DNA from: Roseobacter ponti
GTDB taxonomy: Bacteria > Pseudomonadota > Alphaproteobacteria > Rhodobacterales > Rhodobacteraceae
DNA length: 64,000 nt
NCBI RefSeq assembly: GCF_012932215.1
Contig: NZ_CP048788.1
Coordinates: 3,286,001 to 3,350,000 of the forward strand
Direction: 5' to 3'
Of the stretch, positions 1-64,000 are shown piece after piece. The notes beneath the pieces are model-generated. The model saw only the letters and a list, made by a program, of their open reading frames with translations, was not told the DNA's origin and ran no database searches. The translations under genes were made by a program, and so were the position numbers. Positions within the stretch are counted from its first letter, which is position 1; each line of letters starts with the position of its first letter.

Positions 1-714
1 CTGACCGGTCACCGCAGGGGCATCCAGAAAATAGCCGACAGCGGCTGTGATGTCCTGAGGGTCAGAGCCGCGCCCCAGCACCGTGGCCGCACGTTGCTGT
101 GCGAACTGCTCCGCTTCCTGGCGTCCGCCCTGTAGTGTCGGGCCGGGTCCGATGGCATTAACGCGGATGGCCGGCGCCATCGCGCGGGCCATCGTTTGTG
201 TCAGCGTCCAGAGCGCGGCTTTGGCCAGGGTATAAGTCATAAAATCCGGCGTGAGCTTGCGCACGCGCTGATCGACCATGTTCACAATCAGCCCGGTTGC
301 GACGGGCTCACCATTGCTGTCGCGCGCAGGCCCCAGTCCCTGTGCCGCCATCGCCTGGCTCAGCAGAAAGGGCGCGCGCAGATTGCTCTGCATATGCCGG
401 TCCCAGCTTTCGCGCGTGGCCGTGCCGATCGTGTCATGCTCAAAGATTGACGCATTGTTGATGAGACAGGTTACCGGGCCGTCCAGGGCATCCCGGGCAT
501 CCACAAAAAGCTGTTCTGTGGCATCATCATCAAGCAGGTCCGCCCGGAGTGCGTGGGCACGCCCGCCCTGCTCTGCGATGCGCCTGACGGTTTCCCGCGC
601 ACCGGCATCCGAGGACGCATAGTGCACAACGACCTCATAGCCCCTTGCCGCGAGATAAACGGCGATCTCCCGCCCGATACGATGCCCGGCGCCGGTCACA
701 AGTGCCTTTTTCAT
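1..714 (-). CDS. SDR oxidoreductase, pteridine-reductase (FolM/PTR1)-like, truncated by window edge
   Basis: The reading frame starts at the ATG at 714 and runs off the left edge after 238 codons, so the C-terminus is missing. The N-terminus has the Rossmann motif TGAGHRIG (residues 8-15), NNAS at 86-89 and the catalytic YTLAK (Tyr161, Lys165). The usual catalytic serine is replaced by Asp148 in NMVDQ. An Asp there, together with TGxxxRIG, is typical of pteridine reductases (PTR1, FolM) rather than generic sugar or fatty-acid SDRs. The likely role is NADPH-dependent reduction of a pterin or related carbonyl in the cytoplasm. The substrate is inferred from motifs only. No other folate gene is visible beside it. 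Confidence 0.85.
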   Translation of the reverse strand, partial: MKKALVTGAGHRIGREIAVYLAARGYEVVVHYASSDAGARETVRRIAEQGGRAHALRADLLDDDATEQLFVDARDALDGPVTCLINNASIFEHDTIGTATRESWDRHMQSNLRAPFLLSQAMAAQGLGPARDSNGEPVATGLIVNMVDQRVRKLTPDFMTYTLAKAALWTLTQTMARAMAPAIRVNAIGPGPTLQGGRQEAEQFAQQRAATVLGRGSDPQDITAAVGYFLDAPAVTGQ

Positions 715-737
715 AATCTTTCTCCCGGGTTGGCCTT

Positions 738-1688
738 TCAGCCGAGAAGCACGAACATATATCCGCCGTAAAGAACCGTCAGCACGATGCCCCAGACGCG
801 GTTTATATCCTGTCTGGTGTAGACAAAGACTGCAAGAATCAGGGACGCCGCAAGCATCACCCACAGATCAAATGTCAGGAATTCCGGATCGACCGGAATC
901 GGCCCGATAAAGCTGGCGATGCCGATAATCGCAAGCAGGTTGAACATGTTCGATCCGATGACATTGCCAAGCGCCACATCCGCCTGACGCCGCAGCGCGG
1001 CCATAACGGTGGTCGCAAGTTCCGGCAGGGATGTGCCAATGGCGACAAGCGTAAGTCCGATCACAGTATCCGACACACCGTATTCCTGCGCGATCACGGT
1101 CGCATTATCCACGAGCAGATCCGCACCCAGTGGCAGCCCGACGAGGCCCAGCACCAGAAAGACGGCGATGCGCCAGCCGGGCATATCCGGGTCCGCGCCT
1201 TCGGGCTCGTCATCGGGGTCTTCTTTGCAGGCGGCGCGATGCTTTTGCGTGTCGCGAAAGGCGTCGGTCAGCACAAAGGCCAGCGCCGCAAGCAGGATCG
1301 CACCCGAAATCCAGTCAAAGACACCGCGGAACGCGAGCCCGATAAAGAGCAGCGTGGCGAGGATCATGAAATTGTAGGTTTTACGGGTATTGCACTCGGA
1401 GGTGTGCATGGTCGCAAGGATCGCGGGAATGCCGAGCACCAGCAGAATGTTTGCCGTGTTAGAGCCCACCACATTGCCCAGCGCCAGCCCCGGCACGTTT
1501 TCCAGCACCGCCTGAACCGAGATTAGCAGCTCGGGCGCTGACGTGCCGAAAGCAACGATTGTCAGGCTCACGATCAGGGCCGGTATGCCGAGCCGCAGGC
1601 TGAGATTGACCGCCCCTTTCACGAGGGCGTCACCGGCCAGGAGCAGGATCACCAGGCCCAGTCCGCTGAGCACCCAGGCCAGAGTCAT
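738..1688 (-). CDS. Ca2+/Na+ antiporter, CaCA (YrbG-like) family
   Basis: This 316-residue inner-membrane protein has the two inverted alpha repeats of the sodium/calcium exchanger fold: AFGTSAPELLIS followed by GNVVGSNTANILLVLG in the N-half, and AIGTSLPELATT followed by GNVIGSNMFNLLAIIG in the C-half. A charged cytoplasmic loop rich in Asp/Glu (KEDPDDEPEGADPD) separates them, as expected. The ATG at 1688 is chosen because the preceding in-frame codons are arginine-rich and overlap the upstream small gene. The start overlaps that gene's stop (ATGA), suggesting translational coupling. Ion selectivity is inferred from family membership. Confidence 0.92.
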   Translation of the reverse strand: MTLAWVLSGLGLVILLLAGDALVKGAVNLSLRLGIPALIVSLTIVAFGTSAPELLISVQAVLENVPGLALGNVVGSNTANILLVLGIPAILATMHTSECNTRKTYNFMILATLLFIGLAFRGVFDWISGAILLAALAFVLTDAFRDTQKHRAACKEDPDDEPEGADPDMPGWRIAVFLVLGLVGLPLGADLLVDNATVIAQEYGVSDTVIGLTLVAIGTSLPELATTVMAALRRQADVALGNVIGSNMFNLLAIIGIASFIGPIPVDPEFLTFDLWVMLAASLILAVFVYTRQDINRVWGIVLTVLYGGYMFVLLG

Positions 1689-1855
1689 CCGCGCCCACCG
1701 TGGCCGCACCCGCAGGGACCGCGACCTATGCGATAGCGTCCGCAGCCGGGGCATTTGGCAGATGCCAGCCGTTTACCACCCAGCCAGTGCATTTTCCCGA
1801 ACATCGCCAGAACAGCAATCACGACGAGAAACAGAGTAACGATTTTAAAAATCAT
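1685..1855 (-). CDS. 56-residue membrane micro-protein with cysteine/glycine tail
   Basis: The predicted peptide starts with one hydrophobic helix (MIFKIVTLFLVVIAVLAMFG), then a short basic linker, then a cysteine- and glycine-rich tail with CPGCG near residue 34 and CGCG near residue 48. The paired cysteines suggest a small metal site, probably zinc. It begins 4 bases after the S49 peptidase stop and its stop overlaps the antiporter ATG, so it is packed between two real genes on the same strand. This packing is the main support that it is translated. The function is unknown. A role as a membrane-anchored metal-binding accessory to either neighbour is speculation. Confidence 0.6.
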   Translation of the reverse strand: MIFKIVTLFLVVIAVLAMFGKMHWLGGKRLASAKCPGCGRYRIGRGPCGCGHGGRG

Positions 1856-1859
1856 CCGG

Positions 1860-2657
1860 TTACAACCCGAACTGCGCAAAGGCGCTGCGCTCTTCAACGG
1901 TGCTCAGCGCGTCATCCATCACGCGGGCACCGAAGCGGGAGAGAAACGGTCTTTTGATGCCGTAACGCCGGAATTTTACCTTTTCACCGAAACGTTCCTG
2001 CATCTTTGGTTTCAGATGCCCCACACCGTCGATAAGGCCGAGCTCTGTTGCCCGCCGTGCCAGCCATATTTCCCCGGTGAACAGGTCCTGATCTTCAGGC
2101 AGCCTGCCGCCTCGTCGCGCGGTGATGTGGTCTTTGAAATTGGTATGGATATCTTCCAGCAGCGTCTTCAGGCGTGCCACATCTTCCGGGTTTTCCGGAC
2201 GAAAGGGATCCAGCATGGATTTGGACTTGCCCGCCGTATAGACCCGGCGCTCGATACCATAACGGCTGATCAGCTCATCGACACCGAAAGATGCCGAAAT
2301 GACGCCGATTGAGCCCACAACCGAGCTGTAATCTGCATAAATCTCGTCAGCCGCAGCCGCCAGCCAGTAGCCGCCCGAGGCCGCGACATCCTCGACGAAG
2401 GCATAGACCGGCACTTCTTTCTCCGCCGCCAGCCGGCGGATCCGAGCGCCGATAAGAGACGACTGAACCGGGCTGCCGCCGGGCGAGTTGATCTCAAGAG
2501 CGACGGCTGACGGCTTTCCCTTTGAAAATGCCTTTTCCAGAACGGGTTCCAGAACCGCGTCGTTCAGTGTACCGCGTCCCGATGCGCTGATCATGCCCGA
2601 GAGGCGGACAACAGCTACAACCGGGGCAGATTTAAGAAAGGGTATCCAGCGCTTCAT
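1860..2657 (-). CDS. S49 family (SppA/SohB-like) serine peptidase
   Basis: The 265-residue protein has the S49 core: NSPGGSPVQSS near residue 58, the nucleophile serine in VAASGGYWLAAAAD (Ser94), SSVVGSIGVI, and the general-base lysine in TAGKSKSMLDPF (Lys146). This Ser/Lys dyad cleaves residual signal peptides or membrane proteins. The protein is about the size of single-domain SppA36K/SohB enzymes rather than the 67-kDa E. coli SppA. The ATG at 2657 is preferred over the upstream one because the sequence MKRWIPFLKS starts the conserved region. The N-terminal helix is short, so the membrane anchoring mode is uncertain. It is followed within 4 bases by the micro-protein and then the antiporter. 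Confidence 0.9.
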   Translation of the reverse strand: MKRWIPFLKSAPVVAVVRLSGMISASGRGTLNDAVLEPVLEKAFSKGKPSAVALEINSPGGSPVQSSLIGARIRRLAAEKEVPVYAFVEDVAASGGYWLAAAADEIYADYSSVVGSIGVISASFGVDELISRYGIERRVYTAGKSKSMLDPFRPENPEDVARLKTLLEDIHTNFKDHITARRGGRLPEDQDLFTGEIWLARRATELGLIDGVGHLKPKMQERFGEKVKFRRYGIKRPFLSRFGARVMDDALSTVEERSAFAQFGL

Positions 2658-2681
2658 GAGTTCCCATGTAGAATGGTGCCC

Positions 2682-2699
2682 CCCACCAAACAAGGTGGG
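2682..2699 (-). terminator. Short hairpin between ABC permease and S49 peptidase genes
   Basis: CCCACC (2682-2687) and GGTGGG (2694-2699) form a 6-bp stem with a 6-base loop in the 70-base gap between two same-strand genes. There is no T-run after it on the minus strand, so it would be a weak terminator or merely a spacer hairpin. Confidence 0.25.
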
Positions 2700-2727
2700 C
2701 GCACGGAAGAGTTTTCACACTGCACCT

Positions 2728-3489
2728 TTATTGCCGGATCCGCCAGCCGGTGCGGAATATCAGCCAGATCGCCCCGAGGCAGAGCCCGGTGAAAACCATG
2801 ATCGCCAGAAGCGAGACACCAATCGACACATCTGCGGTTCCGAAGAATGCCCAGCGGAAGCCTGAGATCAGATAAACAACCGGGTTGAACATGGAGATGG
2901 TCTGCCAGACCGGTGGCAGCATGGAGATCGAATAGAAAGACCCGCCGAGGAAAACCAGTGGTGTCACGATCAGCAGCGGCACGAGCTGCAGTTGCTCAAA
3001 GCTGCCGGCCCAGATGCCGATGATAAAGCCCAGCAGCGCAAAACTGAGACAGGTGAGCACAAGAAATGCAATCATTGCAAAGGGGTGCGCGATACTCACG
3101 TCCACAAAGAAAAACGAGGTCACCAGGATGATTACCCCGATGATCAGCGCTTTGGTCGCAGCAGCGCCCACATAGCCTGCAACGATTTCAAGAAAATTCA
3201 CCGGGGCGGAGAGCAGTTCATAGACCGTGCCGATGAATTTGGGAAAGTAGATGCCGAAGGAGGCATTGGAGATCGCCTGGGTAATGACTGACAGCATGAT
3301 CAGTCCCGGCACGATGAACGCGCCATAACTCACGCCCTCAACTTCCTGGATGCGGCTGCCGATCGCTGCGCCGAAGACCACAAAATAGAGTGAAGTGGAC
3401 AACACCGGTGAAATCAGACTCTGCGCAAGGGTGCGGAAAAAGCGGGCCATCTCAAAGAGGTATATTGCGCGGACTGCCTCAAAGTTCAT
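2728..3489 (-). CDS. ABC-2 type transporter permease
   Basis: This 253-residue protein has about six hydrophobic segments and the ABC-2 membrane layout. An N-terminal cytoplasmic helix ([20 protein letters not shown]) leads into the first membrane span, and a C-terminal signature ([40 protein letters not shown]) matches the LGGxF...LPxxxxxxxxxNPxxY pattern of NodJ/DrrB-like permeases. It overlaps the upstream ATPase gene by 4 bases (ATGA), so the pair should form one exporter. The substrate cannot be read from the sequence. Drug, lipid or polysaccharide export are all known for this family. Confidence 0.92.
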
Positions 3490-4424
3490 GACGCGACCTC
3501 CTCTTCCCGCGATACAAGGTCCACAAAGATATCCTCGAGGCTGCTCTGGCGGGTAGCGACGTCGCGCAGGACCAGGCCGGCAGCGGCAACATCGCGCAGC
3601 AGTTTCGTGATGCCTGTGCGATCTGCTCTGGTGTCATAGGAATAGGTCAGCGTTTTGCGGTCCTCGCAGAGCACAAGGTCGTAGGACGCCAGTGCTTCCG
3701 GGATTTCGTCGAGCTCTTCAGAGAGCTGCACATCAAGCTGTTTGCGGCCCATCCGGGTCATCAGCGCATCCTTATCCTCAACCAGCAGCATCTCGCCCCG
3801 GGCGATGACGCCGATGCGATCGGCGATGGCTTCGGCCTCTTCGATGTAATGGGTTGTCAGCACGATGGTCACGCCGGTGGCTTTCAGGCCCCGGACGACC
3901 TCCCACATATCTTTTCTGAGCTCGACATCCACGCCCGCCGTCGGTTCATCGAGAAACAGAAGCCGCGGCTCATGGCTCAGCGCCTTGGCAATCAGGACCC
4001 GGCGTTTCATCCCGCCTGACAGCTCACGGATCTGGTTGTTGCGTTTGTCCCAGAGCGACAGTTGCCTGAGCACTTTTTCGATCAGCGCATCATCGCGGGC
4101 CTTGCCGAAAAGGCCACGCGAAAACCGGACGGTGTTGATGACCCGTTCGAAGGGTTCGAGATTTATCTCCTGCGGCACCAGGCCGATCATCGCCCGCGCG
4201 GCACGATATTCACTCACCGTGTTGTGGCCGCCCACATGCACGGTACCCGACGTCGCCATGGTGATCCCGCAGGCCGTGGAAATCAGCGTCGTTTTGCCCG
4301 CGCCGTTAGGACCGAGCAGCGCCACGATCTCTCCCGCATCAATCTGCAGGTCAACGCCCTTAAGCGCCTCGAACCCGTCGGCATAGGATTTGCGCAGATC
4401 TGCGATATCGAGAATGGGTGGCAT
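3486..4424 (-). CDS. ABC-2 exporter ATP-binding protein
   Basis: The 312-residue ATPase carries Walker [10 protein letters not shown] (38-46), the ABC signature ELSGGMKRR (134-142), Walker [13 protein letters not shown] (155-166) and the H-loop [15 protein letters not shown]-terminal extension of about 90 residues is typical of DrrA/CcmA-type partners of ABC-2 permeases. The ATG at 4424 is chosen because an AGAGG ribosome site lies just upstream and the sequence begins [12 protein letters not shown]. The 23 extra upstream codons look non-coding. It is coupled to the permease through a 4-base overlap. Confidence 0.93.
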
Positions 4425-4534
4425 AGGGACCTCTGGCTTTCCGGGCCTGTTACGTATGCCGGAAACCGCTGGGGCAACAGAGCACAAATGCACAGATATG
4501 TGTCAGACTGTGCGCATCCCGGGCGCCGGCTGGC

Positions 4535-5059
4535 TCAGGCCTTGCCGGTGATGCGCTTCAGCCAGCTCTTTTTTTCCGCCTCCGGTGCATCATCCGCCGG
4601 GGCTTCATCAGACTGCGCCGGCCCTTCGAGCGTTTCCTGCAGATTGGCAAAAAACTGATCCGCCATCTTTTTAGCAAACCCGTCGATGATGCGGCTGCCC
4701 AGCTGCGCCAGCTTCCCCCCAACCTTAGCTTCGACGTCATAGCTGAGCTCGGTCCCGCCATCTTTTGCGGTCATGCGCACCTCGGCGCCGCCTTTGGCGA
4801 ACCCGGCAGCGCCGCCTTTGCCCTCACCCGATATCGTCAGAGAGCTGTCCGGCACCATATCGGACAGGGTCACCCTGCCTTTGAATGTCGCTTTGACCGG
4901 CCCGACCTTCTGCACAACCGTGGCCTCGAAGCCATCTTCCGGCGATCCGGTCACGTCCTGCGCGCCCGGCACACAGGCCTCCAGCACCTCGGGCGTCAGC
5001 AAAGCGGCATAAACCTGCGCCGGTGTTGCGGCGATCTGGCGGGTGTCTGACATCTGCAT
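4535..5059 (-). CDS. CoxG-like SRPBCC protein
   Basis: This 174-residue protein matches the carbon-monoxide-dehydrogenase subunit G (CoxG) family of the START/SRPBCC fold. It has the N-terminal AATPAQVYAALLTPEVLEACVPG motif, GPVKATFKGRVTLSDM, an Ala/Gly-rich GEGKGGAAGFAKGGAEV stretch, and LGSRIIDGFAKKMADQFFANL near the C-terminus. An acidic linker and a basic tail (KKSWLKRITGKA) follow. In CO-dehydrogenase operons CoxG recruits the enzyme to the membrane, but no coxMSL genes are present here. Its partner may be another molybdenum hydroxylase elsewhere. A GGAGG site 6 bases upstream supports the first ATG. Confidence 0.85.
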   Translation of the reverse strand: MQMSDTRQIAATPAQVYAALLTPEVLEACVPGAQDVTGSPEDGFEATVVQKVGPVKATFKGRVTLSDMVPDSSLTISGEGKGGAAGFAKGGAEVRMTAKDGGTELSYDVEAKVGGKLAQLGSRIIDGFAKKMADQFFANLQETLEGPAQSDEAPADDAPEAEKKSWLKRITGKA

Positions 5060-5181
5060 GGGAGCCTCCTTTGCGTCGGTGTCTGTGCAAAGCGTAGCGT
5101 AAGCAATCGGGCCGTGCCATTCGATTTTACCGATGTCGCATTCGGGCTCGACAGCGCGCTGCCGGCTGATAGGTCTGGCAC

Positions 5182-6159
5182 ATGGCCACGCTTCCCGAAA
5201 ACCGCGCCGCAGCCGGCATTTTCTTCGTACTGGGCGGCGTCCTGGCTATTTCGTTCAACGACATGCTGATCAAACAGCTCTCCGGCGGGTATCCCCTGCA
5301 CGAGCTGGTTTTTATCCGTTCTTTTATCGGCATCATCCTGTCGCTTTTTCTGATCCGCATGGAAGGCGGTCTGCAGATCCTGCGCACCAGCCAGCCTATG
5401 CTCCATGCGCTGCGCGGCCTGCTGATTGTGGTCGCCAATATGTGTTATTTCGCGGCACTGGCGGCAATGCCGCTGGCCGATGCCACAGCACTTTTTTTTG
5501 CCGCGCCACTGATCATTACGCTCCTGTCTGTTCCGATGCTGGGCGAAAAAGTCGGGCCTTTGCGGCTTGCCGCCGTGACTGTCGGTTTTGCCGGGGTGGT
5601 CATCATGCAGCGCCCCTGGGCCAGCGCAGAAGAGTTGCAGGTCTCGCGTCTGGTGCTGGTCTTGCCGGTGATCGCGGCACTCACTTATGCTCTGAACCAG
5701 CTGATGACACGCATGCTGGGGGTGAACAGCAAAGCGTCGGCGATGTCGGTCTATGTGCAGCTGGCGTTCATCGTCGTCTCCTCGGGGTTTTTTCTGATCG
5801 CAGGCGACGGGCGCTATGCTGAAGGGCTCGACAACCCTTCGCTGATCTTTCTGTTGCGGCCATGGGTCTGGCCCACGGCACAGGACTGGGTCTGGCTGGT
5901 GACGATGGGGGCGAATGCAGCCATCATCGGGTACTGCCTCAGTCAGGCTTACCGGATCGCCGATGCGGCCACCGTGGCGCCGTTTGAATATGTCGGGCTC
6001 CCGCTTGCCGTGCTCTGGGGATGGCTCATCTTCGGCGATCTGCCGGCACTGGAAGTCTGGATCGGGATCGCGCTGATACTCGGCTCCGGCCTTTTCGTGT
6101 TCCTGCGCGAACAGCACAAGGCCCGCGTGGTCGCGCGGGGCCCTGTGAAACGCAGATGA
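5182..6159 (+). CDS. DMT-superfamily (EamA) transporter
   Basis: The 325-residue protein has about ten membrane spans arranged as two EamA repeats. Repeat signatures include the end of the first half (VTVGFAGVVIMQRPW) and the second half (APFEYVGLPLAVLWGWLIFGDLPALEVWIGIALILGSGLFVFLRE). Family members export amino acids, nucleosides or other metabolites, or take up S-adenosylmethionine. The substrate is not determinable from sequence. It is transcribed divergently from the CoxG-like gene, and the 122 bases between them should hold both promoters. Confidence 0.9.
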   Translation: MATLPENRAAAGIFFVLGGVLAISFNDMLIKQLSGGYPLHELVFIRSFIGIILSLFLIRMEGGLQILRTSQPMLHALRGLLIVVANMCYFAALAAMPLADATALFFAAPLIITLLSVPMLGEKVGPLRLAAVTVGFAGVVIMQRPWASAEELQVSRLVLVLPVIAALTYALNQLMTRMLGVNSKASAMSVYVQLAFIVVSSGFFLIAGDGRYAEGLDNPSLIFLLRPWVWPTAQDWVWLVTMGANAAIIGYCLSQAYRIADAATVAPFEYVGLPLAVLWGWLIFGDLPALEVWIGIALILGSGLFVFLREQHKARVVARGPVKRR

Positions 6160-6163
6160 TGTC

Positions 6164-7402
6164 TCAGTGACCGGTCAGCACCAGCGTCTGCAACGGTAAC
6201 AGCAGCGACTGGATGCGCAGACCTGCCGCATGCACCAGCCCGACGGTATCAACCACATGCATGCTGACCCGGGTCAGAAAGCCCAGATCGGTGTCCGGAT
6301 CCTCGAGCTGTGCATGAAAACTGGTATAGGCATTGGCCACGCAGCGGCTGCCGGGTGGAATATCATCCGTCTGGCCGGGATATATCGGTTCCATAAAGAC
6401 AGTGACCGAGCCCGGCGCGCCCTGGTTCTGCGGATCGACAAGGCGGTCGGAAGGGCGGATCTGTCCGGCGGCGATCACATCCTGGACCCCCGTAATCACC
6501 ATCGGAATGATCGTGAAAGGTTTGGAGATACAGGTAATCTCAGCCACACCGCCGGGCTTCACGACCTGGGTCGAGATCTGTGAAAAGCCGGCCTGAAACC
6601 GCCCGCTGCCCGAGCCGCGCGGGACGAGAATACCCGCAGGCCTGAGGATGGGGTTGACGATATCACCCACCTGCAGCGCAAACTGTTCCACGACTGCGTC
6701 CGTGCCGGCGTAGACGGTCATTTTGTCCAGCTCGACCTCTGCCTGTTCAAGCGCAGCTTCGGCGCTGGCCCGGCGGGCAGGCAGAAGGACGGTGATGTTA
6801 GCCTCAACTGCGTCAATGCCCGCATAGGCCGCATCCAGCGCGCCCTGCCGCACATCACGTTCGTTCTCAAGGATTTCAACGTCCCGCTCGGACACCGCAG
6901 ACGAACCGCGCTCAAAGAGACTTCTCTGGCGCTCGAGATCATCTGTGGTCTGGGTCAGTGCTGCCTGGGCCTGATCGACGGCGGCCTCTGCTGCTGCGCG
7001 GTCTGACTGCGCCAGAGCAAGCGATGCGTCGACCTCTTCAATCTGGCGCATTGCCGTTTCAAGCGCCGCTTCCTGACGGGTGCTGTCCAGCCTGAAGATG
7101 CGATCCCCTGCAGACACTTCGCTGTTGTTCTCAACATAAACCTCAGCGACCCGACCGGCGGATTCCGACAGGATGGTCACCGTGCGGAAGTAAGACGACA
7201 CATTCTTAGTCTGGGGGTGATAATAAAAGACCACCGTGATCAGGCTGATCGTGAGCATGGCACAAAGTGTGATGCCCCAGCGCAGCTCGTACCAGACGGT
7301 GAAGAAGTTGATCTCCCGGCCCCATCTTTTATCCTGAAATTTCCGGCGCAGCAGGTAATCGGGCAGGATTGTCACCAGAGAGCAGATAATCAGTTCAAGC
7401 AC
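6164..7402 (-). CDS. HlyD-family membrane fusion-like protein
   Basis: The 412-residue protein has an unusually long N-terminal region (about 45 residues including a hydrophobic segment and a basic stretch), then a strong membrane helix (ITLCAMLTISLITVVFYY). The periplasmic adaptor part follows: a first lipoyl half near residues 75-110 (TILSESAGRVAEVYVENNSEVSAGDRIFRLD), a long alpha-helical hairpin at about 112-235 rich in Ala/Glu/Gln, and the second lipoyl half (AGTDAVVEQFALQVGDIVNP). No ABC ATPase, MFS or outer-membrane partner lies beside it. The only partner is the small membrane protein encoded 1 base upstream, an arrangement similar in outline to E. coli YiaW/YiaV and YibI/YibH pairs. 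Confidence 0.85.
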   Translation of the reverse strand: MLELIICSLVTILPDYLLRRKFQDKRWGREINFFTVWYELRWGITLCAMLTISLITVVFYYHPQTKNVSSYFRTVTILSESAGRVAEVYVENNSEVSAGDRIFRLDSTRQEAALETAMRQIEEVDASLALAQSDRAAAEAAVDQAQAALTQTTDDLERQRSLFERGSSAVSERDVEILENERDVRQGALDAAYAGIDAVEANITVLLPARRASAEAALEQAEVELDKMTVYAGTDAVVEQFALQVGDIVNPILRPAGILVPRGSGSGRFQAGFSQISTQVVKPGGVAEITCISKPFTIIPMVITGVQDVIAAGQIRPSDRLVDPQNQGAPGSVTVFMEPIYPGQTDDIPPGSRCVANAYTSFHAQLEDPDTDLGFLTRVSMHVVDTVGLVHAAGLRIQSLLLPLQTLVLTGH

Positions 7403-7403
7403 A

Positions 7404-7754
7404 TCAGCGCTCCCGGTTCACGAGGTCGGTGAGCGACTGCGCGATATTCTGCAGCGGTGTCACGATGTCAGGCGGTCGGAAAGCGGCAAGTACCAGCGCG
7501 CCGACCCAGAAAACGTTGTTGTGGGTAAAAAGAGCCAGCATCGCCAGGATACTGATCAGCTGCAGCTGTGTGCTGTTGCCCTGATGGGCCATCTTCTCGG
7601 GCATCGCATGCAGAGTGAAATAGGCAATTCCCAGGAGCAGGATCACCCCGACCACAAGAAAGATCATGACCGTAAACAGGTGATCGCCCCCGTCGGGTGT
7701 CGAGAAGAATGGCGGAAGGTGGTGAGGTGCGAGTGGGTGAATATTTTCCGACAT
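7404..7754 (-). CDS. Small inner-membrane protein paired with HlyD-like gene
   Basis: A 116-residue protein with two or three hydrophobic segments (LFTVMIFLVVGVILLLGIAYF near residue 28 and ISILAMLALFTHNNVFWVGALVLAAF near 68). It ends 1 base before the HlyD-like gene starts, so the two are almost certainly translated from one message. Two starts are possible: a GTG at 7787 and the ATG at 7754. They encode near-identical openings (MSENIR and MSENIH), which looks like a tiny local duplication. I chose the ATG. The function is unknown, but the context suggests a membrane subunit of a small efflux or envelope system. Confidence 0.7.
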   Translation of the reverse strand: MSENIHPLAPHHLPPFFSTPDGGDHLFTVMIFLVVGVILLLGIAYFTLHAMPEKMAHQGNSTQLQLISILAMLALFTHNNVFWVGALVLAAFRPPDIVTPLQNIAQSLTDLVNRER

Positions 7755-7847
7755 GGCTGCCAAGGGTCCCCGTATGTTTTCTGACACACCGCCACGCTAC
7801 AGTTCCGGGCGGCTGTCCGCCATGTCAAAATGCCACGTGCCCGCGGC

Positions 7848-8810
7848 TCAGCTGATGCGGACCACGACTTTTCCGGTGGCTTTGCGGGTGCGCAGCAGGT
7901 CAAGGGCGTCGTTGGCCTCTTCCAGCGGCAGCACGTGGCTGACATGGGGGTGAATGCGGCCCTCAACATACCAGGCGATCAGTTCACGGAAACTGTCGGT
8001 CAGCACGGCGGGGTTAACCCGCGTGTACCCGCCCCAGTAAAAACCGATCACTGTCAGGTTTTTAACCAGCAGATGATTGGCGGGGATCTGTGGCACCTCG
8101 CCCGAGGCAAAGCCAAGCGGAATAAGCCGCGCCTCAGGATTGCACGCCCGCAGAGCCGCTCTGAACTGATCGCCGCCGATCGGATCATAAACAACATCGG
8201 CGCCGCCGAGCGCCTTGACCATTTCGCGGATATCATCGGTCTCTGAATTTACAAGATGATCCGCGCCGGCCTGCTTTGCCACCTGCAGCTTTTCCGCGCC
8301 GCGGGCCACTGCGACAACCTCGGCGCCCATCAGTTTGCCAAGCTCCACAGCCGTCAGCCCCACACCGCCCGAGGCCCCAAGCACCAGAAGGCGTTCTCCC
8401 GGTTTCAGACCCGCCTTATAGGACAGTGCGACATGGCTGGTGCCATAGGCGATCAGAAACGCCGCGGCATGCTCATCGGTCATTTCATCCGGGACGGGCA
8501 CGCAGACATTCGCCGGGATTGCCGCGTAATCTGCCAGCGCGTCAAATCCGCAATAGGCCGCGACCCGCTGTCCGGTCAAGAGATCTGTGACGCCCTCACC
8601 CACCGCGGTGACAGTGCCACAGAGCTCCATGCCAAGAGTGAAAGGCAGCTGTGGTTTTTCCTGATAGGTGCCTTTGATGATCAGCAGATCGCCGAAGTTC
8701 AGCCCGCAGGTGCGGACTTTGACCACCACCTGTCCGGGGGCCGCCTGTGGCTCCGGGATATCCTCAAGGGTGAGCGGCTGTCCGAGCTCTGTCACCTGCA
8801 TCGCGCGCAT
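7848..8810 (-). CDS. NADPH:quinone oxidoreductase-like MDR protein
   Basis: This is a 320-residue zinc-independent medium-chain dehydrogenase of the quinone-oxidoreductase branch. It has GLNFGDLLIIKGTY at the N-terminal catalytic domain, LGMELCGTVTAVGEGV, then the Rossmann motif LVLGASGGVGLTAVELGKLMGAEVVAVARG and the signature DVVYDPIGGDQF. No zinc-ligand cysteine array is present, as expected for this branch. The ATG at 8810 is preceded by AGAGGAG, and the 35 codons upstream in the same frame look non-coding. Reduction of quinones or alpha,beta-unsaturated carbonyls is inferred from family. The true substrate is unknown. Confidence 0.9.
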   Translation of the reverse strand: MRAMQVTELGQPLTLEDIPEPQAAPGQVVVKVRTCGLNFGDLLIIKGTYQEKPQLPFTLGMELCGTVTAVGEGVTDLLTGQRVAAYCGFDALADYAAIPANVCVPVPDEMTDEHAAAFLIAYGTSHVALSYKAGLKPGERLLVLGASGGVGLTAVELGKLMGAEVVAVARGAEKLQVAKQAGADHLVNSETDDIREMVKALGGADVVYDPIGGDQFRAALRACNPEARLIPLGFASGEVPQIPANHLLVKNLTVIGFYWGGYTRVNPAVLTDSFRELIAWYVEGRIHPHVSHVLPLEEANDALDLLRTRKATGKVVVRIS

Positions 8811-8961
8811 GGGGTTCTCCTCTTCTGACCCGCCCGGTGCGATGTGGCCAGAGCAGGCGCGGGAAGGCAAGGGGCGACGCCCCGGAAAGTGCGCTTCAAA
8901 GGTCTTCTGTTCCACGAACGAACGGGTATGGTGCAGGCGACCTGTCTGATGGAGAGCCGGG

Positions 8962-9636
8962 GTGAACTTTGAACGTTACGGAATTTATTACACGGCCTCC
9001 GATGGCGCTTTTGCGCGCGCCGGCGCAACATGGCTGGGCTGGGATATTGCCACGGGAGAGAGCGTCGGCACGCCCGATGAGGAAATAGTCGGACGGCCGC
9101 GCCGGTATGGCTTTCACGGCACGATCAAACCGCCGTTCCGCCTTGCCGCGCAAAGAGATGCACAGGCTCTGAAGAATGCCCTGAAGGATCTCTGCGCGAC
9201 GCTGAGCCCGGCCACGACCGGAGCGCTTGAAATCAGCTGTCTCGGGCGGTTCCTGGCGCTTACGCCCGGCGGTGACACACAAGGTCTGGCGCTGCTGGCG
9301 GGCCGTGTAGTCCGGGACCTTGACCCGTTTCGCGCGCCCCCCACAGTTCAGGAGCTTGAAAAACGGCGCAGATCGCGGCTGTCAGAACAGCAGGAGGCCA
9401 ATCTCAGCCGCTGGGGGTATCCTTACGTTCTGGAGGAATTCCGGTTCCATATGACGCTGACCGGCCCGCTGAAAGAGCCGCTGCTGGCGCAGACCCGGGC
9501 TGCGGCTGAAGTGCATTTCGAAGGTCTGTGCCCGGATCCCTTCAGGGTGGACAGCCTTACGCTGACCGGCGAAGACGCGTCCGGAATGTTTCATGAAGTC
9601 ATGCGCTGCCCGCTCGGCGGGGCCCCTGCCCGCTGA
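8962..9636 (+). CDS. DUF1045 protein, 2H phosphoesterase-like (phosphonate-operon family)
   Basis: The 224-residue protein has the two HxT motifs of the 2H phosphodiesterase fold: FHGTIKPPF (His52, Thr54) and FHMTLTGPL (His163, Thr165). The opening MNFERYGIYYTAS, GRPRRYGFHGTI and the YGxxxxPxxLExFxFHMTLTGPL-like stretch match the DUF1045 family, often encoded in phosphonate (phn) operons. No other phn gene lies in the window. The start codon is GTG with GGAGAG upstream. The likely role is hydrolysis of a cyclic phosphate intermediate or nucleotide, but that is inferred from fold and genomic habit elsewhere. Confidence 0.88.
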   Translation: MNFERYGIYYTASDGAFARAGATWLGWDIATGESVGTPDEEIVGRPRRYGFHGTIKPPFRLAAQRDAQALKNALKDLCATLSPATTGALEISCLGRFLALTPGGDTQGLALLAGRVVRDLDPFRAPPTVQELEKRRRSRLSEQQEANLSRWGYPYVLEEFRFHMTLTGPLKEPLLAQTRAAAEVHFEGLCPDPFRVDSLTLTGEDASGMFHEVMRCPLGGAPAR

Positions 9637-9645
9637 CATAAAACG

Positions 9646-9852
9646 TCAGATAAAACCGATAAGTTCCAGCGCCCTGCGGGCATCGTCCTGCTCTTTGGGT
9701 GTTCCGTCCAGCACGTCATGGTTCAGGTGTGCCACCAGAGTGCTGAGGGTGCGTTCTTTGAGACACCTGCCGATGAACGGAGGCACATCGCCCGGCTCGA
9801 TCGACAGGATGTGTTGCGACGCCTGCGTGTCAAAGGCCTGATGGTGTTTCAT
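9646..9852 (-). CDS. Conserved-looking 68-residue hypothetical protein
   Basis: The peptide MKHHQAFDTQASQHILSIEP... continues GDVPPFIGRCLKERTLSTLVAHLNHDVLDGTPKEQDDARRALELIGFI. It is soluble and helical and has no transmembrane segment. Alternative in-frame starts exist at 9867 and 9903. It lies 112 bases downstream of the reductive dehalogenase gene on the same strand and converges with DUF1045. Amino-acid composition looks like real protein, but I do not recognise a family and propose no function. Confidence 0.5.
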   Translation of the reverse strand: MKHHQAFDTQASQHILSIEPGDVPPFIGRCLKERTLSTLVAHLNHDVLDGTPKEQDDARRALELIGFI

Positions 9853-9964
9853 GCTGCCCCCCGGCATATTTCGGATCTCTTTAAAGGATATCCGGCGGTG
9901 CACGCGCGTGTCACGGATTCGTTACGAGTTGTCCACAGGCGCGCGTCGCCGGCGGCTGATCTGC

Positions 9965-12900
9965 TCACAAACTGATCGAAATAATGCCGTTTTTTTCAGC
10001 GGCCCGGGACTGGCAGAGGATCATACTGTCCTTTCGTTGAGCGCGGGAGAGGACGAAATCGCGGTGCTCTACTGCCCCGGCACGCACTCCGCAGCGGCAG
10101 ACGCCGCACAGACCGTCGCTGCATTTGAGATCCACGGGCACACCGTTTTCGATAAGCACATCAGCAGCAGTTTTATCAGCGGGGACCTCCAGAATACGCC
10201 CGTCCAGGAGCTCCAGCCGGAAAGCGTGGTTCTCAAATTCGGGCACTTCAGGGACGGCGAAATACTCAAGATGCACCGCCCCCTCCGGAAACCCGGCAGC
10301 GCAGGCGGCGTCGGTCACGGCGGCCATGTATGCATCCGGCCCACAGGTATAAATGTGCTGCCCGGACATGTGCGCGCCGATGATCGCAGCAGGATCCGCG
10401 CGCGTTCCCTCGTCTGATACGAAGAGGCGCGTTCGGTCCGCCCATGGGACGCGGGACAAATAATCAATGAATGCGCCCGACGCCCTGTCCGGCACCGAGT
10501 AATTCAGCGTGAAAGGCTTTTGCGCGCGGTGCAGCGCATGCGCCATGGCAACCATCGGCGTGACCCCGATCCCACCACCGAACAGAAGATGCTCTTTCCC
10601 CTCCGCGATCACTGGAAAGTGGTTGATCGGGCGGGAGACAAACACCCGCCGGCCCGGTGTGAATATCCGGTGCAGCAGTGCGGAACCGCCGCGCCCGGCG
10701 TCTTCACGCAACACCGCGATTTCATAGCGTGACCGGTCTGCGGGGTCACCACACATCGAATACTGGCGCAGTTTGTCAGGCGACACCACGACATCCAGAT
10801 GCGCGCCGGCCTCCCATTCTGGCAGATCCGCGCCGTCCGGGTCCTCGAAAATACAGCGCAGGACGCGATCCGACAGGGCCTCGACCGCGGTGAGTGTCAG
10901 GTGCAGCACGGGACTGTCGGTATCATTGCTATAGCGGTGATCCCAGGGGCCGGTTTCGCCCGCAGCGCGCCGTTGCCGGTAGGTCCTCGCCGGAATCATC
11001 TGCCCGTAGGCATCTATTCCGGCCTCCCGGTCCATCGGGAAGGGATAAGGCCAGGGGTGCGGCGCCAGGGGTGCGGGGTAAACGGCCAGCGTCTGGTCTT
11101 CGTATTTCAGATCGAGCCCGGGTTGCAGCGCCCGCGCGTTCACCGGATTGCGGGTGGGCTGGTAGCTGCCGTTATCGGTCAGCTCGATGTCCCACCACCA
11201 TTTTTTGACCGGATTAAGGCCGCCGCGCCCCAGCCTGTCATCGAGTTTCGCGAGCACCGGTGCCGCACCTGGCAGGTTCATCGCGGCCCAGCGGAAGGGC
11301 TTTTCGGCAAAGAGGCCCTCAAGGTTCCAGGGGCAGGTCTTCATGCAGCGCCCGCACATCGCCCCACCGGGCGTAGTGATCCGGTAGGTCGCGCATTTCT
11401 GGCTGTCAGATTTCCAGATTTCGTAACCGTTGAACATCAGTTTCGGCCCGGCGGTGATCGCGCCCGAAGGGCATTCCCGCGCGCATTTGTTGCAGCTTTC
11501 GCAAAACCGCTGCAGGCCGAAATCGATGGGTTTATCGTGAGTGACCGGCATATCGGTGGTCACCACGCCCGATTTCAGGCGCGGCCCGAGAAAGGGGTTC
11601 AGGATGACCTCGCCGATGCGGCTGACCTCGCCCAGACCTGAGAGGAGCAGCAGAGGGGGTTGCAGCACTTCTCCGTCCATAACCGTGTGCGCTTTGGCGC
11701 TGTAGCCCAGGTTGCGGATATGCTGCGCGATGACCCCGCCCAGCAGCGAAAACCGCAGATAGGCGCGCATGGACTGTGCCACGCTGATCCAGTCGTCGCC
11801 GCTTGCCCCCTCCATCGTCTCATAGCCCTGATCGACGATCATGCTGATCGCCTGATCATGGGGCGGCTCGATCACCGCACCGGTGGCGTCATGACTGTAC
11901 CAGGTCCAGTCGGGGCAGCCGCTGATGCCAACAGCGTCGATGCCGAGATAGTAACAGGCAGCTTTGATGTTTTCTGCGTTCCGGAGGGCATCGGTCAGGG
12001 GCGGCGCTGCCGCCTCAGGGCCGTCCTGCAACAGCACAAAAGCACCAAGCATGCGGCGCTGCGCCATCGACGGGGCGGCTTTGCGCGCGTAGTGCCCGCC
12101 GGCGGCTGCCTCCTGACTGGTTTTGCCCATATCTCCGAACTGCGCGCGGGCGAACATGTCTGTACGTTTGGGCACCCTCGCGACGCGTGCCGCGTCGATA
12201 TAGGTCGTGGGGTCCTCAACCCGTTTCAGGGTCTCAAAGGGATGCGGGCCGTCGACGAAATCGCGCCGGGCAAAGGGGTCGCGGTTGCGCGACGAGGTGC
12301 CGATGCCAAAACCCGTCGCCCATGCCAGCCGGTCCCGGAGCGATGGCACCTGCTCCGCCATCGGTGCGAGTGGTGCGTCTTCGTCCAGCGGCATTGTCGT
12401 TGTTACTGCGGCGACACCGAAACGCTCCCCGATCAGCGGGTTGACCAGAACGTCTCCTTCGACGACCGCCAGCCCGGCAGCCACCGTCGCCTGATTGAGA
12501 TCGATATCGGTGCTGGTGAGGGTATGCGCTTTGGCGTCCCAGCCCAGCAGCCGGATGTAATTGGCAATCACCACCGCTGTCTCGGAGGCCCGCAGACAGG
12601 CGCTGTGATGCCCCGCGTCACGGATCCAGTCCGTGCCCCGCTCACCAGGACGCAGCTCGCGCGGCATTTCATAAAGGTAAACGATCACCCGGGTGTGATC
12701 GGTGATGGTGGCGGGCGGGGCCTGCATGCTGTCGCGCAGATCCGCCATGATAATGTCGATGCCGGAGGCAAGGGTCTTAGTCTGCCGCGTTCTGAGGTCT
12801 TCGGCGAGCCGGTCAATATCCGCGTTGCGCCGCGGCTGACCGAGCATGGCAGAGTCGGGCAGAGGCCCGATACCCACCATCGAAGCGTCGTTGAAATAAC

Positions 12901-13174
12901 CGAATGATTTGAGATGCCGTGCCCGCTCGCCGGTATCTTTCGGACATCCCGCGCGGGCGCTGTTGACCATGCCGTCGCGAATCGCATCCATCGTCGCCTG
13001 ATAATCTGCCATTGCATTGACGATCGATGCGGGCTCTTGCGGTCTGCGAAACGTAATCTCTCGCATCGGCGGCACGGTGGCATAATCGGGCGCCGGCCCG
13101 CGCACCAGCCGTTCCAGCGGATAGGGACCCAGATGGGGCGCCCGGTCAGCACTGGAGAATAACCTCCCCGACAT
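9965..13174 (-). CDS. Self-sufficient (BhbA-type) catabolic reductive dehalogenase, RdhA fused to FNR-like/2Fe-2S reductase
   Basis: The 1,069-residue protein has three parts. Residues 1-690 are an RdhA module. Its N-terminal half (about 155-265) is a degenerate copy of the cobalamin-binding half (about 405-545); compare WDAKAHT...VNPLIGERF with YSAKAHT...LNPFLGPRLK. The ferredoxin part has C558/C561/C564/C568 and C594/C607/C610/C614, enough for two 4Fe-4S clusters. Tyr472, Lys534 and Arg598 are spaced exactly as the substrate-site Tyr426, Lys488, Arg552 of the crystallised Nitratireductor enzyme NpRdhA (62 and 64 residues). Residues about 755-970 are FNR-like (RQYSMCG; GGGIGVTPM at 867-875), and 985-1069 carry a plant-type 2Fe-2S site (C1018, C1023, C1026, C1054). 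There is no Tat signal and no rdhB anchor gene, so a cytoplasmic NAD(P)H-driven, cobalamin-dependent dehalogenation of an organohalide is inferred. Confidence 0.92.
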   Translation of the reverse strand: MSGRLFSSADRAPHLGPYPLERLVRGPAPDYATVPPMREITFRRPQEPASIVNAMADYQATMDAIRDGMVNSARAGCPKDTGERARHLKSFGYFNDASMVGIGPLPDSAMLGQPRRNADIDRLAEDLRTRQTKTLASGIDIIMADLRDSMQAPPATITDHTRVIVYLYEMPRELRPGERGTDWIRDAGHHSACLRASETAVVIANYIRLLGWDAKAHTLTSTDIDLNQATVAAGLAVVEGDVLVNPLIGERFGVAAVTTTMPLDEDAPLAPMAEQVPSLRDRLAWATGFGIGTSSRNRDPFARRDFVDGPHPFETLKRVEDPTTYIDAARVARVPKRTDMFARAQFGDMGKTSQEAAAGGHYARKAAPSMAQRRMLGAFVLLQDGPEAAAPPLTDALRNAENIKAACYYLGIDAVGISGCPDWTWYSHDATGAVIEPPHDQAISMIVDQGYETMEGASGDDWISVAQSMRAYLRFSLLGGVIAQHIRNLGYSAKAHTVMDGEVLQPPLLLLSGLGEVSRIGEVILNPFLGPRLKSGVVTTDMPVTHDKPIDFGLQRFCESCNKCARECPSGAITAGPKLMFNGYEIWKSDSQKCATYRITTPGGAMCGRCMKTCPWNLEGLFAEKPFRWAAMNLPGAAPVLAKLDDRLGRGGLNPVKKWWWDIELTDNGSYQPTRNPVNARALQPGLDLKYEDQTLAVYPAPLAPHPWPYPFPMDREAGIDAYGQMIPARTYRQRRAAGETGPWDHRYSNDTDSPVLHLTLTAVEALSDRVLRCIFEDPDGADLPEWEAGAHLDVVVSPDKLRQYSMCGDPADRSRYEIAVLREDAGRGGSALLHRIFTPGRRVFVSRPINHFPVIAEGKEHLLFGGGIGVTPMVAMAHALHRAQKPFTLNYSVPDRASGAFIDYLSRVPWADRTRLFVSDEGTRADPAAIIGAHMSGQHIYTCGPDAYMAAVTDAACAAGFPEGAVHLEYFAVPEVPEFENHAFRLELLDGRILEVPADKTAADVLIENGVPVDLKCSDGLCGVCRCGVRAGAVEHRDFVLSRAQRKDSMILCQSRAAEKNGIISISL

Positions 13175-13324
13175 CAGCTCAGCTTCCTGCTCCCGACCCC
13201 CGGCATTTCCGCGCTGCTGAGGGTCTCTTCATGAACCTCAGACTGTGGCAAAACCGGCCCGGAATAACAATCCGTCCCTCGCTGGTGTGACGCGCCGGCA
13301 GGGTCCGCGCGGAACCATACGCGC

Positions 13325-14920
13325 TCAGGCGTCTGCCAGAATCAGATCTGACGCCTTTTCACCGATCATGATCGCCGGCGCATTTGTATTGCCCGACACG
13401 ATCTCTGGCATGATCGAACAATCAGCAACACGCAGGCCTTTGATGCCATGCACCCGCAACCTGTCATCGACAACCGCGTCGGCATCGCTGCCCATTTTGC
13501 AGGTGCCCGTGGGGTGATAAATCGATGCCGTGTTGTTGCGGGCCCAGTCGAGCGTGGCGTCGTAGTCGTTGATATCAAGGCTTGCGTGGGGCCGGTATTC
13601 CTCGGAGATTTTGGAGGTCAGCGGCGCGTGACGTGCGATGGTCCGCGCAATATTGACCCCAGCCACAATCGTCCGGCAATCCGTTTCGGTTGAAAGATAA
13701 TTCGGGATGATCTTCGGGTATTCCCTTGGCCCGGACGAACTCAGGCGGATCTCGCCTTTGCTTTCCGGGCGCAGCTGGCACACGGACATCGTAAAGGCCG
13801 AGAATTTGTCGGCGCCCTTGCCCGGGTTCTCCGCCGAGAGCGGCTGTACATGAAACTGAATGTCCGGCGTTTCCAGATCATCCCGGGATTTCAGAAACCC
13901 GGTGGCAAGGCTCGCAGCCATCGTCATGGGCCCCGCACGGAACATCAGATACTTCAGCCCGATCTTAGCCTGGCCCATCATTGTCGAGACTTCGTCGTTC
14001 AGGGTCGGCTCATTGCATTTATAAACCAGCCGCGCCTGCAGGTGGTCCTGCATGTTCTTGCCCACGCCGCGAAGGTCTTTTTTGACCTCAATCCCATGCT
14101 CAGCAAGCTGTTCCGCCTCGCCGACGCCGGACAACATCAGCAGTTGCGGCGAGTTGATGGCTCCTCCGCACAAAACGATCTCCCTGCGCGCGGTAATGGT
14201 GACCTGCCGCCCGCCGCGATCCCGGTATGTCACGCCTGTGGCGTGGTTATCGGTTATGTCGATTTTATCGACCTGGGCATGCGTGATGATCTGCAGGTTG
14301 GGCCGTTTGCGCGCCGGGTTGAGATAGGCCACCGCGGAGCTGCACCGCCGGCCATTGCGCGAGGTCAGCTGGAAAAAGCCCACCCCTTCCTGATCGGCGC
14401 CGTTGTAATCGGGGTTGAACGGATAGCCCGCGGCCTGCGCGGCTGCCACCCAGGCATCGGTAATCGGACGCTGAATGCGCATGTTTGAGACCGAAAGCGG
14501 GCCCTGATCGCCGTGGAACTCATCGGCGCCGCGTTCGTTGTTTTCGGCACGGCGGAAAAGCGGCAGGACTTCGTCCCAGCCCCAGCCACGGTTGCCCATC
14601 TGCTGCCAGCGGTCGTAATCCTGCGGCTGTCCGCGAACATAGAGCAGCCCGTTAAGCGAAGAAGACCCGCCCAGCACCTTGCCGCGCGGCCATTCGATAG
14701 AGCGCCCGTTCAGCCCCGGATCAGGCTCGGTTTTATAGCACCAGTCGACAGACGGGTTGTGAATTGTCTTGAAGTAACCGACCGGAATATGGATCCAGGG
14801 ATTGAGATCGCGACCGCCTGCCTCCAGCAGAATGACGCTGTTTGAGCTGTCCGCGCTGAGGCGGTTTGCCAGCACACATCCGGCCGAGCCGGCCCCGATT
14901 ACGATAAAATCCGCTTCCAC
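13325..14920 (-). CDS. GMC-family FAD oxidoreductase (choline/alcohol dehydrogenase-like)
   Basis: The 531-residue protein has the GMC layout. The FAD-binding GAGSAGCVLANRLS is at residues 9-22, followed by WPRGKVLGGSSSLNGLLYVRG (GMC signature 1) and GAINSPQLLMLSGVG (GMC signature 2). The catalytic pair is near the C-terminus: His about 469 in YHPTGTCKMG and Asn about 511 in SGNTNAPAIM. The start is set at the GTG at 14920, which has GGGGGA 6 bases upstream. The ATG at 14974 lacks a ribosome site and sits inside an operator-like repeat. The enzyme oxidises an alcohol to an aldehyde. It is divergent from the TRAP operon and lies 150 bases upstream of the dehalogenase gene on the same strand. 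Confidence 0.92.
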   Translation of the reverse strand: MEADFIVIGAGSAGCVLANRLSADSSNSVILLEAGGRDLNPWIHIPVGYFKTIHNPSVDWCYKTEPDPGLNGRSIEWPRGKVLGGSSSLNGLLYVRGQPQDYDRWQQMGNRGWGWDEVLPLFRRAENNERGADEFHGDQGPLSVSNMRIQRPITDAWVAAAQAAGYPFNPDYNGADQEGVGFFQLTSRNGRRCSSAVAYLNPARKRPNLQIITHAQVDKIDITDNHATGVTYRDRGGRQVTITARREIVLCGGAINSPQLLMLSGVGEAEQLAEHGIEVKKDLRGVGKNMQDHLQARLVYKCNEPTLNDEVSTMMGQAKIGLKYLMFRAGPMTMAASLATGFLKSRDDLETPDIQFHVQPLSAENPGKGADKFSAFTMSVCQLRPESKGEIRLSSSGPREYPKIIPNYLSTETDCRTIVAGVNIARTIARHAPLTSKISEEYRPHASLDINDYDATLDWARNNTASIYHPTGTCKMGSDADAVVDDRLRVHGIKGLRVADCSIMPEIVSGNTNAPAIMIGEKASDLILADA

Positions 14921-14936
14921 GACGGCTCCCCCTATG

Positions 14937-14978
14937 TAGTATGAAAAAAACTCTAGGCAAAAACTTAAAGTCATACTA
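14937..14978. promoter_or_regulatory. Inverted repeat, candidate operator between GMC and TRAP genes
   Basis: TAGTATGA (14937-14944) and TCATACTA (14971-14978) are perfect inverted copies with centres 34 bases apart, about three helical turns, in the AT-rich divergent promoter region. A local IclR regulator is encoded at the end of the divergent TRAP operon, so it is the natural candidate to bind here. Binding itself is inference. Confidence 0.4.
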
Positions 14979-14986
14979 GTGTTTTT

Positions 14987-15001
14987 GGGACAAAATGTCT
15001 C
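14987..15001. promoter_or_regulatory. GGGACA-AAA-TGTCTC palindrome upstream of dctP
   Basis: Two 6-base arms flank three A residues and pair at five of six positions, with one G-T mismatch. The site lies 27 bases before the dctP ATG, where it would overlap a promoter. It may be a second regulator site, probably for the IclR protein encoded downstream. Confidence 0.35.
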
Positions 15002-15027
15002 AATAATACACGTTCAGGGAGGAACGC

Positions 15028-16260
15028 ATGAAAACATCAAACAATATTAATGGCATATCGCGCCGCGACCTTTTCAGGGTTGCCGGGCGTTATGGCCTGA
15101 GCTCCACGCTCCTCGCAGCGGGTACATTCGGCGGTGCAATGAGTGTTGCAAACCTCGCAAAAGCTGCTGAATCCACTTACGAGAAGCGTTTTTCGAAAGA
15201 AGCCAAACATACTCTGAAATTTGGTGCATCCGGCTTTAACGCTCGCAACCTTCTGATCGAACGTGCCGGCGCTCTGGAATTTGCACGTGACCTCGAAAGC
15301 CGTACCGACGGCGAGATTCGCGTCGAATTCATCGGTGACAACCAGATCTGCGGCCAGACTTCCTGTGTCGAGAAAACCCAGCAGGGCATCGTCGACATCT
15401 ACGCGGCCTCCACCCAGAACTCGGCCGGTGGCGCCCCTTATCTGAACGTTCTCGACTATGCGTATATGTTCCGTAACCGAGCGGACCAGTACCACTTCCT
15501 TTATTCTCCGGCATCCATGGCGCTGCTGCGCGAGCCCTATGAAAAACGCCACGGCCTGAAGTTCCTTTTCAGCCACGCGGAACTCCGCGGCATCCAGCTG
15601 GGTCTGAACTTTGCTGATAAGCCGACGGTGACCTCCATCGACGAGCTCGCAGGCACGAAGAACCGTGTCACAGGTACACAGCTTGGCCGGATCGCTATGG
15701 AAGCACTCAACCTGAACCCGGTTCCGGTTGCCTGGGAAGAAACCCTCGATGGCCTCAAACAGGGCCTGATTGATGGAGCGGAAACTTGGGCCTCTGCGGT
15801 TGCCTATGCGAACATGGCACCGGTTGTGTCGCAGTCTGTTCACCTGAACTTCTTCTGCGGAACCGAGCATACGGCAATGTCAGCGTCCGTCTTTGACGGT
15901 CTCGGCGGCGATCTGCAGGATGCTGTGATGGAATCGTCCTATCTGGCACAGGTCCATGTTCAGGCGGCGAACGAGGTTGCACTTATCAACACCGTTGGTC
16001 AGTCCGATCCGCAGCTTCCGAACACAATCTTTGCTCAGAACGACGTGCGCAACGCGTTCCTGTCTGAGGCTGAGATCAAGAAAGCGGAAGAGATGTGCTC
16101 ACCCGAGTACCAGCCTCAGCTCTGGGAGCAGTGGCGTGAGCGGCTTAACGGCTGGTCCGGTGGCCTCGATACATACCAGGACATCTACAACGAAGTTCGT
16201 ACGATCCCTGGTGACACGCTGCCTGAGAACGTTGAACCCCGCCGGTGGTGGAAAGCCTGA
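15028..16260 (+). CDS. dctP: TRAP transporter substrate-binding protein (DctP family)
   Basis: The 410-residue protein starts with a Tat-type signal: SRRDLFRVAG (twin Arg at 12-13), a hydrophobic stretch, and a likely cleavage near AKAAES at about 46. The mature part has the DctP pattern, including ELAGTKNRVTGTQLGRIAMEALNLNPVPVAWEETLDGLKQGLIDGAE, where the conserved arginine that grips a carboxylate is expected. Export by Tat, folded, is less common for TRAP receptors. It is the first gene of dctP-dctQ-dctM-iclR and has GGGAGG 6 bases before the ATG. The ligand is unknown, probably an organic acid or related compound. Confidence 0.93.
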   Translation: MKTSNNINGISRRDLFRVAGRYGLSSTLLAAGTFGGAMSVANLAKAAESTYEKRFSKEAKHTLKFGASGFNARNLLIERAGALEFARDLESRTDGEIRVEFIGDNQICGQTSCVEKTQQGIVDIYAASTQNSAGGAPYLNVLDYAYMFRNRADQYHFLYSPASMALLREPYEKRHGLKFLFSHAELRGIQLGLNFADKPTVTSIDELAGTKNRVTGTQLGRIAMEALNLNPVPVAWEETLDGLKQGLIDGAETWASAVAYANMAPVVSQSVHLNFFCGTEHTAMSASVFDGLGGDLQDAVMESSYLAQVHVQAANEVALINTVGQSDPQLPNTIFAQNDVRNAFLSEAEIKKAEEMCSPEYQPQLWEQWRERLNGWSGGLDTYQDIYNEVRTIPGDTLPENVEPRRWWKA

Positions 16261-16285
16261 TACAGGCTTAACCTGAAATGAGAAC

Positions 16286-16317
16286 GGGTCGACCTGAAGA
16301 GGAGTTCGGGTCGGCCC
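16286..16317 (+). terminator. Hairpin between dctP and dctQ, likely attenuator or mRNA stabiliser
   Basis: GGGTCGACCTGAA (16286-16298) pairs with TTCGGGTCGGCCC (16305-16317) over 13 positions including two G-U pairs, with a 6-base loop, followed by TGTTTATC. It sits between the receptor gene and the permease genes. Such hairpins commonly let the binding protein be made in excess by partial termination or by protecting its 3' end. Confidence 0.6.
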
Positions 16318-16377
16318 TGTTTATCTCAAAGTCCCGTTTCAAAGCAGCGGGATTCTTAAAAAGAGGGGGAGGTCAGT

Positions 16378-17046
16378 ATGTCGGTATTTGCTGAAGTCGC
16401 GGCCATTGTTTCTGCTATTTTCTCGGGCAGCGCCTGGGAAATGAGCAGCGCATTCGACGCCGGTGGTATGTGGGTGTTCTGTTTCGTGTTCACGCTCGTC
16501 GGGGGATATCTGGCACATCTGTTTTATCAGTATGTGCCCTTTGCGGAAAAGCACCTCGAACGCGGGTTGTCCGTCACGATGTACCTGATAATTGCGGGTA
16601 TCATCTGCTGGGGTGTAATCGACAGGTTTGTTTTTTCAAGCCAGTGGTCGGGATCGACAACAATCCCTCCTTTCCTCTTTATGGTTATGGCGTGGTTCGC
16701 GTGTTCCTATAATGTCAAACTGCGGACGCATCTGAGCTTCAGTGAATTCCGGGCAAAAATGCCGCCGGCAGGCCAGCTCGCCACACTGACGCTGGACGCG
16801 GCCCTCTGGCTCGGTTTCTGCTGGATTGCAATCACAACATCACTGCGCTTCACCGCGCTCTCCGCTGACAACTTCCAGCTGGTCGACGGTGTCGATGACG
16901 TCATGAAGTGGTGGTTCTACCTCACCGTTCCGGTTGCATTCACCCTGATGGCCGGTCGTGTGATCGGCAACTGGCTGGAAGACTGGAGTAACTACCGTTC
17001 CGGCGACCAGATCATTCAACAAGCAGTTATCGGGGGCGATGTATAA
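16378..17046 (+). CDS. dctQ: TRAP transporter small permease (DctQ family)
   Basis: This 222-residue membrane protein has about four or five spans, more than a minimal DctQ, and the small-permease position between receptor and large permease. Hydrophobic segments include the GGMWVFCFVFTLVGGYLAHLF and SVTMYLIIAGIICWGVI regions, with a final span near LTVPVAFTLMAGRVIGNWL. Its stop overlaps the dctM start by one base (TAATG), so the two are translationally coupled. An AGAGGGGGAGG ribosome site precedes it. Its role is the scaffold of the Na+-driven uptake complex. Confidence 0.88.
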   Translation: MSVFAEVAAIVSAIFSGSAWEMSSAFDAGGMWVFCFVFTLVGGYLAHLFYQYVPFAEKHLERGLSVTMYLIIAGIICWGVIDRFVFSSQWSGSTTIPPFLFMVMAWFACSYNVKLRTHLSFSEFRAKMPPAGQLATLTLDAALWLGFCWIAITTSLRFTALSADNFQLVDGVDDVMKWWFYLTVPVAFTLMAGRVIGNWLEDWSNYRSGDQIIQQAVIGGDV

Positions 17047-18404
17047 TGTCTGACGGATCCTGGATTACACTTATTTCGATCGCCGTGACCATGCTGTTCA
17101 TGCTCGGCACACCGGTTCTGCTGGTTATCTTTTACTGGGTGATCGGGTGCAGCTTTGTCATCGATCTGCCTCTCTCCAATACCGGCAACGAGCTGATCAA
17201 CGTCTTCAGTAAAGGCTTTGCGCTGCTGGCCATGCCGCTTTTCATCCTGACAGGGGATCTGATCAACCAGTCAGGTATTGCCCGGCGATTGTCCAATTTT
17301 GCCTATTCCTGTCTGGGGTGGCTGCGCGGCGGACTGGCGATGGCATCCATCGCGGCCTGCGGTCTTTTCGCGGCGATCTCCGGATCGAACTCGGCCACGA
17401 CAGCAACCATCGGTTCAATGCTGCACCCTGAGATGGTCAAAGGTAACTATGATGAACGGTTTTCCGCGGCGACGGCTGCTGCGGGCGGTACGGTCGGGAT
17501 TATCATTCCGCCGTCGATCATCTTCATCGTTTACGGCTTCCTGATGAACCTGCCGATTTCAGAGCTGTTCATCGCGGGTATCGTGCCCGGCACGCTGATG
17601 GTCATCGCCATGATGACGGTGGCTTTCATCGTCTGCACCATCAACGGCTGGGGCATCCTGATCGGACTGTCTTTTCAGCGCGTCCTCAAAACCGCTTTCG
17701 GGGCCTGGCTCGGTTTCTTTGCCATCGGCCTCGTGCTCTGGGGCATCTACACCGGTAAGTTCTCTCCCACTGAGGCTGCGGGTATCACTGTCGGGTTCTG
17801 TGTGTTCGTCGGACTGCTCTGCTATCCGCTGAACAAGCTCATGGGCAGCGCCGCGGATGTACCGGTCGAGGAAAAGAGCTTTATGTCGATGTTTGTTGTC
17901 GAAGGCTTCACCCTGCCAAGCGTACCCAGCATTGTATCGCGCTCCGCACAGATCACCGGCATTCTGGTGCCGCTGATTGCGGTATCTGTCGCGATGCAGC
18001 AGGTTCTGTCGTCACTGGGAGCGAAAGAATATATCGGTGATTTTGTCACCGGTATGGGCGGCTACTATGCGGTGCTCTTTACCGCCATGGCCATCGTGTT
18101 CGTCACTGGTATGATCCTTGAATCGCTGCCCGTTACGATCATTCTGGCCCCCATTCTGGCGCCGATCGCGGTGTCGGTCGGTGTGGATCCGATCCACTTT
18201 GCGGTGGTCTTCCTCGTGGGTGCATCCATCGGCTTTATCACACCGCCGTATGGTCTGAACCTTTACGTCGCGTCGGGCGTGACGGGGGTGCCTTACTTCC
18301 GGTTGCTCAAGTATTCTACAATGTACCTGGTCGCGCTTATGGCCACCTGGATTCTTGTGGCACTGACACCTGATCTGGCGCTTATGCTGCTGCCTGAAAG
18401 ATAA
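17046..18404 (+). CDS. dctM: TRAP transporter large permease (DctM family)
   Basis: The 452-residue protein has the DctM multi-span layout. It contains GSNSATTATIGSMLHPEM (the first re-entrant hairpin motif), AAAGGTVGIIIPPSIIFIVYG, TEAAGITVGFCVFVG and GASIGFITPPYGLNLYVASGV. These are the Na+ and substrate translocation hairpins of the family. It sits in operon with dctP and dctQ, and the IclR gene follows 11 bases downstream. Confidence 0.95.
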   Translation: MSDGSWITLISIAVTMLFMLGTPVLLVIFYWVIGCSFVIDLPLSNTGNELINVFSKGFALLAMPLFILTGDLINQSGIARRLSNFAYSCLGWLRGGLAMASIAACGLFAAISGSNSATTATIGSMLHPEMVKGNYDERFSAATAAAGGTVGIIIPPSIIFIVYGFLMNLPISELFIAGIVPGTLMVIAMMTVAFIVCTINGWGILIGLSFQRVLKTAFGAWLGFFAIGLVLWGIYTGKFSPTEAAGITVGFCVFVGLLCYPLNKLMGSAADVPVEEKSFMSMFVVEGFTLPSVPSIVSRSAQITGILVPLIAVSVAMQQVLSSLGAKEYIGDFVTGMGGYYAVLFTAMAIVFVTGMILESLPVTIILAPILAPIAVSVGVDPIHFAVVFLVGASIGFITPPYGLNLYVASGVTGVPYFRLLKYSTMYLVALMATWILVALTPDLALMLLPER

Positions 18405-18415
18405 GGTAGATAACC

Positions 18416-19198
18416 ATGGCAAACGACCTCACTTCATCAGACAAGCAAACCCAGATTCCAACGAACCTGAGACTGCTGATCCTGTTGGAGGAGGTCGTTA
18501 AAGCCGGCGTGCCCGTCACGCCTTCGGTCATAAAAGACGAAATCAATCTGCCGAAACCCACTCTGCACCGGCTCTTCAACACCGCCGAGGCAGAGGGGTT
18601 TCTGCAGCGCGACATTGACGGACGCTCCTACAGCCCCGGACCCCGATTGCGCCAGATCGCGGTTCACACGATCTCTTCACAGCGTGTCCGGTCATTGCGG
18701 CTCATTATTCTGCGCAGCGTTGCGGCGGAGATCGGTGAGACCTGCAATATCGCCATGCCCGACCGGGAGGGGATGACTTATCTCGACCGGGTCGAGACAC
18801 ACTGGCCGCTGCGCATTCAGCTGCCTGTCGGGACACAGGTCCCGTTTCACTGTACGGCCAGCGGCAAGATGTTCCTGTCGTCCCTGCGCCCGGCCTATTT
18901 CAACCACTATCTGGAGAGCGCCGTTCTGGAGCCACACGGGCCCGGTACGATCACAGACAAGGCGGCGCTGCGGGACGAAATCGAAATGACCCGAAAACGC
19001 GGGTACTCGACAGATAACCAGGAGTTTATGGAAGACATGGCAGCGGTCGCGGTGCCGATCGTGGACGGCCAGAAACGCCTGATGACCACGCTGTCGGTAC
19101 ACGCGCCGATCCAGCGCCACTCTCTCGAAGGCCTGATCGACCATGTCGATGTCCTCAAGGCAGGCGCGGAAAAGCTTTCCGAACAGATCCGGTCCTGA
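18416..19198 (+). CDS. IclR-family transcriptional regulator of the TRAP operon
   Basis: The 260-residue regulator has an N-terminal winged helix (VTPSVIKDEINLPKPTLHRLFNTAEAEGFLQRD, about residues 34-66) and the IclR effector domain (MPDREGMTYLDRVETHWPLRIQLPVGTQVPFHCTASGKMFLS; later DNQEFMEDMAAVAVPIVDG). It is the last gene of the dctPQM operon. IclR proteins commonly sense the transported or catabolised compound. It probably controls both this operon and the divergent GMC gene through the repeats at 14937-15001. Whether it activates or represses is not visible. Confidence 0.92.
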   Translation: MANDLTSSDKQTQIPTNLRLLILLEEVVKAGVPVTPSVIKDEINLPKPTLHRLFNTAEAEGFLQRDIDGRSYSPGPRLRQIAVHTISSQRVRSLRLIILRSVAAEIGETCNIAMPDREGMTYLDRVETHWPLRIQLPVGTQVPFHCTASGKMFLSSLRPAYFNHYLESAVLEPHGPGTITDKAALRDEIEMTRKRGYSTDNQEFMEDMAAVAVPIVDGQKRLMTTLSVHAPIQRHSLEGLIDHVDVLKAGAEKLSEQIRS

Positions 19199-19492
19199 CC
19201 TGAAACGTTGTCTGCAACGCGCAGGTAGTCGTTTCTGATCTGCATCTCTCTTCGCTGTTTTCCCCGGCAGCCAGCTGAGCAGATAAACTGAGCAATCGCG
19301 GATTGGCTCAGGTGTCAGCAGCGGGCAGGTACCGCACCGGCGGACAAAGACTGACCGGGCACATCCTCAGCTTCCAGCCGTTCGCAGCGCATGAGTTGAG
19401 TCCGTGCTGCATCATCTGACGAAAGCCGGGCATGCAGGCGTTGACTTCCCGCACGCAACACACAGACTGCACGCAGAAATGAGGACGCGGCA
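19199..19492. other. Intergenic, no gene seen
   Basis: About 290 bases separate the IclR gene from the methyltransferase. I see no convincing coding frame, RNA or strong terminator here. It presumably holds the end of the TRAP transcript and the methyltransferase promoter. Confidence 0.5.
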
Positions 19493-20095
19493 ATGAAGAA
19501 AGAGAAAAAGCGAAACAAAGAGGCCGTGCGCCGACGCTTTCTGAAACGCATGCCCAAGGGGGGCCTCGTCGTAGAAATCGGCGTATGGCGCGGGGACTTC
19601 TCCGGCACGCTCCTTGAGTTTATTGAACCGGATTGTCTCGTGCTCATCGACCCCTGGGAGCACATCGTCGAAGACAGCCACAGTGAAGCCCTGGCCGCCC
19701 GGGCCGGCGCAGAGAAGATGGACCGCATTCACAAGCGGGTCTCCAAAGCCTTTGCCAAAGAGATCAAAGCCGGAACGGTACGGATCGTGCGCGATTACTC
19801 GGTGCCTGCCCTCACGGAATTTGAAGATGAAAGCATCTCGTTTGCCTATGTCGACGGTGATCATTCCTACGAAGGTGTGCGTGCGGATCTGGAAGCCCTT
19901 TTCCCCAAAATGAAGCCGGGTGGTCTTATCGGTTTCGACGATTATCATCGTCGCGGCTGGTGGGGAGACGGCGTGCTGGCTGCGGTTCACGAGTTCATCG
20001 GCAGCCGTCCCAGAAACCTGCGTGTGCGCGCGGTAGAGGGCGCGCAGATCGCCATCGAAAAAATACCGCCAATGCCTGATGTCAGTGAAGGCTGA
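19493..20095 (+). CDS. Class I SAM-dependent methyltransferase (Methyltransf_24-like)
   Basis: The 200-residue protein has a SAM-binding motif I VVEIGVWRGDFSG (about 26-38), an acidic residue ending strand 2 in VLIDPWEH, and an aspartate pair in SFAYVDGDHSYEGVRADLEALFPKMKPGGLIGFDDYH. The YVDGDHSY...D...W...LxPGGxIxFDDY pattern is typical of O-methyltransferases and sugar or antibiotic methyltransferases of this family. The N-terminus is very basic (MKKEKKRNKEAVRRRF). The substrate is unknown. It stands alone between the TRAP operon and the riboswitch region. Confidence 0.85.
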   Translation: MKKEKKRNKEAVRRRFLKRMPKGGLVVEIGVWRGDFSGTLLEFIEPDCLVLIDPWEHIVEDSHSEALAARAGAEKMDRIHKRVSKAFAKEIKAGTVRIVRDYSVPALTEFEDESISFAYVDGDHSYEGVRADLEALFPKMKPGGLIGFDDYHRRGWWGDGVLAAVHEFIGSRPRNLRVRAVEGAQIAIEKIPPMPDVSEG

Positions 20096-20116
20096 CGACG
20101 GCCGCCTGAGCCGTCG
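20096..20116 (+). terminator. Hairpin right after the methyltransferase stop
   Basis: CGACGGC (20096-20102) pairs with GCCGTCG (20110-20116) with a 7-base loop, directly after the TGA stop. No T-run follows, so intrinsic termination would be weak. Confidence 0.35.
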
Positions 20117-20524
20117 CTGCGGCGTCGGATGTCTGTGATGAAGTGGCAGAGGAGCCAGGAGGTACTCGTGCGACGGATGCATCCCGGGTTGTCCCCCGGC
20201 AGCGGCGTTGCAAGCATCACAAACCGGACGCCCGTCGATAATTGCGGACAGGTTCCGGGATCTTATGGTGCGATGCCGGAATGCGTTCTGGCCGTATTCA
20301 CGGTCGACTTCCGCCAGGCGGTCAGTCCCAACCGTGATCAATATCCTCCGTGGTAGTCGGATGATCTGAACCATCGCCCGGATATCCGGTGCCAGTAAAT
20401 CAGTCAGAGATCTGAACAGCCTTTTCCCCGGTCAGAGGCGCGCGCTGAAAGCCGGCTGGGACCGGGCCTTTGCAGATGGCGTTTCATACATAGCCGGGAG
20501 AAGCCTGACGCCCGTAAAAAACAG
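20117..20524. other. Intergenic, about 400 bases without a supported gene
   Basis: Both strands have open frames of 75-90 codons here, including one on the minus strand between about 20110 and 20374 that continues antisense into the methyltransferase. None has a recognisable domain, a good ribosome site or neighbours that need it. It may be decayed sequence. Confidence 0.4.
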
Positions 20525-20553
20525 TTGCGCGACTCAATCGCTTGCCCTAATGC
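20525..20553 (+). promoter_or_regulatory. Candidate sigma-70 promoter for the glycine-riboswitch transcript
   Basis: TTGCGC (20525-20530) and TAATGC (20548-20553) are separated by exactly 17 bases. A transcript starting around 20560 would begin just before the first aptamer stem at 20568. The -35 and -10 matches are partial, so support comes mainly from spacing and position. Confidence 0.45.
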
Positions 20554-20567
20554 GCATTCAACAGATC

Positions 20568-20742
20568 AAGCTGTACCGGGAGAAGACGGGCAACCGTCGC
20601 CGAAGGAGCAACCGCCCCGGAAACTCTCAGGTCCAAGGACCGGTACAGCTTAAACACTCCGGAAAGCGGCCCCTCGCATTGGGGTCCACCGTAGGAGAAA
20701 GCCCGGGTTCCGGGTGAAACTCTCAGGTTCCATGCACGGAGG
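20568..20742 (+). ncRNA. Tandem glycine riboswitch
   Basis: Two glycine aptamers lie end to end. Aptamer 1 is closed by AGCTGTACCGG (from 20569) pairing with CCGGTACAGCT (to about 20650) and contains GCCGAAGGAGCAACCGCC and AACTCTCAGGTCC. Aptamer 2 (about 20656-20742) is closed by CTCCG/CGGAG and contains CCGTAGGAGAAAGCCCGG and AACTCTCAGGTTCC. Both carry the diagnostic GGAG-A and AACTCTCAGG boxes. A GCGGCT-CAA-AGCCGC hairpin (20749-20763) follows, and then the AAGGAG ribosome site of the dehydrogenase, consistent with a translational expression platform. Binding glycine would be expected to turn the gene on. Confidence 0.93.
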
Positions 20743-20748
20743 GGGCAA

Positions 20749-20763
20749 GCGGCTCAAAGCCGC
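20749..20763 (+). promoter_or_regulatory. Expression-platform hairpin downstream of glycine riboswitch
   Basis: GCGGCT and AGCCGC form a 6-bp stem with a 3-base loop, 20 bases before the ATG and just upstream of AAGGAG. There is no T-run, so translation control is more likely than transcription termination. Confidence 0.45.
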
Positions 20764-20782
20764 GCGTGCAAGGAGAAATGCT

Positions 20783-22036
20783 ATGACTTCAGTTGCTGTA
20801 ATCGGCGCCGGCGTGACCGGTCTGACCACTGCTTATGAGCTGCTCGACCGCGGCTATGACGTCACTGTTTACGACCGCCACCGCTATGCGGCGATGGAGA
20901 CCAGCTTTGCCAACGGAGGGCAGCTTTCTGCCTCCAATGCCGAAGTCTGGACACAGTGGGGCACCATCATCAAGGGCCTGAAATGGATGCTGCACGCGGA
21001 TGCACCGCTTCTGGTGAACCCGGCACCGACCCTGCACAAAATGCGATGGATGGCCGAGTTCCTCTCCAATATCCCGAACTACAAACGCAACACTGTCGAA
21101 ACTGTCCGCATGGCGATTGCCGCGCGCGGCGTTCTTTTCGACATGGCTGACCGCGAAGGTATCGATTTCGACCTTGAGCGCCGTGGCATCCTGCATTTCT
21201 ACAGCAACGAAAAAGACATGGCGCATGCGCGCAAAGTGAACACGCTGCTGGCCGAAGGTGGTCTGGAGCGGCGCGAGCTTAAGGGCGGTGAGCTGCGCGA
21301 TGTGGAACCCGCGCTGCAGGGTGATTTCGTCGGCGGTTTTCTGACAGAGTCAGACAGCTCCGGCGATATCCACAAATTCACCATGGGCCTTGCGCGTGCC
21401 TGCGCGCGCCGCGGTGCGACGCTCCGTTTTGGTGCCAGAGTTGAGCATCTGAGTGCAGAAGACGGAATTGTCCGCGTCACCGAAGCTGGTCGCGATGAGA
21501 CCTATGACGCCATCGTCGTCAGTGCGGGCATTGAAAGCCGCGAGTTCGCCCGTCAGCTCGGCGACCGGGTTAACATCTATCCGGTCAAAGGTTATTCGGT
21601 CACCGTCTCGCTCGATGATGCCGAGAGCCGCGCCGCTGCCCCCTGGATCAGCCTTCTGGATGACCGGGCGAAAATCGTGGCGAGCCGCTTTGGCGAAAAC
21701 CGCTTCCGCATCGCGGGTACTGCAGAATTCAACGGTGCCAACCGCGACATTCGTGCCGATCGGATCAAACCGCTGACCGACTGGTGCGAACGGTACTTCC
21801 CGGGTGTCTCCACCGAGACCGTCACCCCCTGGGCCGGTCTGCGCCCCATGATGCCGTCGATGCTGCCCCGCGTGGGACGCGGCCGCGCGCCCGGTGTGTT
21901 CTACAACACTGGCCACGGTCACCTCGGCTGGACACTGTCTGCTGCCACAGCCCGTATCGTCGCAGGCTCGGTTGCCGAAAGCCTCAGGGCCGACGCACAT
22001 GTCGTGTCGCGCCCCGGAAAGGCCGTCGCAGTCTGA
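20783..22036 (+). CDS. dadA: DadA-like FAD-dependent D-amino acid dehydrogenase under glycine control
   Basis: The 417-residue protein opens with the FAD motif VAVIGAGVTGLTTAYELLDRGYDVTVYDR and has FANGGQLSASNAEVW, typical of DadA. Further DadA/DAO features are ILHFYSNEKDM, SDSSGDIHKFTMGLA, YPVKGYSVTV and the C-terminal GLRPMMPSMLPRVG...YNTGHGHLGWTLSAATARIVA. It oxidatively deaminates D-amino acids, passing electrons to the respiratory chain. The ATG at 20783 follows AAGGAG. An upstream in-frame ATG at 20714 lies inside the riboswitch and is rejected. The riboswitch leader suggests that glycine, or a pathway yielding it, is the physiological signal and perhaps substrate. Confidence 0.9.
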   Translation: MTSVAVIGAGVTGLTTAYELLDRGYDVTVYDRHRYAAMETSFANGGQLSASNAEVWTQWGTIIKGLKWMLHADAPLLVNPAPTLHKMRWMAEFLSNIPNYKRNTVETVRMAIAARGVLFDMADREGIDFDLERRGILHFYSNEKDMAHARKVNTLLAEGGLERRELKGGELRDVEPALQGDFVGGFLTESDSSGDIHKFTMGLARACARRGATLRFGARVEHLSAEDGIVRVTEAGRDETYDAIVVSAGIESREFARQLGDRVNIYPVKGYSVTVSLDDAESRAAAPWISLLDDRAKIVASRFGENRFRIAGTAEFNGANRDIRADRIKPLTDWCERYFPGVSTETVTPWAGLRPMMPSMLPRVGRGRAPGVFYNTGHGHLGWTLSAATARIVAGSVAESLRADAHVVSRPGKAVAV

Positions 22037-22044
22037 TCAGGCTT

Positions 22045-22072
22045 CCGGCGCCCGTTTCATCATGTGCGCCGG
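22045..22072. terminator. Inverted repeat between convergent genes
   Basis: CCGGCGC (22045-22051) and GCGCCGG (22066-22072) can pair with a 14-base loop in the 50-base gap between dadA and the convergent exonuclease gene. It could end transcription from both sides, but no T-run is present. Confidence 0.3.
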
Positions 22073-22086
22073 GCACAGGCCGCCCG

Positions 22087-23487
22087 TCAGGAGCCCGTTG
22101 TTTTCAGAATACGGCGGTGCTTTTCACATTCCGCTCTGAGCGCGCCAAAGGTGTTTAACCCACGCGCCTCCAGCACGGGCAGCAATGCGCAGAAGGCCCG
22201 GGCCGTCGCCTCTGCATCACCGAGGGCTGTGTGCCGGAGTTCAGGCGCGATTGTGATGTTGAGCCGGTCGCAGAGCGCATCAAGCGTATGCTCTTCTGCC
22301 CCGCCAAAGACGATTGCGGAGAGGTGCACCGTGTCCAGCACCGGATGGTCGAACACACAGCCTGAGGCGGGTTCCGCGCGTTTGAGAAAGGCGACATCAA
22401 AGGGTGCGTTATGCGCAATGATGACGGCCCCGGCACAGAACCCGTGAAAACTGCGGCAGATGTCTGAGAAAGGCGGCGCGGCGCGCACCATAGCATCACT
22501 GACGCCATGCACTTTCGTTGAGGCGGCAGGTATGGGACGGCCCGGATTTACCAGTGCATCAAAGACTTCACCTGCAACAATCCGCCCGTTGATGATCCGA
22601 ACAGCGGCCAGTTGAACGACCTCATCCTTCTGCGGATCGAGGCCGGTCGTTTCACTGTCAAAGACCACCCATGCGAGATCCCTCAGCGGCGCGTCCGCAA
22701 GGCTGTCACAACGGCTTTTACCAAGCAGATCAAAATCATAGACAAGGGGACGCGCGGCATCGGGCGAAAGCGGCTCGAGCATCAGCGTATAGCCCCCCGT
22801 CCTGCCGAAGCGGCGGATATGGCCGGTATAGACAGCGCCCGACCGCCCTGTGAGGGTCACGTCTATTCTGCCGGCGCCTGCCTCTGCAAGGCGCCCATGG
22901 GCGGCGCGCACGCCACCCTCGTCGAGGTAATCAAACACCGATCCGTTCAGCAATGCGGGATGTTCGCGGGCCATCAGATCAGCCGCCTGACCATCATAAA
23001 GCACGATCTGGTGGTCCTGACCCGCAAGGATCACAGCTACAGGAATATCAGAAAGGATCTGTAAAAGCTGTTCGCGCTGTCCTTCCAGTTGCGCAGTTGC
23101 TTCGTTGATGCGGGTCCCTGTCTCTGCTGAGGCTTCCGCAAAGCGCTCACAGGCCGAGGCCACCGCGGGCGCCAGGTCGCCCAGATACTGTCCGGCATCG
23201 CGTTTTTTCAGTGTGGCGCCGCCCGCATCTGTTCCGGCCCGGAGCGCCCCGGAGAGTGCATCGACAGGTTTGCTGACGTTCTCATCGAAAAGCAGCCAGA
23301 TGCCGGCGGCAATCATGGGCAGTCCGAAGCCGCAGACCACCGCAGCGGTCATAAACCCCGAAAGGGCCGAAGGCTGCGCCAGCTGGCGATACCCCAGCCA
23401 GAGACCGGCCCATGCGGTGGCCACCCCTGCTGCAGCCAGCAGAGCAAAGAACAGAAACACTCGCAGACGCAGGCCCGCCTGTTGCAT
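22087..23487 (-). CDS. Membrane-anchored PAS-like / DEDDh 3'-5' exonuclease
   Basis: This 466-residue protein has two N-terminal membrane helices (about 8-32 and 43-67), a linker with a coiled-coil-like stretch (residues 110-145), a PAS-like sensor (about 145-240: LLQILSDIPVAVILAGQDHQIVLYDGQAADLM), and a C-terminal DnaQ-type exonuclease. The exonuclease has all DEDDh residues: Asp277 and Glu279 in FDSETTGLD, Asp364 in HNAPFD, His419 and Asp424 in RHTALGD. A polymerase III epsilon domain tethered to a membrane sensor is not a replication protein. It is the last gene of the acetate operon, and its start lies 1 base after the previous stop with AGGAGG overlapping. The substrate (DNA, RNA or a small nucleotide) is unknown. 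Confidence 0.88.
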   Translation of the reverse strand: MQQAGLRLRVFLFFALLAAAGVATAWAGLWLGYRQLAQPSALSGFMTAAVVCGFGLPMIAAGIWLLFDENVSKPVDALSGALRAGTDAGGATLKKRDAGQYLGDLAPAVASACERFAEASAETGTRINEATAQLEGQREQLLQILSDIPVAVILAGQDHQIVLYDGQAADLMAREHPALLNGSVFDYLDEGGVRAAHGRLAEAGAGRIDVTLTGRSGAVYTGHIRRFGRTGGYTLMLEPLSPDAARPLVYDFDLLGKSRCDSLADAPLRDLAWVVFDSETTGLDPQKDEVVQLAAVRIINGRIVAGEVFDALVNPGRPIPAASTKVHGVSDAMVRAAPPFSDICRSFHGFCAGAVIIAHNAPFDVAFLKRAEPASGCVFDHPVLDTVHLSAIVFGGAEEHTLDALCDRLNITIAPELRHTALGDAEATARAFCALLPVLEARGLNTFGALRAECEKHRRILKTTGS

Positions 23488-23488
23488 T

Positions 23489-24010
23489 TCAGACCTCCTG
23501 ACAGACCGCCTGCAGGACCGGGTCACCGGAACCCAGAGCGATCCACTGCGCGGAAATGACCTCCCCGTCGGCACCGAACTCAGCGCCATCTGCAAGATCT
23601 GCGCGCCGCATTCCGGCACAGTCAAAGAGTACAGGCACCGTTGCCGTGCGGGCCCAGCGGCCGTAAATAACCAGATCCGCGATATACTGATCAGGTTGCT
23701 GCGGGTGGCTGCGCATGCGTGCGCGGTCCACGGCGACAAAGCGGCTGACATAGGGTCTGACATAGGTCCAGGGGCGGTAGAAAACCTTCTCCTCGACGGG
23801 CTGTGCCACGACAAGGCCCCGTGGCATGGTAGCGGTTGTACGGGCGAACCAGCCGTATTCGCTGGAAATCGTGGCAATCAGCATCGCAAGGCCGGCAGCA
23901 ACCGGCATGAGCCATTTCGGCAGACGGCCCCCGGTGAACCGGTTGACGGCCCAGACCAGCAGAGCCATGACGGCCCCGGCCACCAGTGTTCCGATCAGCT
24001 CAAAAATCAT
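23489..24010 (-). CDS. Hypothetical membrane protein of the acetate operon
   Basis: The 173-residue protein has two N-terminal hydrophobic segments (IGTLVAGAVMALLVWAVNRF and WLMPVAAGLAMLIATISS), then a soluble part of about 115 residues with EEKVFYRPWTYVRPYVSRFVAVDR. Two cysteines (CAGM and the C-terminal CQEV) could pair if the domain is periplasmic. I do not recognise a family. It lies between the DUF294 gene and the exonuclease gene, 33 and 1 bases away, and has GGGGAGGGAG before its ATG, so it belongs to the operon. Confidence 0.75.
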   Translation of the reverse strand: MIFELIGTLVAGAVMALLVWAVNRFTGGRLPKWLMPVAAGLAMLIATISSEYGWFARTTATMPRGLVVAQPVEEKVFYRPWTYVRPYVSRFVAVDRARMRSHPQQPDQYIADLVIYGRWARTATVPVLFDCAGMRRADLADGAEFGADGEVISAQWIALGSGDPVLQAVCQEV

Positions 24011-24043
24011 CCTGTACTCCCTCCCCTCGTGAGCCTGCCGGCC

Positions 24044-25867
24044 TCAGCCGAGCAACCCCCTGCCCTGCATCAGCGCAGACTGCATGGTTTTGACGACCAC
24101 AAATGCGTCCCGCAAGTGGCTGCGGTCGAAATCCGACAGCCCGGCGGGCGGCAGATAGTTGTCCGGCGCGTGGCCGTCACGGATCTGCCTTGCCTGATGC
24201 TCCAGCCGCATCTGCGCAATCAGGTCATAGGCGTCGATGAGATCGCGCCCGCCCCGCGCGCTGACGATCCCGGCGGCCAGCGCCGCCTTGAGTCGGGCGC
24301 GGGTGTTCACCTGTGCGATCTGACCCTGCAGCGCATACATCCGGCCCAGATCGACGACCGGCACAACCCCGTTATGTTTGGTGTCGATTGTCTTGCGGTG
24401 CTCGCCAGAGGAAATCACGGCGATGCCGCGCAACAGTCCGAGCGGTGTTGCATGCGTGAGTGCGTTGCCGGCCATATGCGCGGTAAAGATCGAATTGCCG
24501 GAAGCCGCTTTCAGCACGTCTTTCTGCAGACCCTCAAAAAGGGCCGCGTCGCCGCCGACGGGCCGCAGATCAAACATCACCGAGGCCAGCATCTGTGCTT
24601 CTTTACCGGGTTGTGCGATCCAGCCGCGGAAGTATTCACGCCAGACCGCCAGCGGCTGGCGCCAGCGCGGGTTGGTGGCCATCATATCGCCCGGGCAGTA
24701 AACGTATCCGCAGGCGTTTAGCCCGTCACTGACAAAAGCCGCGAAGTCGCGGAACCATGGATGATCCGCGATGCCCGGCACGTCTTCGAGTATGAGGCAG
24801 TTATCCTGATCAGAAACACCCGTCTGTTCGCGCCGGCCCTGCGAGCCGCAGGCGAGCCAGAGCCATCCGGCGGGTGCGGGACCAAGCTTTTCCTGCGCCA
24901 GTGTCAGCAGGCGACGGGTGACCACGTCGCTCACATCCGTGATAAGCCGGGTGATGGTGTCATGCCGCTGGCCTGTGGCGATGAGATGTGCGAGAAGTGC
25001 GGGAATGCGCGCGGTCACCTGCGCCAGCGCATCCACATTGGTCGCCCGCGCGGCGTCGCCGACAAGGCCCGCCGACGTCGTCGCCTGAAAGCGCGTAAGA
25101 TCTGTCTGGGTGACAATCCCTGCGAGCCGGTCGCCATCGACCACCGGCAGATGGCCCAGCCGGTGCTCCACCATCATATGCAGCACGTCCGACCCAATGG
25201 CTGAGGGCGGCAGGGTGCGGGGCGCTTTGGTCATCACCGTGTCAACGGTCGTATCATCGGAAAGGCCTGCGGCGAGCGCGCGGGCCACCAGATCGCGCAG
25301 GGTCAGGATGCCGGTCAGCCGGTCATCGCCCAGCACGCAGAGGCACGAAATCCGCTGGTCGCGCATCAGCTCAGCGGCTGCGCGGATCGTGGTGTCAGGC
25401 GCGCAGGTCACCGGATCACGGATCATCAGCGCATCGACGCGCACCTGTGCAAGCCCGGGCGGTTGCAGCCCGCCATCGGACGCGGACCGGGAGCGGTCAA
25501 AGAAGGCACGGAAGGCCGGCTGCGAGGTGCGCAGGCTTTCAAAACAGGCGACCGGCAGACAGATCAGCGTTGAGGCCCCGGTCGCAGTGGCTGTTGTCGC
25601 CGCGAGGCCGTCGCGCAGCAGGCCGCGCTCGCCAAAGGTATTGCCGGCGTGCAGTTCCGAGACCAGACTGCCGGCCGGATCAGTGACTTCGACCCCGCCG
25701 GAGAGAATAAAATAAAGACCATCAAGCGGCGCGCCCGCGGTGTAGATGGTCTGACCCTTTTCCGCGGTGAGGCGGGTAAGCTCGGGGCGCAGCGCATCAA
25801 GGACATCCGCGGGCAGTGCATCCCATGGATGCCGGCCCGCCAGATATGTCAGCTCATCTTCGCGCAT
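24044..25867 (-). CDS. cNMP-binding / CBS pair / DUF294 nucleotidyltransferase-like protein
   Basis: The 607-residue protein has four parts in order: a cyclic-nucleotide-binding domain (about 14-125, with LYFILSGGVEV and GNTFGERGLL), two CBS domains (about 145-200 and 208-262, typical adenosyl ligand sensors), and a DUF294 nucleotidyltransferase-like domain. The last has GSQGRREQTGVSDQDNCLI at 341-359, where the GS and DQD acids match a Pol-beta-type active site, and a DUF294 C-terminal helical part (about 465-600). It resembles GlnD-like nucleotidyltransferases. It sits downstream of the acetate symporter and likely senses adenylate state to modify a partner. The target is not visible. The ATG at 25867 fits the conserved start. 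Confidence 0.9.
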   Translation of the reverse strand: MREDELTYLAGRHPWDALPADVLDALRPELTRLTAEKGQTIYTAGAPLDGLYFILSGGVEVTDPAGSLVSELHAGNTFGERGLLRDGLAATTATATGASTLICLPVACFESLRTSQPAFRAFFDRSRSASDGGLQPPGLAQVRVDALMIRDPVTCAPDTTIRAAAELMRDQRISCLCVLGDDRLTGILTLRDLVARALAAGLSDDTTVDTVMTKAPRTLPPSAIGSDVLHMMVEHRLGHLPVVDGDRLAGIVTQTDLTRFQATTSAGLVGDAARATNVDALAQVTARIPALLAHLIATGQRHDTITRLITDVSDVVTRRLLTLAQEKLGPAPAGWLWLACGSQGRREQTGVSDQDNCLILEDVPGIADHPWFRDFAAFVSDGLNACGYVYCPGDMMATNPRWRQPLAVWREYFRGWIAQPGKEAQMLASVMFDLRPVGGDAALFEGLQKDVLKAASGNSIFTAHMAGNALTHATPLGLLRGIAVISSGEHRKTIDTKHNGVVPVVDLGRMYALQGQIAQVNTRARLKAALAAGIVSARGGRDLIDAYDLIAQMRLEHQARQIRDGHAPDNYLPPAGLSDFDRSHLRDAFVVVKTMQSALMQGRGLLG

Positions 25868-25960
25868 AGCAGCCTCCGGGTATGATGATACCTGCCCCGG
25901 AAATGCCGGGACAGGTTGGTGTTCAGGGGCCGGACACAAAGCGCCCGGCCGCCGCGCAGA

Positions 25961-27760
25961 TCAGTGATCGACAGCCCCGCCGGCACCCGCAGGCACCCGC
26001 ACGCTTTCGACGAGATCCTTGATCTCCTGCGGGGTGTCTTTGGTCGCAAGCGACACACCGTAGGCAACCGCGAAGTTGATCACCGCACCTACCGCACCGA
26101 TCGCAGTGGACTGGATGCCAAAGAGCGATCCGTCAACTGTGTCCGGGAAGGAGTTGGTGCCCGCGATGAAGAGCCAGCCTTTGTGCAGGAAGATGTAGAT
26201 CAGCGTGAAGCCGAGACCTGCCAGCATGCCGGAGACCGCGCCCACGTTGTTCACCCGCTTGGAGAAGATGCCCATCATCAGCGCCGGGAAGATCGAAGCC
26301 GCCGCAAGGCCAAAGGCCAGCGCCACAGTCTGTGCCGCGAACCCAGGAGGATTGAGACCCAGAATGGTGGCCACACCGATGGCAACCGCCATGGCGATCC
26401 GCGCCGACATCAGCTCGGCTTTCTCCGACATATCTGGTGTCAGCTGACCTTTGAGCAGATCGTGGCTGACCGCCGAGGAGATCGCCAGCAGCAGACCCGC
26501 CGCCGTGGAGAGCGCCGCGGCAAGGCCGCCCGCCGCCACAAGCCCGATCACCCAGCCCGGAAGGCTCGCGATCTCGGGGTTGGCCAGCACGAGGATATCA
26601 CGGTTGAAGTTCGTGAGTTCATTGCCTTCCCAGCCGTTGGCCGCAGCCTTTTCGGCCATGGCGTCGGAATTGTCGTTATAGTACTGAATCCGACCGTCGC
26701 CGTTCTTGTCTTCCCAGTCGAGAAGACCGGTTTTCTGCCATGTTGCCATCCAGTCATAGCGCGCGTCGCTTTCGATCTGCTCAACCGATACCGCTTCACC
26801 GTTTGTGCCGTTGGGCCACATAAGTTCCGTGATGTTGAGCCGCGCCATCGCACCAACCGCAGGGGCCGTGAGATAAAGCAGTGCGATGAAGACCAGCGCC
26901 CAGCCGGCGGACCAGCGTGCATCAGAGACCTTGGGCACAGTGAAAAAGCGCATGATCACATGGGGCAGACCCGCAGTACCGATCATCAGCGAGAGCGTAA
27001 AGAGCACCATGTTGAGGTTGTCTTTATGAGCCTCTGTATAGCTGGCAAAGCCAAGATCGGTCACGATCTGGTCGAGCTTGGTCAGCAGATACACGGAGCC
27101 TTCGCCGCCCGTGGCCGTCGTCTCAGAGAAGAGACCCAGCGCCGGAATTGGCGTTCCGGTAAGCTGCAGCGAAATGAACACGGCCGGTATGGTATAGGCC
27201 ATGATCAGCACAACGTATTGTGCCACCTGCGTATAGGTCACGCCCTTCATGCCGCCGAAAACCGCATAAGCGAACACCACACAGGCACCGATCAGCAGAC
27301 CGGAGGTATTGGAGATCTCCAGGAACCGCCCGAACGCCACGCCAACGCCCGTCATCTGACCAATCACATACGTCGTGGACGCAACGATAAGACAGACGAC
27401 CGCAACGAGCCGTGCAGTCGGGGAGTAAAACCGGTCGCCGATGAATTCGGAGACGGTGAATTTGCCGAACTTGCGCAGGTAGGGCGCCAGCAGCAGGGCA
27501 AGCAGCACATAGCCACCGGTCCATCCCATCAGGAAGGATGAGTTGTCATAGCCGGTGAAGGCGATAAGACCCGCCATCGAGATGAAGGAGGCCGCAGACA
27601 TCCAGTCAGCCGCCGTGGCCATGCCGTTGGTGACGGGGTGAACACCCCGGCCCGCGGCATAGAATTCCGATGTGGAGCCCGCGCGGGCCCAGATCGCGAT
27701 GCCGATGTAGAGCGCGAAAGATGCGCCGACAAACAGCAGGTTCAGTGTAAACTGGTCCAT
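25961..27760 (-). CDS. actP: Sodium:solute (acetate-type) symporter, VC_2705/ActP-like
   Basis: The 599-residue protein has the SSF fold with about 13 spans: FYAAGRGVHPVTNGMATAADWMSAASFISMAGLIAFTGYD, SEFIGDRF, FGGMKGVTYTQVAQYVVLIMAY, and the C-terminal GLAAALSTAAGLLLAISSAVSHDL, which holds Na+ site residues. A hydrophilic insert of about 80 residues (around 335-415, with WEDKNGDGRIQYYNDNSDAMAEK, which resembles an EF-hand-like Asp-rich loop) marks the VC_2705 subclass. This subclass pairs with a DUF4212 small subunit, encoded 4 bases upstream here. Acetate as substrate is inferred from the co-encoded acetyl-CoA synthetase. Confidence 0.93.
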   Translation of the reverse strand: MDQFTLNLLFVGASFALYIGIAIWARAGSTSEFYAAGRGVHPVTNGMATAADWMSAASFISMAGLIAFTGYDNSSFLMGWTGGYVLLALLLAPYLRKFGKFTVSEFIGDRFYSPTARLVAVVCLIVASTTYVIGQMTGVGVAFGRFLEISNTSGLLIGACVVFAYAVFGGMKGVTYTQVAQYVVLIMAYTIPAVFISLQLTGTPIPALGLFSETTATGGEGSVYLLTKLDQIVTDLGFASYTEAHKDNLNMVLFTLSLMIGTAGLPHVIMRFFTVPKVSDARWSAGWALVFIALLYLTAPAVGAMARLNITELMWPNGTNGEAVSVEQIESDARYDWMATWQKTGLLDWEDKNGDGRIQYYNDNSDAMAEKAAANGWEGNELTNFNRDILVLANPEIASLPGWVIGLVAAGGLAAALSTAAGLLLAISSAVSHDLLKGQLTPDMSEKAELMSARIAMAVAIGVATILGLNPPGFAAQTVALAFGLAAASIFPALMMGIFSKRVNNVGAVSGMLAGLGFTLIYIFLHKGWLFIAGTNSFPDTVDGSLFGIQSTAIGAVGAVINFAVAYGVSLATKDTPQEIKDLVESVRVPAGAGGAVDH

Positions 27761-27764
27761 TGGG

Positions 27765-28052
27765 TCAGTCCTCCTCTACGCCGTATTCACGGTCGAGCTT
27801 GTTCATCCGCCAGGCGTAGAAAAAGATCAGCGCCAGAAAGACGAGAATGGATCCCTGCTGGGCGAACCAGAACCCGAGATCGGTACCGCCGACGCTGATG
27901 CCTGACAGCATCGGGCGCAGCAGGATGCCAAAGCCAAAGGACACAAGGGCCCAGATGATGAGGCTGATGACGATGATGCGGATGTTTGCGGTCCAGTACC
28001 CGCTCGCGTCCTCCGCAGCTTTTGTGCCGGTCTGAACTGTCCGGTCTGACAT
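27765..28052 (-). CDS. DUF4212 small subunit of sodium/acetate symporter
   Basis: The 95-residue protein has two membrane segments (IIVISLIIWALVSFGFGILL and FWFAQQGSILVFLALIFFYAWRM) and the DUF4212 signature YWTANIRIIVISLIIW...GFWFAQQGSI...YAWRMNKLDREYGVEE. Such proteins are almost always encoded immediately upstream of VC_2705-type SSF transporters, as here. Its job is probably assembly or activity of the symporter. Confidence 0.93.
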   Translation of the reverse strand: MSDRTVQTGTKAAEDASGYWTANIRIIVISLIIWALVSFGFGILLRPMLSGISVGGTDLGFWFAQQGSILVFLALIFFYAWRMNKLDREYGVEED

Positions 28053-28085
28053 TTTACGTTCCTCCTTTTATTGAATGATGCGGCT

Positions 28086-28802
28086 TCAGAGAGCCGCTTC
28101 GGCGTGGTGTGATGTGGTTGTTATCTGCGCGGCGACGACGGCTGCGATGTCTTCGCTGATCCTGTCGATCCCGCCCATGGCATCGACACGCCGCAGTGCC
28201 CCGCGCGTTTCATACCAGGCGATCAGCGGTGCGGTCTGCTCATGATAGGCGTCAAGCCGGGACATGACCGTCGCGGCATTGTCGTCGGCGCGCCGGGTCA
28301 TGTTCTGCCCGCCGCAGCTGTCACAGACACCGGTAGTTTTCACGGGTTTGAAGCTGTCGTGATACCCCTCGCCGCAGTCGCCGCACGTGAACCGGCCAAC
28401 GACCCGGGAAACCATTCCGGCACTGTCCACTTCAAGAGAAATCGCCGCATTCACCCGCTGTCCGGACCGGTCAAGCATCTCGTCGAGCGCCTGTGCCTGA
28501 GCCGTCGTGCGCGGAAATCCGTCGAGCACCACACCCGCAGCACAGTCAGGATCTGCCAGACGTTCGGACAGCACTGCGAGAACAATATCGTCGCTGACAA
28601 GGCCACCGGCCTGCATCACGGTCTGTGCAGCTTTGCCCGCAGGTGTGCCCGCAGCAACGGCAGCGCGCAGAAGATCCCCTGTCGAGAGCTGCACAAGTCC
28701 GAATGTTTCGTGCAACCTGCGGGCCTGGGTGCCTTTGCCGGCACCCGGAGGCCCCAGCAGGATCAGGACAGGTACCGGATCTGGTTGTGTGTCGCCGGTC
28801 AT
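28086..28802 (-). CDS. adk: Adenylate kinase, acetate-operon copy
   Basis: The 238-residue kinase has P-loop GPPGAGKGT (17-25), LSTGDLLRAAV, DGFPRTTAQAQALD (93-107) and a long LID with a four-cysteine zinc site (Cys140, Cys143, Cys160, Cys163). It converts AMP plus ATP to two ADP. The ATG follows the acs stop with no gap, so AMP released by acetyl-CoA synthetase can be recycled by a kinase made from the same message. An essential adk normally sits in a ribosomal-protein operon, so this is probably a second, dedicated copy. The C-terminus is about 20 residues longer than E. coli Adk. Confidence 0.95.
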   Translation of the reverse strand: MTGDTQPDPVPVLILLGPPGAGKGTQARRLHETFGLVQLSTGDLLRAAVAAGTPAGKAAQTVMQAGGLVSDDIVLAVLSERLADPDCAAGVVLDGFPRTTAQAQALDEMLDRSGQRVNAAISLEVDSAGMVSRVVGRFTCGDCGEGYHDSFKPVKTTGVCDSCGGQNMTRRADDNAATVMSRLDAYHEQTAPLIAWYETRGALRRVDAMGGIDRISEDIAAVVAAQITTTSHHAEAAL

Positions 28803-30734
<1,932 letters not shown>

Positions 30735-31254
30735 ATCGGTCTCCTCAAATCGATTTCCGAACGATGAGGGGACGCTTCAGTGCTTTCCCAGGGCACCCCC
30801 TCCTTGTGTAAAGGATTTACCAGCCCGCAGAAAATTAATCATTATATAACTGTAATTGCCTGTTATTTTTGTAAACATATTTTATTCCTGGGTGAGATCG
30901 ATGTAAATATTGCCTGCGACAAATTGCCAAAGCCAAGTCTTTCCAGCAGGTTGCGCGTTTACTTTTTTATTCACCCTGACGGCACCCGAAGCGTGCTGAA
31001 AAGCGGGCGCAACATCTGTCATACGCTAACATGAATTCTCGCCATACGTGTGGATACGCGCCCCCTTTCGCTTTCGCGGTGAAGCAGCGACCCGCCCGGG
31101 CGACTCACCCGACGGACAGGGCGCGGCTACCGATGCGTCGATGCCACGCGCGTTCCGGGCGGGGCGCGCGCACTGCACGCAAAGCAGCCGGGTCGAAGGA
31201 GGAGTTTATTGCGAAAACCGGCAAAACCCGTAAGACTGAGACCGGGGAGCTTAT
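30735..31254. promoter_or_regulatory. AT-rich divergent promoter region between acs and SLC13 genes
   Basis: No gene is supported in these 520 bases. The segment 30830-31000 is clearly more AT-rich than its surroundings. It contains three same-direction ATTGCC boxes at 30855, 30909 and 30923 and an AT-rich stretch around 30866-30886 (GTAAACATATTTTATTCC), plausible binding and promoter elements for acs. A plus-strand frame at 30780-31034 looks random. Confidence 0.5.
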
Positions 31255-33138
31255 ATGGAAACGGTCGAACTTACGCTGCAGATGTCCGTCGTCCTCGGGC
31301 TGCTGGCGTTTACCGTCTTCCTCTTTATCTCTGAAATCGTGCGCATTGATCTGGCGGCCATCCTTGTGATGGTCCTGCTCGGGCTGCTCAGTCAGGTGCC
31401 CGCGCTCAACAGCCTGGCGGATGTCTCCCGGCTTTTCGACGGGCTGGCCTCCAATGCCGTTGTCTCCATCATCGCTGTGATGATCATCGGAGCTGGTCTC
31501 GACAAAACCGGTCTGATGAGCAGGGTCGCGGCCCTCATTCTGAAACATGGCGGCAAGACCGAGGCGCGGATCATTCCCATCGTGTCAGGTACCGTCGGTT
31601 TCATCTCGTCGTTTATGCAGAACGTGGGCGCTGCGGCGCTTTTTCTGCCGGTGGTCAGCCGGATCTCGGTGCGCACAGAACTGCCGCTCAGCCGCCTGCT
31701 GATGCCGATGGGGTTCTGTGCGATCCTCGGCGGGACGATGACCATGGTGGGGTCTTCACCGCTTATCCTGCTTAACGATCTTCTGCTCAGCGCCAATGAC
31801 ACCCTGCCCCCCGATCAGCAGATGGAGACCTTTGGTCTTTTTTCTGTAACACCTGTGGGCATCTGCCTCGTGATCACCGGAATTCTGTATTTCACCCTCT
31901 TCGGGCGCTGGGTGCTGCCCGCGGGAACAAAAGCAGGCGATGCGACCAGTGGCCAGTCGCTCAAAGACTACCTGAAAAAAATCTACGGGCTGAAAACCGA
32001 TATCTTTGAGATATCCGTGCCGGAAGGTCATGACTGTGTCGGGCGCACGTTCGATGACGTTATGCAACAGTATCACATCTATATCATCGGAAGCGCTTAT
32101 CGTGGCAAACGCTGGTTTGCGCCGGTGATCCAGACCGAGATCACAGCGCCGTGCCGTTTTGCGGTGCTGGGCCGTGAAAAAGTGATCCGTCAGATGGTCG
32201 ACGAGGGCGGTTACATCCTGCATAACCAGCTTGATGTATTTGCCGAAGACTACGCACCCACCCGGTCGGGTGTGGCGGAAATGGTTGTGCCGCCCGGCTC
32301 GGCAGTGATCGGCAAATGCGCGCATGATCTGGTTTTCCGCAAAACCTATGGCGCGAGCCTGCTGGCCATTCACCGTGACGAAGAAACCATGAGCTACGTG
32401 GCGACCGACCAGCATGAACCAACCGCTGTGGGTGAGGTTCCGTTTCATGCCGGCGACACCCTGGTCATTCACTGCACCTGGGAGGCGCTGACCCGTCTGA
32501 CCCGGGACCGTGATTTCGTCGTGGTCACAACGGATTTTCCGCATGAGGAAATGCGCCCTGCCAAGGTTGGCTGGGCGCTGTTCTTTTTTCTGATCGCACT
32601 GGGGCTGATCCTGTTTACTGACCTGCGGCTCTCGCTTTGCCTGCTGACCGGTGCGGTGGGCATGATCCTGACAAAAGTGATCGACATCGACGAGGCCTAT
32701 GCCTCGGTAAGCTGGAGTACGATCTTTCTGCTGGCGAGCCTGATCCCGCTGGGCCAGGCCGTGCAGTCCACGGGGACGGCCGAATGGATCGCCCAGCAGA
32801 TCCTGACCCTGCTTGAAGGCTGGCCGGTCTGGTCGCTGCAGGCAGGTCTTGCGGTACTGGCCACAGTATTCACGCTGATCATGTCGAACGTGGGCGCAAC
32901 CGTCCTTCTGGTGCCGCTGGCAGTATCAATCGCGCTGGCCGCCGGGGGTGATCCGGCGATCTTTGCGCTCACTGTGGCGATCTCGACGTCCAACTCCTTT
33001 CTGATCCCGACCCATCAGGTTAACGCGCTGATTATGGGGCCCGCCGGTTACAAGGTGACGGATTTCATGAAAAGCGGCGGGGTGATGACCCTGCTCTTTC
33101 TGGTGGTCTCGCTTACGGTGATGAACCTGGTGTTCTGA
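31255..33138 (+). CDS. SLC13/CitT-type Na+/anion symporter with two TrkA-C (RCK_C) domains
   Basis: The 627-residue protein has two membrane halves around a cytoplasmic insert. The N-half has the SLC13-type sodium/anion motif FISSFMQNVGAAALFLPV and GGTMTMVGSSPLILLND. The C-half has the matching IMSNVGATVLLVPLAV and TSNSFLIPTHQVNALIMGPAGY. The insert (about 225-430) contains two TrkA-C-like domains (FEISVPEGHDCVGRTFDDV and EMVVPPGSAVIGKCAHDLVF). This layout is typical of the sulfate, dicarboxylate or sulfite-related SLC13 permeases found in marine bacteria. The substrate is not determinable. GGGGAG lies just before the ATG. The aldolase gene follows downstream. Confidence 0.92.
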   Translation: METVELTLQMSVVLGLLAFTVFLFISEIVRIDLAAILVMVLLGLLSQVPALNSLADVSRLFDGLASNAVVSIIAVMIIGAGLDKTGLMSRVAALILKHGGKTEARIIPIVSGTVGFISSFMQNVGAAALFLPVVSRISVRTELPLSRLLMPMGFCAILGGTMTMVGSSPLILLNDLLLSANDTLPPDQQMETFGLFSVTPVGICLVITGILYFTLFGRWVLPAGTKAGDATSGQSLKDYLKKIYGLKTDIFEISVPEGHDCVGRTFDDVMQQYHIYIIGSAYRGKRWFAPVIQTEITAPCRFAVLGREKVIRQMVDEGGYILHNQLDVFAEDYAPTRSGVAEMVVPPGSAVIGKCAHDLVFRKTYGASLLAIHRDEETMSYVATDQHEPTAVGEVPFHAGDTLVIHCTWEALTRLTRDRDFVVVTTDFPHEEMRPAKVGWALFFFLIALGLILFTDLRLSLCLLTGAVGMILTKVIDIDEAYASVSWSTIFLLASLIPLGQAVQSTGTAEWIAQQILTLLEGWPVWSLQAGLAVLATVFTLIMSNVGATVLLVPLAVSIALAAGGDPAIFALTVAISTSNSFLIPTHQVNALIMGPAGYKVTDFMKSGGVMTLLFLVVSLTVMNLVF

Positions 33139-33198
33139 TCCGCCGGGGTCTTTTGCCGGTGGGTATGCGGCAGGTGTCTGTGTTTTCGCGGTTGCCCC

Positions 33199-33242
33199 GG
33201 CAGGCCGTATTCGGCACGGTGGCGTTGAACCGGCGGCCTGCC
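33199..33242 (+). repeat. Inverted repeat in the leader of the HpaI-type aldolase gene
   Basis: GGCAGGCCG (33199-33207) and CGGCCTGCC (33234-33242) are perfect 9-base inverted copies with a 26-base loop, just upstream of the aldolase ATG at 33268. They may end the SLC13 transcript or fold in the aldolase leader. There is no T-run. Confidence 0.4.
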
Positions 33243-33267
33243 CGCCGCGCGACAGAACGAGGCCCCC

Positions 33268-34029
33268 ATGACCACCAGTTTCAAGACCCGCATGCTCTCC
33301 GGAGAAATCCTCGTCGGAACTTTTATGAAGACGCCTGCGCATGAGATGATCGAAGTACTGGCACTCTCGCGGCTCGACTTTATCTGTCTTGATGCCGAGC
33401 ATGCCCCGTTTGACCGGGGTCGGATGGATATCTGCCTTGCGATGTGCCGCGCGCTGAAGATCCCCGCGCTTGTCCGGGTGCCGGCCGGTACGCCTGTGGA
33501 AATCCTAAAAGCGCTGGATTCCGGTGCGACCGGCATCGTGGTGCCGCATGTGAATACCGTTGAAAAAGCTCAGATGGTGGCGCAGGCCGCACGTTTCGGA
33601 CATGGCGGGCGGGGTTACGCAGGATCGACACGCTGGGCCGGATATGCAACCCGCCCGATGCCCGAAGTGCTGCAGCAGAGCATCGACGAAACCATCGTGA
33701 TTGCCCAGATCGAAGAACCCGAAGGCGTGCAGGCCGCAGAGGCCATTGCGGCGACTGACGGCATCGACGGGCTCTTTGTCGGGCCGGCTGATCTTGCGGT
33801 GTGCTATGGCAAAACCAATCCCGCAGACCCCATGGTGCTTGATGCGATCTCGGACACCGGCAAGGCTGCGAAAGCACATGACAAAGCGTTCATGACCTTT
33901 GCTGCGGGCGCTGCTGCGGGGCCCGAACTGAATAAACTGGGCGTTACGATGTTCTTTGTAGCCTCAGAGCATGCCTTCATGCTGCGCGGCGCCAATGCCG
34001 AAGCGGATGCTCTGCACGATCTCGGATAG
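33268..34029 (+). CDS. HpcH/HpaI-family class II pyruvate aldolase
   Basis: The 253-residue protein matches the HpaI fold. It has CLDAEHAPFD (catalytic histidine), VRVPAG, DSGATGIVVPHVNTVEKAQ, STRWAGYATRPMP, the metal-ligand glutamate in IVIAQIEEPEGVQ, and GIDGLFVGPADLAV with the metal-ligand aspartate. The enzyme cleaves 4-hydroxy-2-oxo acids to pyruvate (or a related oxoacid) and an aldehyde using a divalent metal. The exact substrate is open: 4-hydroxy-2-oxoheptanedioate, 2-keto-3-deoxy-rhamnonate and glucarate types all look alike. It lies 129 bases after the SLC13 carrier, which may import its pathway's substrate. Confidence 0.93.
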   Translation: MTTSFKTRMLSGEILVGTFMKTPAHEMIEVLALSRLDFICLDAEHAPFDRGRMDICLAMCRALKIPALVRVPAGTPVEILKALDSGATGIVVPHVNTVEKAQMVAQAARFGHGGRGYAGSTRWAGYATRPMPEVLQQSIDETIVIAQIEEPEGVQAAEAIAATDGIDGLFVGPADLAVCYGKTNPADPMVLDAISDTGKAAKAHDKAFMTFAAGAAAGPELNKLGVTMFFVASEHAFMLRGANAEADALHDLG

Positions 34030-34052
34030 CGGCACTGCTCTGCGTGCGGTCG

Positions 34053-34685
34053 CTACGGCATGCGTGCGGCGTCGAGGCGATCGACATCCTGCTGCGCGGG
34101 CTCCTGGCCCGAAAGGCAGTAGAGGTAGTGCCAGGTCCTGCTCCTGCGCGTCTCCAGGTCTTCTTTCTGGTCCAGCGCATCGTGGCCGATCTGTGTGTAA
34201 TAGAGAATCCGCCCGCGCACCTGCGCCTCTTTGTCATCAAATCCGTGGCGCTGAAACATCTGCGTCAGGGCCCCGACCCGTTCGTTGTCTGACGCATCAA
34301 GCGCCGCCCGAACAGATGCCGAGCGGCGCGCCCAGTCGCGGATTGCAAAATCGAGCCGGGTATCAAACCCTCCCTCTCCGGTCCATGAGGTCGCCACGTT
34401 CACGATGGACGCACAGATGGTGTCCGCCGGACGCGCCGCACTGTCGGTAATTGCGCGCGTATTTGTTGCCCGCCAGTGCTCCAGCAGCCGGTCCAGCAGA
34501 TCCGCACGGCTGTCGAAATGCCAGTAAAACCCTGAGCGTGCGGTGTTCAGCCTGGCCGAGAGCACCATGATTTTGACATTTCCCACGCCCTCGCAGATCA
34601 GCGTATCAAGGGCTGTCCGGATCCAGTCATCGCGCGTGTGGCGGGCGGGACCGCGGCCGTTCTTGTATTTATCTTTTCCCGCCAT
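34053..34685 (-). CDS. TetR-family transcriptional regulator
   Basis: The 210-residue protein has a TetR helix-turn-helix (DDWIRTALDTLICEGVGNVKIMVLSARLNTARSGFYWHFDSRADLLDRLLEHW, about residues 19-70). The GFYWHF/DLL pattern is the family mark. The ligand domain is not recognisable. The opening MAGKDKYKNGRGPARHTRDDW is basic. It converges on the aldolase gene and has no obvious target operon beside it. Confidence 0.9.
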   Translation of the reverse strand: MAGKDKYKNGRGPARHTRDDWIRTALDTLICEGVGNVKIMVLSARLNTARSGFYWHFDSRADLLDRLLEHWRATNTRAITDSAARPADTICASIVNVATSWTGEGGFDTRLDFAIRDWARRSASVRAALDASDNERVGALTQMFQRHGFDDKEAQVRGRILYYTQIGHDALDQKEDLETRRSRTWHYLYCLSGQEPAQQDVDRLDAARMP

Positions 34686-34791
34686 TCGTGCCCTGCAGCC
34701 CTGTTTTCTGTCCTGCCTGCGCAGTCTTTCTCGCGCACTCTATCCCGGATCAGCCTGCACAATACAGAGGATGCGGCGCGATTAAAGACTG

Positions 34792-36129
34792 TCAGCCCGC
34801 AGGCCCGCCACCGGGCAGACGGACGACAGCACTCCGCCGGTAAAGCGATGTCACCTGACGGTGCCGGGTGCGGAACTGGCTGCGTCTTTTGAGCGCCGGC
34901 CGTGCGCCTGCGCGTTCCTCCAGTTTCAACGCCGGGTCATAGCTTACCACCCCCGCCGCAAAAGCGCGCAGCAGCAGGAAGAAATCAGTCCCTTCACACA
35001 GCAACACGTCCCGTCCGTAAGCGTATTCCACCGGCGGCCCGCGCCTGACCGAAGGGACATAGCAGGCCTGCGCATGTTTGCGGTTCCAGTGCGCGATCAG
35101 CCCGGTGTAATTCCAGAAGGCAGCGATACCACCATCACTATCTTTCAGAAAAAGACCGCCCTCAATGTCAGTGATCCGGCCCGCCTGCGGATCAAAGCCG
35201 TCCATCTCCAAAGAAAGCCCCGTCAGCGCAACGGGTCCGCTGCCAACGGTATAGACGCCGCCAAAATTCAGGCGATCCGGCCTGCCTGAGCGGTCAGGGT
35301 ATCCGTAGCGGCGCACGAATGCTTCCGCCCCCGCCTCGCGGTAGAAGCCGCCCGTGGGTTCAGGGGTCATCAGCGTCACAGCGCTGCGTGGGGTGTTGCG
35401 CACAAAGTCAGACACTCCGAACTGCTTGATTTCCCAACCTTGAAAATCAGGCGCTGCATGTCCGTTGGGGCGTATCCCGAGGGCAGCCTCGAGGGTGTAT
35501 CCACCACCGTTTGGCGCCCGGTATGGCACAGGACCATCGGCGCCGAGTTTTTGTGAGGGCAGCCATCCGGCGTCTGCAATATCCGTCAGTCCGGCGATCA
35601 GCATGCTGCGGGTATCGGTGCCGGTGTGTAGCAGGCCCAGATTGCTGAAAACGCCACGGCTTTCGAACTGACCGGCATCTCTGAAGGCGCGTACCACCGG
35701 GTCTTCGGCAAATCCTGCCCACGCGAGAATGCGTTCCCCCGGCACAACGCCGAGAAACAGCACGCGACCCGGTGCCCGCGAGCGGATGACGTCGGCGGGC
35801 GCACCCTCCGCGCCGCGCAGTAACCCCGAGAGGCGCACCTCAGGATAGGCCGGATACAAAATCAGCTGTGCATCGGGTGCGCGCGACAGACCGTCCGGCA
35901 ACAGCCAGTCCCAGATCAGCGGTGCTTTGACCCGGTCCCGGCGGCTGCCCGCAAGATCTGAGGTATCCGTGACCAGCCCGCCCTGTGGCAGAATGTTCAG
36001 CACACCGAAATCTGAGCCCAGATAGAGCTGATTCTTTGAATTATCGTTGGGTGCGAGCTCTTTGGCGAGAAATCCGGTCGCCCCTGTCGCCTCCATCCTC
36101 AAAATGAGCGCGGTCAGGGCGTCAGCCAT
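34792..36129 (-). CDS. MvaI/BcnI-family type II restriction endonuclease
   Basis: The 445-residue protein has the PD-(D/E)xK site of MvaI/BcnI nucleases: YTLEAALGIRPNGHAAPDF followed by GWEIKQFGV (Asp228, Glu233, Lys235). It is longer than MvaI (about 246 residues), the extra being an N-terminal region of about 200 residues. The start overlaps the vsr stop by one base (TAATG), and vsr overlaps the methyltransferase gene, giving a three-gene system M-vsr-R. By analogy the target would be CCNGG-like. Predicted specificity is inference. The C-terminus has a basic tail. Confidence 0.82.
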   Translation of the reverse strand: MADALTALILRMEATGATGFLAKELAPNDNSKNQLYLGSDFGVLNILPQGGLVTDTSDLAGSRRDRVKAPLIWDWLLPDGLSRAPDAQLILYPAYPEVRLSGLLRGAEGAPADVIRSRAPGRVLFLGVVPGERILAWAGFAEDPVVRAFRDAGQFESRGVFSNLGLLHTGTDTRSMLIAGLTDIADAGWLPSQKLGADGPVPYRAPNGGGYTLEAALGIRPNGHAAPDFQGWEIKQFGVSDFVRNTPRSAVTLMTPEPTGGFYREAGAEAFVRRYGYPDRSGRPDRLNFGGVYTVGSGPVALTGLSLEMDGFDPQAGRITDIEGGLFLKDSDGGIAAFWNYTGLIAHWNRKHAQACYVPSVRRGPPVEYAYGRDVLLCEGTDFFLLLRAFAAGVVSYDPALKLEERAGARPALKRRSQFRTRHRQVTSLYRRSAVVRLPGGGPAG

Positions 36130-36584
36130 TACGCGCGCCCCCTTATTTCAAGCTGCTCACCGCCTTCAGGCAACCAGGCCGCGAGGGCACCGGCCACGGC
36201 TTCTGCGCCGATCTTCTGCTGTCCCCTGAGCGCGCATTCCCAGATTGTCCCCACCCGCCACCCACCGGCGAGAAGTTCTGCCTCCTGCCTGGTGTCGCGT
36301 TCGCGGTTGCCGGTGATCTTGGCCTCCCAGAACGCGGTGCGGGTCGCGGGCAAGCGAAAGAGCGGACAGTCATGTCCGTGCCAGAAACAGCCATGCACAA
36401 AGATGACAGCCCGGTATTTTCTGAGCACCAGATCAGGACGCCCCGGCAGGCCTGCACCATGCAGACGGAACCGGAACCCCCGGGCATGCAGCGCGCGGCG
36501 GATCTGATGTTCGGGCTTTGTGTTTTTGCCGCGGACCGCGGACATATTGCGGCTGCGCGTGGCCGGGTCGTGAACGTCAGCCAC
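36129..36584 (-). CDS. vsr: Vsr very-short-patch mismatch-repair endonuclease
   Basis: The 151-residue protein has all Vsr hallmarks: RSRNMSAVRGKNTKPE, the catalytic aspartate in PGRPDLVLRKYRAVIFVHGCFWHGHDC, the zinc-site histidine/cysteine cluster (HGCFWHGHDC), FWEAKITGNRERD, and W at WRVGTIWECAL. Vsr nicks beside T:G mismatches made when 5-methylcytosine deaminates, so its presence predicts a C5-cytosine methyltransferase, which is encoded immediately upstream with an 8-base overlap. This is a complete protein with no sign of decay. Confidence 0.97.
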   Translation of the reverse strand: MADVHDPATRSRNMSAVRGKNTKPEHQIRRALHARGFRFRLHGAGLPGRPDLVLRKYRAVIFVHGCFWHGHDCPLFRLPATRTAFWEAKITGNRERDTRQEAELLAGGWRVGTIWECALRGQQKIGAEAVAGALAAWLPEGGEQLEIRGRA

Positions 36585-37806
36585 CGGCGGCCAGTCTTTG
36601 CGGCGCGGCCTCCCGCATCACGGTCAGAATATGAGGCTGCATGACCCGTGCGACCTCGGCAAAAACCGGAACGGCGACGGAATTGCCGAACTGTTTATAG
36701 GCCTGGGTGTCGGAGACCGGGATACGGAAACTTTCAGGATAGCCCATGAGCCGCGCGCATTCCCGGGGCGTCAGACGGCGCGGATTGAGGCCCTCGCCAC
36801 GGCTCACGAGAATCTCCGAGCCATCCTTGTAATATCGTGCGGAGAGCGTGCGCGCGATGCTGTCACCCGTCACGAGGCCATAGCCAAAACCGTTGCCTGC
36901 GGCTTTGTGCTTGGCCGCGTAGGCCTGCAGGTAGGCCCATAGTTTATCGGTAAGTGTATATTTGTCGCTGACCCGTGCATCCGCCCCGAGGGTGTAATGC
37001 CCTTCGGGCGCCTCGCTGCCATCTGAAGGATGCAGGACATCACGCACCCGCAGATGCCCACGTTCGGGCACCTGCATATCGTCAAAGCTGAACGGCACCG
37101 GATCGCGGAAACCGACAATAACGATGCGTTCGCGGTGCTGGGGCACGAAATGCGCCGCATCGATCACGCGGGTATGCAGGGTGTACCCAAGTTCTGCTGT
37201 GAGTTTGCGGCGGATCACTTCAAAGGTCTTGCCCTTATCGTGGCTTTTGAGGTTTTTCACGTTTTCCAGCAGAAACGCCGCGGGGCGATGGTGTTTCAGC
37301 ACCCGAAGGACATCGAAAAAGAGGGTGCCCTGGGTTTCATCGTCAAAGCCATGTGCGCGCCCGAGTGCGTTCTTTTTGGAAACGCCGGCGATGGAGAAGG
37401 GCTGGCAGGGAAAGCCTGCGACCAGCACGTCATGCGCGGGAATGTCTGCCGCGTCGACGTCGCGGATGTCACCGGCAAGGGGTCGGTTGTCTGGGAAATT
37501 TGCGAGATACGTCTGCTGTGCGTATTTGTCCCACTCGGAGGTGAAGACACAGCGCCCGCCCGCGCCCTCCATCGCTTTGCGCAGACCACCGATGCCGGCG
37601 AACAGATCAGCGAATGTGAAAACCGTTTCAGCCGGTGCCGCTTTGCGGGTGTCGATTTCCATGCGCAGCAGGTTCAGCACCGCTTCGCGCGGGACCTCTT
37701 CGCCGCGCTTCCAGCGGTAAATATGCCCTTCTGAATAGCCAAGCAGTTTCGCAGCTTCCGGCACACTGTGCCCTGCTTTGCGCAGCAAAAGGTCGAATTC
37801 GGTCAT
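36577..37806 (-). CDS. C5-cytosine DNA methyltransferase (Dcm-like) with N-terminal HTH
   Basis: The 409-residue enzyme has motif I FADLFAGIGGLRKAM, motif IV VLVAGFPCQPFSIAG with the nucleophile cysteine, motif VI FLLENVKNL, motif VIII QHRERI and motif X-type QFGNSVAVPVFAEVA. An N-terminal HTH of about 45 residues (EAAKLLGYSEGHIYRWKRGEEVPREAV) could autoregulate the operon, as seen for several m5C methyltransferases. The product is 5-methylcytosine in a CC(N)GG-type site, inferred from the Vsr and MvaI/BcnI neighbours. It leads the operon. Upstream is AGGAAGAG. Confidence 0.95.
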   Translation of the reverse strand: MTEFDLLLRKAGHSVPEAAKLLGYSEGHIYRWKRGEEVPREAVLNLLRMEIDTRKAAPAETVFTFADLFAGIGGLRKAMEGAGGRCVFTSEWDKYAQQTYLANFPDNRPLAGDIRDVDAADIPAHDVLVAGFPCQPFSIAGVSKKNALGRAHGFDDETQGTLFFDVLRVLKHHRPAAFLLENVKNLKSHDKGKTFEVIRRKLTAELGYTLHTRVIDAAHFVPQHRERIVIVGFRDPVPFSFDDMQVPERGHLRVRDVLHPSDGSEAPEGHYTLGADARVSDKYTLTDKLWAYLQAYAAKHKAAGNGFGYGLVTGDSIARTLSARYYKDGSEILVSRGEGLNPRRLTPRECARLMGYPESFRIPVSDTQAYKQFGNSVAVPVFAEVARVMQPHILTVMREAAPQRLAAGG

Positions 37807-38201
37807 ACTGCTCTTCCTCTTCCGCCAACGGGGGGAATTTTTCTGACATTATGGGCAGGAAGCTCCCTGTTGCCAAGAACATTCATGAAACACCGGCGAT
37901 TTTATCCGCGATCAGAGAGGTCATGCCGGGACTTCGGGTTTCACGTTCTCAACCGGCCACAGAGCTGGCCCTGCCACCTTCCCGCCAGCGCCCGACCGGA
38001 GGCACGGTCCCCGTCCTGCCGAATCCACAGGACCACAATATTTTCCCTTATCAATTAACTCAAATACTGTACGGTTACGCAGGGTCGCGCGCCGGCCATC
38101 CGGCCTGCAACGGACGGGCGGCGCAACACCTGACCAATATTCTGCCGGGATCGCCCGTTGAAGTGGCGGCCATGAAGCGGGACAGCAACAAGGAGACACG
38201 A
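37807..38201. promoter_or_regulatory. Divergent promoter region between R-M operon and BCCT gene
   Basis: About 395 bases without a supported gene. The reading frame of the BCCT gene stays open upstream to 37635 but has no convincing start there. An AT-rich patch at 38040-38070 (TTTTCCCTTATCAATTAACTC) probably holds the BCCT promoter. Operator sites are not obvious. Confidence 0.45.
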
Positions 38202-39875
38202 ATGGCGATCGAACCACCCCTCACGGATCTGCCGATCAAAACCGCCGACACGGGGTTTTACCGGGGATTCAGCGTTAACGTTACAGTCATCAGTAAAATC
38301 ATCATCAGCGCGCTTGTCGTCTGGGCGATTTTCTGGCCAATTCAGTCGGGCGCTGTCCTCAATGGTATGAACAGCTATATCCTCGGCAACTTCGCCGCTT
38401 GGTACATCTGGGTTGTCGCCTTCTTTGTCATTGTGTGTCTGGCACTTGCGATCTGGCCGACCGCGGGCAGACTTAAGCTGGGCCTTGATCACGAAGAACC
38501 GGAATTTACCAATTTTTCCTGGTTCTCGATGATGTTCGGTGCCGGTATCGGCGTGGGCATGCTGACATGGGCTGTCGCGGAACCCGTCGCACATTTCGGA
38601 AGCAACCCGGAAACGATCAAAGGTCTGACCACGGGCGGCGCTGCGGACAACGTACGCATGGCCTATAAATGGTCCTTCCTGCACTGGGGCTTCAGCGCCT
38701 GGGCGTGTTACGGCATCGCCGGACTGTCTCTGGCGTTCTTCAGCTACCGCAGAGGTCTGCCGCTGACGATCAGGTCGTCGCTCACACCGCTTTTCGGCAA
38801 AGCACTCTCCGGGCCTCTGGGCCATGTCATCGATATCGTTGCCGTTGTGGCAACCATTCTCGGCGTCGCGCAGACACTCGGGTTTGGTGTCGAGCAGTTT
38901 GTCGCGGGTCTGTCGCGGATCGGGATCGGCGGTCTGGTCAATGCTGAGGGCGGCGCCACGATGGCAGGTATCATTATCGCGATCATCGTGATTATGGGAG
39001 CCTCGACCCTCTCGGCACTCTCTGGCGTCGGTAAGGGCATCAAATGGCTGTCGAACATCAATATGGTGCTGTCGATTTTCCTGCTGAGCTTTTTTATCAT
39101 CTTCGGGGCCACCTGGTTCGGGGCGTCGGCGATGTTTGTCGGGCTCTGGGATTATGTTCTGGCGCTGCCGGGTATGAGCCTGAATGTCTGGAAATCAGAC
39201 GGTGTCGAAGGATCCGAAGCATTCCTTCTGGCACAATGGCAGGGCTGGTGGCCGGTCTTCTACTGGGCATGGTGGATCGCCTTTGCACCCTTCGTGGGCC
39301 TCTTCCTCGCGCGTATCTCACGCGGGCGGACGATCCGCGAGTTCGTGCTCGGGGCGCTTATCGTACCTGCCCTGATGTGCTTTGTCTGGTTCGCCTGGGC
39401 CGGTGGAACTGCCATCGATCTTGAGCTTAACGGCGGTGCCAACGGGGTCATCTTCGATGCCGCGAACGGCGACAAGATCTTTGCCATGACCGAGTTCATG
39501 CTGTCCCCGATCGCTGATGCCCTGGCCTGGGCCATGGCACTGCTGATCGTTGTGCTGCTGATGACCTTCCTTGTGACATCGGCAGACTCTGCTGTGCTGA
39601 TCGTGAACACGATCAACGCAGCAGGTGATGAAGGCCCGAAGGCACGGCCGCACATCCTCTTCTGGGGGGCGGCACTCGGCCTCGTGGTGGCCGGCCTGCT
39701 GATCTCGGGCGGTACATCAGCCATTCAGACCGCGATGGTGATCGGGGCGCTGCCCTTCTCCATCGTCATGGTGCTGATGTGTTTCTCACTGATCAAGGCG
39801 ATCTTCAATGATGGCCGGCGCGAGGCTGCGGGTGTTCCGACACTTGCTGAGCCGTCGGCGACACCGGCAGAATAA
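38202..39875 (+). CDS. BCCT-family betaine/choline/carnitine transporter
   Basis: The 557-residue protein has 12 spans of the LeuT fold and BCCT hallmarks: MMFGAGIGVGMLTWAVAEPVAHF, YKWSFLHWGFSAWACYGIAGLSLAFFSYR, the Trp-rich region QGWWPVFYWAWWIAFAPFVGLFLARISRGRT, and the second-half FLVTSADSAVLIV. It imports betaine, choline or related quaternary amines with Na+ or H+. The ATG at 38202 is chosen for the AAGGAG site 7 bases upstream. It has neither a long N- nor C-terminal osmosensory extension (the tail is about 30 residues), so nutrient uptake is as likely as osmoregulation. Confidence 0.95.
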   Translation: MAIEPPLTDLPIKTADTGFYRGFSVNVTVISKIIISALVVWAIFWPIQSGAVLNGMNSYILGNFAAWYIWVVAFFVIVCLALAIWPTAGRLKLGLDHEEPEFTNFSWFSMMFGAGIGVGMLTWAVAEPVAHFGSNPETIKGLTTGGAADNVRMAYKWSFLHWGFSAWACYGIAGLSLAFFSYRRGLPLTIRSSLTPLFGKALSGPLGHVIDIVAVVATILGVAQTLGFGVEQFVAGLSRIGIGGLVNAEGGATMAGIIIAIIVIMGASTLSALSGVGKGIKWLSNINMVLSIFLLSFFIIFGATWFGASAMFVGLWDYVLALPGMSLNVWKSDGVEGSEAFLLAQWQGWWPVFYWAWWIAFAPFVGLFLARISRGRTIREFVLGALIVPALMCFVWFAWAGGTAIDLELNGGANGVIFDAANGDKIFAMTEFMLSPIADALAWAMALLIVVLLMTFLVTSADSAVLIVNTINAAGDEGPKARPHILFWGAALGLVVAGLLISGGTSAIQTAMVIGALPFSIVMVLMCFSLIKAIFNDGRREAAGVPTLAEPSATPAE

Positions 39876-39901
39876 GGCGCGCCACAGCGTTCAGCAAAAA
39901 A

Positions 39902-39936
39902 GGCTCCGGGATCTGTCCCGGGGCCTTTTCTTTTTA
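39902..39936 (+). terminator. Strong intrinsic terminator after BCCT gene
   Basis: GGCTCCGGGA (39902-39911) pairs with TCCCGGGGCC (39916-39925) around a 4-base loop, followed by TTTTCTTTTTATT. An A-run precedes the stem at 39896-39901, so it may also work from the other side. This is the clearest terminator of the window. Confidence 0.93.
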
Positions 39937-40085
39937 TTATGGGAGAAAACCGGCCCGATATCTGTAATCAGATTCCGAATGCCCCCGGGCGCTCCCGTCG
40001 CACGGCGCCGCTCCTTTCTCCAGCAAAAACCATGACGAAACCCGCTTAGATTTGACGCCATCCTGCGCGGCAGGTAGGAGCGGGT

Positions 40086-41552
40086 ATGCCGCTGTCTGCC
40101 GATACTGTTTTGCCACCGGGGATAAAAGGTCCCGGATACGACCCGGCGCGGGCCGGCACCGGTATCGTTCATTTCGGTCCCGGCGCCTTTCACCGGGCCC
40201 ATCAGGCGGCCTGCACCGACGCGGCCCTCACAAGAAGCAGTGGCGACTGGCGGATCCTGGGCGTCAGCCTGCAAAGCACCGCCGTCGCTGATGCGCTCAG
40301 CGAACAGGACGGTCGATATACTCTTGTTACCCGCCCGGGCCCCGGCAGCACACCGCACCTCCAGGTCATCGGCAGCATCGCAGGGGCCCTCGCCGCGGTG
40401 CGCTGCACGGACGGGGTGCTTGCGGCGTTGCAGAACCCCGCCACCCGGATCGTCAGCATGACGGTAACCGAGAAGGCTTACGGCCTCGACCGCGCAACCG
40501 GCCGGCTTGATCCCGGTCACCCAGCGGTGCGCGATGACCTTGTACGGCCCGATACGCCAACGGGTCTCGCCGGGCTGATCACCGAAGGCCTGCGGCGGCG
40601 GCGCGCGGCGAACACGGGGCCTTTTACCGTCCTGTGCTGTGACAACCTGCCGGACAACGGGAGCATGGTGCGCAATGTGATACTGGATTTCGCCCGCCGC
40701 ACCGACGCCTCTCTTGCGGACTGGATTGCGGAGCACGTGACCTTTCCCGCGACCATGGTTGACCGGATTACTCCGGCACCGACCGCAGACCTCAGAGCAG
40801 AAGTGGCGGACCTTCTGGGAAGCGCAGACAATGCAGCGGTTGAGACCGAACCCTTTACCCAGTGGGTTATCGAAGACCGGTTCTGTGCGGGACGGCCCGA
40901 CTGGGAGGCCGGTGGCGCGCTTTTTGTCAGCGACGTCGCTCCCTTTGAAAACATGAAACTGCGTATGCTCAACGGGGCGCACTCGCTGATCGCTTATACC
41001 GGCGTTCTGTGCGGTTTTCCTTTCGTGCGCGACGCGATCGGCAACCCGCAGTTACGCGCAGTTGTGCGGCGGCATATGCAGGCGGCGGCGGCAACCCTGG
41101 ATCCGATCGGCGGTTTTGATTTCGACGGTTACGCCGATGATCTGATGCAGCGGTTTGCCAATCCGCAGATCGCACATAAGACCGCACAGATTGCCATGGA
41201 CGGCAGCCAGAAGATGCCGCAGCGGATATTCGCACCTGCCCTTGCCGCAAAAACCCGCGGGCTGGACATCACGCCTTTTGCCACTGCGACAGCGGTCTGG
41301 CTGAGATACACCGCCGGCCTCACCCCGGACGGGCAGCGATATGAGGTGCAGGATCCGCGGTCGGATGAGTTGCGCGGACTGCATGCCGGCGGCGCAGACG
41401 CGCGCGGGATCACTGCGCGGCTGGCAGCGTTGCCGGGGCTTCTGCCTGAGGGTCTGTCGGGAGATCCGGGCTGGAATGACGCGGTAGCGCAGAAACTTGC
41501 GCCGATGCTACAGGGAGATGCGGCCGCAATCCTTGATGCGGTCTCGGGCTGA
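40086..41552 (+). CDS. Mannitol dehydrogenase-family polyol/uronate reductase (UxuB-like)
   Basis: The 488-residue protein has the mannitol dehydrogenase N-terminal NAD domain (GIVHFGPGAFHRAHQA, VSLQS, VSMTVTEKAYG, VLCCDNLPDNG) and C-terminal domain (FENMKLRMLNGAHSLIAYTG; catalytic Lys in the KxRxLNG/H region, and QIAMDGSQKMPQRI). Members reduce or oxidise fructose/mannitol, fructuronate/mannonate or tagaturonate/altronate. Fructuronate reductase is plausible given the nearby gluconate genes, but the sequence alone does not decide. The start at 40086 follows GGTAGGAG. It is followed 237 bases later by an ABC importer. Confidence 0.9.
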   Translation: MPLSADTVLPPGIKGPGYDPARAGTGIVHFGPGAFHRAHQAACTDAALTRSSGDWRILGVSLQSTAVADALSEQDGRYTLVTRPGPGSTPHLQVIGSIAGALAAVRCTDGVLAALQNPATRIVSMTVTEKAYGLDRATGRLDPGHPAVRDDLVRPDTPTGLAGLITEGLRRRRAANTGPFTVLCCDNLPDNGSMVRNVILDFARRTDASLADWIAEHVTFPATMVDRITPAPTADLRAEVADLLGSADNAAVETEPFTQWVIEDRFCAGRPDWEAGGALFVSDVAPFENMKLRMLNGAHSLIAYTGVLCGFPFVRDAIGNPQLRAVVRRHMQAAAATLDPIGGFDFDGYADDLMQRFANPQIAHKTAQIAMDGSQKMPQRIFAPALAAKTRGLDITPFATATAVWLRYTAGLTPDGQRYEVQDPRSDELRGLHAGGADARGITARLAALPGLLPEGLSGDPGWNDAVAQKLAPMLQGDAAAILDAVSG

Positions 41553-41615
41553 AGACCGGGCGACCACGTCTTACTGCTGCCGCACGGCCAGGCCACTGCG
41601 GCGTCAGGAACCGCA

Positions 41616-41635
41616 AACCCCATCACAGAGGGGTT
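41616..41635 (+). terminator. Weak hairpin after the mannitol dehydrogenase-family gene
   Basis: AACCCC (41616-41621) and GGGGTT (41630-41635) pair around an 8-base loop, followed by CGGTCGTTCTTAATTT, a poor T-run. It may end the transcript before the ABC operon. Confidence 0.35.
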
Positions 41636-41789
41636 CGGTCGTTCTTAATTTCAGCTCAGAACGGGAAACTTTCCCGCTCCGGACAGAAATAATGGTCCAC
41701 GGGACCTTTGTGCGTGGGTGATCTGGCAGTTTTTCAGGAAACGATCCTATATCCGCCTCACCATACCGGAACTGAAGGGGGACAGACCC

Positions 41790-42797
41790 GTGAGAATGAT
41801 ATTCGCCGCACTTCTGGCCGCTCTGGCCGCCGTTGTACCTGCTCAGATCAGCGCTCAGGAGCGTGTGGAGTTTGAGATCGGGTACATGCCGATCCTGCCC
41901 GTATCACAGCTTTTCATCGGGCTGGAAGAAGGCTGGATTGATGAGGCAGGCATCACACCGGATCTGGTACAGTTTCAGAACGGTCCGGCCATGGTGCAGG
42001 CGCTGCTGGCCGGGCAGCTTGACGTGGCCTATTTCGGGATCGGCCCTGCGATGGTCGCACGTGCCCGCGGTGCAGACATCAAGGTCGTCAGCTCCAATAT
42101 CGTTGAGCAGATTTCCGTGGTCGCACTGGGTGAACTGGCCCCCTATTTCGACGGTGATCATGCAACCGCGTTTGACCGGTTTGCCGCCGACAAAGGACGC
42201 AGGGCCGTGATCACAACCTTCCCAACCGGATCTGTGCCTGAGACGGTTCTGCAGTTCTGGCTGCGCCGACAGCTTGGCGCAGATGTGGATCAGGTCGAGA
42301 TCATTTTTCAGGGGGCAGCCCAGGTGCAGCAGGCGCTGCTGACCGGTGCCGTTGATGGCGCGGCAATCCTTGAACCGATCGTCTCGATTGTAACCTCGCG
42401 CCTTGATGATGCGGTGGTCGTGGCTGCGGGCTCTGAGCTTTTCCCAGGTCAGCCCGGTGCGGTGCTGGCGGTGCGATCGGAGGCGATCGCGGCGTACCCC
42501 GATCAGGTCCGCGCGCTGGTCGCGGCACATAAACGTGCCACTGACCTGCTGGTGAACGATGCCGAAGCCGCCACGCCGGCCGTTGCGAAATATGTCGGTG
42601 GTGGCCGTCTTGATCCGAAGATCATCCGGACCGCCATCGAAGGCTCCGCCGCCGGCTTTGTGTCTGACCCCAACTTCATCATTGAGGGTACACGCGTCAT
42701 GCATGATTTTCAGGCGGAGATCGGAACACTCAAAAAGCCGGTTGATCTGGATGCGCTCTTTGACGTTTCAATCTACGACTCTTTGTCCGGAGGCTGA
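41790..42797 (+). CDS. TauA/SsuA-like ABC transporter substrate-binding protein
   Basis: The 335-residue protein has a Sec signal (MRMIFAALLAALAAVVPAQISAQ, cleavage near ISAQ-ERV) and the NMT1/SsuA layout: GYMPILPVSQLFIGLEEGWIDEAGI, FQNGPAMVQALLAGQLDVAYFGIGPAM, and later TTFPTGSVPETVLQFWL. The GTG at 41790 is chosen because GGGGGA lies 7 bases upstream and it gives a normal signal peptide. It binds taurine, aliphatic sulfonates, nitrate or thiamine-precursor-like ligands. The true ligand is unknown. It is the first gene of a binding protein-permease-ATPase operon. Confidence 0.88.
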   Translation: MRMIFAALLAALAAVVPAQISAQERVEFEIGYMPILPVSQLFIGLEEGWIDEAGITPDLVQFQNGPAMVQALLAGQLDVAYFGIGPAMVARARGADIKVVSSNIVEQISVVALGELAPYFDGDHATAFDRFAADKGRRAVITTFPTGSVPETVLQFWLRRQLGADVDQVEIIFQGAAQVQQALLTGAVDGAAILEPIVSIVTSRLDDAVVVAAGSELFPGQPGAVLAVRSEAIAAYPDQVRALVAAHKRATDLLVNDAEAATPAVAKYVGGGRLDPKIIRTAIEGSAAGFVSDPNFIIEGTRVMHDFQAEIGTLKKPVDLDALFDVSIYDSLSGG

Positions 42798-42799
42798 AA

Positions 42800-43570
42800 T
42801 TGACTGCCCTGACTGAAACGAAAACCGGCCGTGCACTTCTGGGCGCGGCCGGTCTTCTGAGCTTTATCGCCTTGTGGAAATGCGCACAGGAATTCGAGTG
42901 GGTGCGACGCGGCACGATGCCCGACCCCTTTCTGCTGCCTGCGGCACTGATGGACGAATTCACCTCCGGGCGCCTTTTGCCTGCGGTGGGTTCAAGCCTC
43001 GTACATTATATCTGGGGGCTCTTTCTGGGCAGCCTTCTGGGATTCATCATTGGCATGGCCGTAGCCACGTCACGGGGTCTTGATGCCTATCATGCCTGGC
43101 TGGCGCGTATTCTGCGACCGATTCCGCCGCTGGCCTGGGTGGTCTTTGCCATCGCCTGGTTCAAGGTGAGCCACGCAGGGGCTGCCTTTGTGATCTCAAT
43201 CGGGGTCTTCTGGGTTAACTATTTCGCCACCTATTCTGCGGTCCGCAACGTTGATCCGCGGTTTTACGAACTGGCGCGCGCCTTTGGCCAGGGGGCCTAT
43301 TTCAAGCTGCATCGCTCGATCACGCTGCCCGCGGCCTCTCCGGGTATTCTGTCCGGTCTGCGCACAGGTGTGGGCCAGGCCTGGATGACACTCATAGCGG
43401 CCGAACTTCTGGGAGTGCCCGGTATGGGTCAGGAGATGAACTCAGCCGCCGGCGTCGGTGCATATGAGGCTGTGGTCATCTATATGCTGGCGATATCGCT
43501 GGTCTATACCATCAGTGACTGGCTGTTCAGTTTTGCCGAAGAAAGGATCCTGCGATGGCGCCCGTCCTGA
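42800..43570 (+). CDS. TauC/SsuC-like ABC transporter permease
   Basis: The 256-residue protein has about six spans and the EAA loop ELARAFGQGAYFKLHRSITLPAASPGILSGLRTGVGQAWMTLIAAELLG, as in nitrate/sulfonate/taurine permeases. The start is TTG, 2 bases after the previous stop and with GGAGG 6 bases upstream. The 16-base overlap with the ATPase gene indicates coupling. Together these three genes make one importer. Confidence 0.92.
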   Translation: MTALTETKTGRALLGAAGLLSFIALWKCAQEFEWVRRGTMPDPFLLPAALMDEFTSGRLLPAVGSSLVHYIWGLFLGSLLGFIIGMAVATSRGLDAYHAWLARILRPIPPLAWVVFAIAWFKVSHAGAAFVISIGVFWVNYFATYSAVRNVDPRFYELARAFGQGAYFKLHRSITLPAASPGILSGLRTGVGQAWMTLIAAELLGVPGMGQEMNSAAGVGAYEAVVIYMLAISLVYTISDWLFSFAEERILRWRPS

Positions 43571-44286
43571 GCATTGACCAGGTCAGCCTGCGCTATCCCG
43601 GTGCAGACCAGCCGATCCTGCAGGACTTTTCACTGACCGTGGAGCGTGGCGCCTTTGTTGCGATCGTCGGTGGCTCCGGTGTTGGCAAATCCACTCTGCT
43701 GCGCGCGATAGCGGGGCTTTTGCAGCCTGATCAGGGCGAGGTGACACTCGACAGCGCCGAACGTCCGGGCCAGCGCCGGCGCGCCATTGTGTTCCAGGAC
43801 GGGCGCCTGATGCCCTGGCGGACACTACGGTCCAATGTGGAATACGGACTTGAGGGGCTGTCCCTGCCCGCGGGTGAGCGCACGGCGCGCATCGAAGAGG
43901 TGCTGCGGCTGACCGGGCTCGAGGAGCTTGGCGACCGATACCCCCATCAGCTCTCCGGCGGACAGGTTCAGCGCGGCGGCATTGCCAGGGCGCTGGCCGT
44001 GAAACCAGATGTGTTGCTGATGGATGAGCCCTTTTCTGCTGTAGACGCACTGACCCGGTCGTCGCTGCAGGACGAACTGACCCAGATCTGGCAGGCCAGC
44101 GGTGCGGCGGTGATTTTCGTGACGCATGACATTGCTGAGGCCGCCTTTCTGGCCGACCGGGTTGTGGTGCTGTCCGGTCAGCCCGCCGGAATTGCCTTTG
44201 ACGAACCGGTGCCGGTCGAACGGCCCCGCAAACGCGAAACAAGCGAGCTGGGCCGGTTCTCAGACGCGGTCGCGGCGGCGCTCTGA
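43555..44286 (+). CDS. TauB/SsuB-like ABC transporter ATPase
   Basis: The 243-residue ATPase has Walker A GGSGVGKST (39-47), Q-loop VFQDGRLMPWRT, signature LSGGQVQRGGIARAL and Walker B VLLMDEPFSAVD with the H-loop THDIAEAAFLADR. The size and the VFQDxxLMPWRT motif match TauB/SsuB/NrtD. It is the third gene of the operon and converges directly on gntK without a gap. Confidence 0.95.
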   Translation: MAPVLSIDQVSLRYPGADQPILQDFSLTVERGAFVAIVGGSGVGKSTLLRAIAGLLQPDQGEVTLDSAERPGQRRRAIVFQDGRLMPWRTLRSNVEYGLEGLSLPAGERTARIEEVLRLTGLEELGDRYPHQLSGGQVQRGGIARALAVKPDVLLMDEPFSAVDALTRSSLQDELTQIWQASGAAVIFVTHDIAEAAFLADRVVVLSGQPAGIAFDEPVPVERPRKRETSELGRFSDAVAAAL

Positions 44287-44802
44287 TCAGGCGCGGCCAT
44301 CGCCCCTGAGATCCTGCGTCTGCCGGACGAGATACTGCACAACCTGCGCTTCGGACCGATCGATATCGACAGTGATACAGGTTTCATCGGGTCCGGGCGG
44401 CTCGAGGGCCGCAAACTGGCTGTCAAGCAGTGTCAGAGGCATAAAATGGCCCTCCCGCGCGCCCATCCGGCCGGCAATAAGATCACGGCTGCCCGACAGG
44501 TGCAGGAAGATGACATCACCGCCTGCACCCTCGCGGATCAGATCACGATAGCGCCGGCGCAGGGCAGAACATCCGATCACCACGTCACCTCCGGCCTGCC
44601 CGAGTGCAGCGGCAACAGCCGCAAGCCAGGGGCCACGATCACTGTCATCCAGAGGTTCTCCGCGGGACATCTTGGCGACATTCTCAGGCGGATGCAGATC
44701 GTCGCCATCGATAAACTGTGCCCCGATGGCTTTTGCAAATCCGGTGCCGACAGAGGTCTTGCCGCAGCCCGAGACCCCCATCACCACGTAGCGCTGCATC
44801 AA
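44287..44802 (-). CDS. gntK: Gluconokinase
   Basis: The 171-residue enzyme has P-loop GVSGCGKTS (9-17), IDGDDLHPPENVAKMSRGEPLDDSDRGPWLA, GCSALRRRYRDLIR and HFMPLTLLDSQFAALEPP, all typical of GntK. It phosphorylates gluconate to 6-phosphogluconate with ATP. Its ATG overlaps the stop of the gluconate 5-dehydrogenase gene by 4 bases, so the two are co-translated. The product feeds 6-phosphogluconate dehydrogenase at 46.8 kb. Confidence 0.95.
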   Translation of the reverse strand: MMQRYVVMGVSGCGKTSVGTGFAKAIGAQFIDGDDLHPPENVAKMSRGEPLDDSDRGPWLAAVAAALGQAGGDVVIGCSALRRRYRDLIREGAGGDVIFLHLSGSRDLIAGRMGAREGHFMPLTLLDSQFAALEPPGPDETCITVDIDRSEAQVVQYLVRQTQDLRGDGRA

Positions 44803-45557
44803 AGTGATGCCGTTATGCCGCCGTCCACGAAGACGGTTGTGCCGTTCACGAAGGACGATGCCCCCGACGCGAGGAATATACAGGTGCCGACAAGCTCATC
44901 AACATTGCCCCAGCGCCCGGCGGGCGTGCGTTTTTCGAGCCAGGCGGAAAACTCAGGATCAGCGACCAGAGCGGCGTTGAGCGGCGTGTCGAAATACCCC
45001 GGCGCCAGACCGTTACACTGCAACCCGTATTTGGCCCAGTCAGTGGCCATGCCTTTGGTGAGGTTAGCCACCGCCCCTTTGGTCATTGTATAGGGCGCGA
45101 TACCAGGACGCGCGAGTGCCGTCTGTACCGAGGCGATGTTGACGATCTTGCCCGCGCCACGCCGGATCATATGACGTGCACAGGCCTGACCCACATGAAA
45201 AACGCTGGCGATATTCGTCTGCATCAGCCGGTCAAAGGCATCGGCCGGGAAATCCTCCAGCGGTGTGCGGTGCTGCATGCCCGCGTTGTTTACGAGGATA
45301 TCGATCGCGCCGGTTTCCTCCTCGAAACCATCCACTGCCGTACGGACGGCGTCGTGATCCGTAACATCGAACGGCAGCAGATGAGGGTTGCCACCCAAAT
45401 CCTCAGCCGCAACACCGAGCTTGTCCGCATCGCGACCATTGAGAACGATTTCTGCACCTGCTTCCTGCAACCCTTTTGCGAGGGCAAAACCGATCCCCTG
45501 AGAGGATCCGGTGATCAGTGCGCGCTTACCGGAAAGGTCGAATAGGGACAGGCTCAT
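44799..45557 (-). CDS. Gluconate 5-dehydrogenase (SDR)
   Basis: The 252-residue SDR has the Rossmann motif TGSSQGIGFALAKGL, NNAG, the catalytic region NIASVQT...YTMTKGAVANLTKGMATDWAKYGLQCNGLAPGYFDT, and GRWGNVDELVGTCIFLASGASSFVNGTTVFVDGGITA. The pattern matches 5-keto-D-gluconate 5-reductase/gluconate 5-dehydrogenases (IdnO/Gno). The ATG at 45557 gives a normal N-terminus. The role is 5-ketogluconate to gluconate. It pairs with gntK and lies divergent to L-idonate 5-dehydrogenase, with a LacI-type operator between them. Confidence 0.9.
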   Translation of the reverse strand: MSLSLFDLSGKRALITGSSQGIGFALAKGLQEAGAEIVLNGRDADKLGVAAEDLGGNPHLLPFDVTDHDAVRTAVDGFEEETGAIDILVNNAGMQHRTPLEDFPADAFDRLMQTNIASVFHVGQACARHMIRRGAGKIVNIASVQTALARPGIAPYTMTKGAVANLTKGMATDWAKYGLQCNGLAPGYFDTPLNAALVADPEFSAWLEKRTPAGRWGNVDELVGTCIFLASGASSFVNGTTVFVDGGITASL

Positions 45558-45599
45558 GAGGGGGCTCTTTCTGCTCGACTTCGGCACTTCGTTCATTTT

Positions 45600-45615
45600 A
45601 TGTTATCGTTAACAC
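45600..45615. promoter_or_regulatory. LacI-family (GntR/IdnR-like) operator
   Basis: TGTTATCGTTAACA (45601-45614) is a near-perfect palindrome with TGTTA and TAACA arms, matching the form of E. coli GntR/IdnR operators (TGTTA-N4-TAACA). It lies in the 103-base gap between the divergent gluconate 5-dehydrogenase and idonate dehydrogenase genes, so one bound repressor could control both. The regulator gene itself is not in the window. Confidence 0.75.
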
Positions 45616-45660
45616 GGCTTGTCAAGTTTGCGGCGGGCGGTGCTGCGGGGGAGGTATCTG

Positions 45661-46692
45661 ATGAAATCGGTCGTCATTCATGCGCCGCGCGATCTGCGCA
45701 TCGAAGAGCGCGAGGCCGCATCTCCGGGCCCCGGCGAAGTTGGGATCACAGTGGCCGCGGGCGGGATCTGCGGCTCTGATCTGCACTACTATAATCATGG
45801 TGGTTTCGGCAGCATCAGGCTGCGGGAGCCGATGGTGCTGGGCCACGAGGTTTCGGGATTTATCTCCGCGCTGGGAGCAGGCGTCGAGGGGCTTTCGACC
45901 GGCGATCTGGTCGCGGTCTCGCCGTCGCGGCCCTGCCATACGTGTACGTATTGCCAGAAGGGTCAGCACAATCACTGCCTGAACATGCGGTTTTACGGAT
46001 CCGCAATGCCTTTCCCGCACATCCAGGGCGCGTTTCAGCAGCAGCTTGTCGTTGACCCGCGCCAGTGTGCGCCAGCCGGAGATCTGAGCCCGGGCGAGGC
46101 CGCAATGGCAGAGCCCCTTGCGGTCTGCCTGCACGGTGCACGCCAGGCCGGAGAGCTTTTGGGCAAACGCGTGCTGGTCACCGGCTGCGGTCCCATCGGG
46201 TTGCTTTGCATCCTTGCTGCACGGCGCGCAGGTGCTGCGGAAATTGTCGCCACGGACCTGACCGGATTTACCCTGCAGATGGCGCGTGAGAACGGTGCGG
46301 ACAGGGTGATCAATACCGGAGACACGCCAGACGCGCTCAGTGCCTATGAGGCGGATAAGGGATATTTCGACGTGCTCTTTGAGTGCACGGGTGTCGCCCG
46401 TGCGCTCGCCGGGGGCATCGCTGCCCTGCGCCCGCGCGGCGTGATCGTTCAGCTCGGCCTGGGCGGTGACATGACGCTGCCTGTACAGGCGCTGACCGCA
46501 AAAGAGCTGCAGCTGCGCGGCTCGTTCCGCTTTCACGAAGAGTTCGTCACCGGGGTTGAGCTGATGCGCAAGGGGCTGATCGATGTCAGACCACTGATCA
46601 CCCAGACCCTTGGTGTGGACGAGGCGGTAAAGGCCTTTGATCTTGCCAGTGACCGGTCGCAGGCTATGAAGGCCCAGATCTCATTTGTGTGA
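45661..46692 (+). CDS. idnD: L-idonate 5-dehydrogenase (zinc MDR)
   Basis: The 343-residue protein is a zinc alcohol dehydrogenase of the sorbitol/idonate branch. It has catalytic zinc ligands in ICGSDLHYYNHGG and GHEVSG, a structural zinc lobe CHTCTYCQKGQHNHC, and a NAD-binding LVTGCGPIGLLCILAARRAGA. HYYNHGGFG(S/A)IRLREPMVLGHE is characteristic of L-idonate 5-dehydrogenases. The ATG at 45661 follows GGGGGAGG, while the in-frame codons upstream fall in the operator region. It oxidises L-idonate to 5-ketogluconate, feeding the divergently encoded gluconate 5-dehydrogenase. Confidence 0.9.
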   Translation: MKSVVIHAPRDLRIEEREAASPGPGEVGITVAAGGICGSDLHYYNHGGFGSIRLREPMVLGHEVSGFISALGAGVEGLSTGDLVAVSPSRPCHTCTYCQKGQHNHCLNMRFYGSAMPFPHIQGAFQQQLVVDPRQCAPAGDLSPGEAAMAEPLAVCLHGARQAGELLGKRVLVTGCGPIGLLCILAARRAGAAEIVATDLTGFTLQMARENGADRVINTGDTPDALSAYEADKGYFDVLFECTGVARALAGGIAALRPRGVIVQLGLGGDMTLPVQALTAKELQLRGSFRFHEEFVTGVELMRKGLIDVRPLITQTLGVDEAVKAFDLASDRSQAMKAQISFV

Positions 46693-46818
46693 CAGCTTTG
46701 CGTCAGACCGCCGATCGTCTCTTTCCCTTCGCGGCAGGCTGACTGATAGTGCGCCCGGGCGAGGACTGATCGGAGTGTTCCGGGTCCGCGGCCCTTTATA
46801 GACAGGAGTTTGTTTTCC

Positions 46819-48219
46819 ATGAGCAGCGACATCGGCCTTATTGGCCTTGGCACGATGGGGGCCGCACTGGCGCTCAATATCGCCGAAAAGGGGTTCGACA
46901 TCGCGGTGTGGAACCGGACCACAAGCGTCACACATGATTTTGCGAAGGGTGCCGGTGACCTCGCCTCAAGAATTACATCCACCGAAAGCCTTGAAGGTCT
47001 GGTTGCAGCGCTTTCTGAGCCGCGCGCGATTATCCTGATGGTGCCGGCAGGAGACGCGGTTGATGCACAGATCGAAGCCCTGCGTCCACTGATGGGCCCG
47101 GACGATCTGATCATCGACGCGGGTAATGCGAACTTTCATGACACCAACCGGCGGGCCCGCGAGGCGACCGGGCCGTTTCTGGGCATCGGAGTGTCGGGTG
47201 GTGAGGAAGGCGCGCGCCACGGGCCGTCGATCATGGGCGGTGGCAATCGCGCGCACTGGGACAGGGTTGCGCATATTCTTGAGGCGATCAGCGCAAAATA
47301 CGAGGGCACACCCTGTGCCACCTGGATGGGCGAAGAGGGTGCGGGGCATTTCGTGAAAGCCGTGCACAACGGGATTGAGTACGCCGACATGCAGATGATC
47401 GCTGAGGTGTATGGCATCCTGCGCGATGGGATGGGCATGCAGGCAGCGGAGATCGGTGCTGTGTTTGATCGCTGGAACGAGGGGCCGCTGCGGTCCTATC
47501 TGATCGAGATTTCCGGCAAAGTGGCGGGCGCGCACGATACGGTAACGAATGGTCCGCTGCTTGATGTGATCGTGGATGCCGCCGGCCAGAAGGGCACCGG
47601 TCGCTGGACGGTAATCGAAGCGCAGCATCTCGCGGCACCAATTCCGGCAATCGAGGCGGCCGTTGTGGCGCGCAATCTCTCCTCGCAGCGGGACGCGCGG
47701 GCAGCGGGTGAGGCGCTATTCGGGGCTGCACCGAAAGAGCTGCCTGCGGGCGCTCTGTCTGAAACCGTCCTGGAGCAGGCCATGATCGCTGGCAAAATTC
47801 TTTGCTACGCCCAGGGGTTTGCGATGATCTCCGCGGCTTCGGATGCTTTTGGCTGGGCATTGCCTCTGCCTGATATTGCGCGGGTCTGGCGCGAGGGCTG
47901 CATCATCCGCTCAGACATGCTGAATGATATGGCCGCCGCGCTGACGGACGATCCGGACCGCAATCTGATGCTGGCACCGGATTTTGCCAACCTGCTTAAA
48001 CTGAACCACGACGGGCTGCGCGAAGTGGTGGCGCAGGGCGCGCTTTACGGTCTGCCGGTGCCCGCGCTGAGCTCGGGTCTGGCCTATTTCGACGCCATGC
48101 GCACGCATCGCGGCACCGCCAATATGATCCAGGGACAGCGTGATTTCTTTGGCCTGCATGGATTTGCGCGCCTTGACGATGGCAGTACCGGACAGCACGG
48201 GCCCTGGGCGCAGGGCTGA
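46819..48219 (+). CDS. gnd: 6-phosphogluconate dehydrogenase, decarboxylating
   Basis: The 466-residue enzyme has GLGTMGAALALN (NADP site), the substrate/catalytic region IDAGNANFHDTNRR, GVSGGEEGARHGPSIMGGG and HFVKAVHNGIEYADMQMIAE with the catalytic Lys/Glu. The C-terminal tail GTANMIQGQRDFFGLHGFAR contacts phosphate in the dimer partner. It makes ribulose 5-phosphate, CO2 and NADPH. The start at 46819 is taken as the first ATG, and CAGGAG lies 10 bases upstream. It follows idnD by 126 bases. The short hydrophobic exporter gene begins 3 bases after it. Confidence 0.95.
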   Translation: MSSDIGLIGLGTMGAALALNIAEKGFDIAVWNRTTSVTHDFAKGAGDLASRITSTESLEGLVAALSEPRAIILMVPAGDAVDAQIEALRPLMGPDDLIIDAGNANFHDTNRRAREATGPFLGIGVSGGEEGARHGPSIMGGGNRAHWDRVAHILEAISAKYEGTPCATWMGEEGAGHFVKAVHNGIEYADMQMIAEVYGILRDGMGMQAAEIGAVFDRWNEGPLRSYLIEISGKVAGAHDTVTNGPLLDVIVDAAGQKGTGRWTVIEAQHLAAPIPAIEAAVVARNLSSQRDARAAGEALFGAAPKELPAGALSETVLEQAMIAGKILCYAQGFAMISAASDAFGWALPLPDIARVWREGCIIRSDMLNDMAAALTDDPDRNLMLAPDFANLLKLNHDGLREVVAQGALYGLPVPALSSGLAYFDAMRTHRGTANMIQGQRDFFGLHGFARLDDGSTGQHGPWAQG

Positions 48220-48222
48220 CAC

Positions 48223-48981
48223 ATGATCCCGGTGGATATGCTGCCCCTGATCGCGGTTGCGAGTGCTGCTTTTCTGATTGCAGGCACGGTGAAGGGCATC
48301 GCGGGGATCGGGCTGCCCACCGCTGCGATTGCGCTGATGACGCTCTTTACGGATCCTCGCACAGCGATCGCGCTGGTGCTGTTCCCGATGATCGGCTCTA
48401 ACGCCTGGCAGCTCTGGCGGGAGGGTGAAATCATCCGCACCGCAAAACGCTACTGGTTGTTTTCACTGGTTCTTTTCGCGGGTGTGACAATCACTGCCTT
48501 CTCCACCCGGGATGCCGGTGACCGGTTTCTGCTGGTGGCACTGGGCGTGGTGATCCTGATTTTCGTGGCTGTCAGCTGGAAAAAACTGGTGCCACCGGTA
48601 CCGGATAAATATGATACCGCGGCCCAGATCGGGTTTGGTGTTTTTGCAGGGTTCATCGGCGGTATGACCGCGGCGTGGGGCCCGCCGATGGCGATGTATC
48701 TGGCCACCCGCGGCGTTCAGAAAGACGAGTTTGTGCGCGCCACGGGCTTCATGATTTTCGTCGGCAGCCTGCCGCTTTGTTATGCTTACGCACGGCTCGG
48801 GTTTCTGACCGGGCCTTTAAGCGGCGTGTCGATTGCGATGCTGATCCCGGCCATCGCCGGATTCTCACTGGGCGAAATTCTGCGCCGCAGGCTCTCGGTC
48901 GAAGGGTTCCGCAATGCGATCCTTATCGTATTTGTGTTTCTCGGGCTCAACCTGATCCGCCGCGCGATCTGGTACGGTTAA
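48223..48981 (+). CDS. TauE/SafE-family sulfite/organic-anion exporter
   Basis: The 252-residue membrane protein has about eight spans in two TauE repeats, with G-rich ends GTVKGIAGIGLPTAAIALMTLF and FAGFIGGMTAAWGPPMAMYLATRG. The family exports sulfite, sulfoacetate or carboxylates, often formed during organosulfur catabolism. It follows gnd by 3 bases and has its own ATG, so it is likely co-expressed. Its substrate here is unknown. Since no sulfonate gene is next to it, a sugar-acid link is also possible. Confidence 0.88.
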   Translation: MIPVDMLPLIAVASAAFLIAGTVKGIAGIGLPTAAIALMTLFTDPRTAIALVLFPMIGSNAWQLWREGEIIRTAKRYWLFSLVLFAGVTITAFSTRDAGDRFLLVALGVVILIFVAVSWKKLVPPVPDKYDTAAQIGFGVFAGFIGGMTAAWGPPMAMYLATRGVQKDEFVRATGFMIFVGSLPLCYAYARLGFLTGPLSGVSIAMLIPAIAGFSLGEILRRRLSVEGFRNAILIVFVFLGLNLIRRAIWYG

Positions 48982-48987
48982 GCCCGC

Positions 48988-50133
48988 TCAGAAACAGGAG
49001 TCCAGCAGTTTCCGGGTATTGCCGCGCTTCATCTCGACCGGATTGCCGCCCGTGCTTGGATCCTTCAGCGCCGCCTCGACCAGGGCGTCAAGATCCGGAT
49101 CCGTCACCCCCAGCGCGGTCAGGTTTTCCGGAATGCCCAGCCGTGCATTCAGATCGCCCACAAAGGCGCAAAACCCGTCAAAGCCGCCCGTTATGCTCAG
49201 ATAGTTCGCTGCACGTGCCAGATGGCGGCGCACCTTCGGCCTGTTGAACTGCAGTACCGGCAGCATCACCACCGCATTGGTTGTGCCGTGATGGGTATGG
49301 TGCACCGCGCCGATCGGGTGGCTGAGCGCATGGATCGCGCCGAGCCCTTTCTGAAAGGCGGTGGCCCCCATGGCGGCGGCAGACATCATATGGCTGCGTG
49401 CCTCAATGTTCCCGCCATCCTCAAATGCCGTGATCAGGTTGTCTTTCACAAGCCGCATGCCTTCGAGGGCGATGCCGTGCGACATCGGGTGGTAGTGCGG
49501 CGAGCAGTATGCCTCAAGACAATGCGCAAATGCATCCATGCCGGTCCCCGCGGTGATCGCCGGCGGCATGCCCACCGTCAGTTCCGGGTCGCAGATCACG
49601 ACGGCTGGCAGCATTCTGGGGTGGAAGATAATCTTCTTTTCCCGGGTTTCCGGATTGGTGATCACACTTGCGCGGCCCACTTCAGAGCCGGTGCCGGCGG
49701 TTGTCGGCACTGCCACGACCGGTGCGATGGCATCCGCATCTGCACGGGTCCACCAGTCGCCGACATCCTCGAAATCCCACAAGGGGCGGGTTTGCCCGGC
49801 CATGAAGGCCACGGCTTTGCCGAGGTCAAGCCCCGAGCCACCGCCAAAGGCGATCACACCGTCAAAGCCGCCCTCCAGGTAGGCGCGCACCCCGGCCGCC
49901 ACATTCGCGCCAGTCGGATTTGGGTCGACCTCCGAGAAAACCGCGCGACCGAGGCCCTCTGCGTCCATCAGATCAAGGGTCTTTTGTGTGACCGGCAGTC
50001 CGGCAAGCCCTTTGTCCGTCACCAGCAGGGGCCGGGTGATACCTGCAGCCGCGCAGGCCGAGGCTATTTCGCTGATCCGGCCTGCGCCGAAGCGGATGCT
50101 GGTCGGATAGGACCAGGTTGCGTGCAGTGTCAT
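48988..50133 (-). CDS. Iron-containing alcohol dehydrogenase
   Basis: The 381-residue enzyme is a group III metal-dependent alcohol dehydrogenase. It has GGGSGLDLGKAVAFM and VPTTAGTGSEVGRASV for NAD(P), and metal ligands in DAFAHCLEAY...HYHPMSHGIALEGM and IHALSHPIGAVHHTHHGTTNAV (Asp and three His). It oxidises or reduces a primary alcohol or hydroxyacid. It lies 28 bases downstream of a glutamine-synthetase-like gene on the same strand, so both probably act in one pathway, perhaps of an amino-alcohol or glutamylated amine. Confidence 0.93.
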   Translation of the reverse strand: MTLHATWSYPTSIRFGAGRISEIASACAAAGITRPLLVTDKGLAGLPVTQKTLDLMDAEGLGRAVFSEVDPNPTGANVAAGVRAYLEGGFDGVIAFGGGSGLDLGKAVAFMAGQTRPLWDFEDVGDWWTRADADAIAPVVAVPTTAGTGSEVGRASVITNPETREKKIIFHPRMLPAVVICDPELTVGMPPAITAGTGMDAFAHCLEAYCSPHYHPMSHGIALEGMRLVKDNLITAFEDGGNIEARSHMMSAAAMGATAFQKGLGAIHALSHPIGAVHHTHHGTTNAVVMLPVLQFNRPKVRRHLARAANYLSITGGFDGFCAFVGDLNARLGIPENLTALGVTDPDLDALVEAALKDPSTGGNPVEMKRGNTRKLLDSCF

Positions 50134-50161
50134 GCTGTTTTTGTCTTTCTATTCGCGGCCT

Positions 50162-51526
50162 TCAGGCCCGTTCAAATCCACGCGCAATTTCCCAGTCGGT
50201 GACCGCGCGGTCAAATTCTTCGATTTCCCATTCAGCGGCCCGCGCATAATGGGTGATGACCTCTTCGCCCATCGCGTCTTTGAGCATCTCTGATCCCATC
50301 ATCCGGGTGCGTGCTTCGGCAAGATTGGCGGGGATGCTTTCCGCGTCGCCCGCATCATAGACGTCACCGGTGGTGGCAGGTGCCAGTGTCAGTTTGTCTT
50401 CAATGCCTTTCATGCCCGCCGCCAGCAACGCGGCCTGCGCCAAATAGGGGTTCAGATCGGATCCGCCGATGCGGCATTCGACGCGCACACCTTTTGTCCC
50501 CGCCCCGCACAGCCGGAAGCCCGCCGTGCGGTTGTCGACAGACCATACGGTTTTGGTGGGAGCAAAAGTCCCTTTGGCAAAGCGTTTGTAGCTGTTGATA
50601 TAAGGTGCCAGGAAATACGTGTAATCAGGCGCATAGGCGATGAGACCAGCCATATAGTGGCGCATCAGATCAGACATGCCCAGATCGTCCGACGGATCAC
50701 GGAACGCATTTTCACCGTCGGACCAGAGCGACTGGTGCACGTGGCTGGAACTGCCGACTTTATCCGCCGCCCATTTCGGCAGAAAGCTTGCGGCATGGCC
50801 GTGCTGCCAGGCGATTTCTTTCACCGCATGTTTGGCAATCGAGTGATGATCGGCACAGTCAAGCGCCGGCGCGTAGCGGATGTTCAGCTCTTCCTGCCCG
50901 GTCTCGGCTTCGCCCTTGGTATTTTCGACCGGAATGCCCATCGTATGGAGACCGTTGCGCAGCGGGCGCATCACATGCTCTTCCTTGGTGGTCTGGAAGA
51001 TGTGGTAATCCTCGTTGTAGCCGGAAATCGGCGTCAGATCGCGAAACCCCGTCCTGCGGATTTCTTCGAAGCTCTTCTCAAACAGGAAGAACTCCAGCTC
51101 CGTGGCCATCATCGCTGTGAGTCCCATCGCTTCCAGCCGCGCGACCTGTTTTTTCAGCACAGCACGCGGGCTGTGGGCCACCGGCGTTTCGCCGTCGTGC
51201 TCGCAGATGTCGCAAAGCACCATTGCCGTACCTTCGAGCCAGGGCACAGGCCGCAGCGTGCTCAGATCAGGGCGCAGCACATAATCGCCGTAGCCTTTCG
51301 ACCAGCTTGCCGAACTGTAGCCCTCAGGCGTAGCCATTTCCAGATCGGTGGCCAGCAGGTAGGTACAGCAATGGGTTTCTGCGTGCGAATGCTCAAGGAA
51401 GTTCGCTGCATGAAAGCGTTTGCCCATCAGCCGTCCCTGCATGTCCACACCGCATACGAGCACGGTATCGGTTGTTCCCTCGGCGACCTGCGTGCGCAGC
51501 GCGTCAAGTGTCAGGGGCGTCGTCAT
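50162..51526 (-). CDS. Glutamine synthetase-family gamma-glutamyl ligase
   Basis: The 454-residue protein has the GS catalytic core: MATELEFFLFE (metal ligands), SSHVHQSLW (His), NSYKRFAKGTFAPTKTVWSVDNRTAGFRLCG (ATP/ammonium region) and VECRIGGSDLNPYLAQAALLAAGM. It lacks the adenylylation-loop motif of GlnA and is closer to the PuuA/FluG-like branch that glutamylates amines. The ATG at 51526 is preferred over the upstream ATG at 51577. With the Fe-alcohol dehydrogenase it suggests catabolism of an amine that is first gamma-glutamylated. The amine is not known. Confidence 0.9.
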   Translation of the reverse strand: MTTPLTLDALRTQVAEGTTDTVLVCGVDMQGRLMGKRFHAANFLEHSHAETHCCTYLLATDLEMATPEGYSSASWSKGYGDYVLRPDLSTLRPVPWLEGTAMVLCDICEHDGETPVAHSPRAVLKKQVARLEAMGLTAMMATELEFFLFEKSFEEIRRTGFRDLTPISGYNEDYHIFQTTKEEHVMRPLRNGLHTMGIPVENTKGEAETGQEELNIRYAPALDCADHHSIAKHAVKEIAWQHGHAASFLPKWAADKVGSSSHVHQSLWSDGENAFRDPSDDLGMSDLMRHYMAGLIAYAPDYTYFLAPYINSYKRFAKGTFAPTKTVWSVDNRTAGFRLCGAGTKGVRVECRIGGSDLNPYLAQAALLAAGMKGIEDKLTLAPATTGDVYDAGDAESIPANLAEARTRMMGSEMLKDAMGEEVITHYARAAEWEIEEFDRAVTDWEIARGFERA

Positions 51527-51722
51527 ATCAGGCTCCAGTTGCTTTTCAGGTACGGACAGCGGGGCGTCCGGTTGCATGCCACCCCGCGGTACATGATCGC
51601 CACGTCACAGCGCAATGGTCAAGCAGATGTGCCGCATACACGGCCGGGTTCCGTGACAGGTTGCAATCACGCAGAAAAACGCCGCAGAATGCCACCATCC
51701 GTTCAGCCAGAGGGCAGCACTT

Positions 51723-53423
51723 ATGTCCACCCGATCCCGCAAACCGATCGACGGTCTCTCACATGTTATCGGAGACAGCACCGAGCCGCTGCTCGATCTT
51801 ACCCTGCCCGGTCTGCTGGGCGGGCAGGCAGCGCGTCGGCCCGATCATCCCGCCGCCGTCTTCCGGGCACAGAACATCCGCTGGAGCTATGCGCAGTTTG
51901 CAGCGGAAACCGACAGGCTGGCGGGCGGGCTGCACCGCATCGGGCTGCGCAAAGGCGACCGGGTGGGCATCTGGTCTCCAAATCGCGCCGAATGGCTGCT
52001 GACCCAGTTTGCCACAGCACGGATCGGTGCCATTCTGGTGTGCATCAATCCGGCCTACCGGCTCTCTGAGCTGGAGTATGCGCTTAACGATGTTGGGTGC
52101 AGCGCGCTGGTGACGGCCCGCAGTTTCCGCAGCTCTGACTACACAGGCATGCTGGCCAGCCTGGCACCGGAGCTTGCTACCGCCACGCCCGGCGATCTGC
52201 GGGCCGCGCGCCTGCCGCAACTGCGGGCCGTGATTGCCATCGGTGACGGCGCTGCACCTCCGGGCATGCTGAGCTTTGATGAGGTCTGCGCGCAGGGTGA
52301 CGATGTGACCGCGCCCGACCTTGACGTCATCACCGCCGGTCTTGACCCGCAGGACCCGATCAATATCCAGTTTACCTCCGGCACCACAGGAAGCCCCAAG
52401 GGCGCCTGCCTCACGCACCACAATATCGTAAACAACGCCCATTTTGTGACCCGCGCGCTGGAGCTGACCGAGGCGGACCGGCTTTGTATTCCCGTTCCCT
52501 TTTACCACTGTTTCGGCATGGTCATGGGCACCCTTGGCTGCGTGACCAAAGGCGCCACCATCGTGGTCCCGGGAGAGGGTTTTGACGCCACAGACACCCT
52601 CAGTGCCGTGTCGGATGAGGGTTGCACGGCGCTGTTCGGTGTACCGACGATGTTCGTGGCCGAACTGGCGCTGCCGGACTTCACCAGCTACGATCTCAGC
52701 ACTCTGCGCACCGGCATCATGGCAGGCGCCCCCTGCCCGGTTGAAGTCATGCGGCGCGTGCAGTCACGCATGAACATGACCGGGGTCACCATTGCCTATG
52801 GCATGACGGAAACGAGCCCGGTGTCGTTTCAGAGCAATGTGGATGACCCGCTGGAGCAGCGTGTCTCTTCTGTCGGGCGTATTCACCCGCATGTCGAAGT
52901 ACGCATCGTCGATGATACCGGTGCCACGGTGCCGGTGGGAACACAGGGTGAGCTGCTGACCCGCGGGTATTCGGTGATGCAGGGTTACTGGGGCGCGCCG
53001 GAGAAAACCGCCGAATGCATAGACGCGCAGGGGTGGATGCACACCGGTGACCTCGCGACGCTGGATGAAAACGGCTATTGCGCCATTACCGGACGTGTGA
53101 AGGATATGATCCTGCGGGGCGGTGAAAACATCTATCCGCGCGAGATTGAGGAGTTTCTCTATACTCATCCCGACATCGCGCAGGCGCAGGTTTTTGGCAT
53201 ACCTGATCAACATTACGGCGAGATTGTCTGTGCATGGCTGGTGCTCCGGGACAATGCCACCCTGAGTTCTGACGCGGTGCGCACCTGGTGCCGCGAGAAC
53301 ATCGCACATTACAAAGTACCCGCACATATCCGTTTTAAAGGCAGCCTGCCGATGACGGTCACCGGCAAGCCGCAGAAATTCATAATGCGTGATCAGATGG
53401 TTGCAGAGCTCGCCGGTGCATGA
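51723..53423 (+). CDS. Medium/long-chain acyl-CoA ligase (AMP-forming)
   Basis: The 566-residue adenylate-forming enzyme has [18 protein letters not shown] (AMP/P-loop), [82 protein letters not shown] and the catalytic lysine near the C-terminus in VTGKPQKF. It activates a fatty or aromatic acid to its CoA thioester for beta-oxidation. It stands alone, divergent from the GS-like gene. The multifunctional FadB-like protein at 57-59 kb could use its product. Confidence 0.93.
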
Positions 53424-53496
53424 CCCGGCCGCGACCGGTCAGATCCCGCAAGGGATATGACCGGGGCATGTCGTGCGGCGCAGCCGCGCCTTCGGA

Positions 53497-54033
53497 TCAG
53501 ACGTCGCCGGTATATTCACCGCGCGCCGGATACTCATTCTTGATCGCGAAATCGAGGGCGCCGACCAGTTCCGAGAAATGCGGCCGTACAAAAGGCATGG
53601 TCTGCACGGATCCGTAATAAAGCGTCTGCTCAGGTGTCACCATAAACAACCCCGGCTCTGAAAAAAGCGCAGGCTCTTCGATGCCGATTGAGGTCGTCCC
53701 CCGGCTTGTCGATATATAGAGGCCCCATTCGCGCGCTGACGCCAGCGACAGGTCATAGGCAATCCGCAGATCACCGGCACCGATTTTGTCCGCCATCTCA
53801 CGCGCGCGCTCCGCGCCGTCTGAACTGACGGCCACAGTCTTCACACCGCGTTCGGCAAACTCCGGCGTGCGCTTTTGCAGTTCTGTCAGGTAAGTGGCGC
53901 AGATCGGGCAGTGCAGACCGCGGTAAAAACACACAACGGTGCCGCGTTCAGAGCCGTCGCTGCCCAGATTGAACTCACCGTTATCTAGTGTTGGCAGGAC
54001 CAGGTCCGGCACCTTCTGGCGTGGCATCAGCAT
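53497..54033 (-). CDS. AhpC/TSA-family peroxiredoxin-like protein
   Basis: The 178-residue thioredoxin-fold protein has VVCFYRGLHCPICATYLTELQ with Cys42 and Cys45 in a CPIC arrangement, where an ordinary peroxiredoxin has one peroxidatic cysteine in a TxxC motif. The TSA features VKTVAVSSDGAERAREMADK and TSIGIEEPALFSEPGLFMV follow. It probably reduces peroxides or disulfides in the cytoplasm, since it has no signal peptide. The ATG has AGGAG close upstream. The gene lies between acyl-CoA and PrpD-type genes, with no obvious partner. Confidence 0.85.
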   Translation of the reverse strand: MLMPRQKVPDLVLPTLDNGEFNLGSDGSERGTVVCFYRGLHCPICATYLTELQKRTPEFAERGVKTVAVSSDGAERAREMADKIGAGDLRIAYDLSLASAREWGLYISTSRGTTSIGIEEPALFSEPGLFMVTPEQTLYYGSVQTMPFVRPHFSELVGALDFAIKNEYPARGEYTGDV

Positions 54034-54218
54034 AATTGTAAGCTCCTTTGAGAATTATTGACCGTTTGGTCTCTTACACAGTCCCGGCCTGATTGAAAGT
54101 GCCCCGATATCACATCCGCTTGTGGTCTGTGACAGACCGCAAAGATGTCGCGAACAGACATGACCGCGAGCGCGATAAGGCACCTGATGTCCGGACATGC
54201 AACCCGGAAAGGCCGCCC

Positions 54219-55559
54219 ATGACACCCCGGTTCAGGAAAACCGCCGGATTTATATTCGACCCTCAGGTACCTGCCGCCGCGCGACAGGCCATGGCACTTC
54301 TTCTGCTCGACACCATCGGTGTCGCCGCCGGAGCAGCAGGTCTTGAACCGGCACGGCTGGCACGCACGCACGCTGCCGCGCATCACGGCGCTGCCGACCC
54401 GCGTCATCAGGCCCGGATGATGTTCGACGGCCGGGCAGTCTCGGTGCCCGGCGCTGCCTTTGCAGCCGCAACGCAGATCGACAATCTCGACGGGCATGAC
54501 GGCTATAACCCCACCAAAGGTCACATCGGCTGTGCGGTTATACCCGCGCTTTTTGCTTTTGCCGAAAACCATCCCGATCTGAGCATGCGCGACGCACTTG
54601 ACCTGCTTGTGATGTCTTATGAGGTCAGTGCGCGGGCCGCGATCGCACTGCACCGCACCGTCAGCGACTATCACACCTCTGGTGCCTGGAACGCGCTCGG
54701 GGTCGCGGCCATCGGTTGCCGTCTGCGTAATGCCACGCCCGCGCAGTTGCGCGAAGCGCTCGGGATCGCCGAATACCACGGGCCGCGCAGCCAGATGATG
54801 CGCGAGATTGCGACCCCCACGATGCTGCACGACGGCTCAGGGATGGGCGCGCTGACCGGTGCGATGGCCGCGCTGCTGGCGGTTGACGGGTTTAAGGGCG
54901 CCCCGGCCATTACCGTCGAAGACCCGGGTGTCGCCGATATCTGGGATGATCTCGGGCACGACTGGACGGTAAGCAAAAATTACATCAAACCCTATCCGGT
55001 CTGCCGCTGGGCCCATGCGCCGCTGGATGCTCTGTCGCGTCTCATGCGCGACCACACGCTTGCCTGTGACGACATCAGGGCCGTACAGGTGAACACCTTC
55101 GCCCAGAGTGCGGCTCTTTATTCCGGCGTGCCGGAAACAACCGGCATTGCACAGTACTCGCTGCCATTTGCTCTCGCCATTATGATGCGGCACGGTCAGG
55201 TGGGGCCCGCCCATATTGCCGGTGCCGGCCTCGCGGATATTTCAGTGGCCCGCCTCCTGCCGCGGATTTCTGTGACCGCGCTGCCGGAATATTCCGCGCG
55301 ATTTCCCGCGCAGCGTTGCGCAGACGTCACGGTGACCCTGCAGGACGGCACAACGCTGGCCTCGGGCTTCACCGAAGCACGTGGCGGCCCCGAGGCGCCG
55401 CTCAGCACGGCAGAGATCGGTGCAAAGTTTCACGCCTTTGCCGCCCCTGAGATCGGCGCAGAGCGTGCCGCACAGATCTGGGCCCTGCGCGAGCCGATGA
55501 CGCAGGATGCTCCGATGCGTTTCAGTGATCTCGCGGCCCTGGTGACCGACCCGCCCTGA
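54219..55559 (+). CDS. MmgE/PrpD-family protein
   Basis: The 446-residue protein matches the MmgE/PrpD superfamily: LLLDTIGVAAGA, AAATQIDNLDGHDGYNPTKGHIGCAVIPALFAFAE, DLLVMSYEVSARAAIALH, TSGAWNALGVAAIGCRLRNAT, and KPYPVCRWAHAPLDALSRL. The family includes 2-methylcitrate dehydratase and cis-aconitate decarboxylase, but most members have other unknown substrates. No prpB or prpC gene is adjacent, so a methylcitrate role is not supported. The start at 54219 leaves an unconserved 42-codon upstream extension out. Confidence 0.88.
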   Translation: MTPRFRKTAGFIFDPQVPAAARQAMALLLLDTIGVAAGAAGLEPARLARTHAAAHHGAADPRHQARMMFDGRAVSVPGAAFAAATQIDNLDGHDGYNPTKGHIGCAVIPALFAFAENHPDLSMRDALDLLVMSYEVSARAAIALHRTVSDYHTSGAWNALGVAAIGCRLRNATPAQLREALGIAEYHGPRSQMMREIATPTMLHDGSGMGALTGAMAALLAVDGFKGAPAITVEDPGVADIWDDLGHDWTVSKNYIKPYPVCRWAHAPLDALSRLMRDHTLACDDIRAVQVNTFAQSAALYSGVPETTGIAQYSLPFALAIMMRHGQVGPAHIAGAGLADISVARLLPRISVTALPEYSARFPAQRCADVTVTLQDGTTLASGFTEARGGPEAPLSTAEIGAKFHAFAAPEIGAERAAQIWALREPMTQDAPMRFSDLAALVTDPP

Positions 55560-55645
55560 GAGAGAACTTTCGGCGCCCCCCTTGCTCCCCGTTGTCCCCG
55601 GCAGATATAGCCTGTGGCAACTCTTCTCCTGCCAGAGGCCCTGCC

Positions 55646-56338
55646 ATGTCCTTCGACCGCTCCCTGAAAATTGCCCCTTCAATCCTCTCTGCTGATTTCG
55701 CGAATTTCGGTGCAGAGTGCGAGGCCATCGAGGCCCAGGGTGCGGACTGGGTGCACGTCGATGTTATGGACGGCCGGTTCGTGCCCAATATCACCTTCGG
55801 GCCGGCGACCTGTGCCGCGATCCGCCCCCATATCAGGGGTGTGATGGACGTGCATCTGATGATCACGCCGGTTGATCCGTTCATCTCTGCCTTTGCGGAT
55901 GCAGGGGCGGATGTGATCACCGCCCATGTCGAAGCCGGTCCGCATATCCACCGCACGCTGCAGGCGATCCGCGGCGCGGGTGCAAAGGCCGGCGTGGCAC
56001 TGAACCCTGGCACCCCGGCGGAAGCGGTCAGCAGCCTTCTCGATATGGTTGATCTGGTCTGTGTGATGACCGTCAACCCGGGCTTTGGCGGGCAGAAGTT
56101 CATCCACAGCCAGGTCGATAAGGTGCGCCAGCTGCGCGCCATGATCGGCGACCGGCCGGTGCATATCGAAATCGATGGTGGTGTCGACCCTGCTACCGCA
56201 CCGCTCGTGGCACAGGCGGGAGCAGATGTGCTGGTTGCCGGCTCTGCGGTCTTTCGCGGCGGCTCTGTAAGTGACCCGGCGCCTTATGGTGCCAACATCA
56301 AAGCGATCCGCGAAGCCGCCGCCGGCACCTTTGTCTGA
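55646..56338 (+). CDS. rpe: Ribulose-phosphate 3-epimerase
   Basis: The 230-residue TIM-barrel enzyme has KIAPSILSADFANFG, VHVDVMDGRFVPNITFG (metal-ligand His and Asp), HLMITPVDPF, VMTVNPGFGGQKF and IEIDGGVDPATAPLV. It interconverts ribulose 5-phosphate and xylulose 5-phosphate, directly after the reaction of Gnd encoded at 46.8 kb. The ATG at 55646 follows CCAGAGGCCCTGCC. The in-frame codons before it contain no conserved sequence. Confidence 0.96.
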   Translation: MSFDRSLKIAPSILSADFANFGAECEAIEAQGADWVHVDVMDGRFVPNITFGPATCAAIRPHIRGVMDVHLMITPVDPFISAFADAGADVITAHVEAGPHIHRTLQAIRGAGAKAGVALNPGTPAEAVSSLLDMVDLVCVMTVNPGFGGQKFIHSQVDKVRQLRAMIGDRPVHIEIDGGVDPATAPLVAQAGADVLVAGSAVFRGGSVSDPAPYGANIKAIREAAAGTFV

Positions 56339-56344
56339 ACGCGC

Positions 56345-56767
56345 TCAGGCCAGCCTCTCCGCCGGCACCTTTTTGAAAACACCCGTCGCCGTGGCAATAA
56401 GACGGTCATCCGCATCCCGCAATTCGCCGGTGATGTAGAGCAGACTGCGCCCGCCACCTGTCAGACGGCCCACAGCCGTCACCCGCCCCTTGCGCGCAGG
56501 CGCCACAAACTGAGTCGTCAGAGACACGGTCAGGAAAGGCGCCGTCCCGCGCGCATCGACCGTCAGCGATGCGGTGGCGCCACAGGCACTGTCAAGCAGC
56601 ATGGTCGCGATGCCACCGTGCAGCACGTTGTGGCGGTTAAGATGCTCCGGCCCCACATCCAGCCAGCACCGCGCCTCAGATCTGCCACGCACATCAATCA
56701 CATATCCCACGAGCCGCTGGGTTCCGGTTTCGCCGGTGATGATGCCGGGCTCAGTCACCTCAGGCAT
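56345..56767 (-). CDS. PaaI-type hotdog thioesterase
   Basis: The 140-residue protein has the hotdog thioesterase motif HNVLHGGIATMLLDSACGATASL (HGG loop and catalytic Asp) and the downstream LTTQFVAPARKGRVTAVGRL. It hydrolyses acyl-CoA, often phenylacetyl- or short-chain-CoA. Its ATG overlaps the end of the FadB-like gene by 8 bases, so the two are co-translated. It is probably a safety valve releasing CoA from stalled intermediates. Confidence 0.9.
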   Translation of the reverse strand: MPEVTEPGIITGETGTQRLVGYVIDVRGRSEARCWLDVGPEHLNRHNVLHGGIATMLLDSACGATASLTVDARGTAPFLTVSLTTQFVAPARKGRVTAVGRLTGGGRSLLYITGELRDADDRLIATATGVFKKVPAERLA

Positions 56768-58850
56768 CCCGGTTGAGATCATCAAAGGTCCGGCCCTGAG
56801 CAACAAGCTCGCGCAGGAGCGGCGCGGCAGACCAGAAATATGCGTCCTCCGCAGCAAACCGGTCGATATCCGCCAGTACTTCGGGCAGTCCGGTCATATC
56901 CGCCCACTTCATCGGGCCACCGCGATAGCGTGGAAACCCGTATCCGAAAATCAGCACCATATCCACATCAAGTGGCCGTCCGGCGATGCCTTCGCCCAGC
57001 ACCTTTGCCCCTTCGTTGACCATCGCTGCCATGTAACGGCGCTGTATTTCCGCATCAGTAAAGCTGCGTGGCGTGATGCCCCGGTCATGGCGTTCGGCCT
57101 CAATCAGGTCGATAACACGCGGGTTCGCCGTGCCGCCGCGCCGGTCTTTTTCATAGAGATAAAATCCCTCACCCGTTTTTTGCCCGAAATGCCCTGCCTC
57201 GCAGAGTTTGTCGGCATAGCGCCCGACCCTGTCGCGGGGATCACGGCTCGCAGCACGGCGTTTTCGCATCGCCCAGGCGATATCCAGACCAGCCAGGTCC
57301 GACACCGCAAAAGGCCCCATGGCAAAGCCAAAATCCTGCAGGGCGCTGTCGATCTGAAACGGGCTCGCACCGTCAAGCACCATGTGATCCGCCGCCGACC
57401 GGTAGGTGTTGAGCAACCGGTTGCCGATGAAGCCTTCACAGACACCGGAACGCACCGCCGTTTTGCCCAGGCGTTTACCCAGCGCAAATCCGGTCGCAGT
57501 AACGTCATCGGCGGTTTTGTCCGCGACAACCACTTCAAGCAGTTTCATCACATGGGCCGGCGAGAAAAAATGCAGCCCGATCACATCTGACGGGCGGGAC
57601 GTCGCCGCCGCGATCTCGTTGACATCCAGATAGGACGTATTGGTGGCAAGCACCGCGCCGGGTTTGCAGACTGCGTCGAGCCGCCCGAATACCTCACGCT
57701 TTATGTCCATGTCCTCAAAGACCGCTTCAATGACCAGATCCGCGTCGCTCAAAGCTGCGTCCCGGGTGTCGCACAGCAGTGCCTCGCTCAGCATCCTGCT
57801 CTTTTGTTCTGCGGTAATTTTGCCGCGTTTGAGCGCGCCTGCCACATTCCCGGCGATGCGCGCGCCCGCAGCCTCTGCGGTCTCCTGCGTCGTCTCAAGC
57901 AGCGTGACACGCAACCCCGCCAGCAGAGCCGCAGTGGCGATGCCCGCGCCCATCGTGCCACCGCCTACAACGCCGATTTCCTCAACCTGTCGTGCCGGGA
58001 CGTCTTTCAGCTCCGGCAGACTGCTGACCTGGCGCTCGGCAAAAAACGCATGGATCATGCCTTTGCGCTGATCGGTCTGCATCAGATCATTAAAGATCCG
58101 CCGCTCTTCTGCCAGGCCTTCGATGAAAGGCAGTTCAGAGCTGGCCTGCACTGCCCGGACCGCTGCGGCAGGTGATATCTGCCCGCGTCCCTTTTTAAGC
58201 ACCTCGTCGTAAACCGCGTCCCAGTCCAGAGGCGCAGGTCCCGGCAATTCGCTGACCGGACGTCGCGCAGCACCCTCTGCCAGAAGGCTGCCTGTCCATA
58301 ACAGGCCGGCCTCTTCCGGATCGTTTTCCGTGATTTCGTCAATAATGCCGAGCGCCAGTGCCTCCGGCGCGCCCAGGTGCCGGCCGGAGGTGATCACCCC
58401 GATGGCGTCTTTTGCCCCGCAGATGCGCGGCAACCGCTGCGTTCCGCCGGCGCCCGGAATGAGACCCAGATGAACCTCAGGCAGACCAACGCGTGCTGCG
58501 GGCTGCGCGATGCGGTAGTTCGCCGAGAGCGCAACCTCCAGCCCGCCGCCGAGGCTGACGCCATGCAGGGAAGCCACGACAATCAGCGGCGAGGCCTCAA
58601 TCCGGTTGCACAGATCGGGCAGATGCGGCTCCTGCGGAGGTTTTCCGAATTCGCGGATGTCCGCTCCGGCGATAAAGGCACGCCCGTCGCCCACAATAAG
58701 TACGGCGCGCACCCCGGTGTCTGCTTCTGCCCGGTCCATGCCTGCGGCGAGACCGGCGCGGACCTCCTGGCTCAGCGCGTTGACCGGAGGGTTGGCGATC
58801 CGCAGGACTGCGATATCTCCGTCCCGCCGGTAGTGGATTTTATCTGTCAT
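56760..58850 (-). CDS. FadB-like bifunctional enoyl-CoA hydratase / 3-hydroxyacyl-CoA dehydrogenase
   Basis: The 696-residue protein has an N-terminal crotonase domain with both catalytic glutamates (Glu105 in GGGLEVAL, Glu125 in GLPEVHLGLIPGAGGTQRLP), then a 3-hydroxyacyl-CoA dehydrogenase with the NAD motif GVVGGGTMGAG (293-303) and catalytic His427 in HFFSPAHVMKLLEVV. The C-terminal half repeats the 3HCDH C domain (QKTGEGFYLYEKD, GYGFPRYRGGPMKWAD). No fadA thiolase gene lies next to it. It overlaps the IclR gene (4 bases) and the thioesterase gene (8 bases), forming one operon. It catalyses the hydration and oxidation steps of beta-oxidation. Confidence 0.95.
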   Translation of the reverse strand: MTDKIHYRRDGDIAVLRIANPPVNALSQEVRAGLAAGMDRAEADTGVRAVLIVGDGRAFIAGADIREFGKPPQEPHLPDLCNRIEASPLIVVASLHGVSLGGGLEVALSANYRIAQPAARVGLPEVHLGLIPGAGGTQRLPRICGAKDAIGVITSGRHLGAPEALALGIIDEITENDPEEAGLLWTGSLLAEGAARRPVSELPGPAPLDWDAVYDEVLKKGRGQISPAAAVRAVQASSELPFIEGLAEERRIFNDLMQTDQRKGMIHAFFAERQVSSLPELKDVPARQVEEIGVVGGGTMGAGIATAALLAGLRVTLLETTQETAEAAGARIAGNVAGALKRGKITAEQKSRMLSEALLCDTRDAALSDADLVIEAVFEDMDIKREVFGRLDAVCKPGAVLATNTSYLDVNEIAAATSRPSDVIGLHFFSPAHVMKLLEVVVADKTADDVTATGFALGKRLGKTAVRSGVCEGFIGNRLLNTYRSAADHMVLDGASPFQIDSALQDFGFAMGPFAVSDLAGLDIAWAMRKRRAASRDPRDRVGRYADKLCEAGHFGQKTGEGFYLYEKDRRGGTANPRVIDLIEAERHDRGITPRSFTDAEIQRRYMAAMVNEGAKVLGEGIAGRPLDVDMVLIFGYGFPRYRGGPMKWADMTGLPEVLADIDRFAAEDAYFWSAAPLLRELVAQGRTFDDLNRDA

Positions 58851-59650
58851 GAGGCGCCGCTTTCCCTGGTGATCTGCGCGCGGATCGAGAGGGCCGGAGC
58901 CTGATCGGTGCGCTGCTCAAGTGAGTGTACCGCGGCGCGCAGGGCCGGGGCCACCTCTTCGCGCAACCGCTGGTCCGCGAGGCTTCCCGTGGGCCCGCCG
59001 CAGGAAAACCCTACCGGCTGCCCGAGCGCCGGCGCGAAATAGGGCACGCTCACCGCATTCACGCGCCCGGGATAGCGCATTTCCCGCGGGACGATGGTAA
59101 AACCGTCACGCATCAGTTGCGCATAGCCGTTTTTGCGAAATGCGCGCAGGGCGGATCCGGGCGTCATGCGCTCAAAGCGTATATCATCCAGCGCGCCAAG
59201 CACTGCCTGCCCCGAAGACGAGCCAAGCAGCGGGATGCGGTGTCCGCTCTGCGCGCCGACTGTCTGGCCTGTGGCGGGATGCCAGGCGCGCAGGAGCACC
59301 ATCATATCCCGGTATCGCACCGAGACAGCCGTGAGCGTTCCGGTCTTGTCTGCAAGACGCTGCATGTCACCTGCGACAATCTCCAGAAAGGGCACGGAAA
59401 ACGTGGCGGTCGTGCCCAGCACCAGAGCAGCAGGCCCGGGGAAAAACCGGCCGTTGCGGCCGTTCTGCGACAGATATCCCAGCTCGGACAGGGTATAGGT
59501 CAGACGCGACACGGTTGGTTTAGGCAATCCGGTCCGCTCGGAGATCTGGGCATGGGTAAGGCCGACGTCGTGAATGGTGAAAGCTTCAAGAATTCGCAGC
59601 CCGCGCTCCAGCGTATTGGCAAATTTCCTGTCGGTACCGGTTTGCGACAT
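58847..59650 (-). CDS. IclR-family regulator of the FadB-like operon
   Basis: The 267-residue regulator has a winged-helix (LTHAQISERTGLPKPTVSRLTYTLSELGYLS, about residues 30-60) and an IclR effector domain (RIPLLGSSSGQAVLGAL; FTIVPREMRYPGRVNAVSVPYF). It is the first gene of the operon and overlaps the FadB-like start by 4 bases (ATGA), so it is co-expressed with the enzymes it probably controls. The ATG at 59650 is chosen for the conserved start MSQTGTDRKFANTLERGL. The likely effector is an acyl-CoA or aromatic intermediate. Confidence 0.9.
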   Translation of the reverse strand: MSQTGTDRKFANTLERGLRILEAFTIHDVGLTHAQISERTGLPKPTVSRLTYTLSELGYLSQNGRNGRFFPGPAALVLGTTATFSVPFLEIVAGDMQRLADKTGTLTAVSVRYRDMMVLLRAWHPATGQTVGAQSGHRIPLLGSSSGQAVLGALDDIRFERMTPGSALRAFRKNGYAQLMRDGFTIVPREMRYPGRVNAVSVPYFAPALGQPVGFSCGGPTGSLADQRLREEVAPALRAAVHSLEQRTDQAPALSIRAQITRESGAS

Positions 59651-59783
59651 TACTGGCGACACTGCCTCTGAAAGGGCACAGACTGCAGGCAACCCGTTGT
59701 TTTCAAAATCATTAAGGAAACAGCCTTCTCAGGTTAAACGCCTTCAGTTTCACATGGTAAAACAACGCCCACGCAGAGGCAAG

Positions 59784-60272
59784 TCACCCTGCGCGGTAGA
59801 TAAAACATCGTCCGGGCACCGCGTCCCGGGGCAGATCTGTTTCCGTCAGGCCGGTGAAAAACATCCGGTCGCTGGAAACCATCAGGCCACCCGGCGCCAG
59901 CAAAGGCTCAATCACCGGCGAGATTTTCCGCGCGAACGCGACGTTTTTCTGCGCGTTGTGCCCGCCAAGATCCGCATGGATGAGCGACGCGGTCGGGCCG
60001 AACCGTTCCAGCGCAGCCGGCAGGGTATCAAACACATCACCGAGCAGAACATGATCATCGGGCGGTGTGCTGTCGGGATGCGAGGCAATCGCCCGCTCAA
60101 AGACGAAGATATCGCGACCGGGCATAATTTCGCACATGTGATGATAGGTGCGCCCGTTGCCCAGCCCGAGTTCAAAGACCGGCCCGGGAAGATCCGCTGT
60201 CTGTTCTGCTGCATGGTTGAGACAGGCCCGCTGTGACACCATGCGGTTAATGAAGATATCGAGACGGCTCAT
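59784..60272 (-). CDS. SAM-dependent methyltransferase (Methyltransf_17-like)
   Basis: The 162-residue protein has VFELGLGNGRTYHHM (SAM motif I, about 32-46), FVFERAIASHP (motif II acidic end) and later IHADLGGHNAQKN. The opening MSRLDIFINRMVSQRACL and this set match the short Methyltransf_17 family. Its substrate is unknown. It lies alone, divergent from the ABC peptide importer. Confidence 0.87.
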   Translation of the reverse strand: MSRLDIFINRMVSQRACLNHAAEQTADLPGPVFELGLGNGRTYHHMCEIMPGRDIFVFERAIASHPDSTPPDDHVLLGDVFDTLPAALERFGPTASLIHADLGGHNAQKNVAFARKISPVIEPLLAPGGLMVSSDRMFFTGLTETDLPRDAVPGRCFIYRAG

Positions 60273-60452
60273 AGGGGCTCACTCCGGTCAGTTCTTTGCA
60301 TCAGATGCCCTTTTTAAGAGAAAATGAACAGCACAAAGCCAATCACTCCTCTGTGCGCTGGACCTGAGGCGTGAAATCGCGTTGACTGTAAGCGTCGGGG
60401 GGCGCGTGCATTTTCCCGGCCGGAAAACAGCCAGGGAAGCGAACAACCGCAG

Positions 60453-62222
60453 ATGACCCCATTGCTGGATGTCAAGAATCTGAGCATCGGTTTCGGGGCC
60501 GAGGAGCCGGTTGTCCGGGACGTGAGCTTTCAGGTTATGCCCGGCGAAACGCTGGCACTTGTGGGTGAAAGCGGATCGGGCAAAACGATCACCTGCCGTT
60601 CGGTTCTGCGCATTCTGCCGGATACGGCCCGCATCAGCAGCGGCGAGATCACTTTCAGCTGCAAAGGCAGCACGCGCGATCTGCTGAAAATTTCCGAACG
60701 CGACATGCGCGAGATACGCGGCGATCAGATTTCGATGATCTTTCAGGAACCGATGCGGTCGCTTTCGCCACTACACCGGCTGGGCGATCAGGTGTCCGAA
60801 GTGCTGCGTCTGCACCGCGATATGGGCAAAGGCGAGAGTAAGCGCACTGTGCTGGAGACCTTTGAGCGGGTGGGCTTTCCCGATCCTGAGCGGGTCTGGC
60901 GATCTTATCCTTTCGAGATGTCCGGCGGCATGCGCCAGCGCGCGATGATCGCGATGGCCATGGTGGCGAAACCCGAACTGCTGATCGCGGATGAACCCAC
61001 GACGGCGCTTGATGTGACTACCCAGGCGCAGGTTCTGGGCCTGATCAAGGACCTGCAGAAAGACACCGGCATGGCCGTTATTCTGGTCACCCATGATCTG
61101 GGCGTGGTCGCCAATATGGCAGAAACCGTGGTGGTGATGAACAAGGGACGCGTGATGGAGCGGGGCCCCGCGCCTGTTGTGCTCGGTGCGCCGGCGCATG
61201 GCTATACGCGCAAACTTTTTGCGGCAGCCCCGCAGATCCCGGAGGTCGCAGCCCCGGCCCGTGCCGCGCCACATGATGATGTGATCCTCGATCTGCGCAA
61301 TGTGTCAAAGACGTACGCAATGCGTGCCGGCGGCTGGAGCGCGCCGGTGCGGGTCACGGCCTGCCACGAGGTCAACCTTGCGCTGCAACGTGGCAAGACC
61401 CTCGCGGTTGTGGGCGAAAGCGGCTCGGGCAAGACGACCTGCGCGCGTATCGCACTTGGCGCAGAGGTGCCCGATGCGGGCAGTGAAGTCATTTTCCGCG
61501 CCGGCAAGGGCGGCGAGCCACTGCATGTGAACGCCATGAGCCCGGAGGAGCGGGTGGCCTTCCAGCGGCAGGCACAGATGGTTTTTCAGGACCCTTATTC
61601 GTCGCTGTCGCCGCGCATGCGGGTGCAGCAGGCGCTGACCGAACCCATGGAGATCCACAGCCTCGGCACCCGTGCAGAGCGCCGCGAGAAAGCCGCTGAG
61701 ATGCTGCGCTGGGTCGGGCTCGATCCGTCGATGCTGGCGCGGTATCCGCATGCCTTTTCGGGTGGCCAGCGCCAGCGATTGTCCATTGCGCGCGCGCTGA
61801 CGCTTGAACCGGAACTGCTGGTCTGTGACGAGCCGACCTCGGCGCTTGATGTCTCGGTGCAGGAACAGATTCTGACATTGCTGGAAGATATCCGCGACGG
61901 TATGGGGCTGAGCTATCTTTTTATCAGTCATGATCTCGCGGTTGTGGCGCGCATTGCCGATGAGGTCGCCGTGATGCGTCAGGGGGTCGTCGTCGAACAG
62001 GCCCCGCCCGACACGCTTTTCTATAACCCGCAGCATCCCTATACCAAAGCGCTGATCGCCGCACAGCCTGAGCCGGATGTGAACCGCCCGATTGACCTTA
62101 CGCTGGTCTCGAAAGGCGCGGGTTCGTCGGCAAGCTGGCCCGATGCCTTCCGCTTTGACGGTATCGATGCCCCCGCTCTGAGAGAACTGGAACCAGGCCA
62201 TAAGGTGCGTTGCCATGTTTAG
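60453..62222 (+). CDS. Dipeptide/oligopeptide ABC transporter, dual ATPase (YejF-like)
   Basis: The 589-residue protein carries two complete ATPase domains: Walker A GESGSGKT at 38-45 with signature [14 protein letters not shown] and Walker [16 protein letters not shown]; and a second [46 protein letters not shown]. The C-terminus of the second has the oligopeptide (OppF-type) end [13 protein letters not shown] [14 protein letters not shown]. This is the fused YejF/DdpD+F arrangement. It overlaps the next gene, the binding protein, by 8 bases. The permease genes are expected beyond the right edge. Confidence 0.95.
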
Positions 62223-64000
62223 ATATCTACCGCTGATCCTGAGCGCATGGCTGCTGATGCCGGCCCCGCTGACAGCACAAACGTCCGAACCCGAAACCCT
62301 CACTGAGGTCGCGAGGCCCGCAGTTGAGGAAAGCTCCTTCTGGCAGGCCGAAGTCAGCAGCGGCAATCTGCCCCCGGTTTCCGAGCGGCTGCCGCTTGAT
62401 CCGCTGGTGATTGATCTGGAAGCAAAAGGACGCACCTTTGGCAAGCAGGGCGGCACCCTGCGCACGCTCGTTTCGCGCTCCAAAGACGTGCGCCAGATGG
62501 TGGTTTACGGGTATTCCCGGCTTGTCGGATACGATCAGAACTATGAGCTTTATCCCGACCTGCTGCGCGATGTGGAGGTAGAAGAGGATCGCAGATTTAC
62601 CCTGCACCTCAGACGCGGACATCGCTGGTCGGACGGGCATCCGTTCACCTCGGCCGATTTTGAGTATTACTGGAAACACATCGCTCTGAATGAGGAGCTG
62701 AGCCCCGCAGGCCCGTCCCAGAGCCTTTATGTCGACGGCGTTCTGGCTGAGGTCAGCTTCCCTGATGAATATACAGTCGTTTATGAATGGCCGCGCGCCA
62801 ATGCGCAGTTTCTGCAGCTTCTGGCCCAGGCCAGCCCGCTTATTATCTACCGTCCCGCGCATTATCTCAAACAGTTCCATGCCGATTTCACCGATGCGAA
62901 AACGCTCAAACGGGCAATCAAGAAAGCGCGTGTGCGCGCCTGGGCCGCGCTCCATAACGACAAAGACAACATGTACAAGTTCGACAACCCGGACCTGCCA
63001 ACACTGCAGCCCTGGCTGAATGCTTCCGCGGCAAAATCGAGCCGGCATCTCTTTGTACGCAACCCATATTATCACCGCATCGACAGCCGCGGCGTGCAGC
63101 TTCCCTATATCGACGTGGTCGAGATGACGGTTGTGGGCGGCGGACTGATTGCCGCCAAAGCCAATGCGGGCGAGGTCGATCTGCAGGCCCGCGGGCTGGA
63201 TTTTCCCGACATTTCGATCCTGAAAAAGGGCGAGGTGGACGGGGCGGGATACCGCACCCTGCTCTGGGCCAACGGGGCGGCAAATCAGATCGCGATCTAT
63301 CCCAATCTCAACTTTGCCGACCCGGTCTGGCGTGAGGTCATGCGCGATGTACGCTTCCGCCGTGCGCTCAGCATGGGGATCGACCGGCGCATGATCAATC
63401 GCGCGCTCTATTTCGGTCTGGCCAAAGAGGGCGGCATGACCGCACTTGCCAACAGCCCGCTTTTCGATCCGGCAAATCTCTTCCGCTGGTCGATCTATTA
63501 CCCTGCAAAATCAAACGCACTGCTCGATGAGATGGGACTGACCGAACGCACCCCCACGGGCATCCGCAAGCTGCCCGACGGGCGGCCTATGGAATTTGTG
63601 ATCGAGACTGCCGGAGAACGCCAGGAAGTCGAGAACGCACTGGCGATCGTCACGGACACCTGGCGCGAGATCGGCATCAAACTGATTATGCGCCCGCTCG
63701 ATCGCGACATCCTGCGCAACCGCGTTTATTCCGGCCTGTCGATGGCGGCGGTCTGGTACGGCTGGGACAATGGCCTGCCCCAGGTCTATACCCCGCCCGA
63801 ATACCTCGCACCCACCCATCAGGAGTTCTTTGCCTGGCCGAAATGGGGACAGTATTACCAGACCGGAGGCGAAGTGGGCGAGCCGCCCGACATGCCCGAG
63901 GCCGTGCGCCTGATGGAGCTGAGCGACGCCTGGGATCACAGTGCGGACCCCGAGCGACGCAGGCAGATCTGGCATGAAATGCTGGAAATCCACGCAGAAC
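62215..64000 (+). CDS. Extracellular solute-binding protein family 5 (YejA-like), truncated by window edge
   Basis: 595 codons are present and the end is beyond the window. A signal peptide (LPLILSAWLLMPAPLTAQ) starts the protein. Family 5 motifs include TLRTLVSRSKDVRQMVVYGYSRLVGY, RHWSDGHPFTSADFEYYWKH-like HRWSDGHPFTSADFEYYW, and VRFRRALSMGIDRRMINRALYFGLA. The length and the GTFGKxGGTLR opening resemble YejA-type receptors for peptides such as microcin C. The ATG at 62215 overlaps the ATPase stop. The ligand is inferred only. Confidence 0.9.
   Translation, partial: MFRYLPLILSAWLLMPAPLTAQTSEPETLTEVARPAVEESSFWQAEVSSGNLPPVSERLPLDPLVIDLEAKGRTFGKQGGTLRTLVSRSKDVRQMVVYGYSRLVGYDQNYELYPDLLRDVEVEEDRRFTLHLRRGHRWSDGHPFTSADFEYYWKHIALNEELSPAGPSQSLYVDGVLAEVSFPDEYTVVYEWPRANAQFLQLLAQASPLIIYRPAHYLKQFHADFTDAKTLKRAIKKARVRAWAALHNDKDNMYKFDNPDLPTLQPWLNASAAKSSRHLFVRNPYYHRIDSRGVQLPYIDVVEMTVVGGGLIAAKANAGEVDLQARGLDFPDISILKKGEVDGAGYRTLLWANGAANQIAIYPNLNFADPVWREVMRDVRFRRALSMGIDRRMINRALYFGLAKEGGMTALANSPLFDPANLFRWSIYYPAKSNALLDEMGLTERTPTGIRKLPDGRPMEFVIETAGERQEVENALAIVTDTWREIGIKLIMRPLDRDILRNRVYSGLSMAAVWYGWDNGLPQVYTPPEYLAPTHQEFFAWPKWGQYYQTGGEVGEPPDMPEAVRLMELSDAWDHSADPERRRQIWHEMLEIHAE

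Follow-up and report, generated by a model that had tools for sequence, protein, structure and literature searches.

A predicted self-sufficient reductive dehalogenase of Roseobacter ponti and its occurrence across the genus

Most of what is known about reductive dehalogenases comes from anaerobes and polluted soil. A few described enzymes resemble the one reported here. JtRdhA from Jhaorihella thermophila (WP_104007082, 2023) debrominates ortho-bromophenols with NADPH in air; its RdhA module is duplicated and joined to a PDOR-type FMN/2Fe-2S reductase, and the protein carries an insert relative to NpRdhA and lacks a Tat signal (PMC10463259). BhbA is encoded on plasmid pBHB of Comamonas sp. 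7D-2, adjoining transhydrogenase genes. NpRdhA from Nitratireductor pacificus (4ras, 6zxu, 6zxx, 6zy1) contains the RdhA module and the catalytic Tyr/Lys/Arg residues in chains of 704–725 residues without a fused reductase. Within the Roseobacter clade, Ros_A3X954 of Roseobacter sp. MED193 is a short reductive dehalogenase without a Tat signal that debrominates 2,6-dibromophenol and loses its activity in oxygen (PMC13101508).

The window, a stretch of 64,000 nucleotides from the R. ponti chromosome, contains an intact dehalogenase gene (Table 1). The initial annotation had described a single chain of 1,069 residues combining a cobalamin domain, two 4Fe-4S clusters and a reductase with a 2Fe-2S site, and the ORF, the Pfam matches and the PDB matches all bear this out. 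Its assignment of the host to the Alphaproteobacteria is also correct. The genome shares its genus with Roseobacter insulae, whose dehalogenase (L039) is identical over its last 900 residues to that of another genome of the genus (G298), and we infer from the relatives that the host is marine.

Table 1. Features of the dehalogenase gene and its neighbours in the window.
Feature	Position	Strand	Basis or remark
Self-sufficient reductive dehalogenase gene	9965..13174	(-)	Intact ORF, ATG start, 1,069 aa
Plant-type 2Fe-2S domain, ~residues 985-1069	9968..10222	(-)	PF00111 at 992-1058 and motifs
PDR-type flavin/NAD(P)H module, residues 753-973	10256..10918	(-)	Matches to 2pia, 6laa, 6kbh
Catalytic RdhA copy, ~residues 331-740, with Ser468, Tyr472, Lys534, Arg598	10955..12184	(-)	Sequence and fold alignments
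Two-4Fe-4S-cluster stretch, residues 558-617	11324..11503	(-)	PF13484, PF12838 and cysteine motifs
N-terminal RdhA-like copy of the duplicated cobalamin-fold module, residues 1 to ~330 (boundary estimated)	12185..13174	(-)	Fold alignment of model and NpRdhA alignment
Insert absent from NpRdhA, residues 106-147	12734..12859	(-)	Residue alignment to NpRdhA
GMC oxidoreductase, judged an uncoupled neighbour	13325..14974	(-)	~150 bp upstream of the dehalogenase, same strand
TRAP transporter DctP, DctQ, DctM and IclR-type regulator, judged uncoupled neighbours	15028..19198	(+)	Domain/profile matches

The protein scores 203 bits against TIGR02486 (NCBIfam RDH), for which the curated cut-off is 160.35. 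NpRdhA (6zxu/4ras) is its top PDB sequence match (E ~1e-149), aligned over residues 5-740, and is followed by P450-reductase fusions and phthalate dioxygenase reductase over ~757-1061. NpRdhA is also the best fold match of the model; in both models pLDDT falls below 50 over most of residues 554-589, the cluster loops. Fold comparison shows the RdhA module to consist of two tandem copies, with model stretches 80-309 and 311-590 (both halves) aligning to QueG or PceA folds. The insert is filled in all six fused relatives displayed in the alignment against NpRdhA and, going by the published description, may be the fusion-specific insert known for JtRdhA (PMC10463259). The PDR-type reductase lies in the same chain: 2pia and P450-PDR fusions match over ~753-1069 by both sequence and fold, FMN binding is predicted, and RxYS and GGIGVTP motifs were found by motif scan.

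The proposed active site, Tyr472, Lys534 and Arg598, aligns with Tyr426, Lys488 and Arg552 of NpRdhA at spacings of 62 and 64 residues, as the initial annotation had it. Ser468, Met469 and Phe341 correspond to NpRdhA S422, M423 and F291, and JtRdhA has the same six NpRdhA residues (PMC10463259). Eight cysteines for the two 4Fe-4S clusters (558, 561, 564, 568, 594, 607, 610, 614) and the 2Fe-2S set (1018, 1023, 1026, 1054) were identified. All 123 fused rows, that of the window among them, carry the six mapped residues and both sets of cysteines without variation; 11 duplicates had been taken out beforehand, as had a single short row (L004).

The earlier description as "BhbA type" is right as to domain order, which BhbA (L007) shares over its full length with 47.6% identity across the whole chain. 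In a 43-row tree, however, BhbA groups with Nitratireductor sp. OM-1 and falls outside the window's clade, and it has F340, S362, S465 and A498 where the R. ponti protein has M, Y, V and V. JtRdhA is the closer functional precedent (PMC10463259), although it comes from another genus and is compared here by its published description. The family is indeed not new, as had been stated with reference to BhbA and NpRdhA, but NpRdhA lacks the reductase part. Since JtRdhA with the same architecture is already known, the window protein adds a member and not a new kind of enzyme. Ros_A3X954 was rejected as an orthologue because its cluster motifs lie at residues 283-345 (PMC13101508); MED193 also carries a fused dehalogenase, 71% identical to the window protein (L043).

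Judged by its sequence, motifs, fold and family-wide conservation, the protein is very likely a self-sufficient reductive dehalogenase of the JtRdhA/BhbA type, which is the best explanation as a whole. By analogy with JtRdhA and NpRdhA, from which we take its cofactors, the route of the electrons, the chemistry and the preferred halogen, it probably removes bromine from phenols with NADPH. NADPH would deliver electrons to the flavin in the C-terminal, PDR-type module, from where they would pass through the 2Fe-2S centre and the two 4Fe-4S clusters to base-off cobalamin. A phenol with bromine or iodine next to the hydroxyl would bind with its halogen at the cobalt, and Tyr472, together with Lys534, would donate a proton before the dehalogenated phenol and halide leave. 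The natural substrates are most likely marine bromophenols and bromo-hydroxybenzoates.

Full-length copies occur in all 19 sampled genomes of the genus. Two other genera, picked since a member was already positive, carry them in 7/7 and 22/25 genomes, with the gene absent from three of the 25. At E <= 1e-100, 113 of the 294 genera sampled in the family had a match, or 114 of 295 family genomes when the window's is included, so the enzyme type is not rare. The copies of the genus form three clades (types A, B and C), which sit at different chromosomal sites and cross the rpoB tree.

A catabolic role is plausible, and 4-hydroxybenzoate, for example, is a product that could feed into the pobA/pca pathway, for which the host carries pobA and pcaH. 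It is possible, though we hold it only tentatively, that the enzyme instead serves detoxification or halide scavenging and not growth, clearing toxic algal or host bromophenols whose carbon skeleton is not necessarily eaten. The presence of the gene in every genome of the genus, yet at three kinds of site, is consistent with such a role, as is the scatter of its neighbours: across the 87 neighbourhoods of relatives that were compared, even the commonest neighbour cluster is found at 12 loci at most. The host's pobA and pcaH argue against it, as do some relatives with pobA or TRAP genes right next to the dehalogenase.

Halophenols as main substrates must also be weighed against a halogenated amino acid, such as the halotyrosines, or another organohalide beyond the simple halophenols. 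Five of the eleven compared pocket positions (M340, Y362, A363, V465, V498) differ from NpRdhA, and the substrates of NpRdhA are therefore not simply transferable to the window protein. JtRdhA in turn accepts iodinated phenols and bromo-hydroxyphenylacetate. The hydroxyl-binding residues S468, K534 and R598 are nevertheless kept in all 123 fused rows, which argues for a phenol, and we regard a different main substrate as unlikely.

The gene context had been thought possibly new, and the GMC and TRAP genes were considered as functional partners. TRAP would import an alcohol- or acid-bearing halo-aromatic, GMC would oxidise it and the dehalogenase would remove the halogen. The short gap and shared strand of the GMC gene fit such a catabolic operon, and GMC adjoins the dehalogenase in all eight type A genomes. 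A GMC orthologue, however, is present in all 19 genomes of the genus, and in all 11 genomes of types B and C, whose dehalogenase sits elsewhere, IclR, DctP, DctQ, DctM and GMC stay together without it; in three of these (L167, L168, L171) GMC is followed directly by DUF1045 or the Zn alcohol dehydrogenase. The block thus occurs without the enzyme, the adjoining genes are uninformative on function, and the partnership was dropped as quite improbable. A dehalogenase copy in another genome (L062) comes after a betB-betA pair; because this pair is an ordinary one, above cut-offs, the GMC enzyme there gives no functional hint. Across the window and the compared neighbourhoods of the genus, nothing beside the gene indicates a halogenated substrate. 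No cobalamin riboswitch reached the gathering score in the window, where the sole Rfam match is a glycine riboswitch; the two cobalamin riboswitch matches of the genome lie outside it. A scan for promoters and terminators gave counts like those in shuffles and no usable signal.

That the protein is QueG-like, or some other cobalamin reductase that does not dehalogenate, is highly improbable: TIGR00276 gives 21.5 bits against a cut-off of 200, QueG membership was rejected on this score, and the initial annotation is upheld on this point. A respiratory dehalogenase coupled to energy conservation, with which the protein has the RdhA domain in common, is barely credible, given the reductase fused in cis, a twin-arginine pattern (RRxF[LIVM]K) that, as the annotation had it, was not found by motif scan in the 1,069 residues, and scanned neighbours that include no respiratory partner. 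Among the Pfam-scanned neighbours, with ORFs taken from ~90 aa upward, there was no rdhB candidate.

Taking the protein as a debrominating enzyme, its distribution and the three clades at changing sites suggest, at the level of sequence, a conserved function with swapped alleles. The type B pocket has the NpRdhA-like F362/N498, versus Y362/V498 in the window protein, and a pocket difference is claimed for this type alone, since types A and C have just two diagnostic positions each. In the 43-row tree, with 11 of 40 inner branches open and NpRdhA on a long branch, type B branches first among the window's relatives, so that its NpRdhA-like residues may be a retained older state and not a new specificity. 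We tentatively propose that the genus has reductive debromination as a core trait, kept in all sampled species, and that three alleles at different sites repeatedly take each other's place; one of the three has another pocket, which might retune the substrates.

What is new here is the genus-wide occurrence, the wide spread in the family and the three clades at different sites; the enzyme kind itself is already characterised. The uncommon aspect is that each sampled species carries one enzyme, in differing versions at differing chromosomal sites. Because the gene is in every sampled genome of the genus while its locus varies, we think that these bacteria use it regularly, and not as an occasional pollutant pathway. 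The pocket variants (Y362/V498, F362/N498 and S362/A498 of BhbA) form a natural panel for probing why bromine and not chlorine is accepted. If true, a single-chain, NADPH-driven form in every sampled species of this Roseobacter genus would turn aerobic debromination into an everyday step of bromine cycling in the ocean.

The reductive dehalogenase gene is an intact ORF with an ATG start, encoding 1,069 residues. Its prediction as a dehalogenase by the initial annotation was borne out: the protein matches the reductive dehalogenase model TIGR02486 with 203 bits (cut-off 160.35), and its similarity to QueG is weak and below threshold (21.5 bits against a cut-off of 200; both NCBIfam). Pfam places a 4Fe-4S dicluster domain at residues 558–617 and a 2Fe-2S domain at residues 992–1058. 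Several NCBIfam flavin/2Fe-2S reductase models match the C-terminal third, all below their own cut-offs. Among PDB sequences, NpRdhA of Nitratireductor pacificus is the top match and covers most of the RdhA part, followed by self-sufficient P450s and phthalate dioxygenase reductase over residues ~757–1061. The enzyme assignment is strong.

Residue mapping confirmed the proposed active site, with NpRdhA Tyr426, Lys488 and Arg552 corresponding to Tyr472, Lys534 and Arg598. Ser468, Met469 and Phe341 (window numbering) are also common to both proteins. Five other pocket positions differ from NpRdhA to the window protein (Phe290 to Met340, Phe310 to Tyr362, Pro311 to Ala363, Ala419 to Val465, and Asn452 to Val498), and the window protein carries an extra insert at residues 106–147. 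The available text on JtRdhA from Jhaorihella thermophila (Fisher et al., 2023; PMC10463259) describes the same fusion type, with the same catalytic residues, an insert relative to NpRdhA and no Tat signal; the insert of the window protein may correspond to the one described there. That text reports an NADPH-dependent, tightly coupled and air-stable enzyme that acts on bromo- and iodophenols and is inhibited by the chlorinated compounds tested. BhbA of Comamonas sp. 7D-2 shares 47.6% identity with the window protein over the whole chain. Putative bhbA homologues are described as widespread in the Roseobacter clade in the available text of Li et al. (2026; PMC13101508, citing Chen et al.), whose own enzyme, Ros_A3X954, is there short and non-fused, unlike the fused chain of the window. 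Both the kind of enzyme and its wide spread are thus already published, and the window enzyme belongs to a known kind, as the initial annotation had stated.

Counting the window's genome, 114 of the 295 genomes in a family sample, representing 113 of 294 genera, contain a match at E ≤ 1e-100. In 109 of the 114, a single match covers at least residues 6–1004. The other five are G033, G099, G102, G160 and G269; in G269 and G099 the match consists of two adjoining ORFs, meeting at residues ~388–401 and ~329–335, respectively, which may be either broken genes or naturally separate halves. At class level, the sample gave 31 positive genomes out of 385, and in 22 of them the match stops by residue 753, i.e., without the reductase part. 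All 19 genomes of the window's genus carry one full-length copy each (60–100% identity). Two further genera, picked because one member was already positive, gave 7/7 and 22/25 positive genomes. A literature search, conducted mostly without full texts, found no report of genus-wide presence.

The 19 genus copies occupy different chromosomal sites, defining type A (8 genomes, including the window's own; beside a GMC oxidoreductase gene), type B (9 genomes) and type C (2 genomes). Type B has an aldehyde dehydrogenase family gene close downstream, and most type B loci also have a copper chaperone, TatD or DNA polymerase III delta-type gene; the type C loci have two other downstream families in common. 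The three types form separate clades in the wider dehalogenase tree (support 1.0 each; 124 rows), and a single clade for all 19 copies is rejected (AU p 1.2e-50; 19 rows versus 24, LG+G4). With species history judged from one gene, rpoB, all three types are non-monophyletic (p 7.6e-5, 8.2e-7 and 2.0e-6), and at least five changes of type are required; for example, G310 (type B) is sister to G298 (type A). Replacement of dehalogenase alleles between lineages is the simplest reading, and loss of copies from a multi-copy ancestor may instead have produced the pattern. Dehalogenase distances nevertheless track rpoB distances (Mantel r 0.50, a value reached in 0 of 2000 permutations), so part of their history is common.

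The allele types also differ in the pocket. Phe362 and Asn498 occur in all nine type B enzymes and in none of the 114 other fused sequences; NpRdhA has the same two residues at the matching positions. Type B has 21 diagnostic positions, of which 20 fall within the RdhA part, taken as ending at residue 740, and the remaining one belongs to the reductase (20/455 versus 1/163 positions able to qualify, Fisher p 0.021), and types A and C have two each, one per part. Type B branches off before the other sets in a 43-row tree, so part of its diagnostic set may be a retained older state. This distribution modestly points to type B differing in substrate rather than in electron supply.

The suggested novelty of the gene context is of no help in interpreting the enzyme. 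In the window, the GMC gene lies ~150 bp upstream on the same strand, with TRAP genes in divergent orientation and an IclR regulator beyond it; on the downstream side are DUF1045 and a zinc alcohol dehydrogenase. GMC adjoins the dehalogenase in 8/8 type A genomes, and the remaining order is kept with two exceptions (the G302 contig starts within the TRAP genes; DUF1045 was not found in G266). A GMC orthologue (86–100% identity) is present in all 19 genus genomes; in three cases the match continues across one stop codon. IclR, DctM, DctQ, DctP and GMC occur together in all 11 type B and C genomes, with no dehalogenase in the fetched stretch around the block. Past GMC, DUF1045 or the alcohol dehydrogenase follows within ~450 bp in three of these 11 (L167, L168, L171), DUF1045 lies 4 to 7 kb away in two more, and neither was found in six. 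The neighbours are therefore a general genus locus that the type A dehalogenase adjoins, and are no evidence on its substrate. A Shimia locus (L081) has a dehalogenase of another clade close to the chromosomal block known from the window, here with an inverted GMC-TRAP segment.

Coordinates of the features in the window, in loci of relatives (L) and in sampled genomes (G)
Sequence	Position	Strand	Feature
Window	4996–6159		region of the EamA ORF
Window	5182–6159	+	EamA transporter ORF
Window	4996–6117	-	competing ORF
Window	9965–13174	-	dehalogenase
Window	20567–20652		glycine riboswitch
Window	20714–22036		DAO-family FAD oxidoreductase
Window	34792–37806		restriction endonuclease and methylase genes
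L081	1–17509		Shimia locus
L085	8284–9990		sulfatase family
L100	8312–9988		sulfatase family
L108	8313–9989		sulfatase family
L098	3210–4850		sulfatase family
L086	1508–3172		sulfatase family
L093	13221–14408		pobA
L095	13211–14389		pobA
G269:C1	2006487–2009686		split dehalogenase match
G099:C4	333242–336426		split dehalogenase match

Eighty-seven neighbourhoods in relatives (7 plasmid and 80 genome loci) were surveyed, and associations are given as plain observations; a usable dehalogenase ORF was not found in L049, L086 and L092, and L004 gave only a 605-aa piece. The commonest neighbour clusters occur in only 12 loci, largely Ruegeria, so there is no general partner gene. In L085, L100 and L108 (one Rhodobacteraceae, one Hyphomicrobiales and one Alphaproteobacteria), the dehalogenase is preceded, at a distance of 10, 6 and 5 bases respectively, by the end of a sulfatase-family gene; such a gene also occurs within the locus in L098 and L086. 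Pfam backs the assignment for L085, and for the other four the NCBIfam matches fall below curated cut-offs. L100 has an oligopeptide-type ABC transporter ATPase gene ahead of the sulfatase gene. Marine algae make bromophenol sulfates, and sulfatase and transporter could serve uptake and desulfation of such compounds. The 4-hydroxybenzoate 3-monooxygenase gene pobA (above cut-off) starts 7 and 9 bases after the dehalogenase in L093 and L095, and lies nearby on the opposite strand in L006. A TRAP large permease directly precedes the dehalogenase in L057, L071 and, by annotation, L004. These neighbours would fit phenolic, partly carboxylated or sulfated, aromatic substrates.

The host genome encodes CobN (above cut-off), the B12 gene examined, and has two cobalamin riboswitches, both outside the window; pobA and pcaH are present within ~1 kb of each other. 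A cofactor route and a 4-hydroxybenzoate route thus look present; both may serve the dehalogenase, which the host is probably able to use.

Elsewhere in the window, genes for an MvaI/BcnI-type restriction endonuclease and a C5 cytosine methylase, with a 151-aa ORF in between, likely form a restriction-modification system. The glycine riboswitch (64.4 bits) lies upstream of the DAO-family gene. The EamA ORF, with same-length ORFs in L038 and L039, appears to be the real gene in its region rather than the competing ORF.

The point of interest is a dehalogenase present throughout the genus while its locus and pocket change, a suggestive pattern drawn from sequence comparison that lends itself to testing.
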